From positions 12,873,846 to 12,937,845 of the forward strand of contig OZ023267.1 of assembly GCA_964006375.1 (NCBI GenBank): a DNA stretch of 64,000 nt. The letters run 5' to 3'. The notes beneath the pieces are model-generated. The model worked only from the letters and a program-made list of their open reading frames with translations, searched no databases and was not told where the DNA came from. Shown one piece after another: positions 1-64,000 of the stretch. Both the position numbers and the translations under genes were made by a program. The DNA comes from Tillus elongatus (Eukaryota > Arthropoda > Insecta > Coleoptera > Cleridae). The first letter of the stretch is position 1, and each line of letters starts with the position of its first letter.

Positions 1-188
1 TTGATCAAAGAAAAATAAAGTTATTCGAAAGTAATGATAAAATAATCGTCGACATCACTTCAGTCTCTGTAATGCAATATCTACAATATTCCACAAAGAC
101 AGATGACGTTATCTGTACTGCTAGGATATTTAAATAAATCGTAGATAAAAATCTATACAATGGAACTTATTGCAAGATGTCAGACTGG

Positions 189-370
189 AGAACATTGTGA
201 TAGATACGACAGGGACGCCATCTAGTTGCAGGACCAGGTAGTATGTTGTCACGACAGCTCTAGTTTACACAAAATTTTATAGATAGATATGTGTACAATG
301 TACAGCCAACTAACAAATTTGTAAATTGTCAGCCTTGGACCATTTATTTCCTAATACCAGGACAAAGTTT
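189..370 (-). repeat. retrozyme-like monomer fragment (family A)
   Basis: This stretch read on the minus strand resembles the body of the hammerhead-bearing repeat seen near 22.5-22.9 kb and 58.3-58.6 kb (shared words such as GAACATTGTG, CGACAGGG, CGCCATCT, CACGACAGC). It stops at the AGGACAAAGT word that lies downstream of the ribozyme in the better copies, so no ribozyme is left here. Confidence 0.6.
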
Positions 371-1140
371 GCGTCCAAAAGCGCTAAATTTTAGCATGCG
401 AATGTATACTAATAAATTAAAAATATAATGAGTGATTCAATTTGTTTAAAAGCAATATAAAACGACGTTTCATTATGTATAAATATTAAGCTTCACGGTA
501 TTTAAAATTAAAAGCCCCCCCCCCCCCCTCTCTCTCTCTCTCCTAGTTTAATCTGACCACACGTAGCTATTTGTCACAGAGAAGCGTGTACGCTTTGCTC
601 ATCGTATAACCTCGAAATCGACTCCGCTGATCCTAATTGCTAATACTTTACTGGGATCTTATAATATAAAACAACCTATATTCTAACGTTAATACAAATA
701 GTTTAATATAATAACCCAACTTTTAACTTTTACTTAACTTTAACAAAATGACTGTAGTAGTATATTATGATTGTAACATACAATGAAACAAATATGAAAG
801 TGTTAGGTAAACTGCATGTAGATTGTAGATATTGTATGTATTACCTAGTCTCTATACATAATTTACTGGTAGGTATTATTAAAGTACAACAAAAACCTAC
901 TAAGTACTTATAATATCTACGTAGGTACTACAAAGTACATACATTCCTAGTTAAAATTATATAAACGGATGTTTGGGTTAAATTATTAAAATTTTAATTT
1001 CAAAATTTTGTATTGTTTATATTTATTTCATTTTCCAAAATATGGATAAAGTAATAGTAAATAAGTGTTGAAAAGGGCTTAAGTGCGTTATGGTAGCGAA
1101 TATTCATGAAAATATTACAAATGATGATAACCCAATTTGC
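371..1140. other. no gene seen; low-complexity tract
   Basis: AT-rich sequence without a supported gene. A run of 14 C followed by (TC)n lies at 515-542. At about 1066-1110 there is a short copy of the repeat end containing GTGCGTTATGGTAGCGAA, which recurs through the window. Confidence 0.5.
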
Positions 1141-1389
1141 CGATGGATTGGTCGAGGAGGGTCAGCAAGATCGCCCGACCTAATCCCAATATACTTTTTC
1201 CTCTAGGGATATGTGAAGCAAAAAGTATAAGAAGAATTGTCCACAGCTGCGGATGATATGAAAAATCGAATACAATCAGCTTTTAGAAGTATTAGTCCCC
1301 TCATGTTGAACAAAGTGAAAGAAACCTTTGAACGACGACTCCGAATTTGCATTCAGGAAAACGGAAAGATTTTTGAACAGGTTTTATGA
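1141..1389 (+). pseudogene. relic of Tc1/mariner-type transposase C-terminus
   Basis: A single reading frame encodes RWIGRGGSARSPDL, then PIYFFL, and ends at the TGA at 1387-1389. This matches the third catalytic block of the transposase at 53.3 kb (RWIGRRG, ARSPD, TPLDFFLWGHVK). The frame is interrupted by a TAG where the family has Trp after FFL and by a TAA after VKQKV, so it is dead. Only the C-terminal third is present and no inverted repeats are evident. Family assignment is by similarity to the better copy in this window. Confidence 0.7.
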
Positions 1390-2639
1390 GTTTTAATAAA
1401 TTTGAGAACCTAATGTTTGATTTCATAATGTTTTCGTCTGTTACCATGAAATAAGAGTTCTACTATGCACAAATAAAAAGTTTGAACAGCTGTACCTCCT
1501 TTTGTATTTAATTTAACTTGTTAAAAAATTGTATCATAAAAAAGCTAATAAAATTTTGCACCATCAAAATCAAAATATTACTAGTTAATTAGTTATTAAC
1601 TAGTTAGTGGGCGAGGCATATCCAAAGCCAACATGATTAACGAAAATAAGTGACGAAATAAGAGTATTTTCTGATAACACCTAGGACAATTTTAAAACGA
1701 GTCGATTTGCGTATAGGGAAAGCTGAATAAAATTAATAGAGAAGTATATACGAATATAGTGTGTTCCATTTAAAAATTTAGAGCAAGTCTTCGATTCTCG
1801 TTTGGGTCATACTGTATATGATTTCCAATTTAACGGATACTTCTCGGTATGGAAACAAAATAGACCACTTGTCGAAAGTATATCGCCATAAAAAATAATT
1901 GGTTACGTTAGTTCTTGGGAGATACCAGGTGATCAATACATGTCGATTCAGAGTAACAAATGGTCATATCTTTAAAAGTACACTGTATAAAGGGCTGAAA
2001 CTTCACTCAGGTAATGTATGAAGCGAGGAGAATCCAAATCTGCAATAAAATACAGGCTGTTCCATTTAAAAAAAAAGTTTGGTGCAACACTCTGTATATA
2101 GCCACCCTGTATAAATGAAATCAATTTGAAAATGTGCACTCGTGGAAAACAGCATTTTAAAATATGGTCTCAGTGAGGAGTTCCGTCCCTAGACCGATGG
2201 GGCAGCCTGTATAAAATGTGCTTTCCAACTGCTACTGTTGCGAGAAGAGATATAAATTATATCTTGCAGACACTTATCAGCTAACGTCATTTAAACTGGA
2301 GTTATTTGTCTGGCAAGACCATCTACTGAAATTAAATAGGGTGTGCTCACCTTTATTAGCTATACTGTGTTCAGGAAATGAGAAATAGTTGTTTCCTGTA
2401 CTGTTCTACGTATAGAAAGAGACAGAGTTACCTGCATACAGTGGACATCCAGGGATCATTACCGTGTCTAAATTATCTTCTTGCTAGAATACACGCTTGC
2501 TGCTACTGTAAATATGTGTATGTGTCTGTGTGTTACGAACGTTTTTCATTTGCCTAGACTGGGCAGTAAGTTTGAGAGTTATACGTAGGGGGGGGGGCCT
2601 TTTAGTTTAGAAAAATTACTTGATAGGTATCACTATTTT
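1390..2639. other. intergenic, decayed repeats
   Basis: No gene is supported. Short recurring words of the type TGTTCCATTTAAA and CACCCTGTATAAA suggest degraded DNA transposon ends. A run of nine G lies at about 2589-2597. Confidence 0.4.
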
Positions 2640-4015
2640 TTTAATTTTTTTTAAATTTCAACAACACACCACGAGGGCTTACAGCCTAAATACTACCGTA
2701 CCGTGGGTGTCGACAAGGAGGAAAGAGGCAACTTGTTAATTCTGGACTTGAAGGTTTGGAGGTTCGGGGGAGAAGAAAAACATGTGCCGGCAAGGAGTTC
2801 CACAATTTGGAAGTCCTCGGGACAAAAGAGCGGGCATAACAAGATGTTCTATGTCTGGTGACCTGGACAGTAAAAGGGTGCATTCGCTCTGTTCCCCTGG
2901 TAGATCTCTTGGGGGCAGCAGGTGGAGGAACTATGGAAGAAAACTCCTCTGAGCAGTGCCCATGCAGATATCTATAAAAGAGAGAGAGGTCACCAACGGC
3001 ACGTCGGTGGGCAAGGGATGGCAGCCTTAGGGTAAGGGTAGGTTCACCGATGAGACGTATAGCTTTCTTTTGAATGGAGTCCAGGATAGCGAGTGTAGAA
3101 GCGGCAGCAGCACCCCAGATGTGGGAGCAGTATTCGAGGTTTGGTCTTATTTGTGAAGTATATAAAGTATAGAGATTAGCTGGTGAAAAATATTTGCGAG
3201 CCCGGAAGAGGAAACCTAATTTCTTAGCAGCCGCTTCTGCAATTGATGTGACATGTTGGTGCTAATTGAGATTTAGATCCACAGAGATGCCAACAAGTGA
3301 AAAGGACTCATTACTTTGAATAACTTGGTTGTTTATTGTGATGGGTCTAGGGCTGGTGTATCTCTTATGAGAAAGAAAGCAAGACTGTGATTTGGTGGGG
3401 TTGAATTGTAAAAGATTTCTACTTCCCCAGTCTAATATTTTTTGGAGATACACGGAGATAGAACCCTCCATGAGTCTGCGATCCTCATCTAGTTGGGCTA
3501 AAGAGACAGGCTTAGTGTATTGTATATTGGAGTGGAGGGTGCTGTCGTCCGCGTAACTGTGAACTGGGTTGGATGTGCTAGAGAGGAGGTCATTGATGTG
3601 GAGAAGAAACAAAGTAGGGGCTAAAGCTGAAACTTGAGGAACTCCTGCATTAATTGGATACAGTTTAGAGGAATGGCCATCCACGACAACAGAAATGCTC
3701 CGGTTGGAGAGGAAATTTGCTGTACACGTACAGAGTTTTGGTGGTAGGCCATAGGCCGGTAGTTTATTAAGCAGCGCTGCGTGCCAGACCTGGTCGAATG
3801 CTTTGGATATGTCTAGAGCGACAATCTGGGATTCACCGTGTAGTTCCATAGACTTGTTCCAAGAATGGGTGACAAAGGAAAGGAGGTCGGCAGTTGATCT
3901 GCGCTGACGGAATCCATACTGCCTGTCGTGGATTAGACTGTTTTTCAAGAAATTTTAGCAATTCGGTGTTTATATACTTTTCCATCACTTTAGAGATGAC
4001 TGAAAGGAGAGAAAT
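2640..4015 (-). pseudogene. non-LTR retrotransposon relic (CR1-like), RT and 3' end
   Basis: Minus-strand translation shows a reverse transcriptase: RQYGFRQRRSTADLL, VALDISKAFDQVWH, AGVPQVSALAPTLF and HSYADDSTLHS with the YADD catalytic box. Further downstream is the family's C-terminal block ARSFVPRTSKLWNSLP, ending near 2686, followed by a short 3' tail. The 5' part (endonuclease, early RT) is missing and reading frames are broken. The upstream edge at about 4015 abuts a hammerhead family B repeat. Fragments of the same family occur at 33303, 50055 and 59525. Placement in CR1-like elements is by motif resemblance. Confidence 0.85.
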
Positions 4016-4145
4016 GTGAAAACTGGAACCTGTGATGAACACTGATAAGTACACTTGGAGAACTCATATCACCAGAACACATATTTCAAAGACCTTACGA
4101 TCGTTTCGCTAACCACGTCAGCGTCATCAGAGGATGAAAACATTA
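4016..4145 (-). repeat. hammerhead family B repeat unit
   Basis: A copy of the roughly 130-bp interspersed repeat that starts (plus-strand view) with GTGAAAACTGGAACCTGTGA and ends with the ribozyme motif and GAGGATGAAAA. Other copies lie at 19.2-19.8, 21.7-22.0, 23.3-23.6 and 39.7 kb. Confidence 0.8.
4088..4140 (-). ncRNA. hammerhead ribozyme motif, family B, intact core
   Basis: On the minus strand: CCU, CUGAUGA, an extra C, stem II GCUGAC/GUUAGC with loop GUG, GAAA, and a self-complementary stem III ACGAUCGU. The cleavage triplet is GUA, and AGG pairs with the CCU to begin stem I. All core bases are present. Activity is inferred from structure only. Confidence 0.65.
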
Positions 4146-4788
4146 TAAAGTTAAAATCAACAGCTACTGTGTATTTATATCGCACATAGGTAACGAACTA
4201 ATCCGAAGTAAAAATTGCAGTCGGCGAACCATCGCCTGTCTATTGTCAATATTGAACGGACGAGGTCGAAGAACTACCCCAATCTTCTGGTTAACAAATT
4301 TATGAGCTTTTATCTACTCTAAGGATAATGGGCTTAAAATGAAAGGTACCGAAATATTTAAGGAAGCTACCCGTTCTTTTTGATTTAGAAATTTCACTAT
4401 GTGAATATTGGAGCAACTAAAGAAAGCCGACAAGCACATCTGGCGAACACACCAATAATAGCCGCTCGTCTTTAAAAAAAAAACGAGTGTTTGGCTCACA
4501 ATATTAACTTTAACAAAGGATACATAATTCAAGTAAAATTCTACATAAAAACAAATATTTATATTGATTTTTAATTCTACGTAAAAACAAGTATTTATAT
4601 TGACTTCTTAGATACAAAGAAAACGAAAGGGGGTCTTTAAGTGGCAAACCAAACGTAGAGCCTAGTATCTCTATTGACCGGCCGAGTTATTGACAATAAT
4701 TTATTATTCTGCCAGACAAATTAGGAGTGTTTAGTTGGTCAAATGCAAAGTGAAAATAAAGGGCTTGAAATTAAAGTTGCCGCACGAT
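4146..4788. other. no gene seen
   Basis: AT-rich sequence between a family B repeat and a Penelope-like relic. It could be untranslated or decayed parts of the Penelope-like element, but no motif supports that. Confidence 0.4.
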
Positions 4789-5075
4789 TTAATGACGTTC
4801 TGTTCTTAATCGACCTTGATATATAAATACTTTCAAAGGAATCAAGCATAGTTCGATGTCTAACATTTTTGACAAGTTCCAATTTTCTTTGTCAATGTGG
4901 TGATTATAATCCCATATATGTTGTACCACACACGATTTCTCCACCGTACCATATCGTAAATGTGCGAGGTGTTCACGAAATTTGGTGGCTATGTTTCTCT
5001 TGATTTGACCCACGTATATATGATTTCAATCTTTGCAACTTATCTCATAAATACCCGACATTTCATTGGCTTTGT
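4789..5075 (-). pseudogene. Penelope-like element GIY-YIG endonuclease relic
   Basis: Minus-strand translation gives SGIYEISCKD, a stop, NHIYVGQIKRNIATKFREHL, then VQHIWDYNHHIDKEN and SIYI-type residues further on. The GIY...YVG pair followed by R-x(n)-EH and H-x-DxEN spacing is typical of the C-terminal endonuclease of Penelope-like retroelements. At least one stop interrupts the frame and no reverse transcriptase is attached, so this is a 3' relic. It ends just left of the Polinton insertion site. A second relic of the same kind is at 27.4-27.6 kb. Confidence 0.8.
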
Positions 5076-5092
5076 CTTTGTCTTTCGTATTA

Positions 5093-5098
5093 CCCAAC
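5093..5098. repeat. Polinton target-site duplication, left (CCCAAC)
   Basis: CCCAAC directly precedes the AGTAGG terminus and is repeated immediately after the CCTACT terminus at 16344-16349. Six base pairs is the usual Polinton duplication length. Confidence 0.85.
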
Positions 5099-5100
5099 AG

Positions 5101-6047
5101 TAGGTATTGCGACACTTGGGACAGACAGTGACGTCACAGGTAGTGGGGGTAGGAGTGGGGGTACCCCCTCCCCTAGCCCCACCCCTTGTGGCCACGCCCC
5201 AGCGCCCAGCCACGCCCCGGCGTCCAGCCACGCCCCCAAGATGGCGTCCAAGATGGCTTCCAATGTAACCTGAAGGTCATTGACCTGTCTAGGAAACTTT
5301 GGCCAGGTCGTCTCCAAGATCTTATTTTTCAGTGGTTATCTTGCTCGAGGCATTTAATATCCTGGCCAGACAGTGACGTCACATGACTTGGGCCAGACAG
5401 TCACATGCAAACATTTCAAAGTGTCTAACCTATTACTTCAAATTATTATATTTTGAAAAAAACCATTTGGAGCAGGTGAGTTTCGAACCCCGGGCACTCA
5501 GATGGGAGGCAACGATGCTACCCGTTGAGCTAAGCAGACGCTTGTTAATTTATTGTTTTAGGCTAGTGTATATATACGACTTTTAATTACAAACAAACCA
5601 TACATGTAACATAATTAAAGTTTTGTTATTATTAGACAAATGGATGATTTACAAAATAATAATATGTTTAATATTAGAGGCGGAACCAAAACGGAGGAAC
5701 CAAAATGGCGGAATAAAAAAAAATGGCGGAATGAAAGATGGCGGTCTAACCTGTGATACCTTAAGCTGACATCCCTGACATTATAAAAAATGGCGGCTTT
5801 CGTTCTTAAAGATGGTGCCTTTCGCTGATAAAGAATGGCGGCTTTCGTTCTTAAAGATGGTGCCTTTTGCTGATAAAGATGGTTGAAGACTCCATTATTT
5901 AAAGTTACGTCACCCCAACCTTTAGAGCCGACAAATGAGAGTGAGGTTGATAAGCGAGAATAATGGTATTGGTCGAAGACTCCATGATTGAAAGTTACGC
6001 CCCCCATTAAAACAAACCATTCATAAAGCTTTTGTTATTAGACATAA
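5101..6047. repeat. Polinton left inverted repeat
   Basis: Reverse complement of 15190-16150. The outer 180 bp are GC-rich (GTGGGGGTAGGAGTGGGGGT, repeated CCACGCCCC), the inner part AT-rich. Differences from the right copy are few: the right copy carries an extra ~12-bp CCACCCC unit, a one-base length change in an A/T run, and scattered substitutions. It contains TGACGTCA palindromes near 5129 and 5370 and many AAnATGGCG words. Confidence 0.93.
5471..5541 (-). other. tRNA-like block in inverted repeat (box A / box B)
   Basis: On the minus strand the block carries a box A-like TAGCTCAACGGGTAG and a box B-like GGGTTCGAAACTC at tRNA-like spacing. Acceptor and T-stem pairing is poor, so it is not a functional tRNA. 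It resembles the head of a tRNA-derived SINE or an internal Pol III promoter. The right inverted repeat has the matching copy. Confidence 0.55.
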
Positions 6048-6231
6048 CCAAATATCGTAGAGACAATAGAGGTCGCTGGCAAAACAAAAGAAGCTCAGAA
6101 ACAAAATGGACAACAGGTTCAACTCTTAAGCTTAGAAACAATGGTTGGTTACAGGTTCAATTCCTTTCTCCACGTGTTTAGTGTCATGTTACTCGTCTAA
6201 GTAAGCAGAATTAAAAAATGGCGACTAAAAT
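6048..6231. other. Polinton spacer, no gene
   Basis: Sequence between the left inverted repeat and the 217-bp tandem repeats, with no supported gene. Confidence 0.5.
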
Positions 6232-7392
6232 GAGATAAAAAACTTAAAACCCTTATCGCGGAAGATCCGTGAGACGTACGCAGGAACCAATACATGCACG
6301 GTGTTAAGGAGGCCAAATCAAATTGGAATATACAATAAAATGGCCACTTCCGGTCTAAACTTTAAATCGTTATATCTTTTTAACGGAAAGTGATAGAACT
6401 GAACTATCTTCAAAAAATGTATGTTTCATAACAAGGTCTACAAGAAACTGAGATAAAAAACTTTAAACCCTTATCGCGGAAGATCCGTGAGATGTACGAT
6501 AGAACCAACACATGCACGGTGTTAAGGAGGCCAAATCAAATTGGAATATACAATAAAATGGCCACTTCCGGTCTAAACTTTAAATCGTTATATCTTTTCA
6601 ACGGAAAGTGATAGAAAGGAACCGACTTCAAAAATGTATGTTTCGTAACAAGGTCTACAAGAAACTGAGATAAAAAACTTTAAACCCTTATCGCGGAAGA
6701 TCCGTGAGATGTACGATGGAACCAACACATGCACGATGTTAAGGAGGCCAAATCAAATTGGAATATACAATAAAATGGCCACTTCCGGTCTAAACTTTAA
6801 ATCGTTATATCTTTTCAACGGAAAGTGATAGAAAGGAACCGACTTCAAAAATGTATGTTTCGTAACAAGGTCTACAAGAAAATGAGATAAAAAACTTTAA
6901 ACCCTTATCGCGGAAGATCCGTGAGATGTACGATGGAACCAATACATGCACGGTGTTAAGGAGGCCAAATCAAATTGGAATATACAATAAAATGGCCACT
7001 TCCGGTCTAAACTTTAAATCCTTGTATCTTTTCAACGGAAAGTGATAGAAAGGAACCGACTTTAAAAATGTATGTTTCGTAACAAGGTCTACAAGAAACT
7101 GAGATAAAAAACTTCAAACCCTTATCGCGGAAGATCCGTGAGATGTACGATAGAACCAATACATGCACGGTGTTAAGGAGGCCAAATCAAAGTGGAATAT
7201 ACAATAAAATGGCCACTTCCGGTCTAAACTTTAAATCGTTATATCTTTTCAATGGAAAGTGATAGAAAGGAACTATCTTCAAAAATGTATGTTTCGTAAC
7301 AAGCTCTACAAGAAACTGAGATAAAAAACTTCAAACCCTTATCGTGGAAGATCCGTGAGATGTACGATAGAACCAATACATACACGCTGTTC
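6232..7392. repeat. 217-bp tandem repeats (about 5.3 copies)
   Basis: Units begin with GAGATAAAAAACTT at 6232, 6450, 6667, 6884, 7101 and 7318, a period of 217-218 bp. Each full unit contains CTTATCGCGGAAGATCCGTG, then GGAATATACAATAAAATGGC and CACTTCCGGTCTAAAC. The CACTTCCGG word is an ETS-type site. The last copy degenerates after about 75 bp, and two more TTCCGGT words follow at 7435 and 7447. The block lies between the inverted repeat and the capsid genes. Confidence 0.92.
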
Positions 7393-7954
7393 AGCAAAGC
7401 AAACTCTATAAGCATATTCAATAAAAATGTTACTTCCGGTAGACACTTCCGGTATAGCTATTCTTAGAGCTACATACATGTGTGACACATCAAAATAATC
7501 GTCTTGTTGAACAGAAGAAATATAATATTTAAGTAAGTTAGAACAAGCTGTATTAACACCTAAAACCAACACACACTCTCTTGTACAGGCTGATTACCCT
7601 GCCATCCAATTGTTAGTAAGGTTATGTTTGTATTTGTTATTTGAATACAAACAGACATAATAAGAAGAGTGTACTTACATACAGCAAGACACGTCATCCT
7701 TGTTTCACGACTTAACACATACTGAACAAGTGTCTCTCTCTCTTGTATTGAGGAAACAAACTGATGTAAGAGAGAGGGGGTCTTACAAAGGATAAACAAC
7801 GTTTTTTACAGTTGTTAACCTTACAGAAAGGGGTTAATAAAAATGCAACAAAATAAAAATAAAACAACTGATTTACATACAATAAAAATTTATTAGGATT
7901 AATTAAGTTGTACATATTGATACATAAATGACATACATAAATGACATACTATTA
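7393..7954. other. Polinton left spacer with 3' processing signal
   Basis: No gene is supported; the small frames here lack family resemblance. TTTATT at 7889-7894 is AATAAA on the minus strand, about 60 bp past the capsid stop codon, and is a likely poly(A) signal for the leftward transcripts. Confidence 0.5.
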
Positions 7955-9160
7955 TTACATAATGGCTCTAACGATACCCGTTAGAGGTTTATATTCCATT
8001 ACACTGTCATGAATAACCAAACAATAAACACGAGTATTTTTTGGGAAGTTGGCGTGACTCATGAACTCCACCTTAATGTCCACCGTTGAAGACTTGATTG
8101 ACTCGTTCTGGTGCTGACAGTCAATCACAAATAGAGCTCTGTCTTTAAACTCGTCATAATTCAAGATAGGCTCCGACATGTTTTTATAACAGAAGTTTTT
8201 TTGAAAATCTGTATACATGTTATAGGCTTCTGCATATTTCGATTTCTCAAAATCCATATTCATAGATTCATAAGGGTAGCATTCTGAATTTAGAAACACT
8301 CTGAGGTCCAACATACCAATGTTATCGAAATAGTCTGACCTCTTCTTCACGTTATCCTTACGATCTGTTTGAAATGCTATAATCACATATCGAGGTCTTT
8401 CCAAGTTGGTTGCAGTTTTAACAGCCCACACATCTCTGTTGATATCTCTGAGTGCTGGTAACTCATATATGTCCCATTTGCGGTATGCGAGAAATATAGA
8501 GGTGTCTTTGGCTATTTTATCCATCAGTTCCAATTTCATTTTATCATTGGGAAATACATGTTTTACCTTTAAAAACATATTGGTTACGGTAATTTTTGCT
8601 CGTGCCGTACCTGTGCTGTAATAGCCGTTGGAATCGTTTCGACTTCTTGTAAAGCGGAAAGTATGTTTGCCACAGAGAACTCCTTTGAAATGATGAAAGA
8701 AACTGAAGAGGAACCAGACAGGTATGAGCATGTGAAACTTGTTATCATTTAAGGTGATGTGCTCCGACGACACATTCAGACCGGCGTTGCTAAGAGATTG
8801 GGCTTCATTCTTACTGAACGATAGCAGACTTTTGATGATGGTTGTGGTGTATGGGTCTCGCACTCGTTCCACTTCCTTGTTATTTAACTCATAGGTCATT
8901 GATTCAAACAGAGCTGCTCCTCCATTATTTGACAGATAACAAGCACCAGTGGCATTTTGGATTGCTACAGGTTCCAGAGCACCTTCGATTATTAGAGCTG
9001 ACTCGGCCAGACATACGAACGCATCTTGTTGGTTGATGGCTATTTCAATTTCATCGCTGTTACCAAACGATTTAGTTGGTGAATAGTAAGAACGCAGCTC
9101 TTCTCGATCGATGCCATCATCAAACACGGGTTCTTTGAATATTTCTAGTTTTGACGACAT
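7955..9160 (-). CDS. Polinton major capsid protein (double jelly-roll)
   Basis: A 401-residue protein beginning MSSKLEIFKEPVFDDGID. It resembles the arthropod-Polinton proteins annotated as double jelly-roll-like, whose trimers build the icosahedral shell. Recognisable blocks are LRSYYSPTKSFG near the N-terminus, ALFESMTYELNNKEVE, and the aromatic-rich tract SECYPYESMNMDFEKSKYAE. The frame extends upstream to 9253, but a TATA box (9257-9264) and initiator (9228-9233) put the transcription start near 9231, so the first ATG in the message is at 9160. The gene lies 122 bp downstream of the minor capsid gene on the same strand. The frame is intact. No fold can be read directly from sequence, so the assignment rests on family resemblance and context. 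Confidence 0.85.
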   Translation of the reverse strand: MSSKLEIFKEPVFDDGIDREELRSYYSPTKSFGNSDEIEIAINQQDAFVCLAESALIIEGALEPVAIQNATGACYLSNNGGAALFESMTYELNNKEVERVRDPYTTTIIKSLLSFSKNEAQSLSNAGLNVSSEHITLNDNKFHMLIPVWFLFSFFHHFKGVLCGKHTFRFTRSRNDSNGYYSTGTARAKITVTNMFLKVKHVFPNDKMKLELMDKIAKDTSIFLAYRKWDIYELPALRDINRDVWAVKTATNLERPRYVIIAFQTDRKDNVKKRSDYFDNIGMLDLRVFLNSECYPYESMNMDFEKSKYAEAYNMYTDFQKNFCYKNMSEPILNYDEFKDRALFVIDCQHQNESIKSSTVDIKVEFMSHANFPKNTRVYCLVIHDSVMEYKPLTGIVRAIM

Positions 9161-9227
9161 GATAACCCAGGCTTTGCAGGAACTCAATATTATCGGGACG
9201 AAGCGTACCCTTTGACGTGTCTGACTC

Positions 9228-9264
9228 AACTGAATTTGATGTGGTAGATGCACTTGCTTTTATA
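9228..9264 (-). promoter_or_regulatory. major capsid promoter: TATA box plus initiator
   Basis: On the minus strand TATAAAAG (9264-9257) is followed about 30 bp later by TCAGTT (9233-9228), the arthropod initiator consensus. The spacing is canonical for RNA polymerase II. The promoter fits the short gap before the minor capsid gene and decides the capsid start codon. Confidence 0.75.
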
Positions 9265-9282
9265 TCCTTGAAGACCAACATA

Positions 9283-9993
9283 CTAAGCAACTTTTATAAG
9301 TTTTAAGCGAACAGACACCTCTTCACCTTGAAAGTTGACAGGAACTGAATCTTGGTCGACGATGTCGATGCTTATATTGGAAATCTCTTGCTTGTTCACC
9401 GGCAAGTAAATTAAATTTTTAGGTTCTATGTCGATTGCGTAGCCAGGATCAACCATCGGAGCAAACTCATACAGCGTATGTGAGGGTTGTCCGTTATAAT
9501 AGGAACCAGACACAATATTGGTTTCGATGCGAATCTGTCTAACATCCACTATATCAACAGGTAAATCAGATTCATAAAAGGTGTCCGGCTGAAGAACTTG
9601 TTTTGAAAAGCCCAACATTCGCCCAATCGAACCATCAAATTCAAAACTGACATTTGTATAACACTTTAGTCTACATTTGATGGTGTTCGGATTAGGTCTC
9701 AGAATCAGAGCCTGTTGCTTTTGTTCGTGTGTTGCTGTAGCACCAACAAGTTCATTTTGAAGTAACTCTTCCAAGTGTGTTATTTCATAAGCACCGGTGG
9801 GTATCGTGATGGTTCGCCAACCGGTTCCTTCTTTTACATGAAATTTGTTTTTACCTTCATAGATGTTGGGTATGTTGTTGTAGGTGTGAAAGCCTATCAA
9901 GGCAACAGCATAATTACCATCCAAAACAATTGGTGGATGGTAGTCTGACGACAGATGGGAGCTGCGGTCTTTCAACACAAAGGTGTGCGCCAT
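9283..9993 (-). CDS. Polinton minor capsid / penton-like protein
   Basis: A 236-residue protein starting MAHTFVLKDRSSHLSSDYHP. The pattern PPIVLDGNYAVALIGFHTYN, followed by NKFHVKEG and TITIPTGAYEITHLEELL, is characteristic of the single jelly-roll minor capsid (penton) protein of arthropod Polintons. A glycine- and phenylalanine-bearing block SIGRMLGFSKQVL lies near residue 125. It should form the pentameric vertex capsomer alongside the major capsid protein encoded immediately downstream. A TATA-like AAATAAAAG and a TCAGT word lie just upstream of the ATG, implying a very short leader. No disruption is seen. Confidence 0.85.
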   Translation of the reverse strand: MAHTFVLKDRSSHLSSDYHPPIVLDGNYAVALIGFHTYNNIPNIYEGKNKFHVKEGTGWRTITIPTGAYEITHLEELLQNELVGATATHEQKQQALILRPNPNTIKCRLKCYTNVSFEFDGSIGRMLGFSKQVLQPDTFYESDLPVDIVDVRQIRIETNIVSGSYYNGQPSHTLYEFAPMVDPGYAIDIEPKNLIYLPVNKQEISNISIDIVDQDSVPVNFQGEEVSVRLKLIKVA

Positions 9994-10009
9994 GACTGAT
10001 ACACACAGG

Positions 10010-10462
10010 CTACTGTTTAAGGCTTTTATTTAAAAAATTTAAACATAAGTGACCACAATTATAAGTATTATATTTCTGATACACATCATGATTGTACATT
10101 AGAGTAGAGTCTTTAAGGTAACGCTGCAGCTCAACTGGTGGCTTCAAGTTTCCATATGAGTCAAAGTACACGGCTGTGTCACCACGTTTCTTAACTGCAA
10201 CCCAATGACTGCCAGGTTCCTTGTTTGTTTGCAAATTCATGATAAGTGATTCATTCTTGCGTGGCCCATTCGATGGCAAAGTATCTCGCATGTATACACC
10301 TCTAAAATATGGAATTTTCATTTTACCAGCAAATTTCATAAGGTCTTCATTTGTTAGAGGTCTTGCTGGTAAACATCTTACTCGTTTTTTGGTTTCTGCA
10401 GATACAACCCATAACCGGAGCGCTGTTTCTTGAGATACATGCCTTTGCCCAGTCTCTTGCAT
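10010..10462 (-). CDS. adenain-like cysteine protease
   Basis: A 150-residue protein of the adenovirus-protease (C5/Ulp1-like) type used in Polinton virion maturation. The triad can be placed as His86 (GSHWVAV), Asp101 (VYFDSYG) and Cys136 (YNCGHLCLNF), with Gln129 seven residues before the Cys, the adenain oxyanion-hole spacing. The conserved N-terminal block RPLTNEDL is followed by IPYFRGVYMRDTLP. The first Met (10462) gives an 85-bp overlap with the upstream pVI-like gene. A later Met at 10339 would remove RPLTNEDL, which the family keeps, so the longer form is chosen, with some doubt about the exact start. Confidence 0.85.
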   Translation of the reverse strand: MQETGQRHVSQETALRLWVVSAETKKRVRCLPARPLTNEDLMKFAGKMKIPYFRGVYMRDTLPSNGPRKNESLIMNLQTNKEPGSHWVAVKKRGDTAVYFDSYGNLKPPVELQRYLKDSTLMYNHDVYQKYNTYNCGHLCLNFLNKSLKQ

Positions 10463-10911
10463 TTTGGCTTAAATTTCAAGCCACTCCCTCTCCTACCCAT
10501 CGCGATGGCTTCCATTGTTTTGTTGTGCCGTTCTTCCTCCTCTAGTTTCTGTTTCGCAGACTTGGCATCGTTCACGGCTTTGGCAATACCTGCAGCACCA
10601 CCACCCAGAGCTCCTAGTGCTGACAGCCCACCAAATATCAGAGGCAACAGCGGAAGGAAGCCTCCACTTTTAGGTATTGGAATAACTCGAGGTTTCTGCA
10701 CATTCTTACGTCCACCAATGTTTCTAACGATTGTATGAGCTATATCAAATACGGCGTTCGCTGTTGGAATAAGATTTCTATCTTTTACAACTTCCTCAAT
10801 CAGACTTAGTATGTTTTTAAAGGGAACCTTCTTCTTTGGCTTCGAGTTGATTACATAAAACCCCTCATCAAGTTTTCTGTTAACTTTCATGGTGTTTGTA
10901 ACGCCCCGCAA
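10378..10911 (-). CDS. Polinton pVI/PX-like hydrophobic basic protein
   Basis: A 177-residue protein. After a basic N-terminus and a helix-like stretch (about 33-66) it carries a glycine-rich hydrophobic segment (84-111, GGFLPLLPLIFGGLSALG). A charged helix (117-137, KLEEEERHNKTMEAI) and a basic tail with two similar motifs, GKGMYL and GYGLYL, follow. Arthropod Polintons encode such a protein next to the protease; it is compared with adenovirus pVI or pX, which are membrane-active or DNA-binding and cleaved by the protease. IFGG followed by L and LGGG followed by A fit the adenain cleavage pattern, but the composition makes chance matches likely. Met8 is an alternative start. The role is inferred. 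Confidence 0.65.
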   Translation of the reverse strand: MRGVTNTMKVNRKLDEGFYVINSKPKKKVPFKNILSLIEEVVKDRNLIPTANAVFDIAHTIVRNIGGRKNVQKPRVIPIPKSGGFLPLLPLIFGGLSALGALGGGAAGIAKAVNDAKSAKQKLEEEERHNKTMEAIAMGRRGSGLKFKPKCKRLGKGMYLKKQRSGYGLYLQKPKNE

Positions 10912-10974
10912 CGTTTCAGCAAAACCTGTATCTGTCTTTGTTAATAACAGCCCTCACTCTGTGACACCAACATG

Positions 10975-11048
10975 CATACTGACTGGGTGTCTCACTTGCA
11001 TTCATATATATACACACCCAAATAAAATATAGTTTAGTTTAAGTTAAG
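10975..11048. promoter_or_regulatory. divergent promoter between structural genes and ATPase
   Basis: A single ATATATATA run (11004-11012) sits between the divergent pVI-like and ATPase genes. On the minus strand a TCAGT initiator (10982-10978) lies about 25 bp beyond it. On the plus strand the ATPase ATG follows 37 bp later. The shared TATA run could serve both directions. Confidence 0.5.
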
Positions 11049-11744
11049 ATGCGTACCAGCAAACACGCTTCTGCCTTACCCATTACAAATATAGACGATG
11101 TTGTTACGGACACAGCTCAACAACAACTGAGGCATGGTCCTCTCTTTCCAAACACCGTTCGCTGTATCATATGTGGTCCCAGTGGGTGTGGTAAAACTAA
11201 TGTCATGCTGAGTTTGTTGTTTGAAGCAAACGGTTTAAAATTTGATAACGTGTATGTGTATTCAAAGTCTCTGTATCAACCGAAATACAAGATGTTAAAG
11301 GAGGTGATGAATGCAACAAAAGGTGTTGGTTACTATCCTTATAGAGAAAACGATGAAATATTAGATCCGGCAGATGCCAAGGACAACTCTGTGTTTATAT
11401 TTGATGATGTAGCTTGTGACAAACAAGATAAAATAAGAGCATACTTCAGTATGGGCAGACATAAGAATATTGATTCATTCTATCTCTGTCAAACATATAC
11501 ACGAATACCCAAACATCTGGTACGTGACAACACCAATGTTATTGTGTTATTCAAGCAAGATGAAACCAATTTAAAACATGTGTACGACGATCATGTGACC
11601 ACCGATATGGACTTTAAACAATTTAAAACTATCTGCCACCAATGCTGGAAAGATAATAAGTATGGTGTGTTGGTGATTGTGAAGGAAAACGATGTACACA
11701 AAGGTCGATATAGAAAAGGATTCGATAGATATATATTATTCTAA
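11049..11744 (+). CDS. A32-like genome-packaging ATPase
   Basis: A 231-residue FtsK/HerA-type ATPase of the Polinton/poxvirus A32 group, expected to pump DNA into the capsid. The Walker A motif GPSGCGKTN spans residues 43-51 and Walker B VFIFDD residues 115-120. FSMGRHKNIDSFYLCQTYTR carries the downstream sensor glutamine (Gln148). The C-terminal half contains LFKQDETNLKHVYDDH and ends KGFDRYILF. Length is normal for the family and the frame is uninterrupted. It opens the rightward gene set. Confidence 0.93.
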   Translation: MRTSKHASALPITNIDDVVTDTAQQQLRHGPLFPNTVRCIICGPSGCGKTNVMLSLLFEANGLKFDNVYVYSKSLYQPKYKMLKEVMNATKGVGYYPYRENDEILDPADAKDNSVFIFDDVACDKQDKIRAYFSMGRHKNIDSFYLCQTYTRIPKHLVRDNTNVIVLFKQDETNLKHVYDDHVTTDMDFKQFKTICHQCWKDNKYGVLVIVKENDVHKGRYRKGFDRYILF

Positions 11745-11767
11745 CAAACGATGATAGACAGGACAGT

Positions 11768-11970
11768 CAGCTGTCTAACACAGGTGTCTAACACAGATGT
11801 CATACAGGTGTCTAATACAGCTGTCATACAGCTGTCTAACACAGCTGTCTAACACAGCTGTCTAACACAGCTGTCTAACACAGCTGTCTAACACAGCTGT
11901 CTAACACAGCTGTCTAACACAGCTGTCTAACACAGCTGTCTAACACAGCTGTCTAACACAGCTGTCTAAC
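11768..11970. repeat. 13-bp tandem array (CAGCTGTCTAACA)
   Basis: About 15 copies of a 13-bp unit fill the gap between the ATPase stop and the next gene. The first few copies vary (GGTGTC, GATGTCATA); the later ones are identical. Each carries a CAGCTG E-box palindrome. The homogeneity points to recent slippage or unequal exchange. Confidence 0.92.
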
Positions 11971-11986
11971 AAGACAGCCAGACATC

Positions 11987-13162
11987 GTGATAAATAAGAA
12001 GGCATGTACCATGAAGGAGTCAGTATATGTTAAACCACCACACAACCTGTATCGCTCAAACAAATTATTAGACCAGCTGGTAATACCGACCAGTTGTAGC
12101 ACAATGGAAGTACTGGGTAAGGAAGAGCGAAAAGTTAAGAAAAGGATTTTACAACTTGCTGACAATATTCGAAAAAAACATTTAATGCTTAAACTTAACA
12201 GAGCCGAGAATGATGATGCTCTGCAACGTTTATATAAACCACTTGTTGAGCCCCTAAGTGAAATATCTAAAAACACAGCAGCACAGCAGCAGCAGCAGCC
12301 CCAGCAACAACCAAAGGCTGAACAAATCAAAGAAGAAGCGGTACCAGAAACGAAACCCCAAGTACAGTTCCTTAAAGACCATGAAGTTTTTGAAGCTGAA
12401 CCTAGGGAAGAGGCTGAGGAGACAAGTTCCGATGAGGATATCCCAACATTTGAAGAGCTTGAGGCAGACCTACAAACTGTCACATCCAACCCTGCATATC
12501 AAGAATTTTTGGAGCAATATCCTGAACGAGTTCGATATTATGTAGACAAGTATTTTACTGAACCACCAAGGCTCGCTACCATTGATCAAACGTATGGTGC
12601 TCGCTACGCTAAAGATACCGGTAGCTGGAGTCTTGGCAATAAACACTTTGATTTTACTGATAATGATATTCGACTAGGTCAACGGAGATATCCGCAAACA
12701 CAAGGTCTGCTAGAATTGATATTTATGAAAACACCTAGAGGGTATACCTATGACGATCTTCAACACTATAGAGATATTCTAGAAGCAACTAGTGTGCATA
12801 AAATGAACTATGATCCTAACGCACGAACCAAGGGTTGTTCCTCTGAAAAGTATCTGACTCTAATAAAACCGGTGATAAATCCACGAGGTCGTAGATCCTC
12901 AACTCCTCAAGGTTTTGGTTACGACACACATCATAACGCAGAACAAAAAACTGAACCTAGAGCTCAGAATGTAAGCAGCAACACTAACAACTATATGCTA
13001 CAAAATAACAAACAAATAGAATATGTCTATTGGGATGACATAAATGAGCTGGTTGATAGACTTAGACTTTTAGTAGCTTCCCAGGCTGCTGGTAATAATG
13101 CTCATAACAATGAAATTCAGTCAATCATTGAAGAACTGAAGGAGGTTGGTGTTATCGCCTAG
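11987..13162 (+). CDS. Polinton DUF8207-type protein, function unknown
   Basis: A 391-residue protein. The N-terminal third is charged and predicted helical (KEERKVKKRILQLADNIRKK), with a glutamine run near residues 98-107 and an acidic stretch (EEAEETSSDEDIPTFEELEA). The central part has the family blocks YGARYAKDTGSWSLGNKHF and GLLELIFMKTPRGYTYDDL. The C-terminus has YVYWDDINELVDRLRLL, ASQAAGNNAHNNEI and IEELKEVGVIA, a signature I associate with arthropod Polinton proteins (DUF8207). A basic PRGRRSST patch precedes it. No enzymatic motif is seen; a virion or DNA-binding role is only a guess. Met9 (12011) is an alternative start. Confidence 0.75.
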   Translation: MINKKACTMKESVYVKPPHNLYRSNKLLDQLVIPTSCSTMEVLGKEERKVKKRILQLADNIRKKHLMLKLNRAENDDALQRLYKPLVEPLSEISKNTAAQQQQQPQQQPKAEQIKEEAVPETKPQVQFLKDHEVFEAEPREEAEETSSDEDIPTFEELEADLQTVTSNPAYQEFLEQYPERVRYYVDKYFTEPPRLATIDQTYGARYAKDTGSWSLGNKHFDFTDNDIRLGQRRYPQTQGLLELIFMKTPRGYTYDDLQHYRDILEATSVHKMNYDPNARTKGCSSEKYLTLIKPVINPRGRRSSTPQGFGYDTHHNAEQKTEPRAQNVSSNTNNYMLQNNKQIEYVYWDDINELVDRLRLLVASQAAGNNAHNNEIQSIIEELKEVGVIA

Positions 13163-13211
13163 TATACCTACATATATCACAGACATACCTACCTTAATGC
13201 TTAGTATAAAA

Positions 13212-13661
13212 ATGTCTATCGATAAGTTCGGACGTTCCCAATCCAATAAAGGTTCTAAGTTTAAAATTATTGAAAGAGAGATTTTCCCAAGAACTGATAG
13301 TGGTGATTTTGATTTGCAAAGCCATAGATTGTGTAACATAGCTGATCCAGTCGATGCAACAGATGGTGTAAATAAAAAATTTGTTGATGTATGGATAGAC
13401 GACTATCAGAAGAACAAAGATGAGGTAAAACAAAGAATCATTGCCATACTACTTGAAGCTGTACACAAACCTGAGTTGGAAGATTTAAAAAACGAATTTG
13501 AAAATAAATTGAAAATTTTAGCTAAGAACATAACTGCTCAAGTTTTAAAAGATGTTGATGTGTTAAAGAATAATAAGCTAAAGAATAAGCTGGGAGAAAT
13601 AGACAGCAAACTAAAAGATTTACATGATAAGTGGATACTTTTAAATCCAACATCACCATGA
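13212..13661 (+). CDS. Polinton fibre-like protein, small
   Basis: A 149-residue protein beginning MSIDKFGRSQSNKGSKFK. The block DSGDFDLQSHRLCNIADPVD, followed by ATDGVNKKFVD, matches a motif found in Polinton proteins often compared with viral fibre or tail-spike N-termini (a G-D-x-D, RLCN, DAVN pattern). The rest is lysine-rich and helical (residues about 60-140). The frame extends upstream to 13146, overlapping the previous gene; Met at 13212 is preferred because MS(V/I)DKFGR is the usual family start. Role inferred from resemblance. Confidence 0.6.
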   Translation: MSIDKFGRSQSNKGSKFKIIEREIFPRTDSGDFDLQSHRLCNIADPVDATDGVNKKFVDVWIDDYQKNKDEVKQRIIAILLEAVHKPELEDLKNEFENKLKILAKNITAQVLKDVDVLKNNKLKNKLGEIDSKLKDLHDKWILLNPTSP

Positions 13662-13677
13662 GACGCAAAACTGTTGA

Positions 13678-13821
13678 GAGGAAGAACTACAAACGACTAA
13701 ACAAACAGACATCTATCTGGTTGAACGCATCTTGAGGAAGAAAGGCAAGCAGCTCTATGTAAAATGGCTGGGTTTTGATAAATCTCAGAATTCTTGGATA
13801 AATTCAGATGATGTTAAATAA
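13678..13821 (+). pseudogene. chromodomain remnant, likely from Polinton integrase
   Basis: An open stretch ending at TAA (13819-13821) encodes IYLVERILRKKGKQLYVKWL, then GFDKSQNSWI, a clear chromodomain core (Y-x-V-E-x-I ... Y-x-V-K-W-x-G ... N-S-W). A TGA at 13675 blocks this frame upstream. An ATG at 13658 in another frame gives a short basic peptide ending TSIWLNAS, so a frameshift may separate the start from the chromodomain. Polinton integrases carry a C-terminal chromodomain, and no catalytic core is present here. A stand-alone small chromodomain protein with a frameshift is the alternative. Confidence 0.65.
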
Positions 13822-13847
13822 GCTTATATATTTAATGTATTAATGTA

Positions 13848-13890
13848 CTTAGAATAAAATAAAAGTCTTTATTAAAATAATGTTATTTTA
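13848..13890. terminator. convergent poly(A) signals
   Basis: AATAAAATAAAAG on the plus strand and TTTATT/TTATTTTATTTT (AATAAA on the minus strand) overlap between the rightward genes and the leftward KilA-N gene. Both transcription units probably end here. Confidence 0.6.
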
Positions 13891-13930
13891 TTTTTTCATC
13901 TGGTTACATACAATTAAGCTAAGTGAACAA

Positions 13931-14869
13931 TTACAATTTATATCGTAAATCAATAATATCCTGAATAAACTTCTCCTGAGGTACATCTGCTATCTGTAGA
14001 TCGTTTCTCTTCGCCTTGAGGTATTCGACTTCGGTCTTTATTCTGTTAAAGAGATTTACAGAATTTGGATCATACAACATGTTTAAAACTACTTCGGAAT
14101 CAGGGTGTTTATTTTTAAAGTTCTTGACAGCTCTTTTAAAACTTTTCTTCTGAGTCCTTACAGCATGATATGGATAGGTAGTATCCTTCTCATTTCTTGA
14201 AAGCAAACCAAAAACACAAAGTTTTCCAGGGTTGCTTGGTTTTGGAGATATATCTTCTAAATGTTCTGTGATTTTAGCATTTGTTTCTCGCATACGCTGC
14301 ACTTCATCATCTATCTCCATTAATTTCACTTCAATTTCTTTGAGGTTATCCTTGTATTTTTGATTAAATTCACTTACGAAAAAATCAAAAATAATTTGGT
14401 TGCACTTTTCATAGAAACTATTGGATATCCAACAAGCCAAATTTAATATCAAATCTTTACAGACATATGTACCAGATATCAAGTTGTTTTCAGTCTGTGT
14501 TCCACCAAAGTCCACCAAGTATGTAGCGGTTGTAGGTGTTAGTTGAGATGTTGCTTCCAGCACATCTAGGGGGCCGGAATTCCGGCCCCCTAGATGTGAC
14601 TCTAAGTGGACACCTTCGGTTGAAATATTTAGGTAATCGGTATTCTGGCTACCTAAATGTTTCTTCGCCTGACCGTTGTAATAGGTAATCAACTCTTTAG
14701 TTTTCTTATTTTCCAACCAATGTCTGAATCTTTTCTCACCATCTTTACACAGCTTAGTCGCATTAAAATAACCAGTGTTTTTATCAATAATTAATTGAAA
14801 GTCTCCAAATAAACCATACCAGAAGTTGTCTTTAATTTGCTGGTAGCACACATCATTTAATGTAGCCAT
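13931..14869 (-). CDS. KilA-N domain protein with viral-type C-terminal domain
   Basis: A 312-residue protein from MATLNDVCYQQIKDNFWYGL. KilA-N blocks appear as NTGYFNATKLCKDGEKRFRH (about residues 31-50) and, after an insert, YVCKDLILNLACWISNSFYE (about 147-167). A coiled-coil-like segment follows (KEIEVKLMEIDDEVQRMRE). The C-terminal domain (VFGLLSRNEKD, YPYHAVRTQKKSFKRAVKNF) resembles the DUF3627-type ends of insect poxvirus and baculovirus-like proteins. KilA-N proteins bind DNA; the exact role is unknown. The longer frame to 14995 is set aside because a TCAGTT initiator (14914-14909, minus) lies just upstream of the 14869 ATG. A 38-bp palindrome interrupts the insert region. Confidence 0.85.
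   Translation of the reverse strand: MATLNDVCYQQIKDNFWYGLFGDFQLIIDKNTGYFNATKLCKDGEKRFRHWLENKKTKELITYYNGQAKKHLGSQNTDYLNISTEGVHLESHLGGRNSGPLDVLEATSQLTPTTATYLVDFGGTQTENNLISGTYVCKDLILNLACWISNSFYEKCNQIIFDFFVSEFNQKYKDNLKEIEVKLMEIDDEVQRMRETNAKITEHLEDISPKPSNPGKLCVFGLLSRNEKDTTYPYHAVRTQKKSFKRAVKNFKNKHPDSEVVLNMLYDPNSVNLFNRIKTEVEYLKAKRNDLQIADVPQEKFIQDIIDLRYKL
14561..14598. repeat. 38-bp perfect palindrome inside the KilA-N gene
   Basis: CACATCTAGGGGGCCGGAA is followed directly by its exact reverse complement, with GAATTC at the centre and no spacer. A second inverted repeat (ATTTAGGTA ... TACCTAAAT) lies at 14627-14658. Both are translated in frame. Confidence 0.95.
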
Positions 14870-14995
14870 TTTTAAACACACTACTGAGCACTTGGATACG
14901 TTAGAGTTAACTGAAGCACGTCTTACCTCTACGATAACTAAATTTTGAATGAGTTTAACAGTGTGTAGTGAACAATTTATAGATGTTGATACCAC

Positions 14996-15189
14996 TATCG
15001 TTTGAAGCTGTATTTATTAATATTTATTTCCAACCACATTAGTTTTGTTTCTGAACTTCCTTCTTTTGTTTGCCAACGACCTCTGTGTGTTATTTTTAGA
15101 ACCTACCCATATAACAATTGTGGCGTTCGGCTAATTTCTATGCGAAATCTAATAGTCTGTCTAATATTAAACATATTAATTATTATGTC
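14996..15189. other. Polinton right spacer, no gene
   Basis: AT-rich sequence between KilA-N and the right inverted repeat, with no supported gene. Confidence 0.5.
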
Positions 15190-16150
15190 TTATGTCTAAT
15201 AACAAAAGCTTTATGAATGGTTTGTTTTAATGGGGGGCGTAACTTTCAATCATGGAGTCTTCGACCAATACCATTATTCTCGCTTATCAACCTCACTCTC
15301 ATTTGTCGGCTCTAAAGGTTGGGGTGACGTAACTTTAAATAATGGAGTCTTCAACCATCTTTATCAGCAAAAGGCACCATCTTTAAGAACGAAAGCCGCC
15401 ATTCTTTATCAGCGAAAGGCACCATCTTTAAGAACGAAAGCCGCCATTTTTTATAATGTCAGGGATGTCAGCTTAAGGTATCACAGGTTAGACCGCCATC
15501 TTTCATTCCGCCATTTTTTTTTTATTCCGCCATTTTGGTTCCTCCGTTTTGGTTCCGCCTCTAATATTAAACATATTATTATTTTGTAAATCATCCATTT
15601 GTCTAATAATAACAAAAACTTTAATTATGTTACATGTATGGTTTGTTTGTAATTAAAAGTCGTATATATATACTAGCCTAAAACAATAAATTAACAAGCG
15701 TCTGCTTAGCTCAACGGGTAGCATCGTTGCCTCCCATCTGAGTGCCCGGGGTTCGAAACTCACCTGCTCCAAATGGTTTTTTTCAAAATATAATAATTTG
15801 AAGTAATAGGTTAGACACTTTGAAATGTTTGCATGTGACTGTCTGGCCCAAGTCATGTGACGTCACTGTCTGGCCAGGATATTAAATGCCTCGAGCAAGA
15901 TAACCACTGAAAAATAAGATCTTGGAGACGACCTGGCCAAAGTTTCCTAGACAGGTCAATGACCTTCAGGTTACATTGGAAGCCATCTTGGACGCCATCT
16001 TGGGGGCGTGGCTGGACGCCGGGGCGTGGCTGGGCGCCGGGGCGTGGCCACAAGGGGTGGGACTAGGGGTGGGGCTAGGGGAGGGGGTACCCCCACTCCT
16101 ACCCCCACTACCTGTGACGTCACTGTCTGTCCCAAGTGTCGCAATACCTA
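15190..16150. repeat. Polinton right inverted repeat
   Basis: Reverse complement of 5101-6047 with few differences, including an extra ~12-bp CCACCCC unit near 16060. Long frames within it are mirrored in both copies and are not considered genes. Confidence 0.93.
15699..15770 (+). other. tRNA-like block in right inverted repeat
   Basis: Same block as at 5471-5541: box A-like TAGCTCAACGGGTAG at about 15707 and box B-like GGGTTCGAAACTC at about 15749, directed toward the element terminus. Confidence 0.55.
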
Positions 16151-16343
16151 CGAAATTCACATCTGGAGACCAGGCTGTGTGACGGCCGTGAGCACAAAAA
16201 TTTGGGGGATTCCCCCTAAAATGGGTCACGTGGTCGGGTTTCGACCAATCAGAGAGCAGGGATTCTGGGTGGTGGGTCACGTGGACCAATCAGAGAGCCG
16301 GATTGCACTTCCGGTCTGGGTCTCAATCGTGGCATTACCTACT
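16151..16343. repeat. right-end terminal extension missing from the left end
   Basis: Between the last base matching the left inverted repeat (16150) and the CCTACT terminus. It contains two imperfect copies of GGGTCACGTGG plus CCAATCAGAGAG (E-box and CCAAT motifs), an ETS-type CACTTCCGG, and ends GTGGCATTACCTACT. Its outer end echoes the inner junction GTGTCGCAATACCTA. Confidence 0.85.
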
Positions 16344-16349
16344 CCCAAC
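16344..16349. repeat. Polinton target-site duplication, right (CCCAAC)
   Basis: Identical to 5093-5098, directly after the CCTACT end. Confidence 0.85.
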
Positions 16350-16529
16350 AAATTTTTTAAATTACATTTCGTCGAAAAAGTCAAATGTAAATCGGCTTTC
16401 TTAAAAATACTTTCTTACTTAGTTTTTGATAGGTATAATTACAAAAGGAGCTATTTTAGAGTAAATTTTCAAACTGCCAACCATTTAATTTTGACTATAC
16501 GCAACGCGGTTTTTAATTTCTCCAAGAGA

Positions 16530-16728
16530 ATTTCGTAAAACCGTAGGACTTATCTGTTAAACTTCTTGCCAAATCCTACGCTTTAAATCTTCAAGATTGT
16601 TTGATTTATTAACATACACCTTGGATTTCAAATGTCCCCACAGGAAGATATCAAGTGGAATTGGGTCAGGAGAACGGACTGGTTATTCTATTTCACCACG
16701 TCTACTAATCCGCATACGAGGAAACACA
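16530..16728 (-). pseudogene. relic of Tc1/mariner-type transposase C-terminus
   Basis: Minus-strand reading gives ISRRGEIE, a stop, PVRSPDPIPLDIFLWGHLKS and KVYVNKSNNLEDLKRRI. This is the same catalytic block as in the element at 53.3 kb. At least two stops break the frame. The 5' two thirds are absent. Confidence 0.7.

Positions 16729-18150
<1,422 letters not shown>

Positions 18151-18225
<75 letters not shown>
18151..18225. repeat. (TA)n microsatellite
   Basis: About 75 bp of TA repeats, followed by GTATTCAGGGATGCCAAATG. Confidence 0.95.
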
Positions 18226-18229
<4 letters not shown>

Positions 18230-18694
18230 TCAGGGATGCCAAATGCAGTGGCGTACTTATTTTCTTCCTAAAAATGGCCCTTTTTCCTATTTCTTTGACA
18301 TAGAAAACTTGCATTAGTAGGTCCTTGGTCAGGTGACAGAAAACAATTTTCACAGCATTTATGAAGTTTTTCATCTTATATCTTTTGACCTTTTGTTCAT
18401 CAAAATATCGAGTTATAAACACAAAAGGTACAGGGGCGTTTCCATCTTAAATGGGCCATACTGTACATACATTTATCACACCGATAAGTCACAAAATAAA
18501 TGACAGATCTTGATTATATTTCCTTTTCTAAATGACTTGGATAAGTTTGTTGGCTAGGAAAATCGGAAAAGTTATAAGTATTAAATGAAAACATTTTTTC
18601 GTGATTTTAAATATTTTAATGCAAATTCGCTACCATAACGCACTTGCTGCATCCAGACTTTTCCTGAGAAAATGAATTTATTCAATACATTTGG

Positions 18695-18728
<34 letters not shown>

Positions 18729-19204
18729 TAATTTTACTATTATACGAAAATTGGTTAAATAATAGGTTTTTTATTATCGAAGTTAATCTGTCGTGACTAA
18801 AAGCTTGATATTTTACTTATCAATTCAGCTACCACTTAAAATACCAAAACATTTAAGAGTCTCTTATCGGATTAGACGTTAAGTCACAAAGTAAACTAAA
18901 TAGATAAACAAATTTAGCTAGGTATTTCTAAAATATGTAAGGTGAGATGTTTAAAACCCAAGGTGTAGATACTGTATTGTCATTCGTTAAAAAACACCTA
19001 CTTTATAGAACTTATTTAATGTTTATTTACACTCTGTATCCACCAGAAGTCGTCCTATTGAGTTTTTATCTTAGTAAAAATAACAACAATTGTTTTAATT
19101 TGAATAATGTCAAATTTTGTCAAGAGAAATGTATCAAAATTAATGTACTAAATAGATTTCTGTATGCATGGAAGATTTAGATATTTATAGAAGTAATTCA
19201 GTAA
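18226..19204. other. repeat fragments, no gene
   Basis: Contains a repeat end with GCTACCATAACGCACTTGCT near 18630 and another short TA run at 18696-18730. No coding gene is supported. Confidence 0.45.
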
Positions 19205-19272
19205 GTGAAGACTGGAACCTGTGATGAGCACTGATAAGTACATTTGGAGAACCCAAATCACAACACAATTTT

Positions 19273-19330
19273 TAAAGACCTCACGATCGTTTCGCTAACA
19301 AAGTTAGCGTTATCAGAGGATAAAAATTAT
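19273..19330 (-). ncRNA. hammerhead motif, family B, mutated
   Basis: Stem II GCUAAC/GUUAGC, GAAA and stem III ACGAUCGU are intact. The core reads CUGAUAA and the cleavage triplet GUG, so it is probably inactive. Confidence 0.55.
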
Positions 19331-19533
19331 AATGAAATTGGGAAAGGCTGACTTCTGTTGGCAAGACTTTAGAAAAGCTATATGTGCACCTATTAATCGT
19401 GTTTTAGTACTTAAGCTTCGATAAAGATTCAGCTCCGTGGTCCTGGGAACCGTAATTTATTCAGTGAAGATTGGAACCTGTGATGAGCACTGATAAGTAC
19501 ACTTGGAGAACCCGAATCAACACAACGCATTTT

Positions 19534-19590
19534 TTAAAGACTTGACCATCGTTTCACTAACAAAGTAAGCACCATCGGAGGATTAAGAAT
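19534..19590 (-). ncRNA. hammerhead motif, family B, degenerate
   Basis: The core is CCGAUGG and stem II is eroded. It is recognisable only by alignment to its neighbours. Confidence 0.35.
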
Positions 19591-19610
19591 TCTTAGATAA
19601 TATTCTTGAA

Positions 19611-19663
19611 GAATTTTTCATCCTCTGATTACGCTAACTTTGTCAGTGAAACGACCGTCAGGT
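19611..19663 (+). ncRNA. hammerhead motif, family B, mutated
   Basis: CCU precedes CUGAUUA (G8 changed). Stem II GCUAAC with partner GUCAGU, GAAA, then ACGACCGU, cleavage triplet GUC and AGG. Confidence 0.5.
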
Positions 19664-19680
19664 CAATAATATTCTCGTAG

Positions 19681-19735
19681 AATTTTTCATCCGCTGATGA
19701 CGCTAACTTTGTCAGGGAAAGGACCGTCAGGTCTT
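19681..19735 (+). ncRNA. hammerhead motif, family B, core kept
   Basis: CUGAUGA and GAAA are intact and the triplet GUC and AGG are present. Stem II has a mismatch (GCUAAC against GUCAGG). It lies 69 nt after the previous motif in the same orientation. Confidence 0.55.
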
Positions 19736-19892
19736 TAAAAGATGTGTTATGGTGATTTGGGTTCTCAAAGTCCACTTATTATAGAAGTAATTGTTATTCC
19801 AAATCTAAAATTATGGCCAACTGATTTGTCAGGAGTGTCGGTGATGTAGATTTCTTGAAGATGCAAGGCTAATATAACATTTTAAAAATTTC

Positions 19893-21110
19893 GGGACGCA
19901 GCAAGTGCGTTATGGAAGTGAATTTTCATAAAAATGTTTTTAATAGCAAATATGTCTCTCTAATGCAAGCAGGCATCAATCTGGTTACCTGTATAACTTA
20001 TATAGTAGAAACAATGTAGCAATTTTATCAAAATAACTTATTGTTAAAAAGGTACAAAAATTTTCCGAAAATAAACAAAATGTTTCCGAGAAAACTGGTT
20101 TCCTAGCCAACAAAGCGCAGGGTAATAGCAAATTGAGTTATTGACATTTGCAACATTTAATGAAAATTCGCTACCAAAACGCACTTACTGCAACTCGATT
20201 TTTTTCTTACAAACATGCATTATATTTCGATGAAAAATGCAAAAATGCAATAATATAAGGGTGCTCGAAAAAAAAAATTTGTAGACATCACCAACGACTT
20301 ATGGGCCAGCCTGGGATTGTCAAAATAACTTTACAAGATGCAGCTCCAGACACCCTATAATTAACGTATACAATTTATTTTCGTATCTTGTATAATAACA
20401 ATTATATTGAGCGTCACCCTGTATAAATGTAAACAGATAAAAACTTAATGTAAACCCGGATATGGATTCTAGGGGGCCTAGTTTGCGCTTATTTGAAGAA
20501 ATCTTTTTTAAATTCAAAAGTCGCGGTCTCCTCATTGACGAATCTTTTCTACCAAAATTAGCTGAAAATTATAGATCGCTAAACTACAAACTTAACTAAA
20601 ACTACCGCCAAAGCATCAGAGAAAGGGTCTATTGGAAATGAATTTTCTGTAAATATTTTAGCAAAATGAAGGACAATGACGATTGAAGCTGAAACTTAAG
20701 GGTTTGCAGAACACTTTTCTTGCCACATTTTCTTTACATAATCCGTATTTGTTTCAGGTTATTTGCCTTAAATGTTGCCAATGGCAACATGACGTTTCGA
20801 ATCGCGATTTTGACGTTTTGGGGAAAACCCCATTTTTTTCTTTAAATGCCCATAACTTTTTTGTCTAAGCCCACAGACCTAAATTTTGGTAAATGGCTCA
20901 CCCTCTATAATACAAACACCCTACCAAATTTGGTTGCCCTTACTTTGTTATTTCCGGAGATATATTTTTTTCCGAAAGAAAACACAAAATTTTTCGGGGA
21001 AACCTGTGCCGATTTTCCTGGATAACGAACTTATCCAAGCCACTTGCAAAAGGACGGTAGTCAGAAAATTTTATCGGCATGGCCTATTCTTTTTTAAGTT
21101 ATCGGTGTGA

Positions 21111-21191
<81 letters not shown>

Positions 21192-21300
21192 TGATCCTGG
21201 TTCTAGGGGGCCTAGTTCGCGCTCATTTTCAAAACTCAAAAGTCGAGATCTCCACTTTAGTGATTTTTTTAAAGAAAATTCACTAAAACTGACACTATAG
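19893..21300. repeat. (TA)-linked interspersed repeat, long copy
   Basis: Runs from the conserved end with GCAAGTGCGTTATGGAAGTG, through blocks shared with copies at 24.4, 28, 47 and 48.6 kb (CACCAACGACTTATGGGCCA; TTCCGGAGATATATTTTT). It passes the TA run at 21139-21187 and ends at the palindromic GTGAATTTT/AAAATTCAC end near 21270-21290. No coding capacity is seen. Confidence 0.75.
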
Positions 21301-21709
21301 CGAATTATTTGGCAGATAAAGATATTGGAATATGCTACTTATTTATGAAATTTATGCGGCATACGTGCACAAACAACACCTCTTATATAATGCATTCTGT
21401 ATAATTATAAATTGCAAGAAATAAATAAATAAAATAAACAAGTAATAAAAAATAAAATAAAATATGTAAAACTCAAACGCGTATTTAAACCGTCTTTTTT
21501 TGAAACGAAACTTTTAATTTTTCATTTTGGCAATACTAATCTATTGCCCAGACCCATGTCAAAATTCAAAATGAAATAGGTACCTACCCGCAGCCGGAAA
21601 AATATAAATTTTTCTATACTGGTAAGAAAAAATAAAGCTACTCAATTAATCAAAGCTCATTAGTAAAACAGTCGACATTTGAACATTGAGTTATGACTTT
21701 AGCTTACCA
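21301..21709. other. no gene seen
   Basis: AT-rich sequence with no supported feature. Confidence 0.4.
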
Positions 21710-21840
21710 CGTGAAAATGGGAACCTGTGCTGATCACTGATAAGTACACCTGGACAACCCAAAGAAACACAACACATTTGTAAAAACCTGACGAGCGTTT
21801 CACTAATAAAGTTTACGTGATCAGAGAATGAAAAAATGTT
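21710..21840 (-). repeat. hammerhead family B repeat unit
   Basis: Full-length unit. The ribozyme segment (21782-21837) reads CUGAUCA with otherwise similar stems, so it is probably inactive. Confidence 0.65.
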
Positions 21841-21894
21841 CATCAAAGCTCATTATTGTAATAATCGACAACTGAAAACTGGTTGATGACGATA

Positions 21895-22045
21895 GCTAAG
21901 TGAAGATTGGAACCTGTGATGAGCACTGATAAGTATACAAATCAACACAACACATTTTTTAAAACCCGATGATCGTTTCACTAATAAAGTTAGCGTCATC
22001 AGAGGATGCAAATTTTTTCCTCTGCTGACCTTTGGGTTCTCCAAG
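21895..22045 (-). repeat. hammerhead family B repeat unit
   Basis: A second unit in the same orientation about 185 bp further on. The ribozyme segment at 21961-22012 keeps CUGAUGA and GAAA. Confidence 0.7.
21961..22012 (-). ncRNA. hammerhead ribozyme motif, family B, core intact
   Basis: CCU, CUGAUGA, C, GCUAAC/UUAGU stem II with a wobble, GAAA, stem III CGAUCAUC region with an AUC triplet, then GGG. All catalytic core positions are present. Confidence 0.55.
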
Positions 22046-22134
22046 TGTACTTATGACCATACTGTTTTGATTTTGTATTGTATGGGTTTTCTTGTGCCAT
22101 GATATATTACTTTTTCCAATAAACATTGTCAAGG

Positions 22135-22372
22135 AGCCGACGTGGCACTGTGGACTAACCGGCTACCGACAGGTTGTCAACTTGACATCTCTGTTTCCCG
22201 AGTGGGTTCGCTTTTCAATCGGGGCAAATTAAAGTGTTCGGTTTGGGAAGGAATTCATAATCACCGTTTTATCTTATACTGTTCCATCATCCATTCCGCT
22301 AATGACCACAGTTGTCGAAGCAATTCATCAAACAAACAAACAAAAACAGAAAAGAAATTGTCAAATCAATAG
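22135..22372 (+). repeat. tRNA-derived SINE-like element
   Basis: Box A-like TGGCACTGTGGACTAACC and box B-like GTGGGTTCGCTTTTC are followed by a body and a tail of (CAAA)n near 22330-22355. No clear target duplication was found. The predicted peptide across it is not considered real. Confidence 0.55.
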
Positions 22373-22487
22373 ATTTTTTCAATACGATATACAATAAAGA
22401 GTAACACAAGTCGGAAGCAACTGCATTGATAAAAAAATTCATTTACCTTGAAAGTAAACTATAAATAATTATAACCAGAACATTGTG

Positions 22488-22660
22488 AGATGTACGACAG
22501 GGTCGCCATCTCGGTGCCGAACCAGGTAGTTGTCACGACAACTTAAAATAACACAAAATGTTATAAAATAGAGACTGTGTACAACCAACGAACAATTTTG
22601 TAAATTCTCAGCCCTGGCCCATCTCTTCCCTAATATAGGGACAATGTATGTAAGGCTAGA
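22488..22660 (-). repeat. retrozyme-like monomer, family A, reverse copy
   Basis: Reverse complement of the 22677-22790 body plus the post-ribozyme segment (CTAGCCTTACAT ... AGGGACAATG). Its own ribozyme is truncated. It forms an inverted pair with the forward copy to its right. Confidence 0.75.
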
Positions 22661-22676
22661 ATTGCTAGTTGGTTGT

Positions 22677-22920
22677 ACACAGTCTCTATTTTATAACATT
22701 TTGTGTTATTTGGAGCTGTCGTGACAGCATAATACCTGGTTTCGCACCGAGATGGCGACCCTGTCGTACATCTCACAATGTTCTAGGAGGCTGGCTACCA
22801 TAACCGTATTACTTTATAGGTTTGTTCTCACTGTAATTAGTATACCGTACTGATGAGCTCTAATTAGAGCGAAACCGGTCTGCGGTCCTAATTGTGGTGA
22901 GAATACATCTAGCCTTACAT
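22677..22920 (+). repeat. retrozyme-like monomer, family A, forward copy with ribozyme
   Basis: Contains GGTTGTACACAGTCTCTATT, GAGATGGCGACCCTGTCG, GGCTGGCTACCATAACCGTA and then the hammerhead, in the order seen at 58.38-58.60 kb. Confidence 0.8.
22834..22894 (+). ncRNA. hammerhead ribozyme, family A, intact
   Basis: Stem I is ACCGUA/UGCGGU plus UAAUUAG/CUAAUUG with an internal loop, and extends to UUCUCAC/GUGAGAA. The core is CUGAUGA, stem II GCUCU-AAUU-AGAGC, GAAA, stem III the self-complementary ACCGGU. Cleavage triplet GUC, predicted cut after 22880. Every universally conserved hammerhead base is present. Compared with the 58-kb copies, stem I keeps pairing despite substitutions (A-U here, G-U there). 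Confidence 0.85.
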
Positions 22921-22984
22921 AATTATAACCATCTATTTTTTGTATTTAACTTTTTTTAGAACACATAATTGTTACTACACTTAC

Positions 22985-23185
22985 CTAAAGTCTTATTTAA
23001 CCAATCAGACAAATCTTCTTTCAGTGGATCGAGTTGTTTTAATTGAGCGCTCACCATCCTTTCCGTACATTCTTCTACCAGATCGTCGTCTGGTTCCAGA
23101 CGGTATAAGCCTGAAGGTACAGACATAGGGCCCCAGCTGTTGCGATTCCTCGAAACATTACTTCTACCAAAAGCCATAATGATTT
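22985..23185 (-). CDS. host gene exon, possibly GAS2-like (calponin-homology start)
   Basis: Minus-strand exon between acceptor TTTATTCCAG (just above 23185) and donor CTTTAG/GTAAGTG (at 22985). Translation starts at ATG 23177 after eight untranslated bases: MAFGRSNVSRNRNSWG, then SGLYRLEPDDDLVEECTERM and LKQLDPLKEDLSDWLNKTL, leaving phase 1. The LPLKEDL-x-x-WL pattern resembles the start of the calponin-homology domain of GAS2 proteins, which link actin and microtubules. That assignment is from memory of the pattern only. The rest of the gene is not found in the window; its introns are evidently filled with mobile elements. Balanced codon use and clean splice sites make this the best host exon here. 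Confidence 0.65.
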
Positions 23186-23399
23186 CTGGAATAAATGAAA
23201 ACAAAATTGGTGAATCAAAATTAAATAGCATCTGTAAAAGGCGTATTCTTCCCAATACAACTGTACGAGTTGAAATAATCAGATATCTGCATGTGTTCCG
23301 TTACATAATTGCTTGGTAAAACAGTGACTGAAGATCGGAACCTGTGATGAGCGCTAATAAGTGAAATTTTGACAACCCAATGCATCACAATACAGTTTT

Positions 23400-23450
23400 C
23401 AGACCTGACGATCGTTTCGCTAATAAAGTTAGCGTCATCAGACGGATGAA
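23400..23450 (-). ncRNA. hammerhead ribozyme motif, family B, core intact
   Basis: CUGAUGA, C, stem II GCUAA/UUAGC, GAAA, stem III ACGAUCGU, triplet GUC and AGG. Stem I begins less perfectly (CCGU before the core). Confidence 0.6.
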
Positions 23451-23462
23451 TAAACGTAGAGT

Positions 23463-23515
23463 TGAATTTTGTGATGACGCTAACTTTGTTAGAAAAACGA
23501 TCGTCGGGTCTGAAA
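23463..23515 (+). ncRNA. hammerhead motif, family B, degenerate
   Basis: The core reads GUGAUGA and the GAAA segment is altered (AGAAAAAC). Stem III ACGAUCGU and GUC are kept. Confidence 0.35.
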
Positions 23516-23857
23516 ACTTTATTGTGATGAAGTGGGTTCTCCAAATTGTGCTTGTTGGTAAAACTGTTTAACATCAAAACATAAGCAGCTATTGTTTGCT
23601 GAGGTTTCGCAGTTCTGATTTACTATCTACTGCTCCCCGAAATCTTCAAAGCCTTTTTTAGAACCAGATATAAATTTCGATATTGTCATAGGGGCGAAAA
23701 AATTGTATTAAGTTTTTTGATAATGATCATACTATAGTAGTACTACTACTAGTAGTAGTAGTAGCAATTGTGGAGCGGCTAAAGCCTGGCAAGTAGGCCA
23801 CAACGGACCCTTTTTGCGAAGCCCGGCAACCCAGCAACCATACCCGACTCCACCGCC

Positions 23858-23910
23858 AAGATCGGCGATTTAAAAAGACAACATTGCTGTCGTTTTAAAT
23901 CGCCGATCTT
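23858..23910. other. 18-bp-stem hairpin
   Basis: AAGATCGGCGATTTAAAA is followed after 17 nt by its exact reverse complement, with GACA/TGTC extending the stem toward the loop. Identity unknown. Confidence 0.7.
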
Positions 23911-24055
23911 TTTCATTGATTTTTGTTTGAGGACAAATTTCTGGCGAATTCAGATGTAGTGTTGCAGGGCCCCTGGTACAATGGATGAAGTTTTGGCCTA
24001 TTAAACCTTTTGCATATTTTCATGTTCAATTTCTTCAAGAATTGTTCAAATTTAT

Positions 24056-24095
24056 CCCCTGAAGATGACCTCTTAGAGTGTCGAAACGCGTCGGG
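24056..24095 (+). ncRNA. hammerhead ribozyme motif, family C
   Basis: CCC, CUGAAGA, an extra U, stem II GACCUC/GAG-U-GUC with loop UUA, GAAA, stem III the self-complementary ACGCGU, triplet GUC (predicted cut after 24092), and GGG pairing with the CCC. This is the form found in Penelope-like element terminal repeats. No coding part of such an element is adjacent. Confidence 0.7.
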
Positions 24096-24182
24096 AAGTA
24101 AAATTTAAATAAATTTATAGTGTGGAGAGAAGCCTTTCATTCAATGTTTAATTATGTCAATCCTAGACAGTGTGACGTTCAG

Positions 24183-24184
<2 letters not shown>

Positions 24185-24246
<62 letters not shown>
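24185..24246. repeat. (TA)n microsatellite with repeat flank
   Basis: TA run followed by a (TA)-linked repeat arm (24250-24385) ending in GCGAATTTTTCTTAATTAAG. Confidence 0.85.
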
Positions 24247-24250
<4 letters not shown>

Positions 24251-24439
24251 ATATAAAAATTTTAAGGACCTTGGTTTTGGGTTCCAGGGATTCACATTCT
24301 GTTCATCTGGAGAACTTTTTTCAAAAGCTTTTCATCGTAACCTCTCTATTAGCGAATTTTTCTTAATTAAGATTCGCTAAAAGATATCATAGAATCAGAA
24401 GGCATAGCAAATATTCGTATCTGACGGCCATAGTATATA

Positions 24440-25477
24440 AAAAGTTTGGGCGCAGTAAGAGCATTATGGTAGTGAATTTTCATAACAATCTTTCAAATAA
24501 AAATTACTTATAATGTTGTGATGAGTAGGTTAATAGCAAATTGAGTTATTGAATTTTGACACATTTAATAAAAATTCGCTACCAAAACGCACATACTTCG
24601 TCTCGATTTTTTTTAAATGCATCATATTTCTGTGAAAAATGCAAAAATGCAATAAACAATCTTCAAAAAAAATTGTAGGTATCACCAACGACTTATGGGC
24701 CACCCTGTGTTTGTCAAAATAATTTTATAAGATGCAAGTCAAGACACCCTATAAGTAATTTTTTCTCGTATCTTGCATAATAACAATTATATTGGGCTTT
24801 ACCGTAGAAATGCGTCACCCTGTGTGTATGTAAACAGATAGTAAACCCGGACATGGATTCTAGTGGCCTATTTTGCGCTCATTTGAAGAAATCTTTTTAG
24901 AATTCAAAAGTCTCGATCTCATTAACGAATTTTTTCCACCAAAATTTGCTAAAAATTATATACCGTTAAACCATAAACTTAACTAAAACTACTGCCAAAG
25001 CATCAGAGAAAAGATGTATTTGAAATTAATTTTCTGGAAATATTTTATTAAAATGAAGGGCAATGATGGTTGAAGTTGAAACTTAAGGGTTTGCAGAACA
25101 CTCTTTACATAATCCATATTTCTTTCAGGTCCTTTGCCTAAATGTTGCCAACTTTGACGTTTCAAATCGCGACATTGACGTATTGATGAAAACCCAATTT
25201 TTCCTTTCTTTAAATGTCTATAACTTTGTTGTCTTTCATCTTACAGACCAAAGTTTTGGTAAATCGCTCACTCATTATAATACAAACACGCATACCAAAT
25301 CTGGTTGCCCTTAGTTTGTTATTTCCGGAGATATAAAATTTTCCCGGAAGAAAACACAACAATTTCCGGGAAAACATGGGCCGATTTTCTTGGCTAACGA
25401 ACTTATCCACGCCACTTGCAGAAGGAAGGCACTCAGAAAATTTGTTTAAAATCGGGCCATTATTTTTTGAGTTATTG

Positions 25478-25558
<81 letters not shown>

Positions 25559-25690
25559 TGAAACTGACCCTGGATAATGGGTTCTAGGGGCCTAGTTCGC
25601 GCTCATTTGAAGAAATGTCTAAATTTAAAAGTCGGGATCTCCTCATTAGTGAATATTTTTTTTGGGAAATTCACTAAAACAAGCACTCTG
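24440..25690. repeat. (TA)-linked interspersed repeat, long copy
   Basis: Collinear with 19893-21300: GTTTGGGCGCAGTAAGAGCA at the left, CACCAACGACTTATGGGCCA in the middle, TA run at 25483-25554, and the palindromic end near 25650-25680. Confidence 0.75.
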
Positions 25691-25829
25691 CCACGGTCAA
25701 CGTGACATATGTATGTACTAACAGGTAAATCCGGCAGTATGTTAATTTGCTTAACGTCTTTACTACTTACACCAAACATTTTTTATTTACAATCGATGTA
25801 TTGCTCATATTTTAACGAAATGAAGGAAA

Positions 25830-26320
<491 letters not shown>

Positions 26321-26855
26321 GGTAAAATAATTTGTTGGTACCTACGTTAAAATTTTAAGTGTGGAAAATAAGATAAAAATAATAATATAATTAGTATGTG
26401 TCTCCAATTTTTCAGCCAAGAGGTCCTCGGCATAGAGACTATTATTACAGTTTTAAACAAACTGCAAAGGTGGGGATTTATATTTCAATTTAATATTAAT
26501 GGCCAGAAAAGTTGTTCTTAGCTAAAAAAGACTCATTTGCTTTGAAATATTGATTTATTTACCAGTCAAAAGTAATTAACGGCCATTGAATGATCTAATT
26601 TTAGCCGTTTATGAATGCATCAGCAAAGGCATTAAAATGCTGTTTTGACGAGTTTTATTTGTTTAACTATTACTATGTCATATATAATTGATGCACGAGT
26701 TTTAATTACCTAATAGTGCATTTGAAACAAATTAACAATTAAATGTAATTGTGTGTCAATTATTTAATGTCAATTATTCTGTATAGCAACACTTAAAAGA
26801 ATTGTTTGCATTATTTAAGCGGTATCATCATATTAAAATACTGTTACAAGATTAC
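26321..26855. other. no gene seen
   Basis: AT-rich unique-looking sequence without a supported feature. Confidence 0.4.
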
Positions 26856-26931
26856 ATGGTTGGATAAGCTCACTTTGGAAAACCCAATTCATCACACCAC
26901 ATTTTTAAGATCTGTTTTTTAACATTTTTAA
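26856..26931 (-). repeat. hammerhead family B fragment, split by a SINE
   Basis: GATAAGCTCACTTTGGAAAA and CACATTTTTAAGATCTG resemble the unit edge. The sequence resumes with AAGACAGTTGGTGTCATCAC after the SINE at 27304, so a SINE inserted in an older decayed unit. Confidence 0.5.
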
Positions 26932-27303
26932 TTGTGAACCTCGGTGGTTCAGGGGTAAGAACGTGTGCCTCTGAACCGAAGGGTACTGGGTTCGATCCCA
27001 GGGTACTCCTTTCACTTTTTCAGTACAAAGTGTACAATTAACATCAACCGAGGTTCTGGCATTGTATTTGAGCAAGTTGAATGTCTGCACGTTGTGCCCT
27101 TCGGAGGGGGCGTAAAGCCGTCGGTCCCGTGTCCATGCGATGTTGGGCACGTTAAAGATCCCTACCCCCCTTACATAAGGTCACGGGTTCGGCAAAATTT
27201 CTAGGATAGTGAGGTGAAACTGCTCCCTGGCGTCGGTGATTGGCCATAGTCGCGGTAATAGGCCGACGTTAAAGAAACAAAACACACACACACACACACA
27301 CAC
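26932..27303 (+). mobile_element. tRNA-derived SINE, full length
   Basis: The head GAACCTCGGTGGTTCAGGGG holds box A, and GGGTTCGATCCC is box B. The body includes GGGGGCGTAAAGCCGTCGG and TGTTGGGCACGTTAAAGATC, and the tail is (AC)n. An 11-bp target duplication AACATTTTTAA lies at 26921-26931 and 27304-27314. The same family is at 48088-48444 and, diverged, at 40432-40655. Confidence 0.88.
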
Positions 27304-27369
27304 AACATTTTTAAGACAGTTGGTGTCATCACAGGGCTGGATAATTTAAACGAACAGTGAAAATTTTCA

Positions 27370-27575
27370 CTCTTGATTAGTTGGAAATTTACCTATCTAC
27401 GTGGTGATGATTATCCCAAATATGCTGGGCAACACATAACTTATCTATAGTCCCATATCCCAGTTGCGCTTAATGTTCTTTAAATTTAGATACAATAGAT
27501 CTTTTAGTTGGCCCAAAATATTTAATTTTGCAATTCCTATAACCTATTTCATAGGTTCCCGACATTTTTGTGGTT
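27370..27575 (-). pseudogene. Penelope-like GIY-YIG endonuclease relic
   Basis: Minus-strand reading gives SGTYEIGYRNCKIKYFGPTK, then RSIVSKFKEH, a stop, AQLGYGTIDKLCVAQHIWDN and HHHVDR. This matches the relic at 4789-5075 residue for residue in spacing, with GIY changed to GTY. Only the endonuclease region survives. Confidence 0.75.
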
Positions 27576-27715
27576 TTAGTGAATTTTCTTTTAAAAATTC
27601 ACTAATGAGGACATGTCGACTTTTGAATTGTGAAAAAATTTCTTCCAATGAGCGCGAACTAGCCCGTCTAGAACCAATATCCATGATCAGTTTGAATTTG
27701 TATATAAATATATAA

Positions 27716-27805
<90 letters not shown>

Positions 27806-28640
27806 TCACACCGTTAACTCAAAAAATAATAGGCCGAATTCGATTAACTTTGGTAGGTACCTTCCTTTTGAAAATGGCTTGGATAAGTTCGTTATCCATA
27901 AAAAGCGGCCTAGTTTTCCCGGAAAATTTTGTGTTTTCTTTCGGAAATAACAAAGTTAGGGCAACCAAATTTGATGCGCGGGTTTATGTAATAAAAAGTA
28001 AACTATGTATAAAAATTTAGATCTATAGGTTGAAATAGAAGTTATAGACATTTAAAGAAAAAATGTTGGGTGCCACTGATGACCAGGTAAACGCGCAGAA
28101 GGAAAATGTTTTGTGTGGATAATTATATGTTACGCATAAAGACAAAGTTTTTTTGGCGCAAAAATGTCAACCAATGTCAGAAAAATTACTTAGAAACCTT
28201 GATAACTTTTACTCTTAAAACGCCAAAGTCGTGATTTGAAAAGCAAAAATTCGCACTTTTAGGCAACGAACCTGAAGCAAATACGGGCGATGTAGAGAAA
28301 ATGTCGCAAGAAGTGTGTTTTACAAGTCCTCAAGTTTCAGCTTCCACCGTCATTGTCCTGCATTTTACTAAAATATTTCCAGAAAATTCATTTCAAATAG
28401 ACCTTTTCTGTGGTGCTTTAGCAGTAGTTTTAGTTATAGGCTTTATGGTTTAATTTTCTATAATTTTTAGCAAATTTTCGTAGCAGAAAGTCGCTAATGA
28501 CGAGACCGCGACTTGTGAATTGTGAAAATATTTCTTCAAATAAGCGTGAACTAGGTCTACCACACACATCCGGGGTTAGTTTCAGTTTTTATCTGTTTAC
28601 ATATATACAGGATGGCGCATTTCTATGCGTAGTGGGGAAC
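27576..28640. repeat. (TA)-linked repeat, reverse copy
   Basis: Starts with the palindromic GTGAATTTTCTTTTAAAAAT end, followed by GAGCGCGAACTAGCCC, the TA run at 27716-27797, GTATCACACCGTTAACTC, and the long body to AGGATGGCGCATTTCTATGC. It is the reverse complement of 24440-25690. Confidence 0.75.
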
Positions 28641-29342
28641 TACGTCGAAGAATTACATACTTCTTTCGGCATTGCTTTAATATTTTTTAACAACGTTCTT
28701 AAGATTAAAACGATTAAAAAATATCGTAGCATCCCATGCTCTTCCTTAATGATCAGAGTGGTTGTAGGGGTTCTTCAAGCTAAAAATATGTTGGTTTTGA
28801 ACTAATGCTTTTACTGTATTCACCCGACCTATCTCCTAGTGATTTTTTAAAGGCAGATGAAACTAATAAAGTAAAAAAATTAAAATAAACCAGATGCAAT
28901 GGTGTAATGGAAACATTTGAGTTATTCACTGATAAATGCATATACCGACCTATAGACGCCCAATTTCATAAAGCTCGATAAAAAATTTAACGGTCCCTTA
29001 GGTAATCAAGGCTATAATACAACAAAAAACAGCTTCAAAATATTTGGTTGTCATGGCAAAAACCCGAATCAGAGTCTGTGATTGGTCGACTGAATCCTTG
29101 ATTAACTAACCGTCCGTTAAATATTTAATCAAGCTTTGTGAGAACGGGCATAAGTGTATTTAAGTATTGGTTGATTATCTTGAAAAATATTTTTAAACGT
29201 TGAAGTCTAATAAGGTAGATGTTTTGCTTTACAAGTTTATGAAGATATTTCACTATTCCCTATATTTACTAGCTTTACTTAAACTGTACCTCTCATATCT
29301 CTTTTTATCTTAAGTTAAGCAGTAAATCTATTTATATTCCAT
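28641..29342. other. no gene seen
   Basis: No supported gene; words such as GTAGTGGGGAACTACGTCG suggest an unidentified decayed repeat. Confidence 0.35.
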
Positions 29343-29715
<373 letters not shown>

Positions 29716-29839
29716 AGCACCGTAGGTTTAATTTTTTGTATAAAAAATGTAAAGGAAATTTTTAAAACGCAATATTTTTTTTTGTTTTAAGTACTGCAGT
29801 GATTCAAATGAAAATTTGCACATATAAAGGAGATGTCAA

Positions 29840-32800
29840 AATAAAGTTGGTAACCCAATTTCAACTTAAATGGTCCACGAGGAAAGAAGTTGTTCGAAAA
29901 TGAAAAATGTGTAAGAAATAAATAATGTTTAGAAATAAATAATCTACGACATCAGTTTGAATTGCATAGGCATTTCGCACATTCACGTTGACAAGGATAG
30001 TTAGAGTATTAATGTGTTTGTTATTACTTTAGACGGCTTCACAACAGTAGTTAAATATAAATAAGCAGGGTTGTCAGATATAATAAAAATTAACAAATAA
30101 TAAAATTTAATTCGATTCTTAGGATGAAAACATATGAACCTAACATATTTTTTAATTATTAATGACATAATTCAAACAATAATTGCGGTACAATAACCAA
30201 ACATTTTGAATTACCAAATCCGTATGATATTTTAAATTAAAACTGATCTGTACGTTACAACTTTTTAGTGAATTTTTATATTATATGTCAATGCAGCATT
30301 GTCTAATGTCTACTGTCACTGTCATCTGTCATCTGTCATCTGTGTTTTTAAACGCCGTTATGGTGAAAACGTAGTATCCAGGCCGTATTCTGTTTTTTTG
30401 TAAATAAATAGCAAATAGAACGGTGAAATGTTTCTTTCACTACCACGAATGATTCAGGTAATCGTGATATTATATTTATTTAAGCAGAAACACCTTACAA
30501 AAAATATCAGAAGATACACAAGTGACAGCAAAATTCAAGTAGTGAATTGTTTTTAAGAAAGTAACTTTAAATTTCGGAATCTCTCTTATCCAAAGATGGA
30601 TTTATATAATTAAAGTTGAAAGATGTTTACTATATATAAAAGGTATGTATTCCTATTTTTTTGTTATCATTTTAGAGGTAATCTTATGTACTTTGAAGTA
30701 TTTACCCAAACTGAAATAATTTAGCACATGTGCAAAGCCTAAGATTTTTTTTCTGTTCTGTTTTGTGAGCTTGAATTAGTTTTGTTATAATTTATTGATT
30801 TATGGAGATATAATCAGAACTTATTTAAAAAATTATTTCCTCTTTTAGCAATGGTAGCGAATAGTTTCCACAAAATCAATAGTAGTGAGTTTTCTTAAAG
30901 ATGAGAAAGATTAAGAGGGTCATGCAGGAGGTATGACCTATGACCTTTGATGTTACAGTGGCTTCTTTGAAATATGTAGTATGGAGTATTAAAAACAGGA
31001 AGTGTACTGTCCAGGTAATAATTTTTTTACTAGTGTCAAACTTGTAATTTCCCTTAAGCTAATTTTATTGAACAATTTTGTTACATTATCAGAAAGCTTT
31101 TCCATACTGATTAGATATCTTGTAATATTATATTTAGTAGATTGTAAAAATTGCTGGTATGTATATAAAAGTGGATGAATAAAATATGGCAGTGGTATAT
31201 AAATGAATCAAGTAACATGACAAGTGGGTATCGCTGGTGACTCAGTTTCGTCAAGTTGTGTATGCCGTAATAAGAGAGTAGTCGAAGTGGATAAGGAATA
31301 TTGTTTATTTGTAATAAATGTGGAAAAAAAAGTTAAAACAAGAAAAAATTGCGATTGTAATGAGGAAATGTTCTTTTATACAAACCCAGCGCAGGAGCAT
31401 ATGGACACTCCTTACAAAAAGTGGAAGCCAGTTTAGCCTGTTGTAATGCTATCTCTGATTGTTTGTGACTTATACTGCTTGTCATAACATCCAACTATCC
31501 AACACATTGTTTTCTCTTTTTTTTTTGTGAATTTTTTTTAGTGAATTTTTATTTGAAAAAAAAATGTTTTGTCAACAAACTCTGTCAGTATGTGTTTGGG
31601 TTTTTACCGTTTTACTCATTTGTTAGTGAATTTTCATTAATGTTAATCTTAATCTTAATTATCTGATAGGTCAATACCTATTTTAAACGTATTATAAAAA
31701 ATAACATCCGGCTTGTAAGTCACCATTATTATTATTGTATGATGTACAAAGTAATGTTGATATAGAATTTTGCGTGATCAGTGATCTGATATTTTTTGGT
31801 AATCTGGCAAGTCCTACAGCAAAACAGCAAAAAACTTTTCCATTGTTTAGGCACAAACAGTGCTGCAGTTTCATTTGTGTTTTAAAACATTTTTGTTAGT
31901 TTCCATAATAATCTAATCTAATATATCTCATTCTTTATTGACTTTGAGAATTTCCCCAGGTCTCAAAATAAAAAAAGTTTTTATTTTCTCTGCATTAGTA
32001 AAAGCAAACTGCCTCAAAGACGATCTATATACTTCATTCCGTGAATTTACGGTTGGTTAATTAATGTCTTCATCTACCCCTGCTCCAAATGATTCACGTG
32101 GAAGCTAATGTGTTCATTTTTATAAATGATAAACAGCTGAATTTACACAAATAAAACTTTTGGTTTATTTTAAATATATATACTTCTTTAATTAATATCC
32201 CAACCATGGCAGTGGTTACAGTGTGGTAATTAATATATAATCATTTTATGAAATATTTATTACATCTTTATTTCAAAAAGTAGCCATTTGTCATTTTCAA
32301 GAGGTCGAGTAAAATATGGATGGAATAGAACTCTTTAGGCCTTAATCTGCCTAATCTATAGAGTGATGGTTAGGTGTAGGTTGGGTTGTAGTTCACTTAT
32401 GGAGTCTTAATCTTCCTACTCTCTAAATCTCAACAGATATCATCTCTAAAGCCTTGGTGTATTCAACCATAGACTTGAAAGAGATCAAACTGTCGCTTGA
32501 CGGTCCTGTATTGTCAATAGTGGGGCTTTCATCTGGATCCTATTGGTTGGGTAGTTAGGTTTATTATATACCTTACATATAGAATGTTAGATGTAGAATC
32601 TAGAAGTTTGTATGCATCTAATTTTTTTATAATTGTGTTGCAGATTATCAACCATACAAGAAACGCCTCATGGACATGAATGAAGATTTAAAGGGAAGGT
32701 TTGTCCATCACAGACATCAGATTTAGGATCGTCTGTCTGGTCATGTGAAAACTTTGTACATACTTACAGATTAGTTAAATAGCATAATTGTCGTACCCTT

Positions 32801-33130
32801 AGTCCTAAGATGACAATCTCGAAAACAGGATTTCATAGAAATCGCAGCTAACATAATTTTCATTACTAATTTGAAACCACCAAATACCACCACATTATAC
32901 ACTTGTATCAAAATTATATATAAAGCGTGGGCCAAACTCGATGGAGTATTAGAAGTATATAGTGAATCAAAATTGATAGAAATCTGAAATTAGGTTATGT
33001 TCATAAGTGGTTATGGTCTTCATTTTAAAATTATTTTTATGACATTGCGGCGTCGTCCCATAACATTATTTTTTCAAATGAAAAAAAATGTATGTATTGC
33101 GACACTCTTATGTTAAAAGTAAGATTTTAA
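29840..33130 (+). other. transposon-poor island with candidate host exons
   Basis: The longest stretch without TA microsatellites or recognised elements. On the plus strand there are exon-like intervals: 30959-31014 (after GATGTTACAG, before GTAATA; open as ASLKYVVWSIKNRKCTVQ), 31246-31436 (after GACTCAG, open to TAG; cysteine-containing, CVCRNKRV and KNCDCNEEMFFY), and 32644-32726 (after ATAATTGTGTTGCAG; YQPYKKRLMDMNEDLKGR, stop). GTCATCT repeats at about 30318-30342 precede a possible start. No family is recognised and the exon chain is not proven. Confidence 0.25.
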
Positions 33131-33131
33131 A

Positions 33132-33637
<506 letters not shown>

Positions 33638-33897
33638 CTCAGACATTATTATGATTCCAATTTCTTGACTTTACCACACTACACAAAACTAAACAAATCA
33701 CATGTTCTGCCTGCGTAACTTCTTCCATTGATTCGTCGCCAATTTATATTGTGTCTTTAGAAATGCAACGCATATTAACTGCTATCACGTAACATTTACT
33801 TAAATTGCTAATTCAATAATTGTATGACTTGCGAATATATAATCCATTGACATTGACAACATTACATCTGGTAATCATTTTCATTTTCATTTTATTG
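33638..33897. other. no gene seen
   Basis: Short spacer before the LTR retrotransposon. Confidence 0.4.
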
Positions 33898-33902
33898 ATA
33901 TT
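33898..33902. repeat. gypsy target-site duplication, left (ATATT)
   Basis: ATATT precedes the 5' LTR and is repeated at 38658-38662 after the 3' LTR. Confidence 0.8.
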
Positions 33903-34222
33903 TGTGGCGGTGGTTCCGACCGCAGTGTTTTAGTCAACACTACCCTATATTTCTCTTGACAGCTAAAACGTTGCGTTACGTTATTCGACAGCAAGCTGTC
34001 AAGAACTACTATATAAGAGACACCAGGGATCTCTCTCGCTCTCTCCTCGCTACTAACCGACACAGTGAAGATACGTCTCTCCACGCTCGGTCAGTTATCT
34101 GTTATGTGCTGTCTGTGATTGTTTTATAGTTAAATGTATAGTTTATTCAGTTAGTGAAATAATAAAGTATATTAAATGTTTACGTATGGATTTAATATCA
34201 ACAAGTGCAATTAACATCCATA
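33903..34222 (+). repeat. 5' LTR
   Basis: 320 bp, TGTGGCGGTGG to ACATCCATA. TATATAAGAGACACCAGGG at about 34011 looks like the TATA box, and AATAAAG near 34161 a poly(A) signal. Confidence 0.93.
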
Positions 34223-34223
34223 T

Positions 34224-34241
34224 TGGTGACCCCGTGCCGCA
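34224..34241 (+). promoter_or_regulatory. primer-binding site
   Basis: TGGTGACCCCGTGCCGC begins one base after the LTR. It starts with TGG as expected for pairing with a tRNA 3' CCA end; the tRNA was not identified. Confidence 0.75.
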
Positions 34242-34372
34242 AGCCGAAGATGCCCAGCCTGATGTTCCAGCCGACGTCGCCTAACTTCCACGCACGTGCT
34301 CATGCCTACAGAAAACGAATATCTAAACAGGTCAGTCTTTTCTAATTTAAAAATTATCTGATTTTTTTCACA

Positions 34373-35144
34373 ATGGCCGAAGATTCTTCAAGCAGCAATA
34401 TCATGGCAAGGGTTGCAATAAAATTACCTCCTATATGGAGACGTAACGTGAAAATCTGGCAAATGCAGGTTGACGCCCAGTTTGATATATCGCAGATCAG
34501 TTCTGAAAAGACCAAATTCAGTCATGTACTCGCTATACTCGATCCTGATGTCGCAGAGTCAATTTCAGATTTTTTTAACCCAACCATTATCATCAACCCC
34601 CTATTCAGATCTAATGAAACGTCTTTTATTAGAATTTGAAGAGTCCGATAGTCGCAAACTAAATAAACTTTTAACAGAATTAGAATTAGGCGACAGAAAA
34701 CCATCGCAACTTTTACGCGAAATGAAGTTTTTAGCCGGTAGTCAGATTGGAGAAAATTTCCTTAAAATTTTATTTCTACAACGTTTACCAGTCACCGTTC
34801 GTTCAATTTTGGCTTTGAGCAACGATTCTCTAGAAAATTTGTCGGTTACAGCAGACAAAATCGTGGAATTTTCCGGAGATAAATACAACGTGGCTGAAAT
34901 TCAGTCACGCGAGCCCGACAAGCTAGCCAAGTTAGAAGCGCAATTAGAGAAACTAACAGCATCAGTCAACGAATTGCGAACGCGTTCCCGATCTACCTCC
35001 CGAGAAAGACCCAAGCTTTCTCGAAATTCCATAACCGCAAATTCCTCAACCTCCACGTGTTGGTATCATGAACGATTTGGCAACAAGGCCAAACGTTGCA
35101 TCCAACCTTGCAATTTCAAAGCAAAACATGTGTCGGAAAACTAA
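34373..35144 (+). pseudogene. gypsy gag, frameshifted
   Basis: The start MAEDSSSSNIMARVAIKLPP and the arthropod gypsy capsid pattern (IWRRNVKIWQMQVDAQFDI, LDPDVAESISDFF) lie in one frame. From about 34580 the homology continues in the next frame (DLMKRLLLEFEESDSRKLNK, LELGDRKPSQLLREMK, LQRLPVTVRSILA). The switch falls at a run of seven T near 34570-34576, consistent with a one-base insertion. The C-terminus has an RS-rich stretch and a zinc-knuckle-like CWYHERFGNKAKRCIQPC. Gag should form the particle; here it is broken. Confidence 0.85.
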
Positions 35145-35460
35145 TAAGGCACTCCCTCCACGCGGCAGGAGACGAGAGCCACCTAACACGCCGCCTTTTT
35201 ATTTTTGATAGACGCTCCAATATGAAATTTCTAATCGACTCTGGAGCGGATATTTCAGTTATTCCACCCACTCACGACCAACGGAAATTTCAATCGAAAC
35301 GTACCTTGTATGCTGCAAACGGGACCCCTATTCATACCTATGGCGAACAATTATTAGAATCTAGGTTTACGCCGTAGGTTCTGCTGGCCCTTCACACTTG
35401 CCGATATCAAGCAACCAATTATAGGCGCTGATTTTCTAGCAGAGTTTGCTTTACTTGTAG
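35145..35460 (+). pseudogene. gypsy aspartic protease region, frameshifted
   Basis: The active-site block FLIDSGADISVIPP and the flap-side YAANGTPIHTYGEQLL are in one frame, which ends at a TAG around 35376. The C-terminal signature [17 protein letters not shown] is in the frame of the downstream polymerase gene, open from about 35361. A net one-base shift therefore lies near 35355-35361. The gag-to-protease step is also a frame change, which in related elements can be programmed. Confidence 0.8.
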
Positions 35461-35462
35461 AT

Positions 35463-38312
35463 ATGAAACATAGACGTTTAATCGATACAAAGACAAACCT
35501 CTCTAAGGCCGGTGCTAACCCACCACCAGGATTTAATTCTAAAATTCATCTCGTAGACCCGACACACCAGTACTTCAAATTGCTACAACAATTTCCTGAC
35601 CTGTTTAAGGAAACTTCTTCTAGCAACCTTCCAGAGGTTGAGTTCTTCCATACTATAAGTACGGAAGGACCACCTGTCACTGCAAAAGCTAGAAGATTGC
35701 CCCCGGAAAAGCTAGCTCAAGCAAAGCTAGAATTCCAGCACATGATGGACTTGGGAATTTGTAGACCCTCCAAAAGTCCATGGTCAAGCCCCCTCCACAT
35801 GGTGCAAAAAAAGGATGGCTCATGGAGACCATGTGGGGATTACCGAGCACTAAACGCTAAAACAATCCCAGACAAATATCCCATTCCAAATTTGCAGGAT
35901 TTTAATGCCCAGTTAGAAGGCAAACGTATTTTTTCAAAATTAGATATCATTCGCGCTTTCCATCATATCCCAGTAGCACCTCAAGATATTCCCAAAACAG
36001 CAGTCATAACTCCACTTGGGTTATTCGAATTTGTTAAAACCCCATTTGGCCTTCGTAACTCAGCACAAACATTTCAAAGATATTTACATTCAATTTTAAG
36101 ACATCTTGACTTTGCCTACTCCTATCTTGACGATATTCTCGTTGCATCAGCCTCTGAAAAAGAACATCAAGAGCATCTAGCAAAACTTTTTCAGACACTT
36201 CAAGACAACGGCATCCGTATCAATTCATCTAAATGTGAATTCGGAGTGGCCGAAATTTCATTTTTAGGTTTTCGTGTAAATAAATCTGGATTATTTCCAC
36301 TTCCTGAACGCATCAAAGCTATTACCGACCTACCTCTTCCCGATACCATTGAAAAACTCAGAAGATTTCTAGGTCTCATAAATTTCTACCGTCGTTCTCT
36401 TCCACGTGCTGCGGAAATTCAGCAACCATTATTCGACCTCTGCCAGAATCCCAAAAAACGCGACAAACGTAAAATTGAGTGGACTCCTCAGACTCGAGAA
36501 GCATTCGAACGTTTGAAAGAGGCACTAAAGAACGCTACACTAATAGCTCATCCGTCTTCTTCGCTACCACTGATTCTCCATGTCGATGCTTCTGATTATG
36601 CTGTAGGCGCTTCCCTCCAACAATTACGTGATCAAACACTAGAACCCCTAGGTTTCTACTCTAAAAAGCTTACTTCAGCCCAAAAATCTTACAGCACCTA
36701 CGATCGCGAACTTCTAGCTGCTTATCAGGCAGTTAAATACTTTAGATATACCCTAGAAGGTCGCCATTTCACCATTTATACGGACCACAAACCTTTGACA
36801 TACGCTTTTGAACAACGCGTCGATAAAGCATCTCCAAGGCAACTACGACATTTAGACTTCCTAGGTCAATTTACCACAGACATTCGCTACATACCAGGTC
36901 CTACAAACATTCCCGCAGACTATTGTTCTCGCATTGAAACAATTTCACTTTCTTCCACTGTGTCACTCCAAGAAATTGCGCAAGCTCAGTCATCTTGTGA
37001 GGAACTCAAACACCTTCTGCAGTCTAAATCTTCCTCATACAAATTTCAAAACATGCCTCTTGACAACGGAATGAATCTTATTTGCGATTCTTCTTCAAAG
37101 AAACTTCGCCCATTCATTCCGCTCAAATTTCGCCGAAAGATTTTCGATTCTATCCACAATTTATCTCACCCAGGCATATCAGCTTCAGTCGATCTGGTCC
37201 AGGATAGATTTTGTTGGCCCAAATTGAAACGCGATGTATCTCTTTGGTCTAAAACTTGCATTCCCTGCCAGAAAGTCAAGATATGGAGACACACTTCCAG
37301 TGCCATTGGACAATACACCCCAGCCATGAGAAGATTCTCGCATATAAATGTTGACATTGTGGGACCATTACCACTATCACAAGGTCAACGCTATCTGTTA
37401 ACAATAATAGACAGATTTTCTCGATGGCCCGAAGCAATTCCATTGTCAGATATTACAGCAGAAACAGTAGCGAACACTATTTTATCATGCTGGATCTCTC
37501 GTTTCGGTGTTCCGCAATACATCACCACAGACAGAGGTAAACAATTCGATTGCCACCTTTTCACACACCTCACTAAAACACTAGGTGCAGACCACATCAA
37601 GACCACAGCTTACCACCCAGCAGCAAATGGTGTAATCGAGAGATGGCATAGAGTTCTGAAACAGGCCTTGAAAGCTCATATGGACGAAAACTGGGTCGCT
37701 AAATTGCCAATTGTGTTACTAGGACTCAGATCGTACATAATTCCAGAATATCGCTCAACACCCGCTGAAATAGTCTATGGAGAATCAATCAAACTTCCCA
37801 CCGACTTTTTCAACAGCACACAAGCTCATGATGTTCCACCACTTATATCTCAGCTGAAAGAAGACATAAGGAAACTTCGACCAGTACCTTTTAAACACCA
37901 TACTGCAAAAAAGGTATTTGTCCATCCTAAGCTTATGGAAGCTCCTTTTGTTTTTGTTCGCATTGATATTCCGCGAAAAACTCTCGAACCAGTTTATGAC
38001 GGCCCCTTTGAAGTGTTATCCCGAACTGACAAAGTCTTCAAAATCAAGAAATCACACGGAGAAGAGACAATTTCTGTTGACCGTCTTAAACCCGCATTCA
38101 TTCTTTGTGATAACGAACAGACAACTTTCCCCCCTCAGAGACATCCTAGTGAAACTGAAAGTGACAGTGAAAGTCCAACACCTAGTGAAACTGAAAGTGA
38201 CAGTGAAAGTTCAACACCCAGTGAAACTGAAAGTGACAGTGAAGTTCCCGTTCCCGTTCAAACTACACGCCATGGACGTAGAGTTCGATTTCCACGAAGA
38301 TACTTGAACTAA
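35463..38312 (+). CDS. gypsy Pol: reverse transcriptase, RNase H, integrase
   Basis: A 949-residue uninterrupted frame (open upstream to about 35361, so translation probably begins in gag or protease). The reverse transcriptase has [20 protein letters not shown] and the catalytic YLDDILVAS near residue 221. RNase H starts near 373 ([27 protein letters not shown]). The integrase zinc finger is around 567-600 ([10 protein letters not shown]), with catalytic residues near D630 (NVDIVGPLP), D689 (TTDRGKQFD) and E726 (NGVIERWHR), then a GPF module (YDGPFEVLS, about 846). The tail carries three in-frame copies of a PSETESDSE unit and a basic end. The product copies the RNA genome to DNA and inserts it. 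Confidence 0.95.
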
Positions 38313-38321
38313 TAGCGTTGC

Positions 38322-38337
38322 CACTGAGAGGGGAGTA
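38322..38337 (+). promoter_or_regulatory. polypurine tract
   Basis: GAGAGGGGAGTA directly precedes the TGTGGCGG of the 3' LTR, the position of the plus-strand primer. Confidence 0.75.
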
Positions 38338-38657
38338 TGTGGCGGTGGTTCCGACCGCAGTGTTTTAGTCAACACTACCCTATGTTTCTCTTGACAGCTA
38401 AAACGTTGCGTTACGTTATTCGACAGCAAGCTGTCAAGAACTACTATATAAGAGACACCAGGGATCTCTCTCGCTCTCTCCTCGCTACTAACCGACACAG
38501 TGAAGATACGTCTCTCCACGCTCGATCAGTTATCTGTTATGTGCTGTCTGTGATTGTTTTATAGTTAAATGTATAGTTTATTCAGTTAGTGAAATAATAA
38601 AGTATATTAAATGTTTACGTATGGATTTAATATCAACAAGTGCAATTAACATCCATA
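38338..38657 (+). repeat. 3' LTR
   Basis: 320 bp, nearly identical to 33903-34222, followed by ATATT. Confidence 0.93.
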
Positions 38658-38749
38658 ATATTTAACTTCTATTTCCTATTCTGCCAGAGTTTGCTGCTGA
38701 CAATTTAAGCTCAATAAAAAAAGAGCCCCAAACTTAAAATATACAATTC

Positions 38750-39470
<721 letters not shown>

Positions 39471-39689
39471 CGATATAATATAGTGCAAAACTCATTCATA
39501 TTTAGAATCTGATATTTTTATGTGAAATAGGACTATGGAGCTAATCAAACTTTATTAGTTAGATGATCAATATGCTAGTTAACCCGGCGCCAGCTAATCA
39601 AGTAATTTTTCTGGGAGTAAATAAACATTGACATGAATACACCTATTAAAGTTAGCTGATTAAGAATTCACTGTACTTATCAATTTTTT

Positions 39690-39830
39690 TTTTATAGAAT
39701 TTTTCATCCTCTGATGGCGTTGACGTGGTCAACGAAACTATCGTAAGGTCTTTGAAATATGTGTTGTGGTGATTTGGGTGTTCTCCAAGTGTACTTATCA
39801 GTGATCATCACAGGTTCCAGTTTTCACATA
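39690..39830 (+). repeat. hammerhead family B repeat unit
   Basis: Full-length unit ending ATCACAGGTTCCAGTTTTCA. Confidence 0.8.
39697..39756 (+). ncRNA. hammerhead motif, family B, covarying stem II
   Basis: Stem II is GUUGAC/GUCAAC here instead of GCUAAC/GUUAGC, so both strands changed together. GAAA, the GUA triplet and AGG are kept. The core reads CUGAUGG (A9 changed), so this copy may be inactive. Confidence 0.6.
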
Positions 39831-39836
39831 GGGTAC

Positions 39837-40405
39837 CATGAAACATTTCGGCTTTAAAAAAATATACTGGATACCGTTTGCTATTAGCATATAGTTGTAT
39901 TTATCATCGGCAATTCGCAACGGAAATTGCTTAACTCACTTTTCACACTCATTTAAAGTCGGAAACTAAAAGAAAAACTAACAGTTCGAAGGAAAACCCA
40001 TTTTGAGCTATTTTCTCGGGTATGTTAATCATCGATAGTTGTCAGTAGAAATTGCTTCATTAGCATGAAACATTTCGGCTTAAAAAAATATACTGGATAC
40101 CGTTTGCTATTACCATATACAGTTGTATTAATCATCAGCAATTCGCAAAGGAAATTGCTTAACTTACTTTTCACACTCATTTAAAGTCTGAAGCTAAAAT
40201 AAAAACAAACAGTCCGAAGGGAAGCCTATTTTGAGCCATTTTCTCGGTTTTGTTTATCATTGACAGTTGTCAGTAGAAATTGCTTCATTACCATGAAACA
40301 TTGCGATTTGAAAAAAATATACTGGATACCGTTTGCTATTAGCATATACAGTTGTATTTATCATCGGCAATTCGCACCGGAAATTGCTTCATTGACTTTA
40401 CTAGT
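39837..40405. repeat. 227-bp tandem repeat (about 2.5 copies)
   Basis: Units begin CATGAAACATT at 39837, 40064 and 40292 and include ATACTGGATACCGTTTGCTA and TTGTCAGTAGAAATTGCTTC. The third copy is cut near 40405, shortly before a SINE fragment. Confidence 0.88.
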
Positions 40406-40431
40406 GATTCAATCACCTCACTGTCCGGGAA

Positions 40432-40655
40432 ATTTGGGTCTTTAACGTGCCCAACATCGCATGCGCACGGGAGACGGCTTTACGCCCCCTGGGAAGGGCG
40501 GAACGTGCAGATTACCTTGCTCAATCAGAATGGCATAACCTCTGTTGATGTTACTGATGCACGTACAAAGGGAGGAGAGGGGAAATTTGGGATTGAACCC
40601 AGTACCCTTGGGTCCAGAGGTCCACGTTTTTCCCCTGGACCACCATGGCTGAAAA
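40432..40655 (-). repeat. tRNA-derived SINE, diverged and truncated
   Basis: Minus-strand orientation. Shares the GTTAAAGACCC, GGCGTAAAGCCGTC-like and GGGTTCAATCCC blocks with the full-length SINEs, with many substitutions. The (AC)n tail is absent. Confidence 0.75.
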
Positions 40656-41224
40656 TTAACTTTTTACATTTCCGTTTTCCTACTGCTGTCCGCAAAATAT
40701 GTCAAATATCAATTTATGTAGATGACGCCATATTATAATTTATTTACATTATAAAAACATTTGTTCACCCCTTGATTTCCTTCTATATTTAAAATGAGCC
40801 TTGGCAAGACTCATCTGGCAACGCTGCACATCGTCCAGCGTCCACTTCTGCCTTCCGATTACACCCGAATTGTTTGTTTACTAGTGAGGTGTCTACAATA
40901 CAGGATTGCCATTTGCAACAAACTTGCAGGAGGCTTTCTGCAAGTAATCTATCGGTAATCTTTGAATTGAGGGTGTCAGACGGCGCATCCTAAACGGCGC
41001 AGCCAAGATATGTAACAGAAACGTAAATACCACATACAGTGTTGTCGGGTTGTACTTCTTTTCATTGAATAAGATGTAATACATATTTTATACTTTTTAA
41101 TATATTTTTGCCTGTATCAAATACATCTAAAAATAGGTCCAACAGCATCTACAAAAAAATGTAAAAAAACATAATATTGTTACATTTAAGTGTTTATTGG
41201 TTAAATTTGCAGAGAACCAGCTGA
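40656..41224. other. no gene seen
   Basis: No supported feature. Confidence 0.35.
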
Positions 41225-41385
41225 ACGCTTTTTAGTTAATTTTCTTCGAAAAAATCCACTATTGGGGAGATCCTGACTTTTGAGTTTTATAAAAAAAATA
41301 TTAAATGAGCGCGAACTAGGACCCCTAGAACCTACATCCAGGGTCAGTTTAAATTTTTATAAGTTTATATAGTTTATATAGAAAA
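41225..41385. repeat. (TA)-linked repeat arm
   Basis: A degenerate palindromic end (TTTTCTTCGAAAAAATCCAC), GAGCGCGAACTAGGACCCC and CCAGGGTCAGTTTAAATTTT, without the TA run. Confidence 0.65.
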
Positions 41386-42223
<838 letters not shown>

Positions 42224-42956
42224 GGCTTGTTCAATTGAAACCCATTTTTGGTTCAGAACAAATTTATTGGCAAATATATTTACAAATAATTACTATTATT
42301 ATTAGGGCACATATCCCATTGTTTCACCTACTGATGTATACCCTGCTTAAAGAATTCTTGTGGCTAATGCCCGAAATTTTCTTTTAATGCATTTAGTACT
42401 TCTTCATCCGACTGAAAACGATTACCTTTTAACACCTTTTGCTGTAAGCCAGTTTGTATACGATACTACGGATAGATTCTATAATCACACCAACATCTTC
42501 TGAAATTGCTTTGAATGACAATAGACGATTTCCTCTAATCAGGTCTTCTACACATGCCACATTCCTGTCTGTTGATGCAGTACTCAATGCACCTAGTTGC
42601 GGCTTATCATTCATCTTCTCTCTTTCACTCTTAAATTTTCGAAACCATTCCTTGACAGTTGGATATGCAAAACATGTGTTTCCATACACTGCTTGCATTC
42701 GTGTTTGAATTTGCAATGGTTGCAAACCTTTATCACACAAAAATTGAATGACCGCACACTGATTATATTTAGATGGATTGTTAACAACAAACGCCATTTT
42801 AAAGTCACTATACTTAAAATCGCTGTTAAATACAAATGACAGGAACTCATAAGTGTGATTTTTACAAACAAAACTAACATTGCAAAACGTCATTTGAGTG
42901 ATTACAACTGTTTTCAAGGCTAACCTGACCAAAGATGGGTTTTAATTGAACAAGCC
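42224..42956 (-). mobile_element. internally deleted mariner element
   Basis: Inverted ends GGCTTGTTCAATTGAAACCC (left) and its near complement (right, to 42956). The minus strand encodes a mariner N-terminus: MAFVVNNPSKYNQ, GNTCFAYPTVKEWFRKFKSE and VEDLIRGNRLLSFKAISEDV, a helix-turn-helix DNA-binding region. It jumps directly to the C-terminal QSDEEVLNALKENFGH next to the left end. The whole DDE catalytic domain is missing, so the copy cannot transpose by itself. A TA duplication is not clean. Confidence 0.85.
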
Positions 42957-43490
42957 TTGTAATAGATGCTGTATATTATTATTATTTTTTATTATTATTA
43001 TTATTACCTTTATTGCTTAAAATTATACAGCATGTTTATTCAATAAGTCTAAGACTTGTGGTGAATATTAACATAATTTTATACATAGTTGCATCCAAAA
43101 CTGCTTGACAACACTCCAAATTCAACAACCTTAAAATTTTGACATTCCAAAAAATTTCTTTCCTGTTCCATTTCGTTCTTCTAATATTTCACCTGATACC
43201 TCCATTTACAATTAATACCAAACACTCCATAATACTTTTCCAACTGCAAACCTTTCTCAACTACCCATATTTTTGCCGAAATTGTAAATTTTGTACGAGA
43301 CCAAAAATGACATTATAATTTGACATACTTCAAATTAAATTATATGCTTTTAAAATGCACTTTTCAATTATACCTTGGGTGAATTAGCTAATTTGTTATT
43401 ACATTGTGGTGAAGCGAAACAAAATGGAAAAGAAGCAGTGAGAATTTATTATGACAGGTTTTCCCGGATGAATAGCACGCAGCAGAAATA
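42957..43490. other. no gene seen
   Basis: Includes a short (TTA)n near 42975-43007; otherwise nothing supported. Confidence 0.4.
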
Positions 43491-44260
43491 TTTTTGAACA
43501 TATCTGCAGATGTTTTAGGGAAATAGATGCCTTAAAATCTGTAAAATCTAATTCTATATGCAAAAGATACCAATGACCTCCTCAAATTTAAGAGTCAGTT
43601 CTCAATGCAGTGGAAGGTAACCCCACTACAATTGTCAGAATCGTTTCTAACGAGAAATTATTGCAAATTAAATCACTACATCCAAATTGCTGTGATAATC
43701 TACTCTTGCTAGAAATACTATCTCATGAAATGATTTCAGGATCCATGACTTGAACAAAAAGAAAATATTCGTATTCCTCTACCGATAAACTTCTGAAAGG
43801 TTATATTACTCGACTTTTAACAAAAAAATTTAAATTTTCATAAAATCACCCCCCATTGATCCCTACCCCCTGAAGTGACCCAACCCAAAGACAATATGAA
43901 GTGTTCCTTTGCCAAAGACAAAACAAATCCCATTCCAGAATCAAGTTGTGTACGTTTTCAGATGTTTTGTCTTTTTTTTTCTTAAAAAAAATTGAAATTT
44001 TTGGCATCAATATTCCACCCTTACACATTTAACCCCAAATTTGATTTCAGCATAGAATACCAGATGTTTGATGAAATTCAAAGTTTTTTAATAAACAAAG
44101 AAACATTATATTACTGAAGGTTTAAAAAAACATTCAATTTTCTCAAAATCATTTATCACCTATCCCCTGGAGCAATTTTAAAATAATCTGAACCGTTCGT
44201 TACAGACCAAAAAAAATTGTTTCCAAATCATGCTTTTTATATTTGTGTATGGGACAGTAT
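43491..44260. repeat. unclassified repeat family (copy 1)
   Basis: Shares blocks with 57190-57970: AGCTGTGATAATCT-like, CCCCTACCCCCTGAAG, CATTCCAGAATCAAGT and ATACCAGATGTTTGATGAAA. No coding capacity or ends were recognised. Confidence 0.65.
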
Positions 44261-45769
44261 TAGTTATTTGGACAATCAAAATAAATGGAAACTTTGAAAC
44301 TACAAAAGTTTTTGACGTACCTGCATAAACTCCAAGCAACACAATGCACAAATTGTAACAAAAATGGACTGTGCACTTCTGGAACCTCAGGCAGAAGATT
44401 CCAATTTTTTTTGACAATATGTCAATTTGACCAACCAGGCAGTAGAGCCGAGGAGATTGCTTTTAATGTGTTTTAAGTAAGGTAGCGATACATCATCAAA
44501 CAACAATGAGTGGGCCTCGTATATATGTACATACTACGCAAATCCGTTTATTAGTGTATAGACTTTTATAAGCAACATTCAGTCGCGAGGACTCAATAAT
44601 TTACTCGAGTGTCACAATGAGTTCAAGAAGAGATATGTACAGTGTCACATTGGACTGCTATGAAATCAACATGTGTAACAATTCCTTGAAACGCCAACCA
44701 GAGAAACCTTAAGCTTCAACATATAAAAACATTGTATCGTCTGTATTTTTAAACAAACCAATATTTTTTGTAGAAAACAATTAATTATAAATTAAAATAG
44801 TTCATTTGTCCACCTCAAACCACTATCAGAATTGATTTAATTAAAAACGTTTAAATTAAAACCAACTAGGCGTATTGTTTTGCCTCTTTTTTTTTTGTTG
44901 TTGAAGAATTATATTTCATGTAATTTTACATTTACTAAACTGTTGGAATTATGATACATAGTCTTCTTTAATTAGTCGATAGTAGATAACACTAGAACTA
45001 AATTCACTTTCAAATGTATATTAAAACTATTAATATGACCTATATATTATATTGATTTTACATGACAGCTCTTTCCCAACGATGTGTCTTTTTTAGATAA
45101 TTTATCCATATCGGAGGGAAACAGCTGCCACGTAATTATAATAATAAAATGTAAATCTTACACCTGTTAGTAAATATATTATTTTACACGATTTTCATTA
45201 ACAGCCTTTGATTGTATTGTCACAATAAGCGAATTTTGTCCCTTACTTAAATATACCTTGTATTGTTTTTTGTTAATTACACTTTTAAAATTGTATTAAA
45301 CTTCCTTTCTTTTAACTTATTGTTTATTTTCTGTGAGAACTATTAGGGAATTTCCCACATCCAACACTTTTAGATAAATCAACTGCTGATAAATATAATT
45401 TGACATCACTAATGCACGTCGACACTACTCTTTCCCTTTGCATTCCTTGTCTTTACTGAGTTATTTACATGTGAACTTCTTCATGATCTGTTACTATAAG
45501 TTAAAAAACATTTAAAGGAGGTACGACTGCAAAATCTGAAAAAGGCAGCTGTTAGAGATCCGACTAAGCTATTTTTTTCGCTTTTCCACTCATATTTACA
45601 GTTCGTTTTCCTCGCCCTACACCCTTATTAACTCCTGGTCCTGTAACTTTTTTAGAGGTTGTTTATAAGAAATGTTTGTTGTGGGTTATGCACCTAGGAG
45701 AACACTAAGCATGTTTCGGAAAACAATTCTCAAAACCCTCCATGAGGTAAACTGCTAATTTACCAAATT

Positions 45770-45770
<1 letters not shown>
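44261..45770. other. no gene seen
   Basis: AT-rich, unique-looking sequence with no supported gene or repeat. Confidence 0.4.

Positions 45771-45849
<79 letters not shown>
45771..45849. repeat. (TA)n microsatellite
   Basis: About 79 bp of TA repeats. Confidence 0.95.
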
Positions 45850-45851
<2 letters not shown>

Positions 45852-46740
45852 CATTTTGTGCTGTTTAGACAAATTTAATTCCTGATTGTCATTTATTTTA
45901 TTAAATTAACCCACTATAAAGATTTATCTAGAGATATTGTATTTTATTTGTCCCTTTGGTAGTACCTTTCTTTTCATAAATCAAACATCTCAATCTTATG
46001 AAAATTCACTACCATAACGCACTTGCTGCGTCTCGAACTTTTTTAATCCGAGATGATGACAGCACTCGGCCTGCATGTTAAAAAGGTGCTAGAAGAATAT
46101 CAAAACAGCAGAATGCGTGAGGTGTCAGAAGGTTAAATAAGTGATGATGGGAAACCACGTTTTAAATGTGTGTGTGTGTCTGTTTTTTACATAATTCTAC
46201 ATAGCCAAATAAGCCACATTCAATGTCAGGGAGAGGCATCCGATATTATCGAATGTTTTGATGTTTTGTTTTGACTACCGAGAATGACCTGTATTATATC
46301 AGGCGACTGTTATATTGGTCATGCTGATTTACCAGATAATCAATCGATTCTATCGATAAACTGTATGTAGGTATATATCTATTATATCACATCGAAAATC
46401 TGATCAGTCAACATACGAGGAGGTAATTAAAAGTACTTCAACCTACAATAGAAACCGCGATAATTTTTTTTAAACAAAATGTTATTTATTTAACACAATC
46501 TCCTCCTAAGACGTACACATTTATCAGAACGTTCATAAAGCAATTCTAAACACTTAAAAAAATTCTTTATCTGTTATTTCAGAATCTTGGTGCAGAAATC
46601 ATTGAATGTGACATTTAACTTTCTCGGGGAATTGGCCATTTCAGATGTCGCTTAAATTTAATTATGTACTGTCGCCAGACTGGAAAATTCATTTTCTACA
46701 AACATTTTAATAAAACGAAAAAAAGTAACTGCTACACTCC
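45850..46740. other. repeat end and possible mariner trace
   Basis: A (TA)-linked repeat end (CACTACCATAACGCACTTGC) at 46008-46027. Minus-strand words near 46490-46550 (YERSDKCVRLRR) weakly resemble a mariner C-terminus; not firm. Confidence 0.3.
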
Positions 46741-46874
46741 CTTTTAGTGAATTTTCTGAAAAACAATTCACTAACGAGGAGATCCCGATTTTTGAATTTT
46801 TAAAAATTTCTTCAAATGAGTGCTAATTAGACCCCCTAGAACACATATCCGGGGTCGGTTTTGATTTTTATATG

Positions 46875-46937
<63 letters not shown>

Positions 46938-47590
46938 TGTGTGTTTGTATGTATGCATCACACCGATAACTCACAAAATACTGGGCCGATTTTGATCAAA
47001 TAAGTTCGTTAGCCAGAAAAATCGGACCAGGTTTTCCCGGAAAATTTTGTTATTGCTTTCGGAAAAAAATATCTCCGGAAATAACAAAGTAAGGGTACGC
47101 CTATTTGTATTATAAGGAGTGAACCATGTACCAAAATTTAGGTCTATAAGTTTAAAGACAAAAAGTTATGGGCAGTTAAAGAAAAAATCGAGTTTACCTC
47201 AAAACGTCAAAGTCGCGATTCGAAACGTCAAAATTCGCAATATTTAGGCAAAGAGCCGGAAACAAATACGGATTATGTAAAGAAAACGTCGCAATAAAAG
47301 TGTTCTGCAAACCCTTGAGTTAATACTTACAGAAAATTCATTTCAAATAGACCCATTCTCTGATGCTTTGGCTTTAGGTTTAGTTAAGTTGATGCTTTGG
47401 TTGTAGGTTTAGTTAAGTTTGTGGTTTAACGGTCTATAATTTTTAACTAATTTTTGTAGAAAAATTCTTTATGAAGAGACCGCGCATTTTAAATTTTAAA
47501 AAGATTTCTTCAAATGAGCGCAAACTATGCCTCCTAGAATCCATATCAGGGTTTACTTTCAGTTTTTATCTGTTTATATATTTTAATATA
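46741..47590. repeat. (TA)-linked repeat, reverse copy
   Basis: The palindromic AGTGAATTTTCTGAAAAACA end, the TA run at 46874-46934, then GATGCATCACACCGATAACT-type sequence and the long body to CAGTTTTTATCTGTTTATAT. Confidence 0.75.
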
Positions 47591-47945
47591 TAATAATTTT
47601 ATTTGTAATGTATTTTTGTGGTTCTTCAATTTTAGTCTTGTTAGGTTAGGCAGTATTTTGGTTTATGTTATATTTAAATTTTTAGGAGATTGTCTCCTAC
47701 GAACAATGGAACATCGATAGATTTCGGTGCAAGTTTGATTTTTATATTTGTAATTTTTGTTGTTGTTTATGTGCATTTTTCTCCATGAAGATACAATGTT
47801 ATTTGTTATATGTAATTTTCTATTTACTTACATACAAGCTTCGGCTTCAGTAAGGTAGGGATACTTATAACATCCTTTATTCTAATGTAGTAAAAACTAA
47901 ATGAATATTGTAAATTATGTACTGTTACTAAGAAATAAAGGTTAT
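47591..47945. other. no gene seen
   Basis: T-rich spacer ending in AAGAAATAAAGG; nothing further supported. Confidence 0.4.
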
Positions 47946-48049
<104 letters not shown>

Positions 48050-48087
48050 GGTGACGTATTTCTACGGTAAAGCTTAATATAATTGTT

Positions 48088-48444
48088 GTGTGTGTGTTTT
48101 GTTTCCTTAACGTCGGCCTATTTCCGCGACTATGGCCAATCACCGACGCCAGGGAAAAGTTTCACCTCACTATTCTGTAAAATTTGCCGAACCCCTGCCT
48201 TTCTGTAAGGAGGGTAGGGATCTTTAACGTGCCCAACATCGCATGGACACGGGACCGACGGCTTTACGCCCCCTCCGAAGGGCGGAACGTGCAGACATTC
48301 AACTTGCTTAAATACAATGCCAGAACCTCGGTTGATGTTAATTGTACAGTATGTACTGAAAAAGTGAAAGGAGTACCCTGGGATCGAACCCAGTACCCTT
48401 CGGTTCAGAGGCACACGTTCTTACCCCTGAACCACCGAGGTTCG
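48088..48444 (-). mobile_element. tRNA-derived SINE, full length, nested
   Basis: Minus orientation: head CGAACCTCGGTGGTTC at 48444, box B GGGTTCGATCCC, body, and a tail of GTGTGTGTG (plus view) at 48088. A perfect 12-bp duplication AATATAATTGTT flanks it (48076-48087 and 48445-48456). It interrupts the (TA)-linked repeat, whose intact form reads straight across this point near 24790. Confidence 0.92.
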
Positions 48445-48960
48445 AATATAATTGTTATTATACAAGATACGAGAAAAAATGGTATACGTTAATGATAGGG
48501 GGTCTTAAGCTGCATCTTACGAAAATATTTTTATAACCACTGGCTGGTCCATAAGTCGTTGGTGATCCCTACAATTGTTTTTTCGACCACCCTTATATGA
48601 TTGCAATTTTTAATTTTTTATCGAAATATTATGCATGTTTGTAAGAAAAAATCGAGACGCAGTAAGTACGTTTTGGTAGCGAATTTTTATTAAATCCTTT
48701 AAATTTCAATTACTCAATTTGCTATTAATCTAAGGTTTGTTGGCTAGGAAACCTACATTTTACGTTTCTTTTCGGAAACTTTTGTACATTTTCAAACAAT
48801 AAGTAATTTTGATAAAATATGGTTTTGTTTCTACTATATAGGTTATACCGGTAACCAGAATGATGCCTGATTGCAATAGAGAGACATATTGGTTATTAAA
48901 AATATTTTTACAAACATTCACTTCTATAACGCACTTGGTGCGTCCATATTTTTACAAACT
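48445..48960. repeat. (TA)-linked repeat body, continued after SINE
   Basis: TACAAGATACGAGAAAAAAT, TAAGTCGTTGGTGATCCCTA, GACGCAGTAAGTACGTTTTG, then AACGCACTTGGTGCGTCC at the end. Reverse orientation relative to 19893-20350. Confidence 0.75.
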
Positions 48961-50054
<1,094 letters not shown>

Positions 50055-50575
50055 ATTGTAGCGGATGATAGCACCATCTACTCAAATATACAATATTCTA
50101 AGCCTGTCTCTTTAGCTCAATTAGATGAGGATCGCAGACTCATGGGGGGTTCTGTCTCTGTGGGTCTTCAAAAAATATTAGACTGGGGAAGTAGAAATCT
50201 TGTACAATTCAACTCCACCAAATCACAGTCTTGCTTTCTTTCTCATAAGAGATACACCAGCCCTAGACCCATCACAATAAACAACCAAGTTATTCAAAGT
50301 AATGAGTCCTTTTCACTTGTTGGCATTTCTGTGGATCTAAACCTCAATTGGCACCAATATGTCACATCAATTGCAGAAGCGGCTGGTAAGAAATTAGGTT
50401 TCCTCTTCCGGGCTCGCAAATACATTTCACCAGCTAATCTCTATACTTTATATACTTCACAAATAAGGCCAAACCTCGAATATTGCTCCCACATCTGCTG
50501 GGAGTGCCGCTGCCGCTTCTACACTCGCTATCCTGGCTTCCATTCAGAAGAGAGCTATATGGCTCATCTGTTACG
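50055..50575 (+). pseudogene. non-LTR retrotransposon internal fragment (CR1-like)
   Basis: Starts at the RT catalytic region (VADDSTIYSNIQYSKPVSLA) and continues through DWGSRNLVQFNSTKSQSCF, SFSLVGISVDLNLNWHQYV and GKKLGFLFRARKYISPANLY to IRPNLEYCSHICWE. The same family as 2640-4015, about 90 percent alike by eye. Both ends are truncated; the right edge meets a (TA)-linked repeat. Confidence 0.85.
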
Positions 50576-50619
50576 ATCACCTTCTGTTAGCCATCTTACA
50601 TTTAAAATTATCTTACCGA

Positions 50620-50790
50620 CTGTTCGAGAATTTTCAATGACTGCCAGATTTTTAGCAAATTTTCATGAAGAAAAATTCGCTAATAGAGAGGTCACGATAG
50701 AAAGCTTTTGAAAACATTTCGTCAGATGAGCGCGAATTTGGGTCCCGAGAAACCAAAACCAAGGTCCGTTAAAATTTTTATTAAATTGAT
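50620..50790. repeat. (TA)-linked repeat arm
   Basis: The end AATTTTCATGAAGAAAAATT, then GATGAGCGCGAATTTGGG and ACCAAGGTCCGTTAAAATTT; no TA run. Confidence 0.6.
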
Positions 50791-51054
50791 TTCAATAAAA
50801 CTTGGCAAAATATTGTTTGGGCGAAAACCGAGGTCGAGTTCGTTAATCAGACTTTACGCTCAAGTTTTTCCGGTGGAAAATCGGGTAAAACTTTTTTAAA
50901 ACGTTATATTTTTGTAAGTATCGGAGTAACTGGAATGAGACTTTACGTGTGGCTAGAAAAAGTGCAAATAACCCTATGTTGTGAATGTTAAATAATTTGG
51001 TACACAATATTTAGAGTTTTTTCTAAATTAAAAATAATATCCCAAAGGCATGCG

Positions 51055-51300
51055 TTGAGACGACTTAGTGGTTAAAGTCCAATGCCTGACAGACAGAGTA
51101 GGTAACTGCCACACGAAGATTGATTCATACAACAGGTATAAACCATACATCAACGGTAACCAAACTAAATATATACCAGGCATGAAACATACTACCCGAA
51201 CCAACAATCGTGAAACCTCGGCCGCAATTATGTAAAATGACAGACGACATGAAATAAAAAAATTGCCAAGAGCGAAACCGTCCTGGGGTGTGTTTCAATG
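51055..51300 (+). repeat. possible tRNA-derived SINE
   Basis: Box A-like ACGACTTAGTGGTTAAAGT near 51060; box B is weak. The body ends in GGGTGTGTTTCAATGG. Low certainty. Confidence 0.3.
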
Positions 51301-51387
51301 GTAATTTTACTAATTATATAATTAATTGTTACGTATACTTTGAATATAATATCCCGGGCATGAAGCCGATAATGTATCATGTAAATA

Positions 51388-51540
51388 TGCCTGGATGGCT
51401 GAGAGGCGTCACGCTTGCCTCATAAGCAGAAGGTTACGCAATCGAATCCAGCTCGATGATTGTATGTTTCTTTATGTTTTATTGAGAAATTGCATTGGTG
51501 GTGTAATACAAGAAAGCCCATACAAACATAAGAGAACTGC
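51388..51540 (+). repeat. tRNA-derived SINE-like head
   Basis: Box A-like GGATGGCTGAGAGGCGTCAC and box B-like GCAATCGAATCCAGC at tRNA spacing, followed by a T-rich body. No duplication identified. Confidence 0.5.
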
Positions 51541-52781
51541 TAAAAATATTCATTTTTGAACTAGATTTTTTGTTATTTTACATTTATATGTTATTGTTTA
51601 TCACAATTTTTGAATTAAATTTAAATTAGAAAGACTGATGTTCAGTAAAAACTTTGTTAATCGTAATTAAAAATAAAATTATAAAAAAAATATAAAAATC
51701 AGACATTTTTCTTGAAAATTCGAAATATTGCTCTGGTTTCTACAAAAGCAAACTTTGATCAGAAAAATTATTGTTTCCTTTATTTGTAACATAGGATAAA
51801 CCAAAATTTTACATGCTGAAGCCAGACCCAAAAATCGTGTCGACCGGCGTAGGTAATTATTGGGTCAAGTGGAGACATAATTTTAGAATGGTAATTCTAA
51901 GTCGCTTATATTACATTAATGTTTATTTCTACCACATCAAAATATTGTCGTCAGTGGAAATGGTCAATTTTAAACATGCTTTTGGACAGTTTATCACACA
52001 CTTTGTACGCTTTTTCGAATAATCATCAGTATCATTGACATTTCGTTGATACCCCAAGTGCAAAGTACTAAAACCAGCATAAACTAAATACACGTAAAAT
52101 TGTCTTTCATTATATTTATTGCTTAATGGTTGTCAATAAAACCACATTTATATACTTCACTTTTACTCGCATGTTTAAACATAAACTAATTAATTACAGT
52201 GAACAATATTGAGCTGTGCTGAATAAACTAGCCGTTACTTAATTTAGAAAATGCAACAGTTAATAAATTAACACCAGTGAACAAGATAATTACAAGCGTT
52301 TGCACAATGCAACTGATGGATCTACTTATTATGTTTAGCAGCAAGTGTTGTTTTAATTTATATCCGTATTGCGTGAAACGTACAAACTTTGGGTGGAATT
52401 AATTAAAAATAGCCGCTAAAATTGACTACCAATACAGCAAATGCGTTATGGCAGCGAAGTTTCATAGAAATGTTTTTAATACCAAAAATATCTTCTTTTT
52501 TTTAATGAAATACATTAAATTTTCTAGATAGCACAACCTCTGTAGTAGAATCCATGTACCATATTTTATCAAAATAACTCTATTGCTTGATAAAATACAA
52601 ACATTTTGCGAAAATACACTTGAAATTTTCCCGAGAAAACTGGTCCGATTTTTTACCAATGAACGTATTCAATAGCAATTGCAAGGAGCGTCCGTGGCCA
52701 TATAATTTGTTTTAACTGAATAACTAACTACGCCTGCCAAAATATAATTATTCACAAAAAGCTTTTTAACAAAAATAAATA

Positions 52782-52787
<6 letters not shown>
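51541..52787. other. no gene seen; one repeat end
   Basis: AT-rich. At 52430-52680 there is a degenerate (TA)-linked repeat segment (GCAAATGCGTTATGGCAGCG, CCCGAGAAAACTGGTCCGAT). Confidence 0.45.

Positions 52788-52856
<69 letters not shown>
52788..52856. repeat. (TA)n microsatellite (mariner target)
   Basis: TA run that directly abuts the CAGGGTCGC terminus of the next element and continues on its other side at 54924-55054. Confidence 0.95.
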
Positions 52857-52859
<3 letters not shown>

Positions 52860-53271
52860 GGTCGCTGATAAGTCTGGAAACGGTCGATTATCCGGGAAAA
52901 TATACAAGGTGTCGAAAAAAGTTTTATACAAAAGTTTTTGGGTTCTTCAATGTCTACTAGGCGGTGATAATTTCATTTATACAGGGTTGGTCATACAGGC
53001 GTGGCACACCAATATTATTTTTTTTAATGGAACACCCTATATATTATTCGATATTTCAATCCTTCTCTTAATTTTGAGCAACATTTATCAGAAGCATGAT
53101 GTACATAAACTCAATCGTTTCCGGGTAAAAAAATAAATAAAAATAAACGCTATTGTTTTTAAAATCTATTGGATGAAGAACAAAAATAAATGAAAAGTAG
53201 AATATCTCTTGAAAACAATCTGTGAGTGTGAAAAGAACCGGTTGCGATGTTTTTAACATTGTTTGGAATCC
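52857..53271. repeat. left terminal inverted repeat
   Basis: Matches the reverse complement of 54507-54923 with only a few differences. It contains GTGTGAAAAGAACCGGTTGC and ends GTTTGGAATCC. The transposase stop codon falls at its inner edge. Confidence 0.93.
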
Positions 53272-54373
53272 TATTTTATAAGATGTTCAAAGTGTTCTCC
53301 ATTGACCTCCTGACAATAATGAATTCGCTTAACAAAACATTGCACTGCATTTACAAGAGCGTTTTGAGGAATGTTATTAATTTCATGCACAATCCTTGCT
53401 TGCAACTCTTCAATATTCTGCGGTCTATTTTGGTAAATTAAATTTTTTACATGACCCCACAAAAAAAAGTCAAGCGGCGTCATGTCGGGAGACCTAGCTG
53501 GCCATTCAATAGTTCCCCTGCGCCCTATCCATCTGCCAGGAAAGGTTTGATTCAGATATTCCCGTACCTCAATTCCAAAATGAGGGGTGCCCCATCCTGC
53601 TGAAACCATATTTCTTCCGCTGGTAGATTTGGGTCGTTATTGTTCGGAAATAATCGACTTACGTCTGGAACAATTGATTCTTGCAAAAGTGTCAAATATC
53701 GAGCAGAGTTCAAATTACCGTGTATAAAATAAGGTCCTATGATATGTCCACCAATAATAGCACACCAAACATTTACTTTTTGAGGTCTTTGGGTGTGAAT
53801 TTGTTCCATCCAATGTGGGTTTTCGTCTGACCAGTACCTACAGTTGTGTCGGTTGACTTGTCCATTCAAACAAAATGTAGATTCGTCGGAAAACAAAATG
53901 TGGTTGGCAAAGTTAAAATTTTGGCGTAACTTCTCCATAATAAGTTCACAGAACTCGATTCTGCGATCAAAATCGTCTTCACTCAGTTCTTGCAATAAAT
54001 GAATTTTATATGGACGGAACTTTTCCCGCTTCGTAATCTTTTGAATTGAATATCGACTCATATTGTGATTTAAAGCCAATTGCTGTGCCGAAGTTTTCGG
54101 ATTTTCCACCACATCCAATATTACATTCAAAGAATTTTCTTCATTTGTAACGGTTACTGGCCTTCCAGTTCTAGGTTTATCCTTGATACCGCCAGTTTCG
54201 TGAAAACGATGCAAAGTTTTCGAAACTGTGGATTTGGAGATCGATTCCCGCTCAGGATGCAACTCATTGAACATAATCACCACTTGAGCAAAACTTCGTG
54301 TTCTATCACCGTACCCTATCATCATTAAAATTTCGATACGTTCGGTTTCACTTAAACTTGCCATTTTGCACAA
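53271..54373 (-). pseudogene. Tc1/mariner-type transposase, one frameshift
   Basis: About 365 codons. The N-terminal helix-turn-helix region (MASLSETERIEILMMIGYGD, STVSKTLHRFHETGGIKDKP) is of the type annotated DUF4817. Then HILFSDESTFCLNG (first Asp), QKVNVWCAIIGG, EIWFQQDGAP (second Asp) and ARSPDMTPLDFFLWGHVK (third acidic block). The frame breaks at about 53588-53592 in a C run right after QQDGAP; homology resumes in the next frame as PHFGIEVREYLNQTFPGRW. A one-base deletion is the simplest explanation. Without it the enzyme, which would cut and paste the element at TA sites, is truncated before its last catalytic residue. ATG at 54364 is an alternative start. Confidence 0.9.
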
Positions 54374-54506
54374 AAACTGTTGACACTAAATTACTAATGT
54401 TTCAAAACTGTTGACACTGAATGAATGTTTGACATTCGTTGTCCTGGAAACATTTTAAAACAAAAGAATAATACTGCGTTTCTTATGGGCATCTTATCTT
54501 ATCTTG

Positions 54507-55404
<898 letters not shown>

Positions 55405-55578
55405 GAAATAGTTGGTTGTATACAGTCTCTATTTTTTTAACATTCTGTGTTATTTGGAGCTGCCGTGACAACATACTACTTGGTTCCGCAACTAGGTGGC
55501 GGCACATGCTTCGTGTCTTACATCTCACTTAGTGTTGGAAGGCTGGCTACCATAGCCGTATTACTTTATAGGTGTATC
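55405..55578 (+). repeat. retrozyme-like monomer fragment, family A
   Basis: Matches the 58.38-58.52 kb body (GGTTGTATACAGTCTCTATT, TACTTGGTTCCGCAAC, GGCTGGCTACCATAGCCGTA). It stops just before the ribozyme position, where a non-LTR relic begins. Confidence 0.75.
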
Positions 55579-56770
55579 CGATGCAATATTGGGCGGCAGA
55601 TCATTCATATAGACGATAAAGAGTAGGGGCCCCAAATGGAACCCTGCGGAACACCACACTCTACCGTCATCTCATCGGATAGCTGTTTATCCTAATAGAC
55701 AACCTGCCTCCTATCCTCCAGGTAACACCCAAAGAGAGAGAGGGCTGTACCTCTGACACCATAATGTCCCAGCTTCCCCAACAAAATACACTTTGAAACT
55801 GTATCAAAGGCCTTACTCAGATTACAAGCTACGACTTCAACATTATTTTTTCATGAGTCCTCGGCAATACTCATAACAATTTCGGTCAAGGCTGTGTCTG
55901 TTGAACGTTTGGGTCTAAAGCCATACTGGCGCGGATCTAATATCTTGTATCTTTCAATAAGTGCCAGCAACCTTCTCTTAAGGAGCTCTTCAAATATCTT
56001 TGATAGAATCGGAAGTAGCGAGATAGGCCGGTAGTTGTCACAATCATCCACATTGCCACCTATGTATTGCAATTACTTTTCCCAGCTTTAACTTTTTAGG
56101 AAAGTTGCCTTGGATCATACACTGGTTAAGCACCTCACACAAACAGCTAACTATGATAGGAAATACTTGCCTTAACAATGGAACTGTCATTCCATATATA
56201 TCAGATGAGGGCTTATTTTTAAAATTTTTCACAATGTTAGTCAGTTCTTCATTGGTTGTTGGGTACAAAAACATGGTGTGCAGTTTTCTATTCTTTTTGT
56301 TATGTAGCATACCCATAGCCTCCTTTACTGAGCGATCAAGGCTACTAGACACATTTATACCGACACTTGTAAAATGATTATTAAGTTGATTCGCATTAAG
56401 AGCAGTTTCCAAGTTTGAACAACGTCGCTTGCCTCTCTCTTTGTTGATGATCGTCTATACAGCTTTAACTTTATTGTATGCGGCATCAATATATTCATTA
56501 TTCCTTCTTTTGACTTCACTTGTGTATGTTTCTCTCATTTGCTTCTTAAGTGTGGCCAAGAATTGTCTTGAGTTCTCAGGTCTAATTACCCTATCAATTA
56601 CTTGAGCTGAATCCACCAGCATTTGTCGCCAAGTGGTACTTTTTTTCTTCGGAAAGGAAAGCTTGAAGCACTGCTCAATTGTGTCATGTATATTGTCAAA
56701 TGATTTTTCCGAATTTTCTTTCAGCAGGATTGTCCAATCAATTTTTGACAGTTCACGTTTAAACCTACCA
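55579..56770 (-). pseudogene. non-LTR retrotransposon relic, second family (Jockey-like)
   Basis: Minus-strand order: VKRRNNEYIDAAYNKVKAV, ALNANQLNNHFTSVGINVSS, NEELTNIVKNFKNKPSSDIY, DNYRPISLLPILSKIFEELL, ILDPRQYGFRPKRSTDTAL, NLSKAFDTVSKCILLGKLGH, VECGVPQGSIWGPLLFIVYM. These are the linker and first half of a reverse transcriptase. The frame breaks at several points (near 56050 and 55850) and ends before the YxDD box. It differs from the CR1-like family elsewhere in the window. Confidence 0.85.
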
Positions 56771-57189
56771 ACTATAAGGATGTAGAACTATTTGCGTATG
56801 ACTATGACATTTTTGATGAGGTATCTAATCTCATATACTGTATCTAAGATTTAATTCAATAACACATACATTATCTTAAATTTAAACCTAGTAGACTATA
56901 AATATAGAGCACAGTAAAAATGCATATATAAAATTCATCACACTGGAGAGTGATACATATCAAATACCTAACATAATAATTTTAATAATTGTTAAAATAC
57001 GTATTTCTTTTACGTTCGTGAAAAATTTTACATATATCTAAAAGTTTAATTTCTGAAAAGCTTTTACGTGCATCTGTTATAATTTAAAGCATAACTTTGT
57101 GACTATTTTTCTATTGCAATGGATATAACGCGTTTAAAACAAAAATCATACCATTATGCGATAACAGATACAGGATAAATAGTTCTGCA
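56771..57189. other. no gene seen
   Basis: AT-rich spacer. Confidence 0.4.
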
Positions 57190-57970
57190 AATTGAATCAT
57201 AACTTCCACATAGCTGTGATAATCTGGTCTCCTCAGAAAGACATTATCATGAAATGAATTAGGGTCCATTACTTGACCACAAAGAAAATCTTATGTTGCT
57301 CTAGTTTTAACGAAAAAATAGCAGTTTTAACCAAAAACACCCCTAATTTATCCCCTACCCCCCGAAGCGATCATATCCAGAAACAATTCGAAGCGTGCCT
57401 TCCTCAGGTGTTTAACTGGATACCAAATTTGAAGATGATATCTCAATTCATTCGAAAGCTATTGCGCCTACTAACAGACAGACATACAGGCTGACAGACC
57501 GACAGAGCAATATTTCGTTCCAGAATCAAGTTTTCTATATGGTTGGAGACTTTTTACGCCGTTTTATCAAAAAAAAATCGAAATTTTTGTCACCGATATT
57601 CCACCCCCAATTTAATTTGAGCACAGAATACCAGATGTTTGATGAAATTGGAAATTTTCTGTTAAACAAACCCTAAAACCTTATATTACCCGAATTTTAA
57701 CGAAAAAAATGTCAATTTTCACCAAATCACCCCAAATTCATTCCCTGGAGCGATTTTACCCAAAAACAATCCGAACCATTCGTTTGTCGGGTGCTATCCG
57801 TATACCAAATTTAAAGACGATATCTCAATTCGTTCTAAAGTTATCGTGGCTACAAACAGACAGACATACATGCCGACAGACAAAAAATGTGACGTTTCCA
57901 AATCATGTTTTCTATATGTTTTGACACTTTTTACGTCAAAAAATATTTTGAAATTTTTCGCCGGTGACAT
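57190..57970. repeat. unclassified repeat family (copy 2)
   Basis: Related to 43491-44260. Two internal half-units start with TTTTAACGAAAAAA near 57306 and 57695, each with TATCTCAATTCRTTC-like and ACAGACAGACATAC words. Confidence 0.65.
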
Positions 57971-58240
57971 ACTTCCACACGTATTGACGACGTGGAAGTA
58001 ATTTTAATTTTAAAACACGTGTTTGAGAAGGAAACATATTAAGTGATTATATTGTTTAATTGTTTCTCAGGTTTCCTTAGCAACTGAGGATAAAATTACA
58101 AAATTTAGCTACAAGTGCCAACTCTTTGTAGGTACTATTGCTAATGATAACCTTTTGAAATATTATTAAGTATATGTATTTACAAAATAAAAGTCTGGTT
58201 GCGCGCGTTATGGTATTGAATTTTCATAACAATATTTTTT
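57971..58240. other. spacer with (TA)-linked repeat end
   Basis: GCGCGTTATGGTATTGAATT at 58203-58222 is the recurrent repeat end; it directly abuts the retrozyme-like pair. Confidence 0.5.
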
Positions 58241-58246
58241 TCGCTG

Positions 58247-58307
58247 CAATTAGTATGCCGTACTGACGAGCTCTAATTAGAGCGAAACCGGTCTGCGGTT
58301 CTAATTG
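58247..58307 (+). ncRNA. hammerhead ribozyme, family A, first of tandem pair
   Basis: Stem I CAAUUAG/CUAAUUG plus GCCGUA/UGCGGU around an internal loop, core CUGACGA, stem II GCUCU-AAUU-AGAGC, GAAA, stem III ACCGGU, triplet GUC. Predicted cut after 58293. All conserved positions are present. Confidence 0.87.
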
Positions 58308-58526
58308 TGGTGAGGATGCATCTATCCTTACATACTTTGTCCCTTTATTAGGGTAGAAATGGGCCAGGGCTGACAATTTACTAAATTGTTGTATACAGTC
58401 TCTATTTTTTAACATACAATACTACTTGGTTCCGCAACGAGATGGCGGCACTTGCTTCGTGTTCTACACTTAGTGTTGGAAGGCTGGCTACCATAGCCGT
58501 ATTAGTTTATAGGTGTATTTTCGCTG

Positions 58527-58587
58527 CAATTAGTATGCAGTACTGACGAGTCCTAATTAGAGCGAAACCGGTCTACGGTTCTAATTG
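58527..58587 (+). ncRNA. hammerhead ribozyme, family A, second of tandem pair
   Basis: Same fold. The core CUGACGA and GAAA are kept; stem I now reads GCAGUA/UACGGU (one G-U pair became A-U, one mismatch gained). Stem II is weakened (GUCCU against AGAGC). Predicted cut after 58573, exactly 280 nt after the first. Confidence 0.75.
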
Positions 58588-58639
58588 TGGTGTGAGTTGC
58601 CCTTGAAAAAATGGTGGGGGTAGTTCGTATAACATTTTT

Positions 58640-58990
58640 TATTTTAAGGTCGTGATACTGAGCTACAGGGTGTTAAAGTTGTTACGCTTAGAGCGATTTT
58701 CATTAATTATCTTTAAAACGGCTAAAGATACAAAGCGTTTTGGTAGCGGATTTCATTAAATCCTTCAAATTTCAATAACTCAATTTGCTATTAACCTAAG
58801 GTGTTGTCTAGGAAACCAGTTTTCTCGGAAACATTTTAAGTTTGTTTTCGGAAAATTTTTGTACATTTTCAAACAATAAGTAATTTTGAAAATAATATGG
58901 TACATTGTTTCCACTATATAGGTTATATCGGTAACCACATCGATGCCTGCTTGCTTGTTGCTCTTGTTGATTTCTTTTAGGATACACTGT
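58640..58990. repeat. (TA)-linked repeat fragment
   Basis: AAAGCGTTTTGGTAGCGGAT, CAATAACTCAATTTGCTATT and ACTATATAGGTTATATCGGT match the body at 48660-48900. Confidence 0.7.
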
Positions 58991-59256
58991 AAGAATTATG
59001 TATATTATGTACATAATAATTATTAGCAACCATTAATCATTGATGATGTAGTTTTATATAAAGGCTTTCTCCTTTGAATAAAGTCTTTTTAATAATTAAG
59101 TTTCTAACGCTTTGTTCGAAGATCGGAACCGATTAACTACATATTTACTTTATTACTTCCTATTCTTTTAATTACACCGTAATATTTTTATGGAATTGCC
59201 ACGTGATTTATGTGAAACCACTTTTCGCGTTCAAACACCGGATAAACATATTATTA
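58991..59256. other. no gene seen
   Basis: AT-rich spacer. Confidence 0.4.
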
Positions 59257-59520
<264 letters not shown>

Positions 59521-59524
59521 TAAG

Positions 59525-60690
59525 TGCCTTGAATTTTTTTTATATTTCAACAACACAACGCGAGGGCTTACAGCATGAATGCTAGAGAGGATGTTATTGA
59601 TGTGGAGAAAAAGTAGTCGCTAAAGCTGAACCTTGAGGGACTCCTGCATTAATTGGATACAGTTTAGAAGAATGGCCATCAACGACAACAGAAATGCTCC
59701 GGTTGGAAACGAAATTTGCTGTCCAGGTACAGAGTTTTGGTGGTAGGCCATAGGCCGGAAGTTTATTAAGCAGCGCTGCGTACCAGACCTGGTCTAATGC
59801 TTTGGATATGTCTAGAGCGACAATCTGGGATTAACCGTGTAGTTCCATAGACAGTCTGCACTGACGGAATCCATACTGTCTGTCGTGAATTAGACTGTGT
59901 TTTTCAAGAAATTTTAGTAATTAGGTGTTTGTATACTTTTCCATCACTTTAGAGACGACTGAAAGGAGAGAAATAGGCCTGTAGTTGCTAGGAAGCGCTT
60001 TCGATCCTTTCTTGTGGACGGGTTGTAGCAGTTTTCCACTTACTAGCGAATATGCCTCTATTGTAAGATGTCTGAAACAGACGAGTCAGGACAGGAGCAA
60101 GTTTTTGAGATCAATTGCTGGGATCTCGTCAAGGCCAGAGGCTTTCCTGGTATTCAGAGAAGAGAGCATCTTTTGTGCCTGTTTCGTTTTGAAAATGATA
60201 TCCGTCATTTTATGCGCGACATTGGAGACTGTTGGTGGTTGAACATTTGGAGGTGGGTTGAGAGTATAATTGCCGGCGAACAACGAGGCAAAAAGTTCCG
60301 CCTTGCCCAGGGAGGTAGAAACAATTTCATCCCCTGAAACAAGAGGTGGGAACGTGCTCTTGCAGACATTATTCCCAATAGATTTAGCAAGAGTCCAGAA
60401 GGGTTTGCTGCCGTTGGAGCTTGAGAGGACTTTGTTTTTGATGTGGTTATTAAACGAGTTTTTTGTCTCAGAAAGAATGCGGACATAGCGGTTTCTTGCG
60501 TCGTTAAATGCTTGACGGTTTTCTCGACTGAGATTGTGTAGGAGCGTTTTGTGAGCTTTGACCATTTGAAGTCTGGCCTTGTCACATGATTTAGAGAACC
60601 AGGGCTTTTGAGTGGCTGAAGAGATGTTCTGTGTACGTGGAATAAATAATTCCATGCCAGCTTGGATAATTACGGTGGCGTTTTGTGAGA
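59525..60690 (-). pseudogene. non-LTR retrotransposon relic with internal deletion (CR1-like)
   Basis: Minus strand: KPWFSKSCDKARLQMVKAHK, NDARNRYVRILSETKNSFNN, LNTRKASGLDEIPAIDLKN (the linker before RT), then frame-broken RT blocks (SNYRPISLLSVVSKVMEKY; VALDISKALDQVWYAALLNK; INAGVPQGSALA). Between about 59580 and 59600 the sequence jumps from the 3' end directly to the middle of RT, removing the YADD region. Same family as 2640-4015 and extends further 5'. Confidence 0.85.
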
Positions 60691-62824
60691 TATCAGAGGG
60701 GTCAGGTCAGGTCAGTTATAGTTGTGATTTTGTATTGTAGACTTTGTAATTTTGGTTTACATAATGTAAAAACGGTGACTGATGTTTTAGTTTTTGTTTC
60801 GGGTTTGTGTGTGTGGTTCTTTCTGTTAGTTTTGTCTTTTATCACTGTATTTGCTGGGAGATGTGTTGCTTTGTTGTTTTTTGTGGTGTGTGTTTGTTGG
60901 TGTGTGTGGTGTACGTTGATTGTTTCTCAATTTCAACACGATTTTCGAAATGTATTTTATAATTTAGATCATTTGTATTTTTTCTCCAGCTTTTTTGAAA
61001 TTTATTTTAGATTTTAGATTAATTATATATGTTTTTCTCCAGGTACAGCATTTTATATGCTTTGTGGATCAATACTATTCACTAGTTACTAAGTTTTGTG
61101 TGCTTACATTGTATTTATAGGGAATAAATTATTATTATTATCCAAAATAATTGTCATAATAATAATCTTCATAATAATAATGAAGTTGAGTTCTTCATGT
61201 TGCAAAATTATTTGATGAGGTTTTGGTTTCGTTTATTAAGTGTCCATGTTTACCTAGAATAGTTATATCCCGGATATTGTGAATTGTGAAGAATATACAG
61301 GGTGGCAACGGAACCATTATACAGTCCATGCCCGCCACAGTTTTCATGTTATACGGATTAAATTCGGATGACGTCATAAACACGTGGGAACGCAACTTTT
61401 CGGCTACTGGAGATATTCACATCACTTCCGGTGGAACTAAAATGGAACTAAAGTGCGGTAATTGCACGCAAACGAATGCAGCGATTCTAACAGCATAATT
61501 TCCATTGAACTTAGGGTTTTCCGAAAAATCGGTAAATTTACCGGTGCTGTCAGTACGTTTAACCATGGAGGTTTAATTTGCGCCCTTTTGCCACCTATCG
61601 ATCAGTCTGCAGACATTGGATCTACTTTTTGAACATCAGACACGAGGTTTGGTGGTGGAATTTGATTTTAGGAGGCGGCCAGTGCGGTGCCGTTGTTTAG
61701 GGAGGGTTTCTGTGAGCGTTAAATATATTTTAGGCATTCCCGTATTATCTTATTCTGTTTATGAGACTAAAACACTAATTAAACTATTATAGAAATTTTT
61801 AAAATTATTATCTAAACAATGTGTTGTGTTTGTTTTAAGATCTGTTTTAAGATCGTCTAGAGTTACCATGTGATGCAGTTTCTAGTGCAGTAGATACACA
61901 ACTTTAACGATACATTCTTCTGAAAGAAAATTGCTTAAAAGATAAACAGGGCTTTCGAATTTGGAAATGCTAATGTGCATAATAAAAGTATTTCATATAC
62001 AAGAAGCAAAATGTCAACGTGTTGTTTTCTGCAATAAAGTGATACATGCTAGCTTTACATGTTCGGTGACATCGTTGTATTTATTACATTAATTATCGTT
62101 TTAATGTTCAGTAATACACATAATGCCAATTGCTAATTAGAAACAGAAAGTGGTGGTCGCTTAATCCAAACTATTGTTCGTTAGTGAAATTATACGTTAA
62201 TGTTTTTATTAATAATGTATTGAGCATAGCATGAACGGAACTTTCAATTACAATTTACAATAACGTATACAGCAGACCTAATGTTTTGGTAATCCATATC
62301 CGGATTTCACTCCTGACAAAATGGCACGGCCACGCGGCACTTACTTTTTCAAATAATGAATAAGAATCATTTGTAAGGAATTTATTTTCCAGCCCTGCTC
62401 ACAACGCTATTTTATTATGAAAATTATCTGTAGGTATTAAATAGACACGGCATTATGTGAACAAATTTCACATTAAGTTTCACATATATGATCCCATTAA
62501 ATTAAAGTGTATGCGTCTGGCCCATCGTCGCTTGTTTAAAATCTTTACACAAAGCTGGACGTGAGGGGAGGGTTAAGTGTGAGATATCTCATCTCGGTTC
62601 ACGTTAACTTTAGGGTAGACTGCTTGTCGGGCATCTGGTTCACCTAAATAATGCATTAGCGATTGTACCGTTAAACGCGTTAGTTGCAGTAGAAAATTAG
62701 TGTGGTGTTCATTGTTTTCTGGAAATTTACAGTGTACGTTATATATACCTTCATTCAGGTGAGTGAATCTCACAGAACACATATTGTTGTCTATTGTACA
62801 TGTTCTCATCTGTTTAAGTTATAA
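60691..62824. other. no gene seen; one short repeat
   Basis: AT-rich. The segment 61295-61470 (ACAGGGTGGCAACGGAACCA, ACATCACTTCCGGTGGAACT) looks like an end of an insect repeat. The T/G-rich open stretch at 60760-60930 has no family features. Confidence 0.4.
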
Positions 62825-63535
62825 ATTGAAAAGTAATTTCAATAAGTATATAATGTAAGGGTGGTTTTAGGAAATCATTTAATAATTAGCTTATATGAAA
62901 ATACAATGTATCTGAGTTTGAATTAAGTTTATTATTTATACGAGGCTAAGTTATAAATTGAGATGTAATTATCTGATTTAAATAAAGGGGCTTTATGAAA
63001 TAATTTGAGAATTATCTAAGTTTAGATTAGGTTTCTTATTTGTACGAGGCTAAGTTATAAATTTATAAGTAATTATCTGATTTAAATAAAGGGGCTTTAT
63101 GAAATAATTTGAGAATTAGCTAAGTTAAATTAGGTTGTTTACTAATACGAGGTTAAGTCAATTATCATAAATCAAGTAAGAGTTGAGTTATGTCAGTTTG
63201 CATTAAGTGAGTAAAGTAAAGTCTGTTTGAAGGTAAATTGATGATATTGAGAAGTAATTATCTGATTTAAATAAAGGGGCTTTATGAAATAATTTGAGAA
63301 TTATCTAAGTTTAGATAAGGTTTCTTATTTGTACGAGGCTAAGTTATAAATTTATAAGTAATTATCTGATTTAAATAAAGGGGCTTTATGTAATAATTTG
63401 AGAATTATCTAAGTTAAATTAGGTTGTTTACTTATACGAGGTTAAGTCAATTATCATAAATCAAGTAAGAGTTGAGTTATGTCAGTTTGCATTAAGTGAG
63501 TAAAGTAAAGTCTGTTTGAAGGTAAATTGATGATA
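62825..63535. repeat. higher-order tandem repeat
   Basis: A roughly 105-bp unit (GTAATTATCTGATTTAAATA, AAGGGGCTTTATGAAATAAT, TTTGTACGAGGCTAAGTTAT) recurs about five times. A 289-bp super-unit that adds CATAAATCAAGTAAGAGTTG is duplicated (63161 and 63450). Confidence 0.88.
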
Positions 63536-63539
63536 GTTT

Positions 63540-64000
63540 GGAAGGTGTGGGGAGCACCTTCGCTGTTTGCTCACCCAGTAGGGCGTCATACTGGTAGAGG
63601 CGATCTTTTGAGCTGGGTTACGTAACCACAACACGGTGGATTTTAGTGGCATCGTCATATTATGGTGGGGGTACAGCAGTATCCATTGCACCCGCCCGTG
63701 GCGATGCGTGGATATTGGAGAAGGGCACATTGCTGTGTTCGCCCTTTGTGTCCATTGCACTTTCTCAGTATTCATGTGTGTGAACCGTTGTTGTATTTGG
63801 AAGCCGATCTGGTAGCTTGTCCGAGACACTGTGGCCAGTTCACCCGTTGGTCTCTTTGCACGGTAAGTCCCAGTGTAGGAGTTGGGGTACTTGGAGAAGG
63901 GCACAATGTTTGTCGAGTCCATTGTGTCCATTGCACTCTGGCTATAGCGAGCACTCCAGGTGAGGTATTGAACTGTGCCTCATTGCACACCTGGAAGCCG
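63540..64000. other. GC-richer block cut by window end
   Basis: Distinctly higher GC than the neighbours. A segment GGAGAAGGGCACATTGCTGT / GGAGAAGGGCACAATGTTTG with TGTCCATTGCAC following occurs twice (63716-63761 and 63891-63937). Probably the edge of a mobile element or its untranslated region; no gene is supported. Confidence 0.35.

Follow-up and report, generated by a model that had tools for sequence, protein, structure and literature searches.

Two hammerhead ribozymes lie in the same orientation within the 64,000-nucleotide stretch of Tillus elongatus DNA analysed here (the window). This pair raises the question of whether the locus is itself a source of circular RNA, and the wider question of which enzyme copies the circular RNAs of animal retrozymes into DNA. 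Metazoan retrozymes are small non-coding tandem repeats with type I hammerheads, present in many copies (PMC7229834), and Penelope-like elements (PLEs) are considered strong candidates for mobilizing them (PMC7229834; also proposed in PMC7761336). In work with a purified PLE protein, the enzyme cut both strands of the target and extended them, with internal starts at two adjacent sites (PMC11167929). Penelope insertions display inverted repeats, 8-10-bp duplications and, optionally, a tail on one inverted end (PMC3846280).

The hammerhead pair of the window

The features of the window are collected in Table 1. The hammerhead pair lies in a 75-nt direct repeat (58238-58312 and 58518-58592, 95% identity) with an offset of 280 nt, in agreement with the same-orientation spacing given by the first-pass annotation. 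Both copies contain CTGACGA...GAAACCGGTC and, as also annotated, ACCGGT. In copy 1, stems I and II are formed (-23.4 kcal/mol, z -3.68), whereas the lowest-energy structure predicted for copy 2 differs from a hammerhead (z -1.05); copy 2 keeps 4 of 5 pairs in inner stem I and likewise 4 of 5 in stem II. The proposal of two complete hammerhead folds thus holds for copy 1 and fails for copy 2. Because copy 2 has a broken pair in each of these stems, the locus was called decayed. Base changes between the copies had been said mostly to keep stem I paired. Within inner stem I this is true of one change (U-G to U-A), but another breaks the pair (C-G to A-G).

When the whole window was compared with Rfam at gathering scores, no family reached its cut-off. 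At permissive settings, copy 1 matched HH9 (28.1 bits, E 1.9e-4; the HH9 gathering score is 52 bits) and copy 2 matched Hammerhead_1 (20.3 bits, E 0.093). Covariance models, proposed by the annotation as a check, therefore do give matches, but all are sub-threshold. Nine matches to a loose core pattern were counted in the window, against 0.88 expected from shuffles. The GC content of the unit is 0.418. The longest stop-to-stop frame overlapping 58238-58600 has just 65 aa, consistent with the annotated lack of a protein; the retrozyme encodes no RVT or GIY-YIG protein and is thus not itself a PLE. A search of phage records gave no match.

The release of an exactly 280-nt circle from 58294-58573, predicted earlier, is not supported: copy 2 is damaged, and 280 nt was found in only 1 of the 41 hammerhead spacings below 400 nt, 23 of which fall at 315-321 nt. 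Other tandem copies do exist, with plentiful spacings of about 318 nt, but the 280-nt spacing is absent from the other loci examined. It is therefore most improbable that the window unit is itself an active source of a 280-nt RNA circle, even though copy 1 is intact and the spacing and orientation fit. The outer ends of 58238-58593 match neither of the two family end sites described below (sites A and B), and no target duplication was found there. The locus is a worn copy, in which the hammerhead pair is real and the second ribozyme is damaged.

Table 1. Retrozyme and PLE features of the window.
Feature	Position	Strand	Description
Decayed retrozyme copy	58238..58593	+	End of one unit, then one 280-nt unit, then ~20 nt
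Hammerhead copy 1	58246..58310	+	Intact core and stems; predicted cut after 58293
Hammerhead copy 2	58526..58590	+	Intact core; one stem I and one stem II pair broken; predicted cut after 58573
Unit between predicted cuts	58294..58573	+	280 nt (family unit ~318 nt)
Second retrozyme insertion	22478..22919	.	Head-to-head; a minus part precedes a plus part, which has the hammerhead
Third family hammerhead	22833..22897	+	Core and stems intact; absent from the first-pass annotation
Retrozyme fragment without hammerhead	55409..55587	+	Unit positions 97-275
PLE pseudo-LTR with hammerhead-like motif	4013..4758	-	Ends near PLE site 2
Head-to-head PLE ends	19457..19781	.	Site 2 reached by the minus arm and site 1 by the plus arm; duplication score of just 6
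Head-to-head PLE ends	21703..22056	.	Minus pieces extend to site 2 and the plus arm to site 1
Head-to-head PLE ends	23325..23553	.	Minus arm ends at site 2 and plus arm at site 1; TTGGTAAAAC is duplicated
PLE end with hammerhead-like motif	39701..39834	+	Reaches site 2

A cluster of frames was also observed at 5615-15589 of the window, including an ATPase-like one (GPSGCGKT, 11043-11744) and a KilA-N-like one (13931-15013), both named by eye. The cluster sits between mirrored repeat copies (5615-6034, minus; 15203-15589, plus), and mirrored tandem arrays are found in the same region (5783-5879 and 15358-15454). This is possibly a Maverick/Polinton-like element.

Family and insertion anatomy of the retrozymes

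A 31-nt hammerhead core pattern with five variable positions gave 3,486 exact matches in the genome searched (1.72 Gb, 30 contigs) and 0 for the reversed control; a first DNA search, in which the best 40 of 2,534 candidates were scored, gave at least 58 matches. The unit plan is one of tandem repeats and not of LTRs. Type I hammerheads, small GC-poor non-coding tandem repeats and thousands of copies bear out the retrozyme-like character assigned in the annotation. Copy number, unit size, GC content and the absence of a protein fit, at the sequence level, a metazoan non-LTR retrozyme. The family shares with these elements type I hammerheads, tandem non-coding repeats within 170-400 nt, a GC content below 50%, a high copy number, duplications that exceed 4 bp and coexistence with PLEs (PMC7229834). 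The observed spacings, mostly 315-321 nt and 280 nt in the window, also lie inside the range of about 150-450 bp expected of such small repeats. Plant LTR retrozymes are likewise non-autonomous RNAs bounded by hammerheads, but have type III hammerheads in LTRs, a PBS, a PPT and 4-bp duplications (PMC7761336, PMC7229834), whereas here the hammerheads are of type I, the unit plan is not that of an LTR element and duplications are longer.

The sample consisted of 39 loci and the window, and comprised 48 arrays or fragments after removal of two near-duplicates. Two loci, L016 (near-identical to L014) and L026 (near-identical to L025), were left out of the 48-array, hammerhead, arm-distance and private-variant analyses and kept in the 49 flank tests. 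The members of each pair lie on one chromosome, ~272 kb (L014/L016) and 60 kb (L025/L026) apart, and are apparently segmental duplications. Four of the 48 "arrays" (L010:5862, L031:4216, L042:3298 and window 216) are pieces of a longer repeat and not retrozymes. This repeat (>1 kb) contains retrozyme unit positions 38-187 followed by its own sequence (pieces at window 216-371, L010:5862-5937, L031:4216-4290 and L042:3298-3441), and may be the donor or the captor of these positions; it is a possible partner of the retrozyme.

The core is intact in 66 of the 101 hammerheads found, and 35 of these also retain every pair of inner stem I and of stem II; the tally accepted up to 7 substitutions, and lost hammerheads escape it. 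Units mostly differ by 3-15% within and between loci, and no very young copy was found among the loci examined. In 90 distinct hammerhead copies, 91.4% of cells were paired, against a shuffled mean of 90.8% and maximum of 91.3%, and double changes numbered 9, equal to the shuffled maximum of 9, giving no clear covariation.

The head-to-head form was found in 23 of the 48 arrays, and two outer ends of the 5' type in no array. The common order is minus units then plus units; small internal pieces of L024, L027 and L029 run in plus-then-minus order. The orientation was also assayed with cores picked irrespective of their similarity to the window copy. Among the first 100 in the list, 12 pairs of neighbours lay within 1 kb of each other, against 0.27 expected at random; 9 of these pairs were head-to-head, 3 tandem and none tail-to-tail.

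The 3'-type outer ends fall mainly at two sites (52 of 71). Site A, around GCCTTA (unit positions 26-48), accounts for 24 of them and site B, around CTCACTTAGTG (unit positions 204-226), for 28; the other 19 lie elsewhere. The 5'-type ends (n=25) are scattered. One end was unclassified in 7 of the 23 head-to-head arrays, and among the 16 classifiable ones, 13 combine an A end with a B end (p 0.011), 2 are A/A and 1 is B/B.

A flank duplication score of at least 8 was obtained in 13 of 49 tests, against 0.75 expected; in this set, the score of 10 for L020 comes from element sequence beside a TA repeat and is no duplication, and L016 repeats L014. A score of at least 7 was reached by 12 of the 23 head-to-head arrays, every one of which has one A and one B end, and by one true case (L011) among the other 25 arrays. 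Six later loci, the top of a search for chimeras described below, included two head-to-head and classifiable arrays, both A/B mixed, and 3 of the 5 tested scored at least 7. The second insertion of the window (Table 1) follows the same plan, with TAATTATAACCA at 22466-22477 and 22920-22931; this duplication, like the outer ends, was read by eye and had been missed by the flank script.

The two arms of an insertion were then compared. For 19 of 50 units the nearest opposite-arm unit was found within the same locus, against a null mean of 1.4 and maximum of 6 (the two window arrays stand under one label in this test, and L029 and L040 each contain several arrays). Both arms therefore tend toward one template. 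The clearest one-template case is L014, with a distance of 0.042 within the locus versus 0.105 to others. Private shared variants, considered as proof of one template per insertion, proved weak: 37 were found against a null mean of 10.4 and maximum of 33, but the both-arm subset (17, null mean 4.0) is below its null maximum of 25. The arms run across the ribozyme cut site, with nine full units in L015, indicating that the template was circular or uncut and multimeric.

Two arrays displayed further structure. In L027:2480-3701, the outer units are alike (0.086) and the inner units are alike (0.077), other pairs differing by 0.103-0.144, as if the template had been a dimeric RNA. The nine-unit array of L015:3262-6184 has uneven unit distances (0.026-0.127), which suggests that some units were duplicated later within the array.

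Penelope-like elements of the same genome

PLEs were sought with the GIY-YIG profile, and all 150 places scored, the best of 14,220 candidate places, matched above cut-off. Two PLE copies have RVT_1 and GIY-YIG in one frame. The PLE pseudo-LTRs contain a motif, CTGAAGA...GTCAACGAAACGATCGTA, of which the same kind is found at window core matches 4096, 19694 and 23407. It is termed hammerhead-like from its core pattern and its position in the pseudo-LTRs; Rfam, run on the motif of L054 only, gave no hammerhead match. One extra base follows the core CTGANGA. PLE ribozymes are variable, and an extra base after the core is among their variations.

The PLEs also end at two sites: site 1, around GTACTTA, and ~33 nt beyond it site 2, around TTCACTTAG or TTCACATAGTG. 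Of 11 head-to-head PLE loci, 10 could be assigned, and in all 10 each of the two sites is used by one arm. In this tally L023 was set aside as unclassifiable, the two adjoining L037 loci are maybe not independent, and PLE1 (L049 with L050), whose left boundary nhmmer had extended too far, was assigned to site 1 on that side from its duplication; without this locus the count is 9 of 9. Moreover, L054, L055 and L056 had been picked for opposite-strand GIY-YIG matches, and their ends count here, not their head-to-head form. The tandem PLE L052 ends at site 1. A flank score of at least 8 was obtained in 5 of 8 tests on seven head-to-head loci, for a null fraction of 0.04. Duplications of 12, 9 and 11 bp were read by eye in L054, L055 and L056 respectively, the last two with one mismatch each.

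These three loci are long head-to-head palindromes with arm identities of 96.4, 87.5 and 98.8%. Their central spacers measure roughly 30 nt in L054 and L056 and less than 100 nt in L055. From its sequence, the L056 insertion looks recent.

The retrozymes thus resemble PLEs in that their inserts are head-to-head, with duplications of around 8-13 bp, a pair of internal start sites and a hammerhead-like motif (PMC11167929, PMC3846280). Unlike PLEs, they are protein-free, their two sites are ~180 nt apart instead of ~33 nt, and they have no overall homology to the PLEs compared: local alignments with seven PLE ends were not above shuffles, and blastn gave noise.

A 10-mer, TCACTTAGTG, is nevertheless common to retrozyme site B, where 33 of 98 complete or partial units have it without mismatch, and to the end of PLE copy L037 at site 2. 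In L037 it belongs to the PLE, because the duplication adjoins it. Other PLE copies match as far as they run, over TCACTTA or TCACTTAG, the 10-mer being incomplete, and younger-looking copies carry TCACATAGTG in its place. For comparison, 23 of 20,000 random 22-nt windows contained a 10-mer of the L037 end (fetched DNA, with retrozymes and PLEs unmasked). Site A and PLE site 1 have CTTA alone in common.

At L036:2824-3164, a retrozyme stops at site B and is followed by a PLE end piece that extends as far as PLE site 2; the far side is bordered by a TA repeat. Judging from this arrangement, L036 may be a retrozyme-PLE chimera produced by a template jump from PLE RNA to retrozyme RNA. A nested insertion that has lost its other half is a possible alternative. 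In a search for further chimeras of this type, L036 was the only match over the whole query among the best 40 of 1,640 candidates.

Proposed mechanism and alternatives

The arrays follow the published PLE plan, with extension from both strands, two internal starts, inverted repeats and duplications. For this reason we propose, with a probability of about 0.68, that a PLE-type enzyme reverse-transcribed retrozyme RNA from both target strands into head-to-head arrays. What the genome displays is a family of tandem units with arms placed head-to-head, a preference for two end sites, as a rule one of each per insertion, duplications and the parallel with PLEs; the cleavage, the circle and the PLE identity of the enzyme are what we infer. 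A multimeric transcript would be cut by its own hammerheads, and the monomer would probably be ligated to a circle. A Penelope-type enzyme would then nick both target strands at a new site. The 3' end of one strand would prime at site A, just past hammerhead stem I, and that of the other at site B. Each cDNA would represent a partial lap up to several laps of the RNA, and joining of the two antisense cDNAs would give a head-to-head array with a flanking duplication of roughly 8-13 bp.

RNA folding may unite sites A and B at one junction. In a consensus fold of 16 units, hammerhead stem I is lengthened to ~28 pairs, and site A and most of site B are unpaired, in the junction beyond it; a both-side change occurs at 1 of 92 pairs of this fold, and its covariation term is unfavourable. 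A broader reading, to which we give somewhat less than even odds, is that retrozymes are RNA parasites of PLEs, which would mimic the start signal, have both nicked strands primed at once and offer a circular template for several laps.

The arrays might instead have been moved in trans by a LINE, the inversions being ordinary L1-type twin priming. In twin priming, the start position of the second arm is variable, whereas the two retrozyme arms mostly start at two fixed sites, and those of PLEs likewise. We therefore hold this explanation to be unlikely, although LINE-like reverse transcriptase frames were recognized by eye in the window and L1 twin priming also produces duplications of similar size and inverted 5' parts (PMC2837659).

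Less likely still is a fold-back origin, in which a single cDNA primes itself instead of two separate starts taking place. Self-priming is favoured for Penelope by PMC3846280, and the inner ends nearly coincide in the three long PLE palindromes (L054, L055 and L056). However, fold-back predicts the same end site on both arms, which mostly end at different sites, and the inner arm ends of the retrozymes are unrelated. Their mean circular distance is 81.5 nt, against 79.5 nt if uniform (KS p 0.54; 25 of 26 junctions, the second L027 junction being omitted). Short overlaps or gaps are seen at the junctions.

A satellite or fold-back DNA transposon, whose spread was due to DNA recombination or to a transposase working on inverted ends and whose hammerheads are relics, is very improbable: the uneven units of L015 and the plus-then-minus pieces of L027 and L029 do have the look of post-insertion reshuffling, but the outer ends are mostly two different sites and not one inverted terminus, and duplications flank dispersed copies.

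Mobilization of retrozymes by PLEs is an existing proposal, and the insertion anatomy is the new part. Head-to-head arrays, two outer-end sites and the use of one each per insertion set the present family apart from the metazoan retrozymes as described in the available text of the published account. Within the mostly open-access literature searched, no paper was found that describes retrozyme arrays in head-to-head form, a pairing of end sites or a start motif in common with PLEs.

Altogether, the insertion anatomy of retrozymes and PLEs provides a countable rule on ends, duplications and start motif that can be applied to any assembled genome. It also bears on PLE integration, since both families usually begin their two arms at different internal sites. 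If retrozymes are indeed RNA parasites of PLEs, a head-to-head array with one A and one B end would be a genomic fingerprint of the mobilization of a circular RNA by PLEs.
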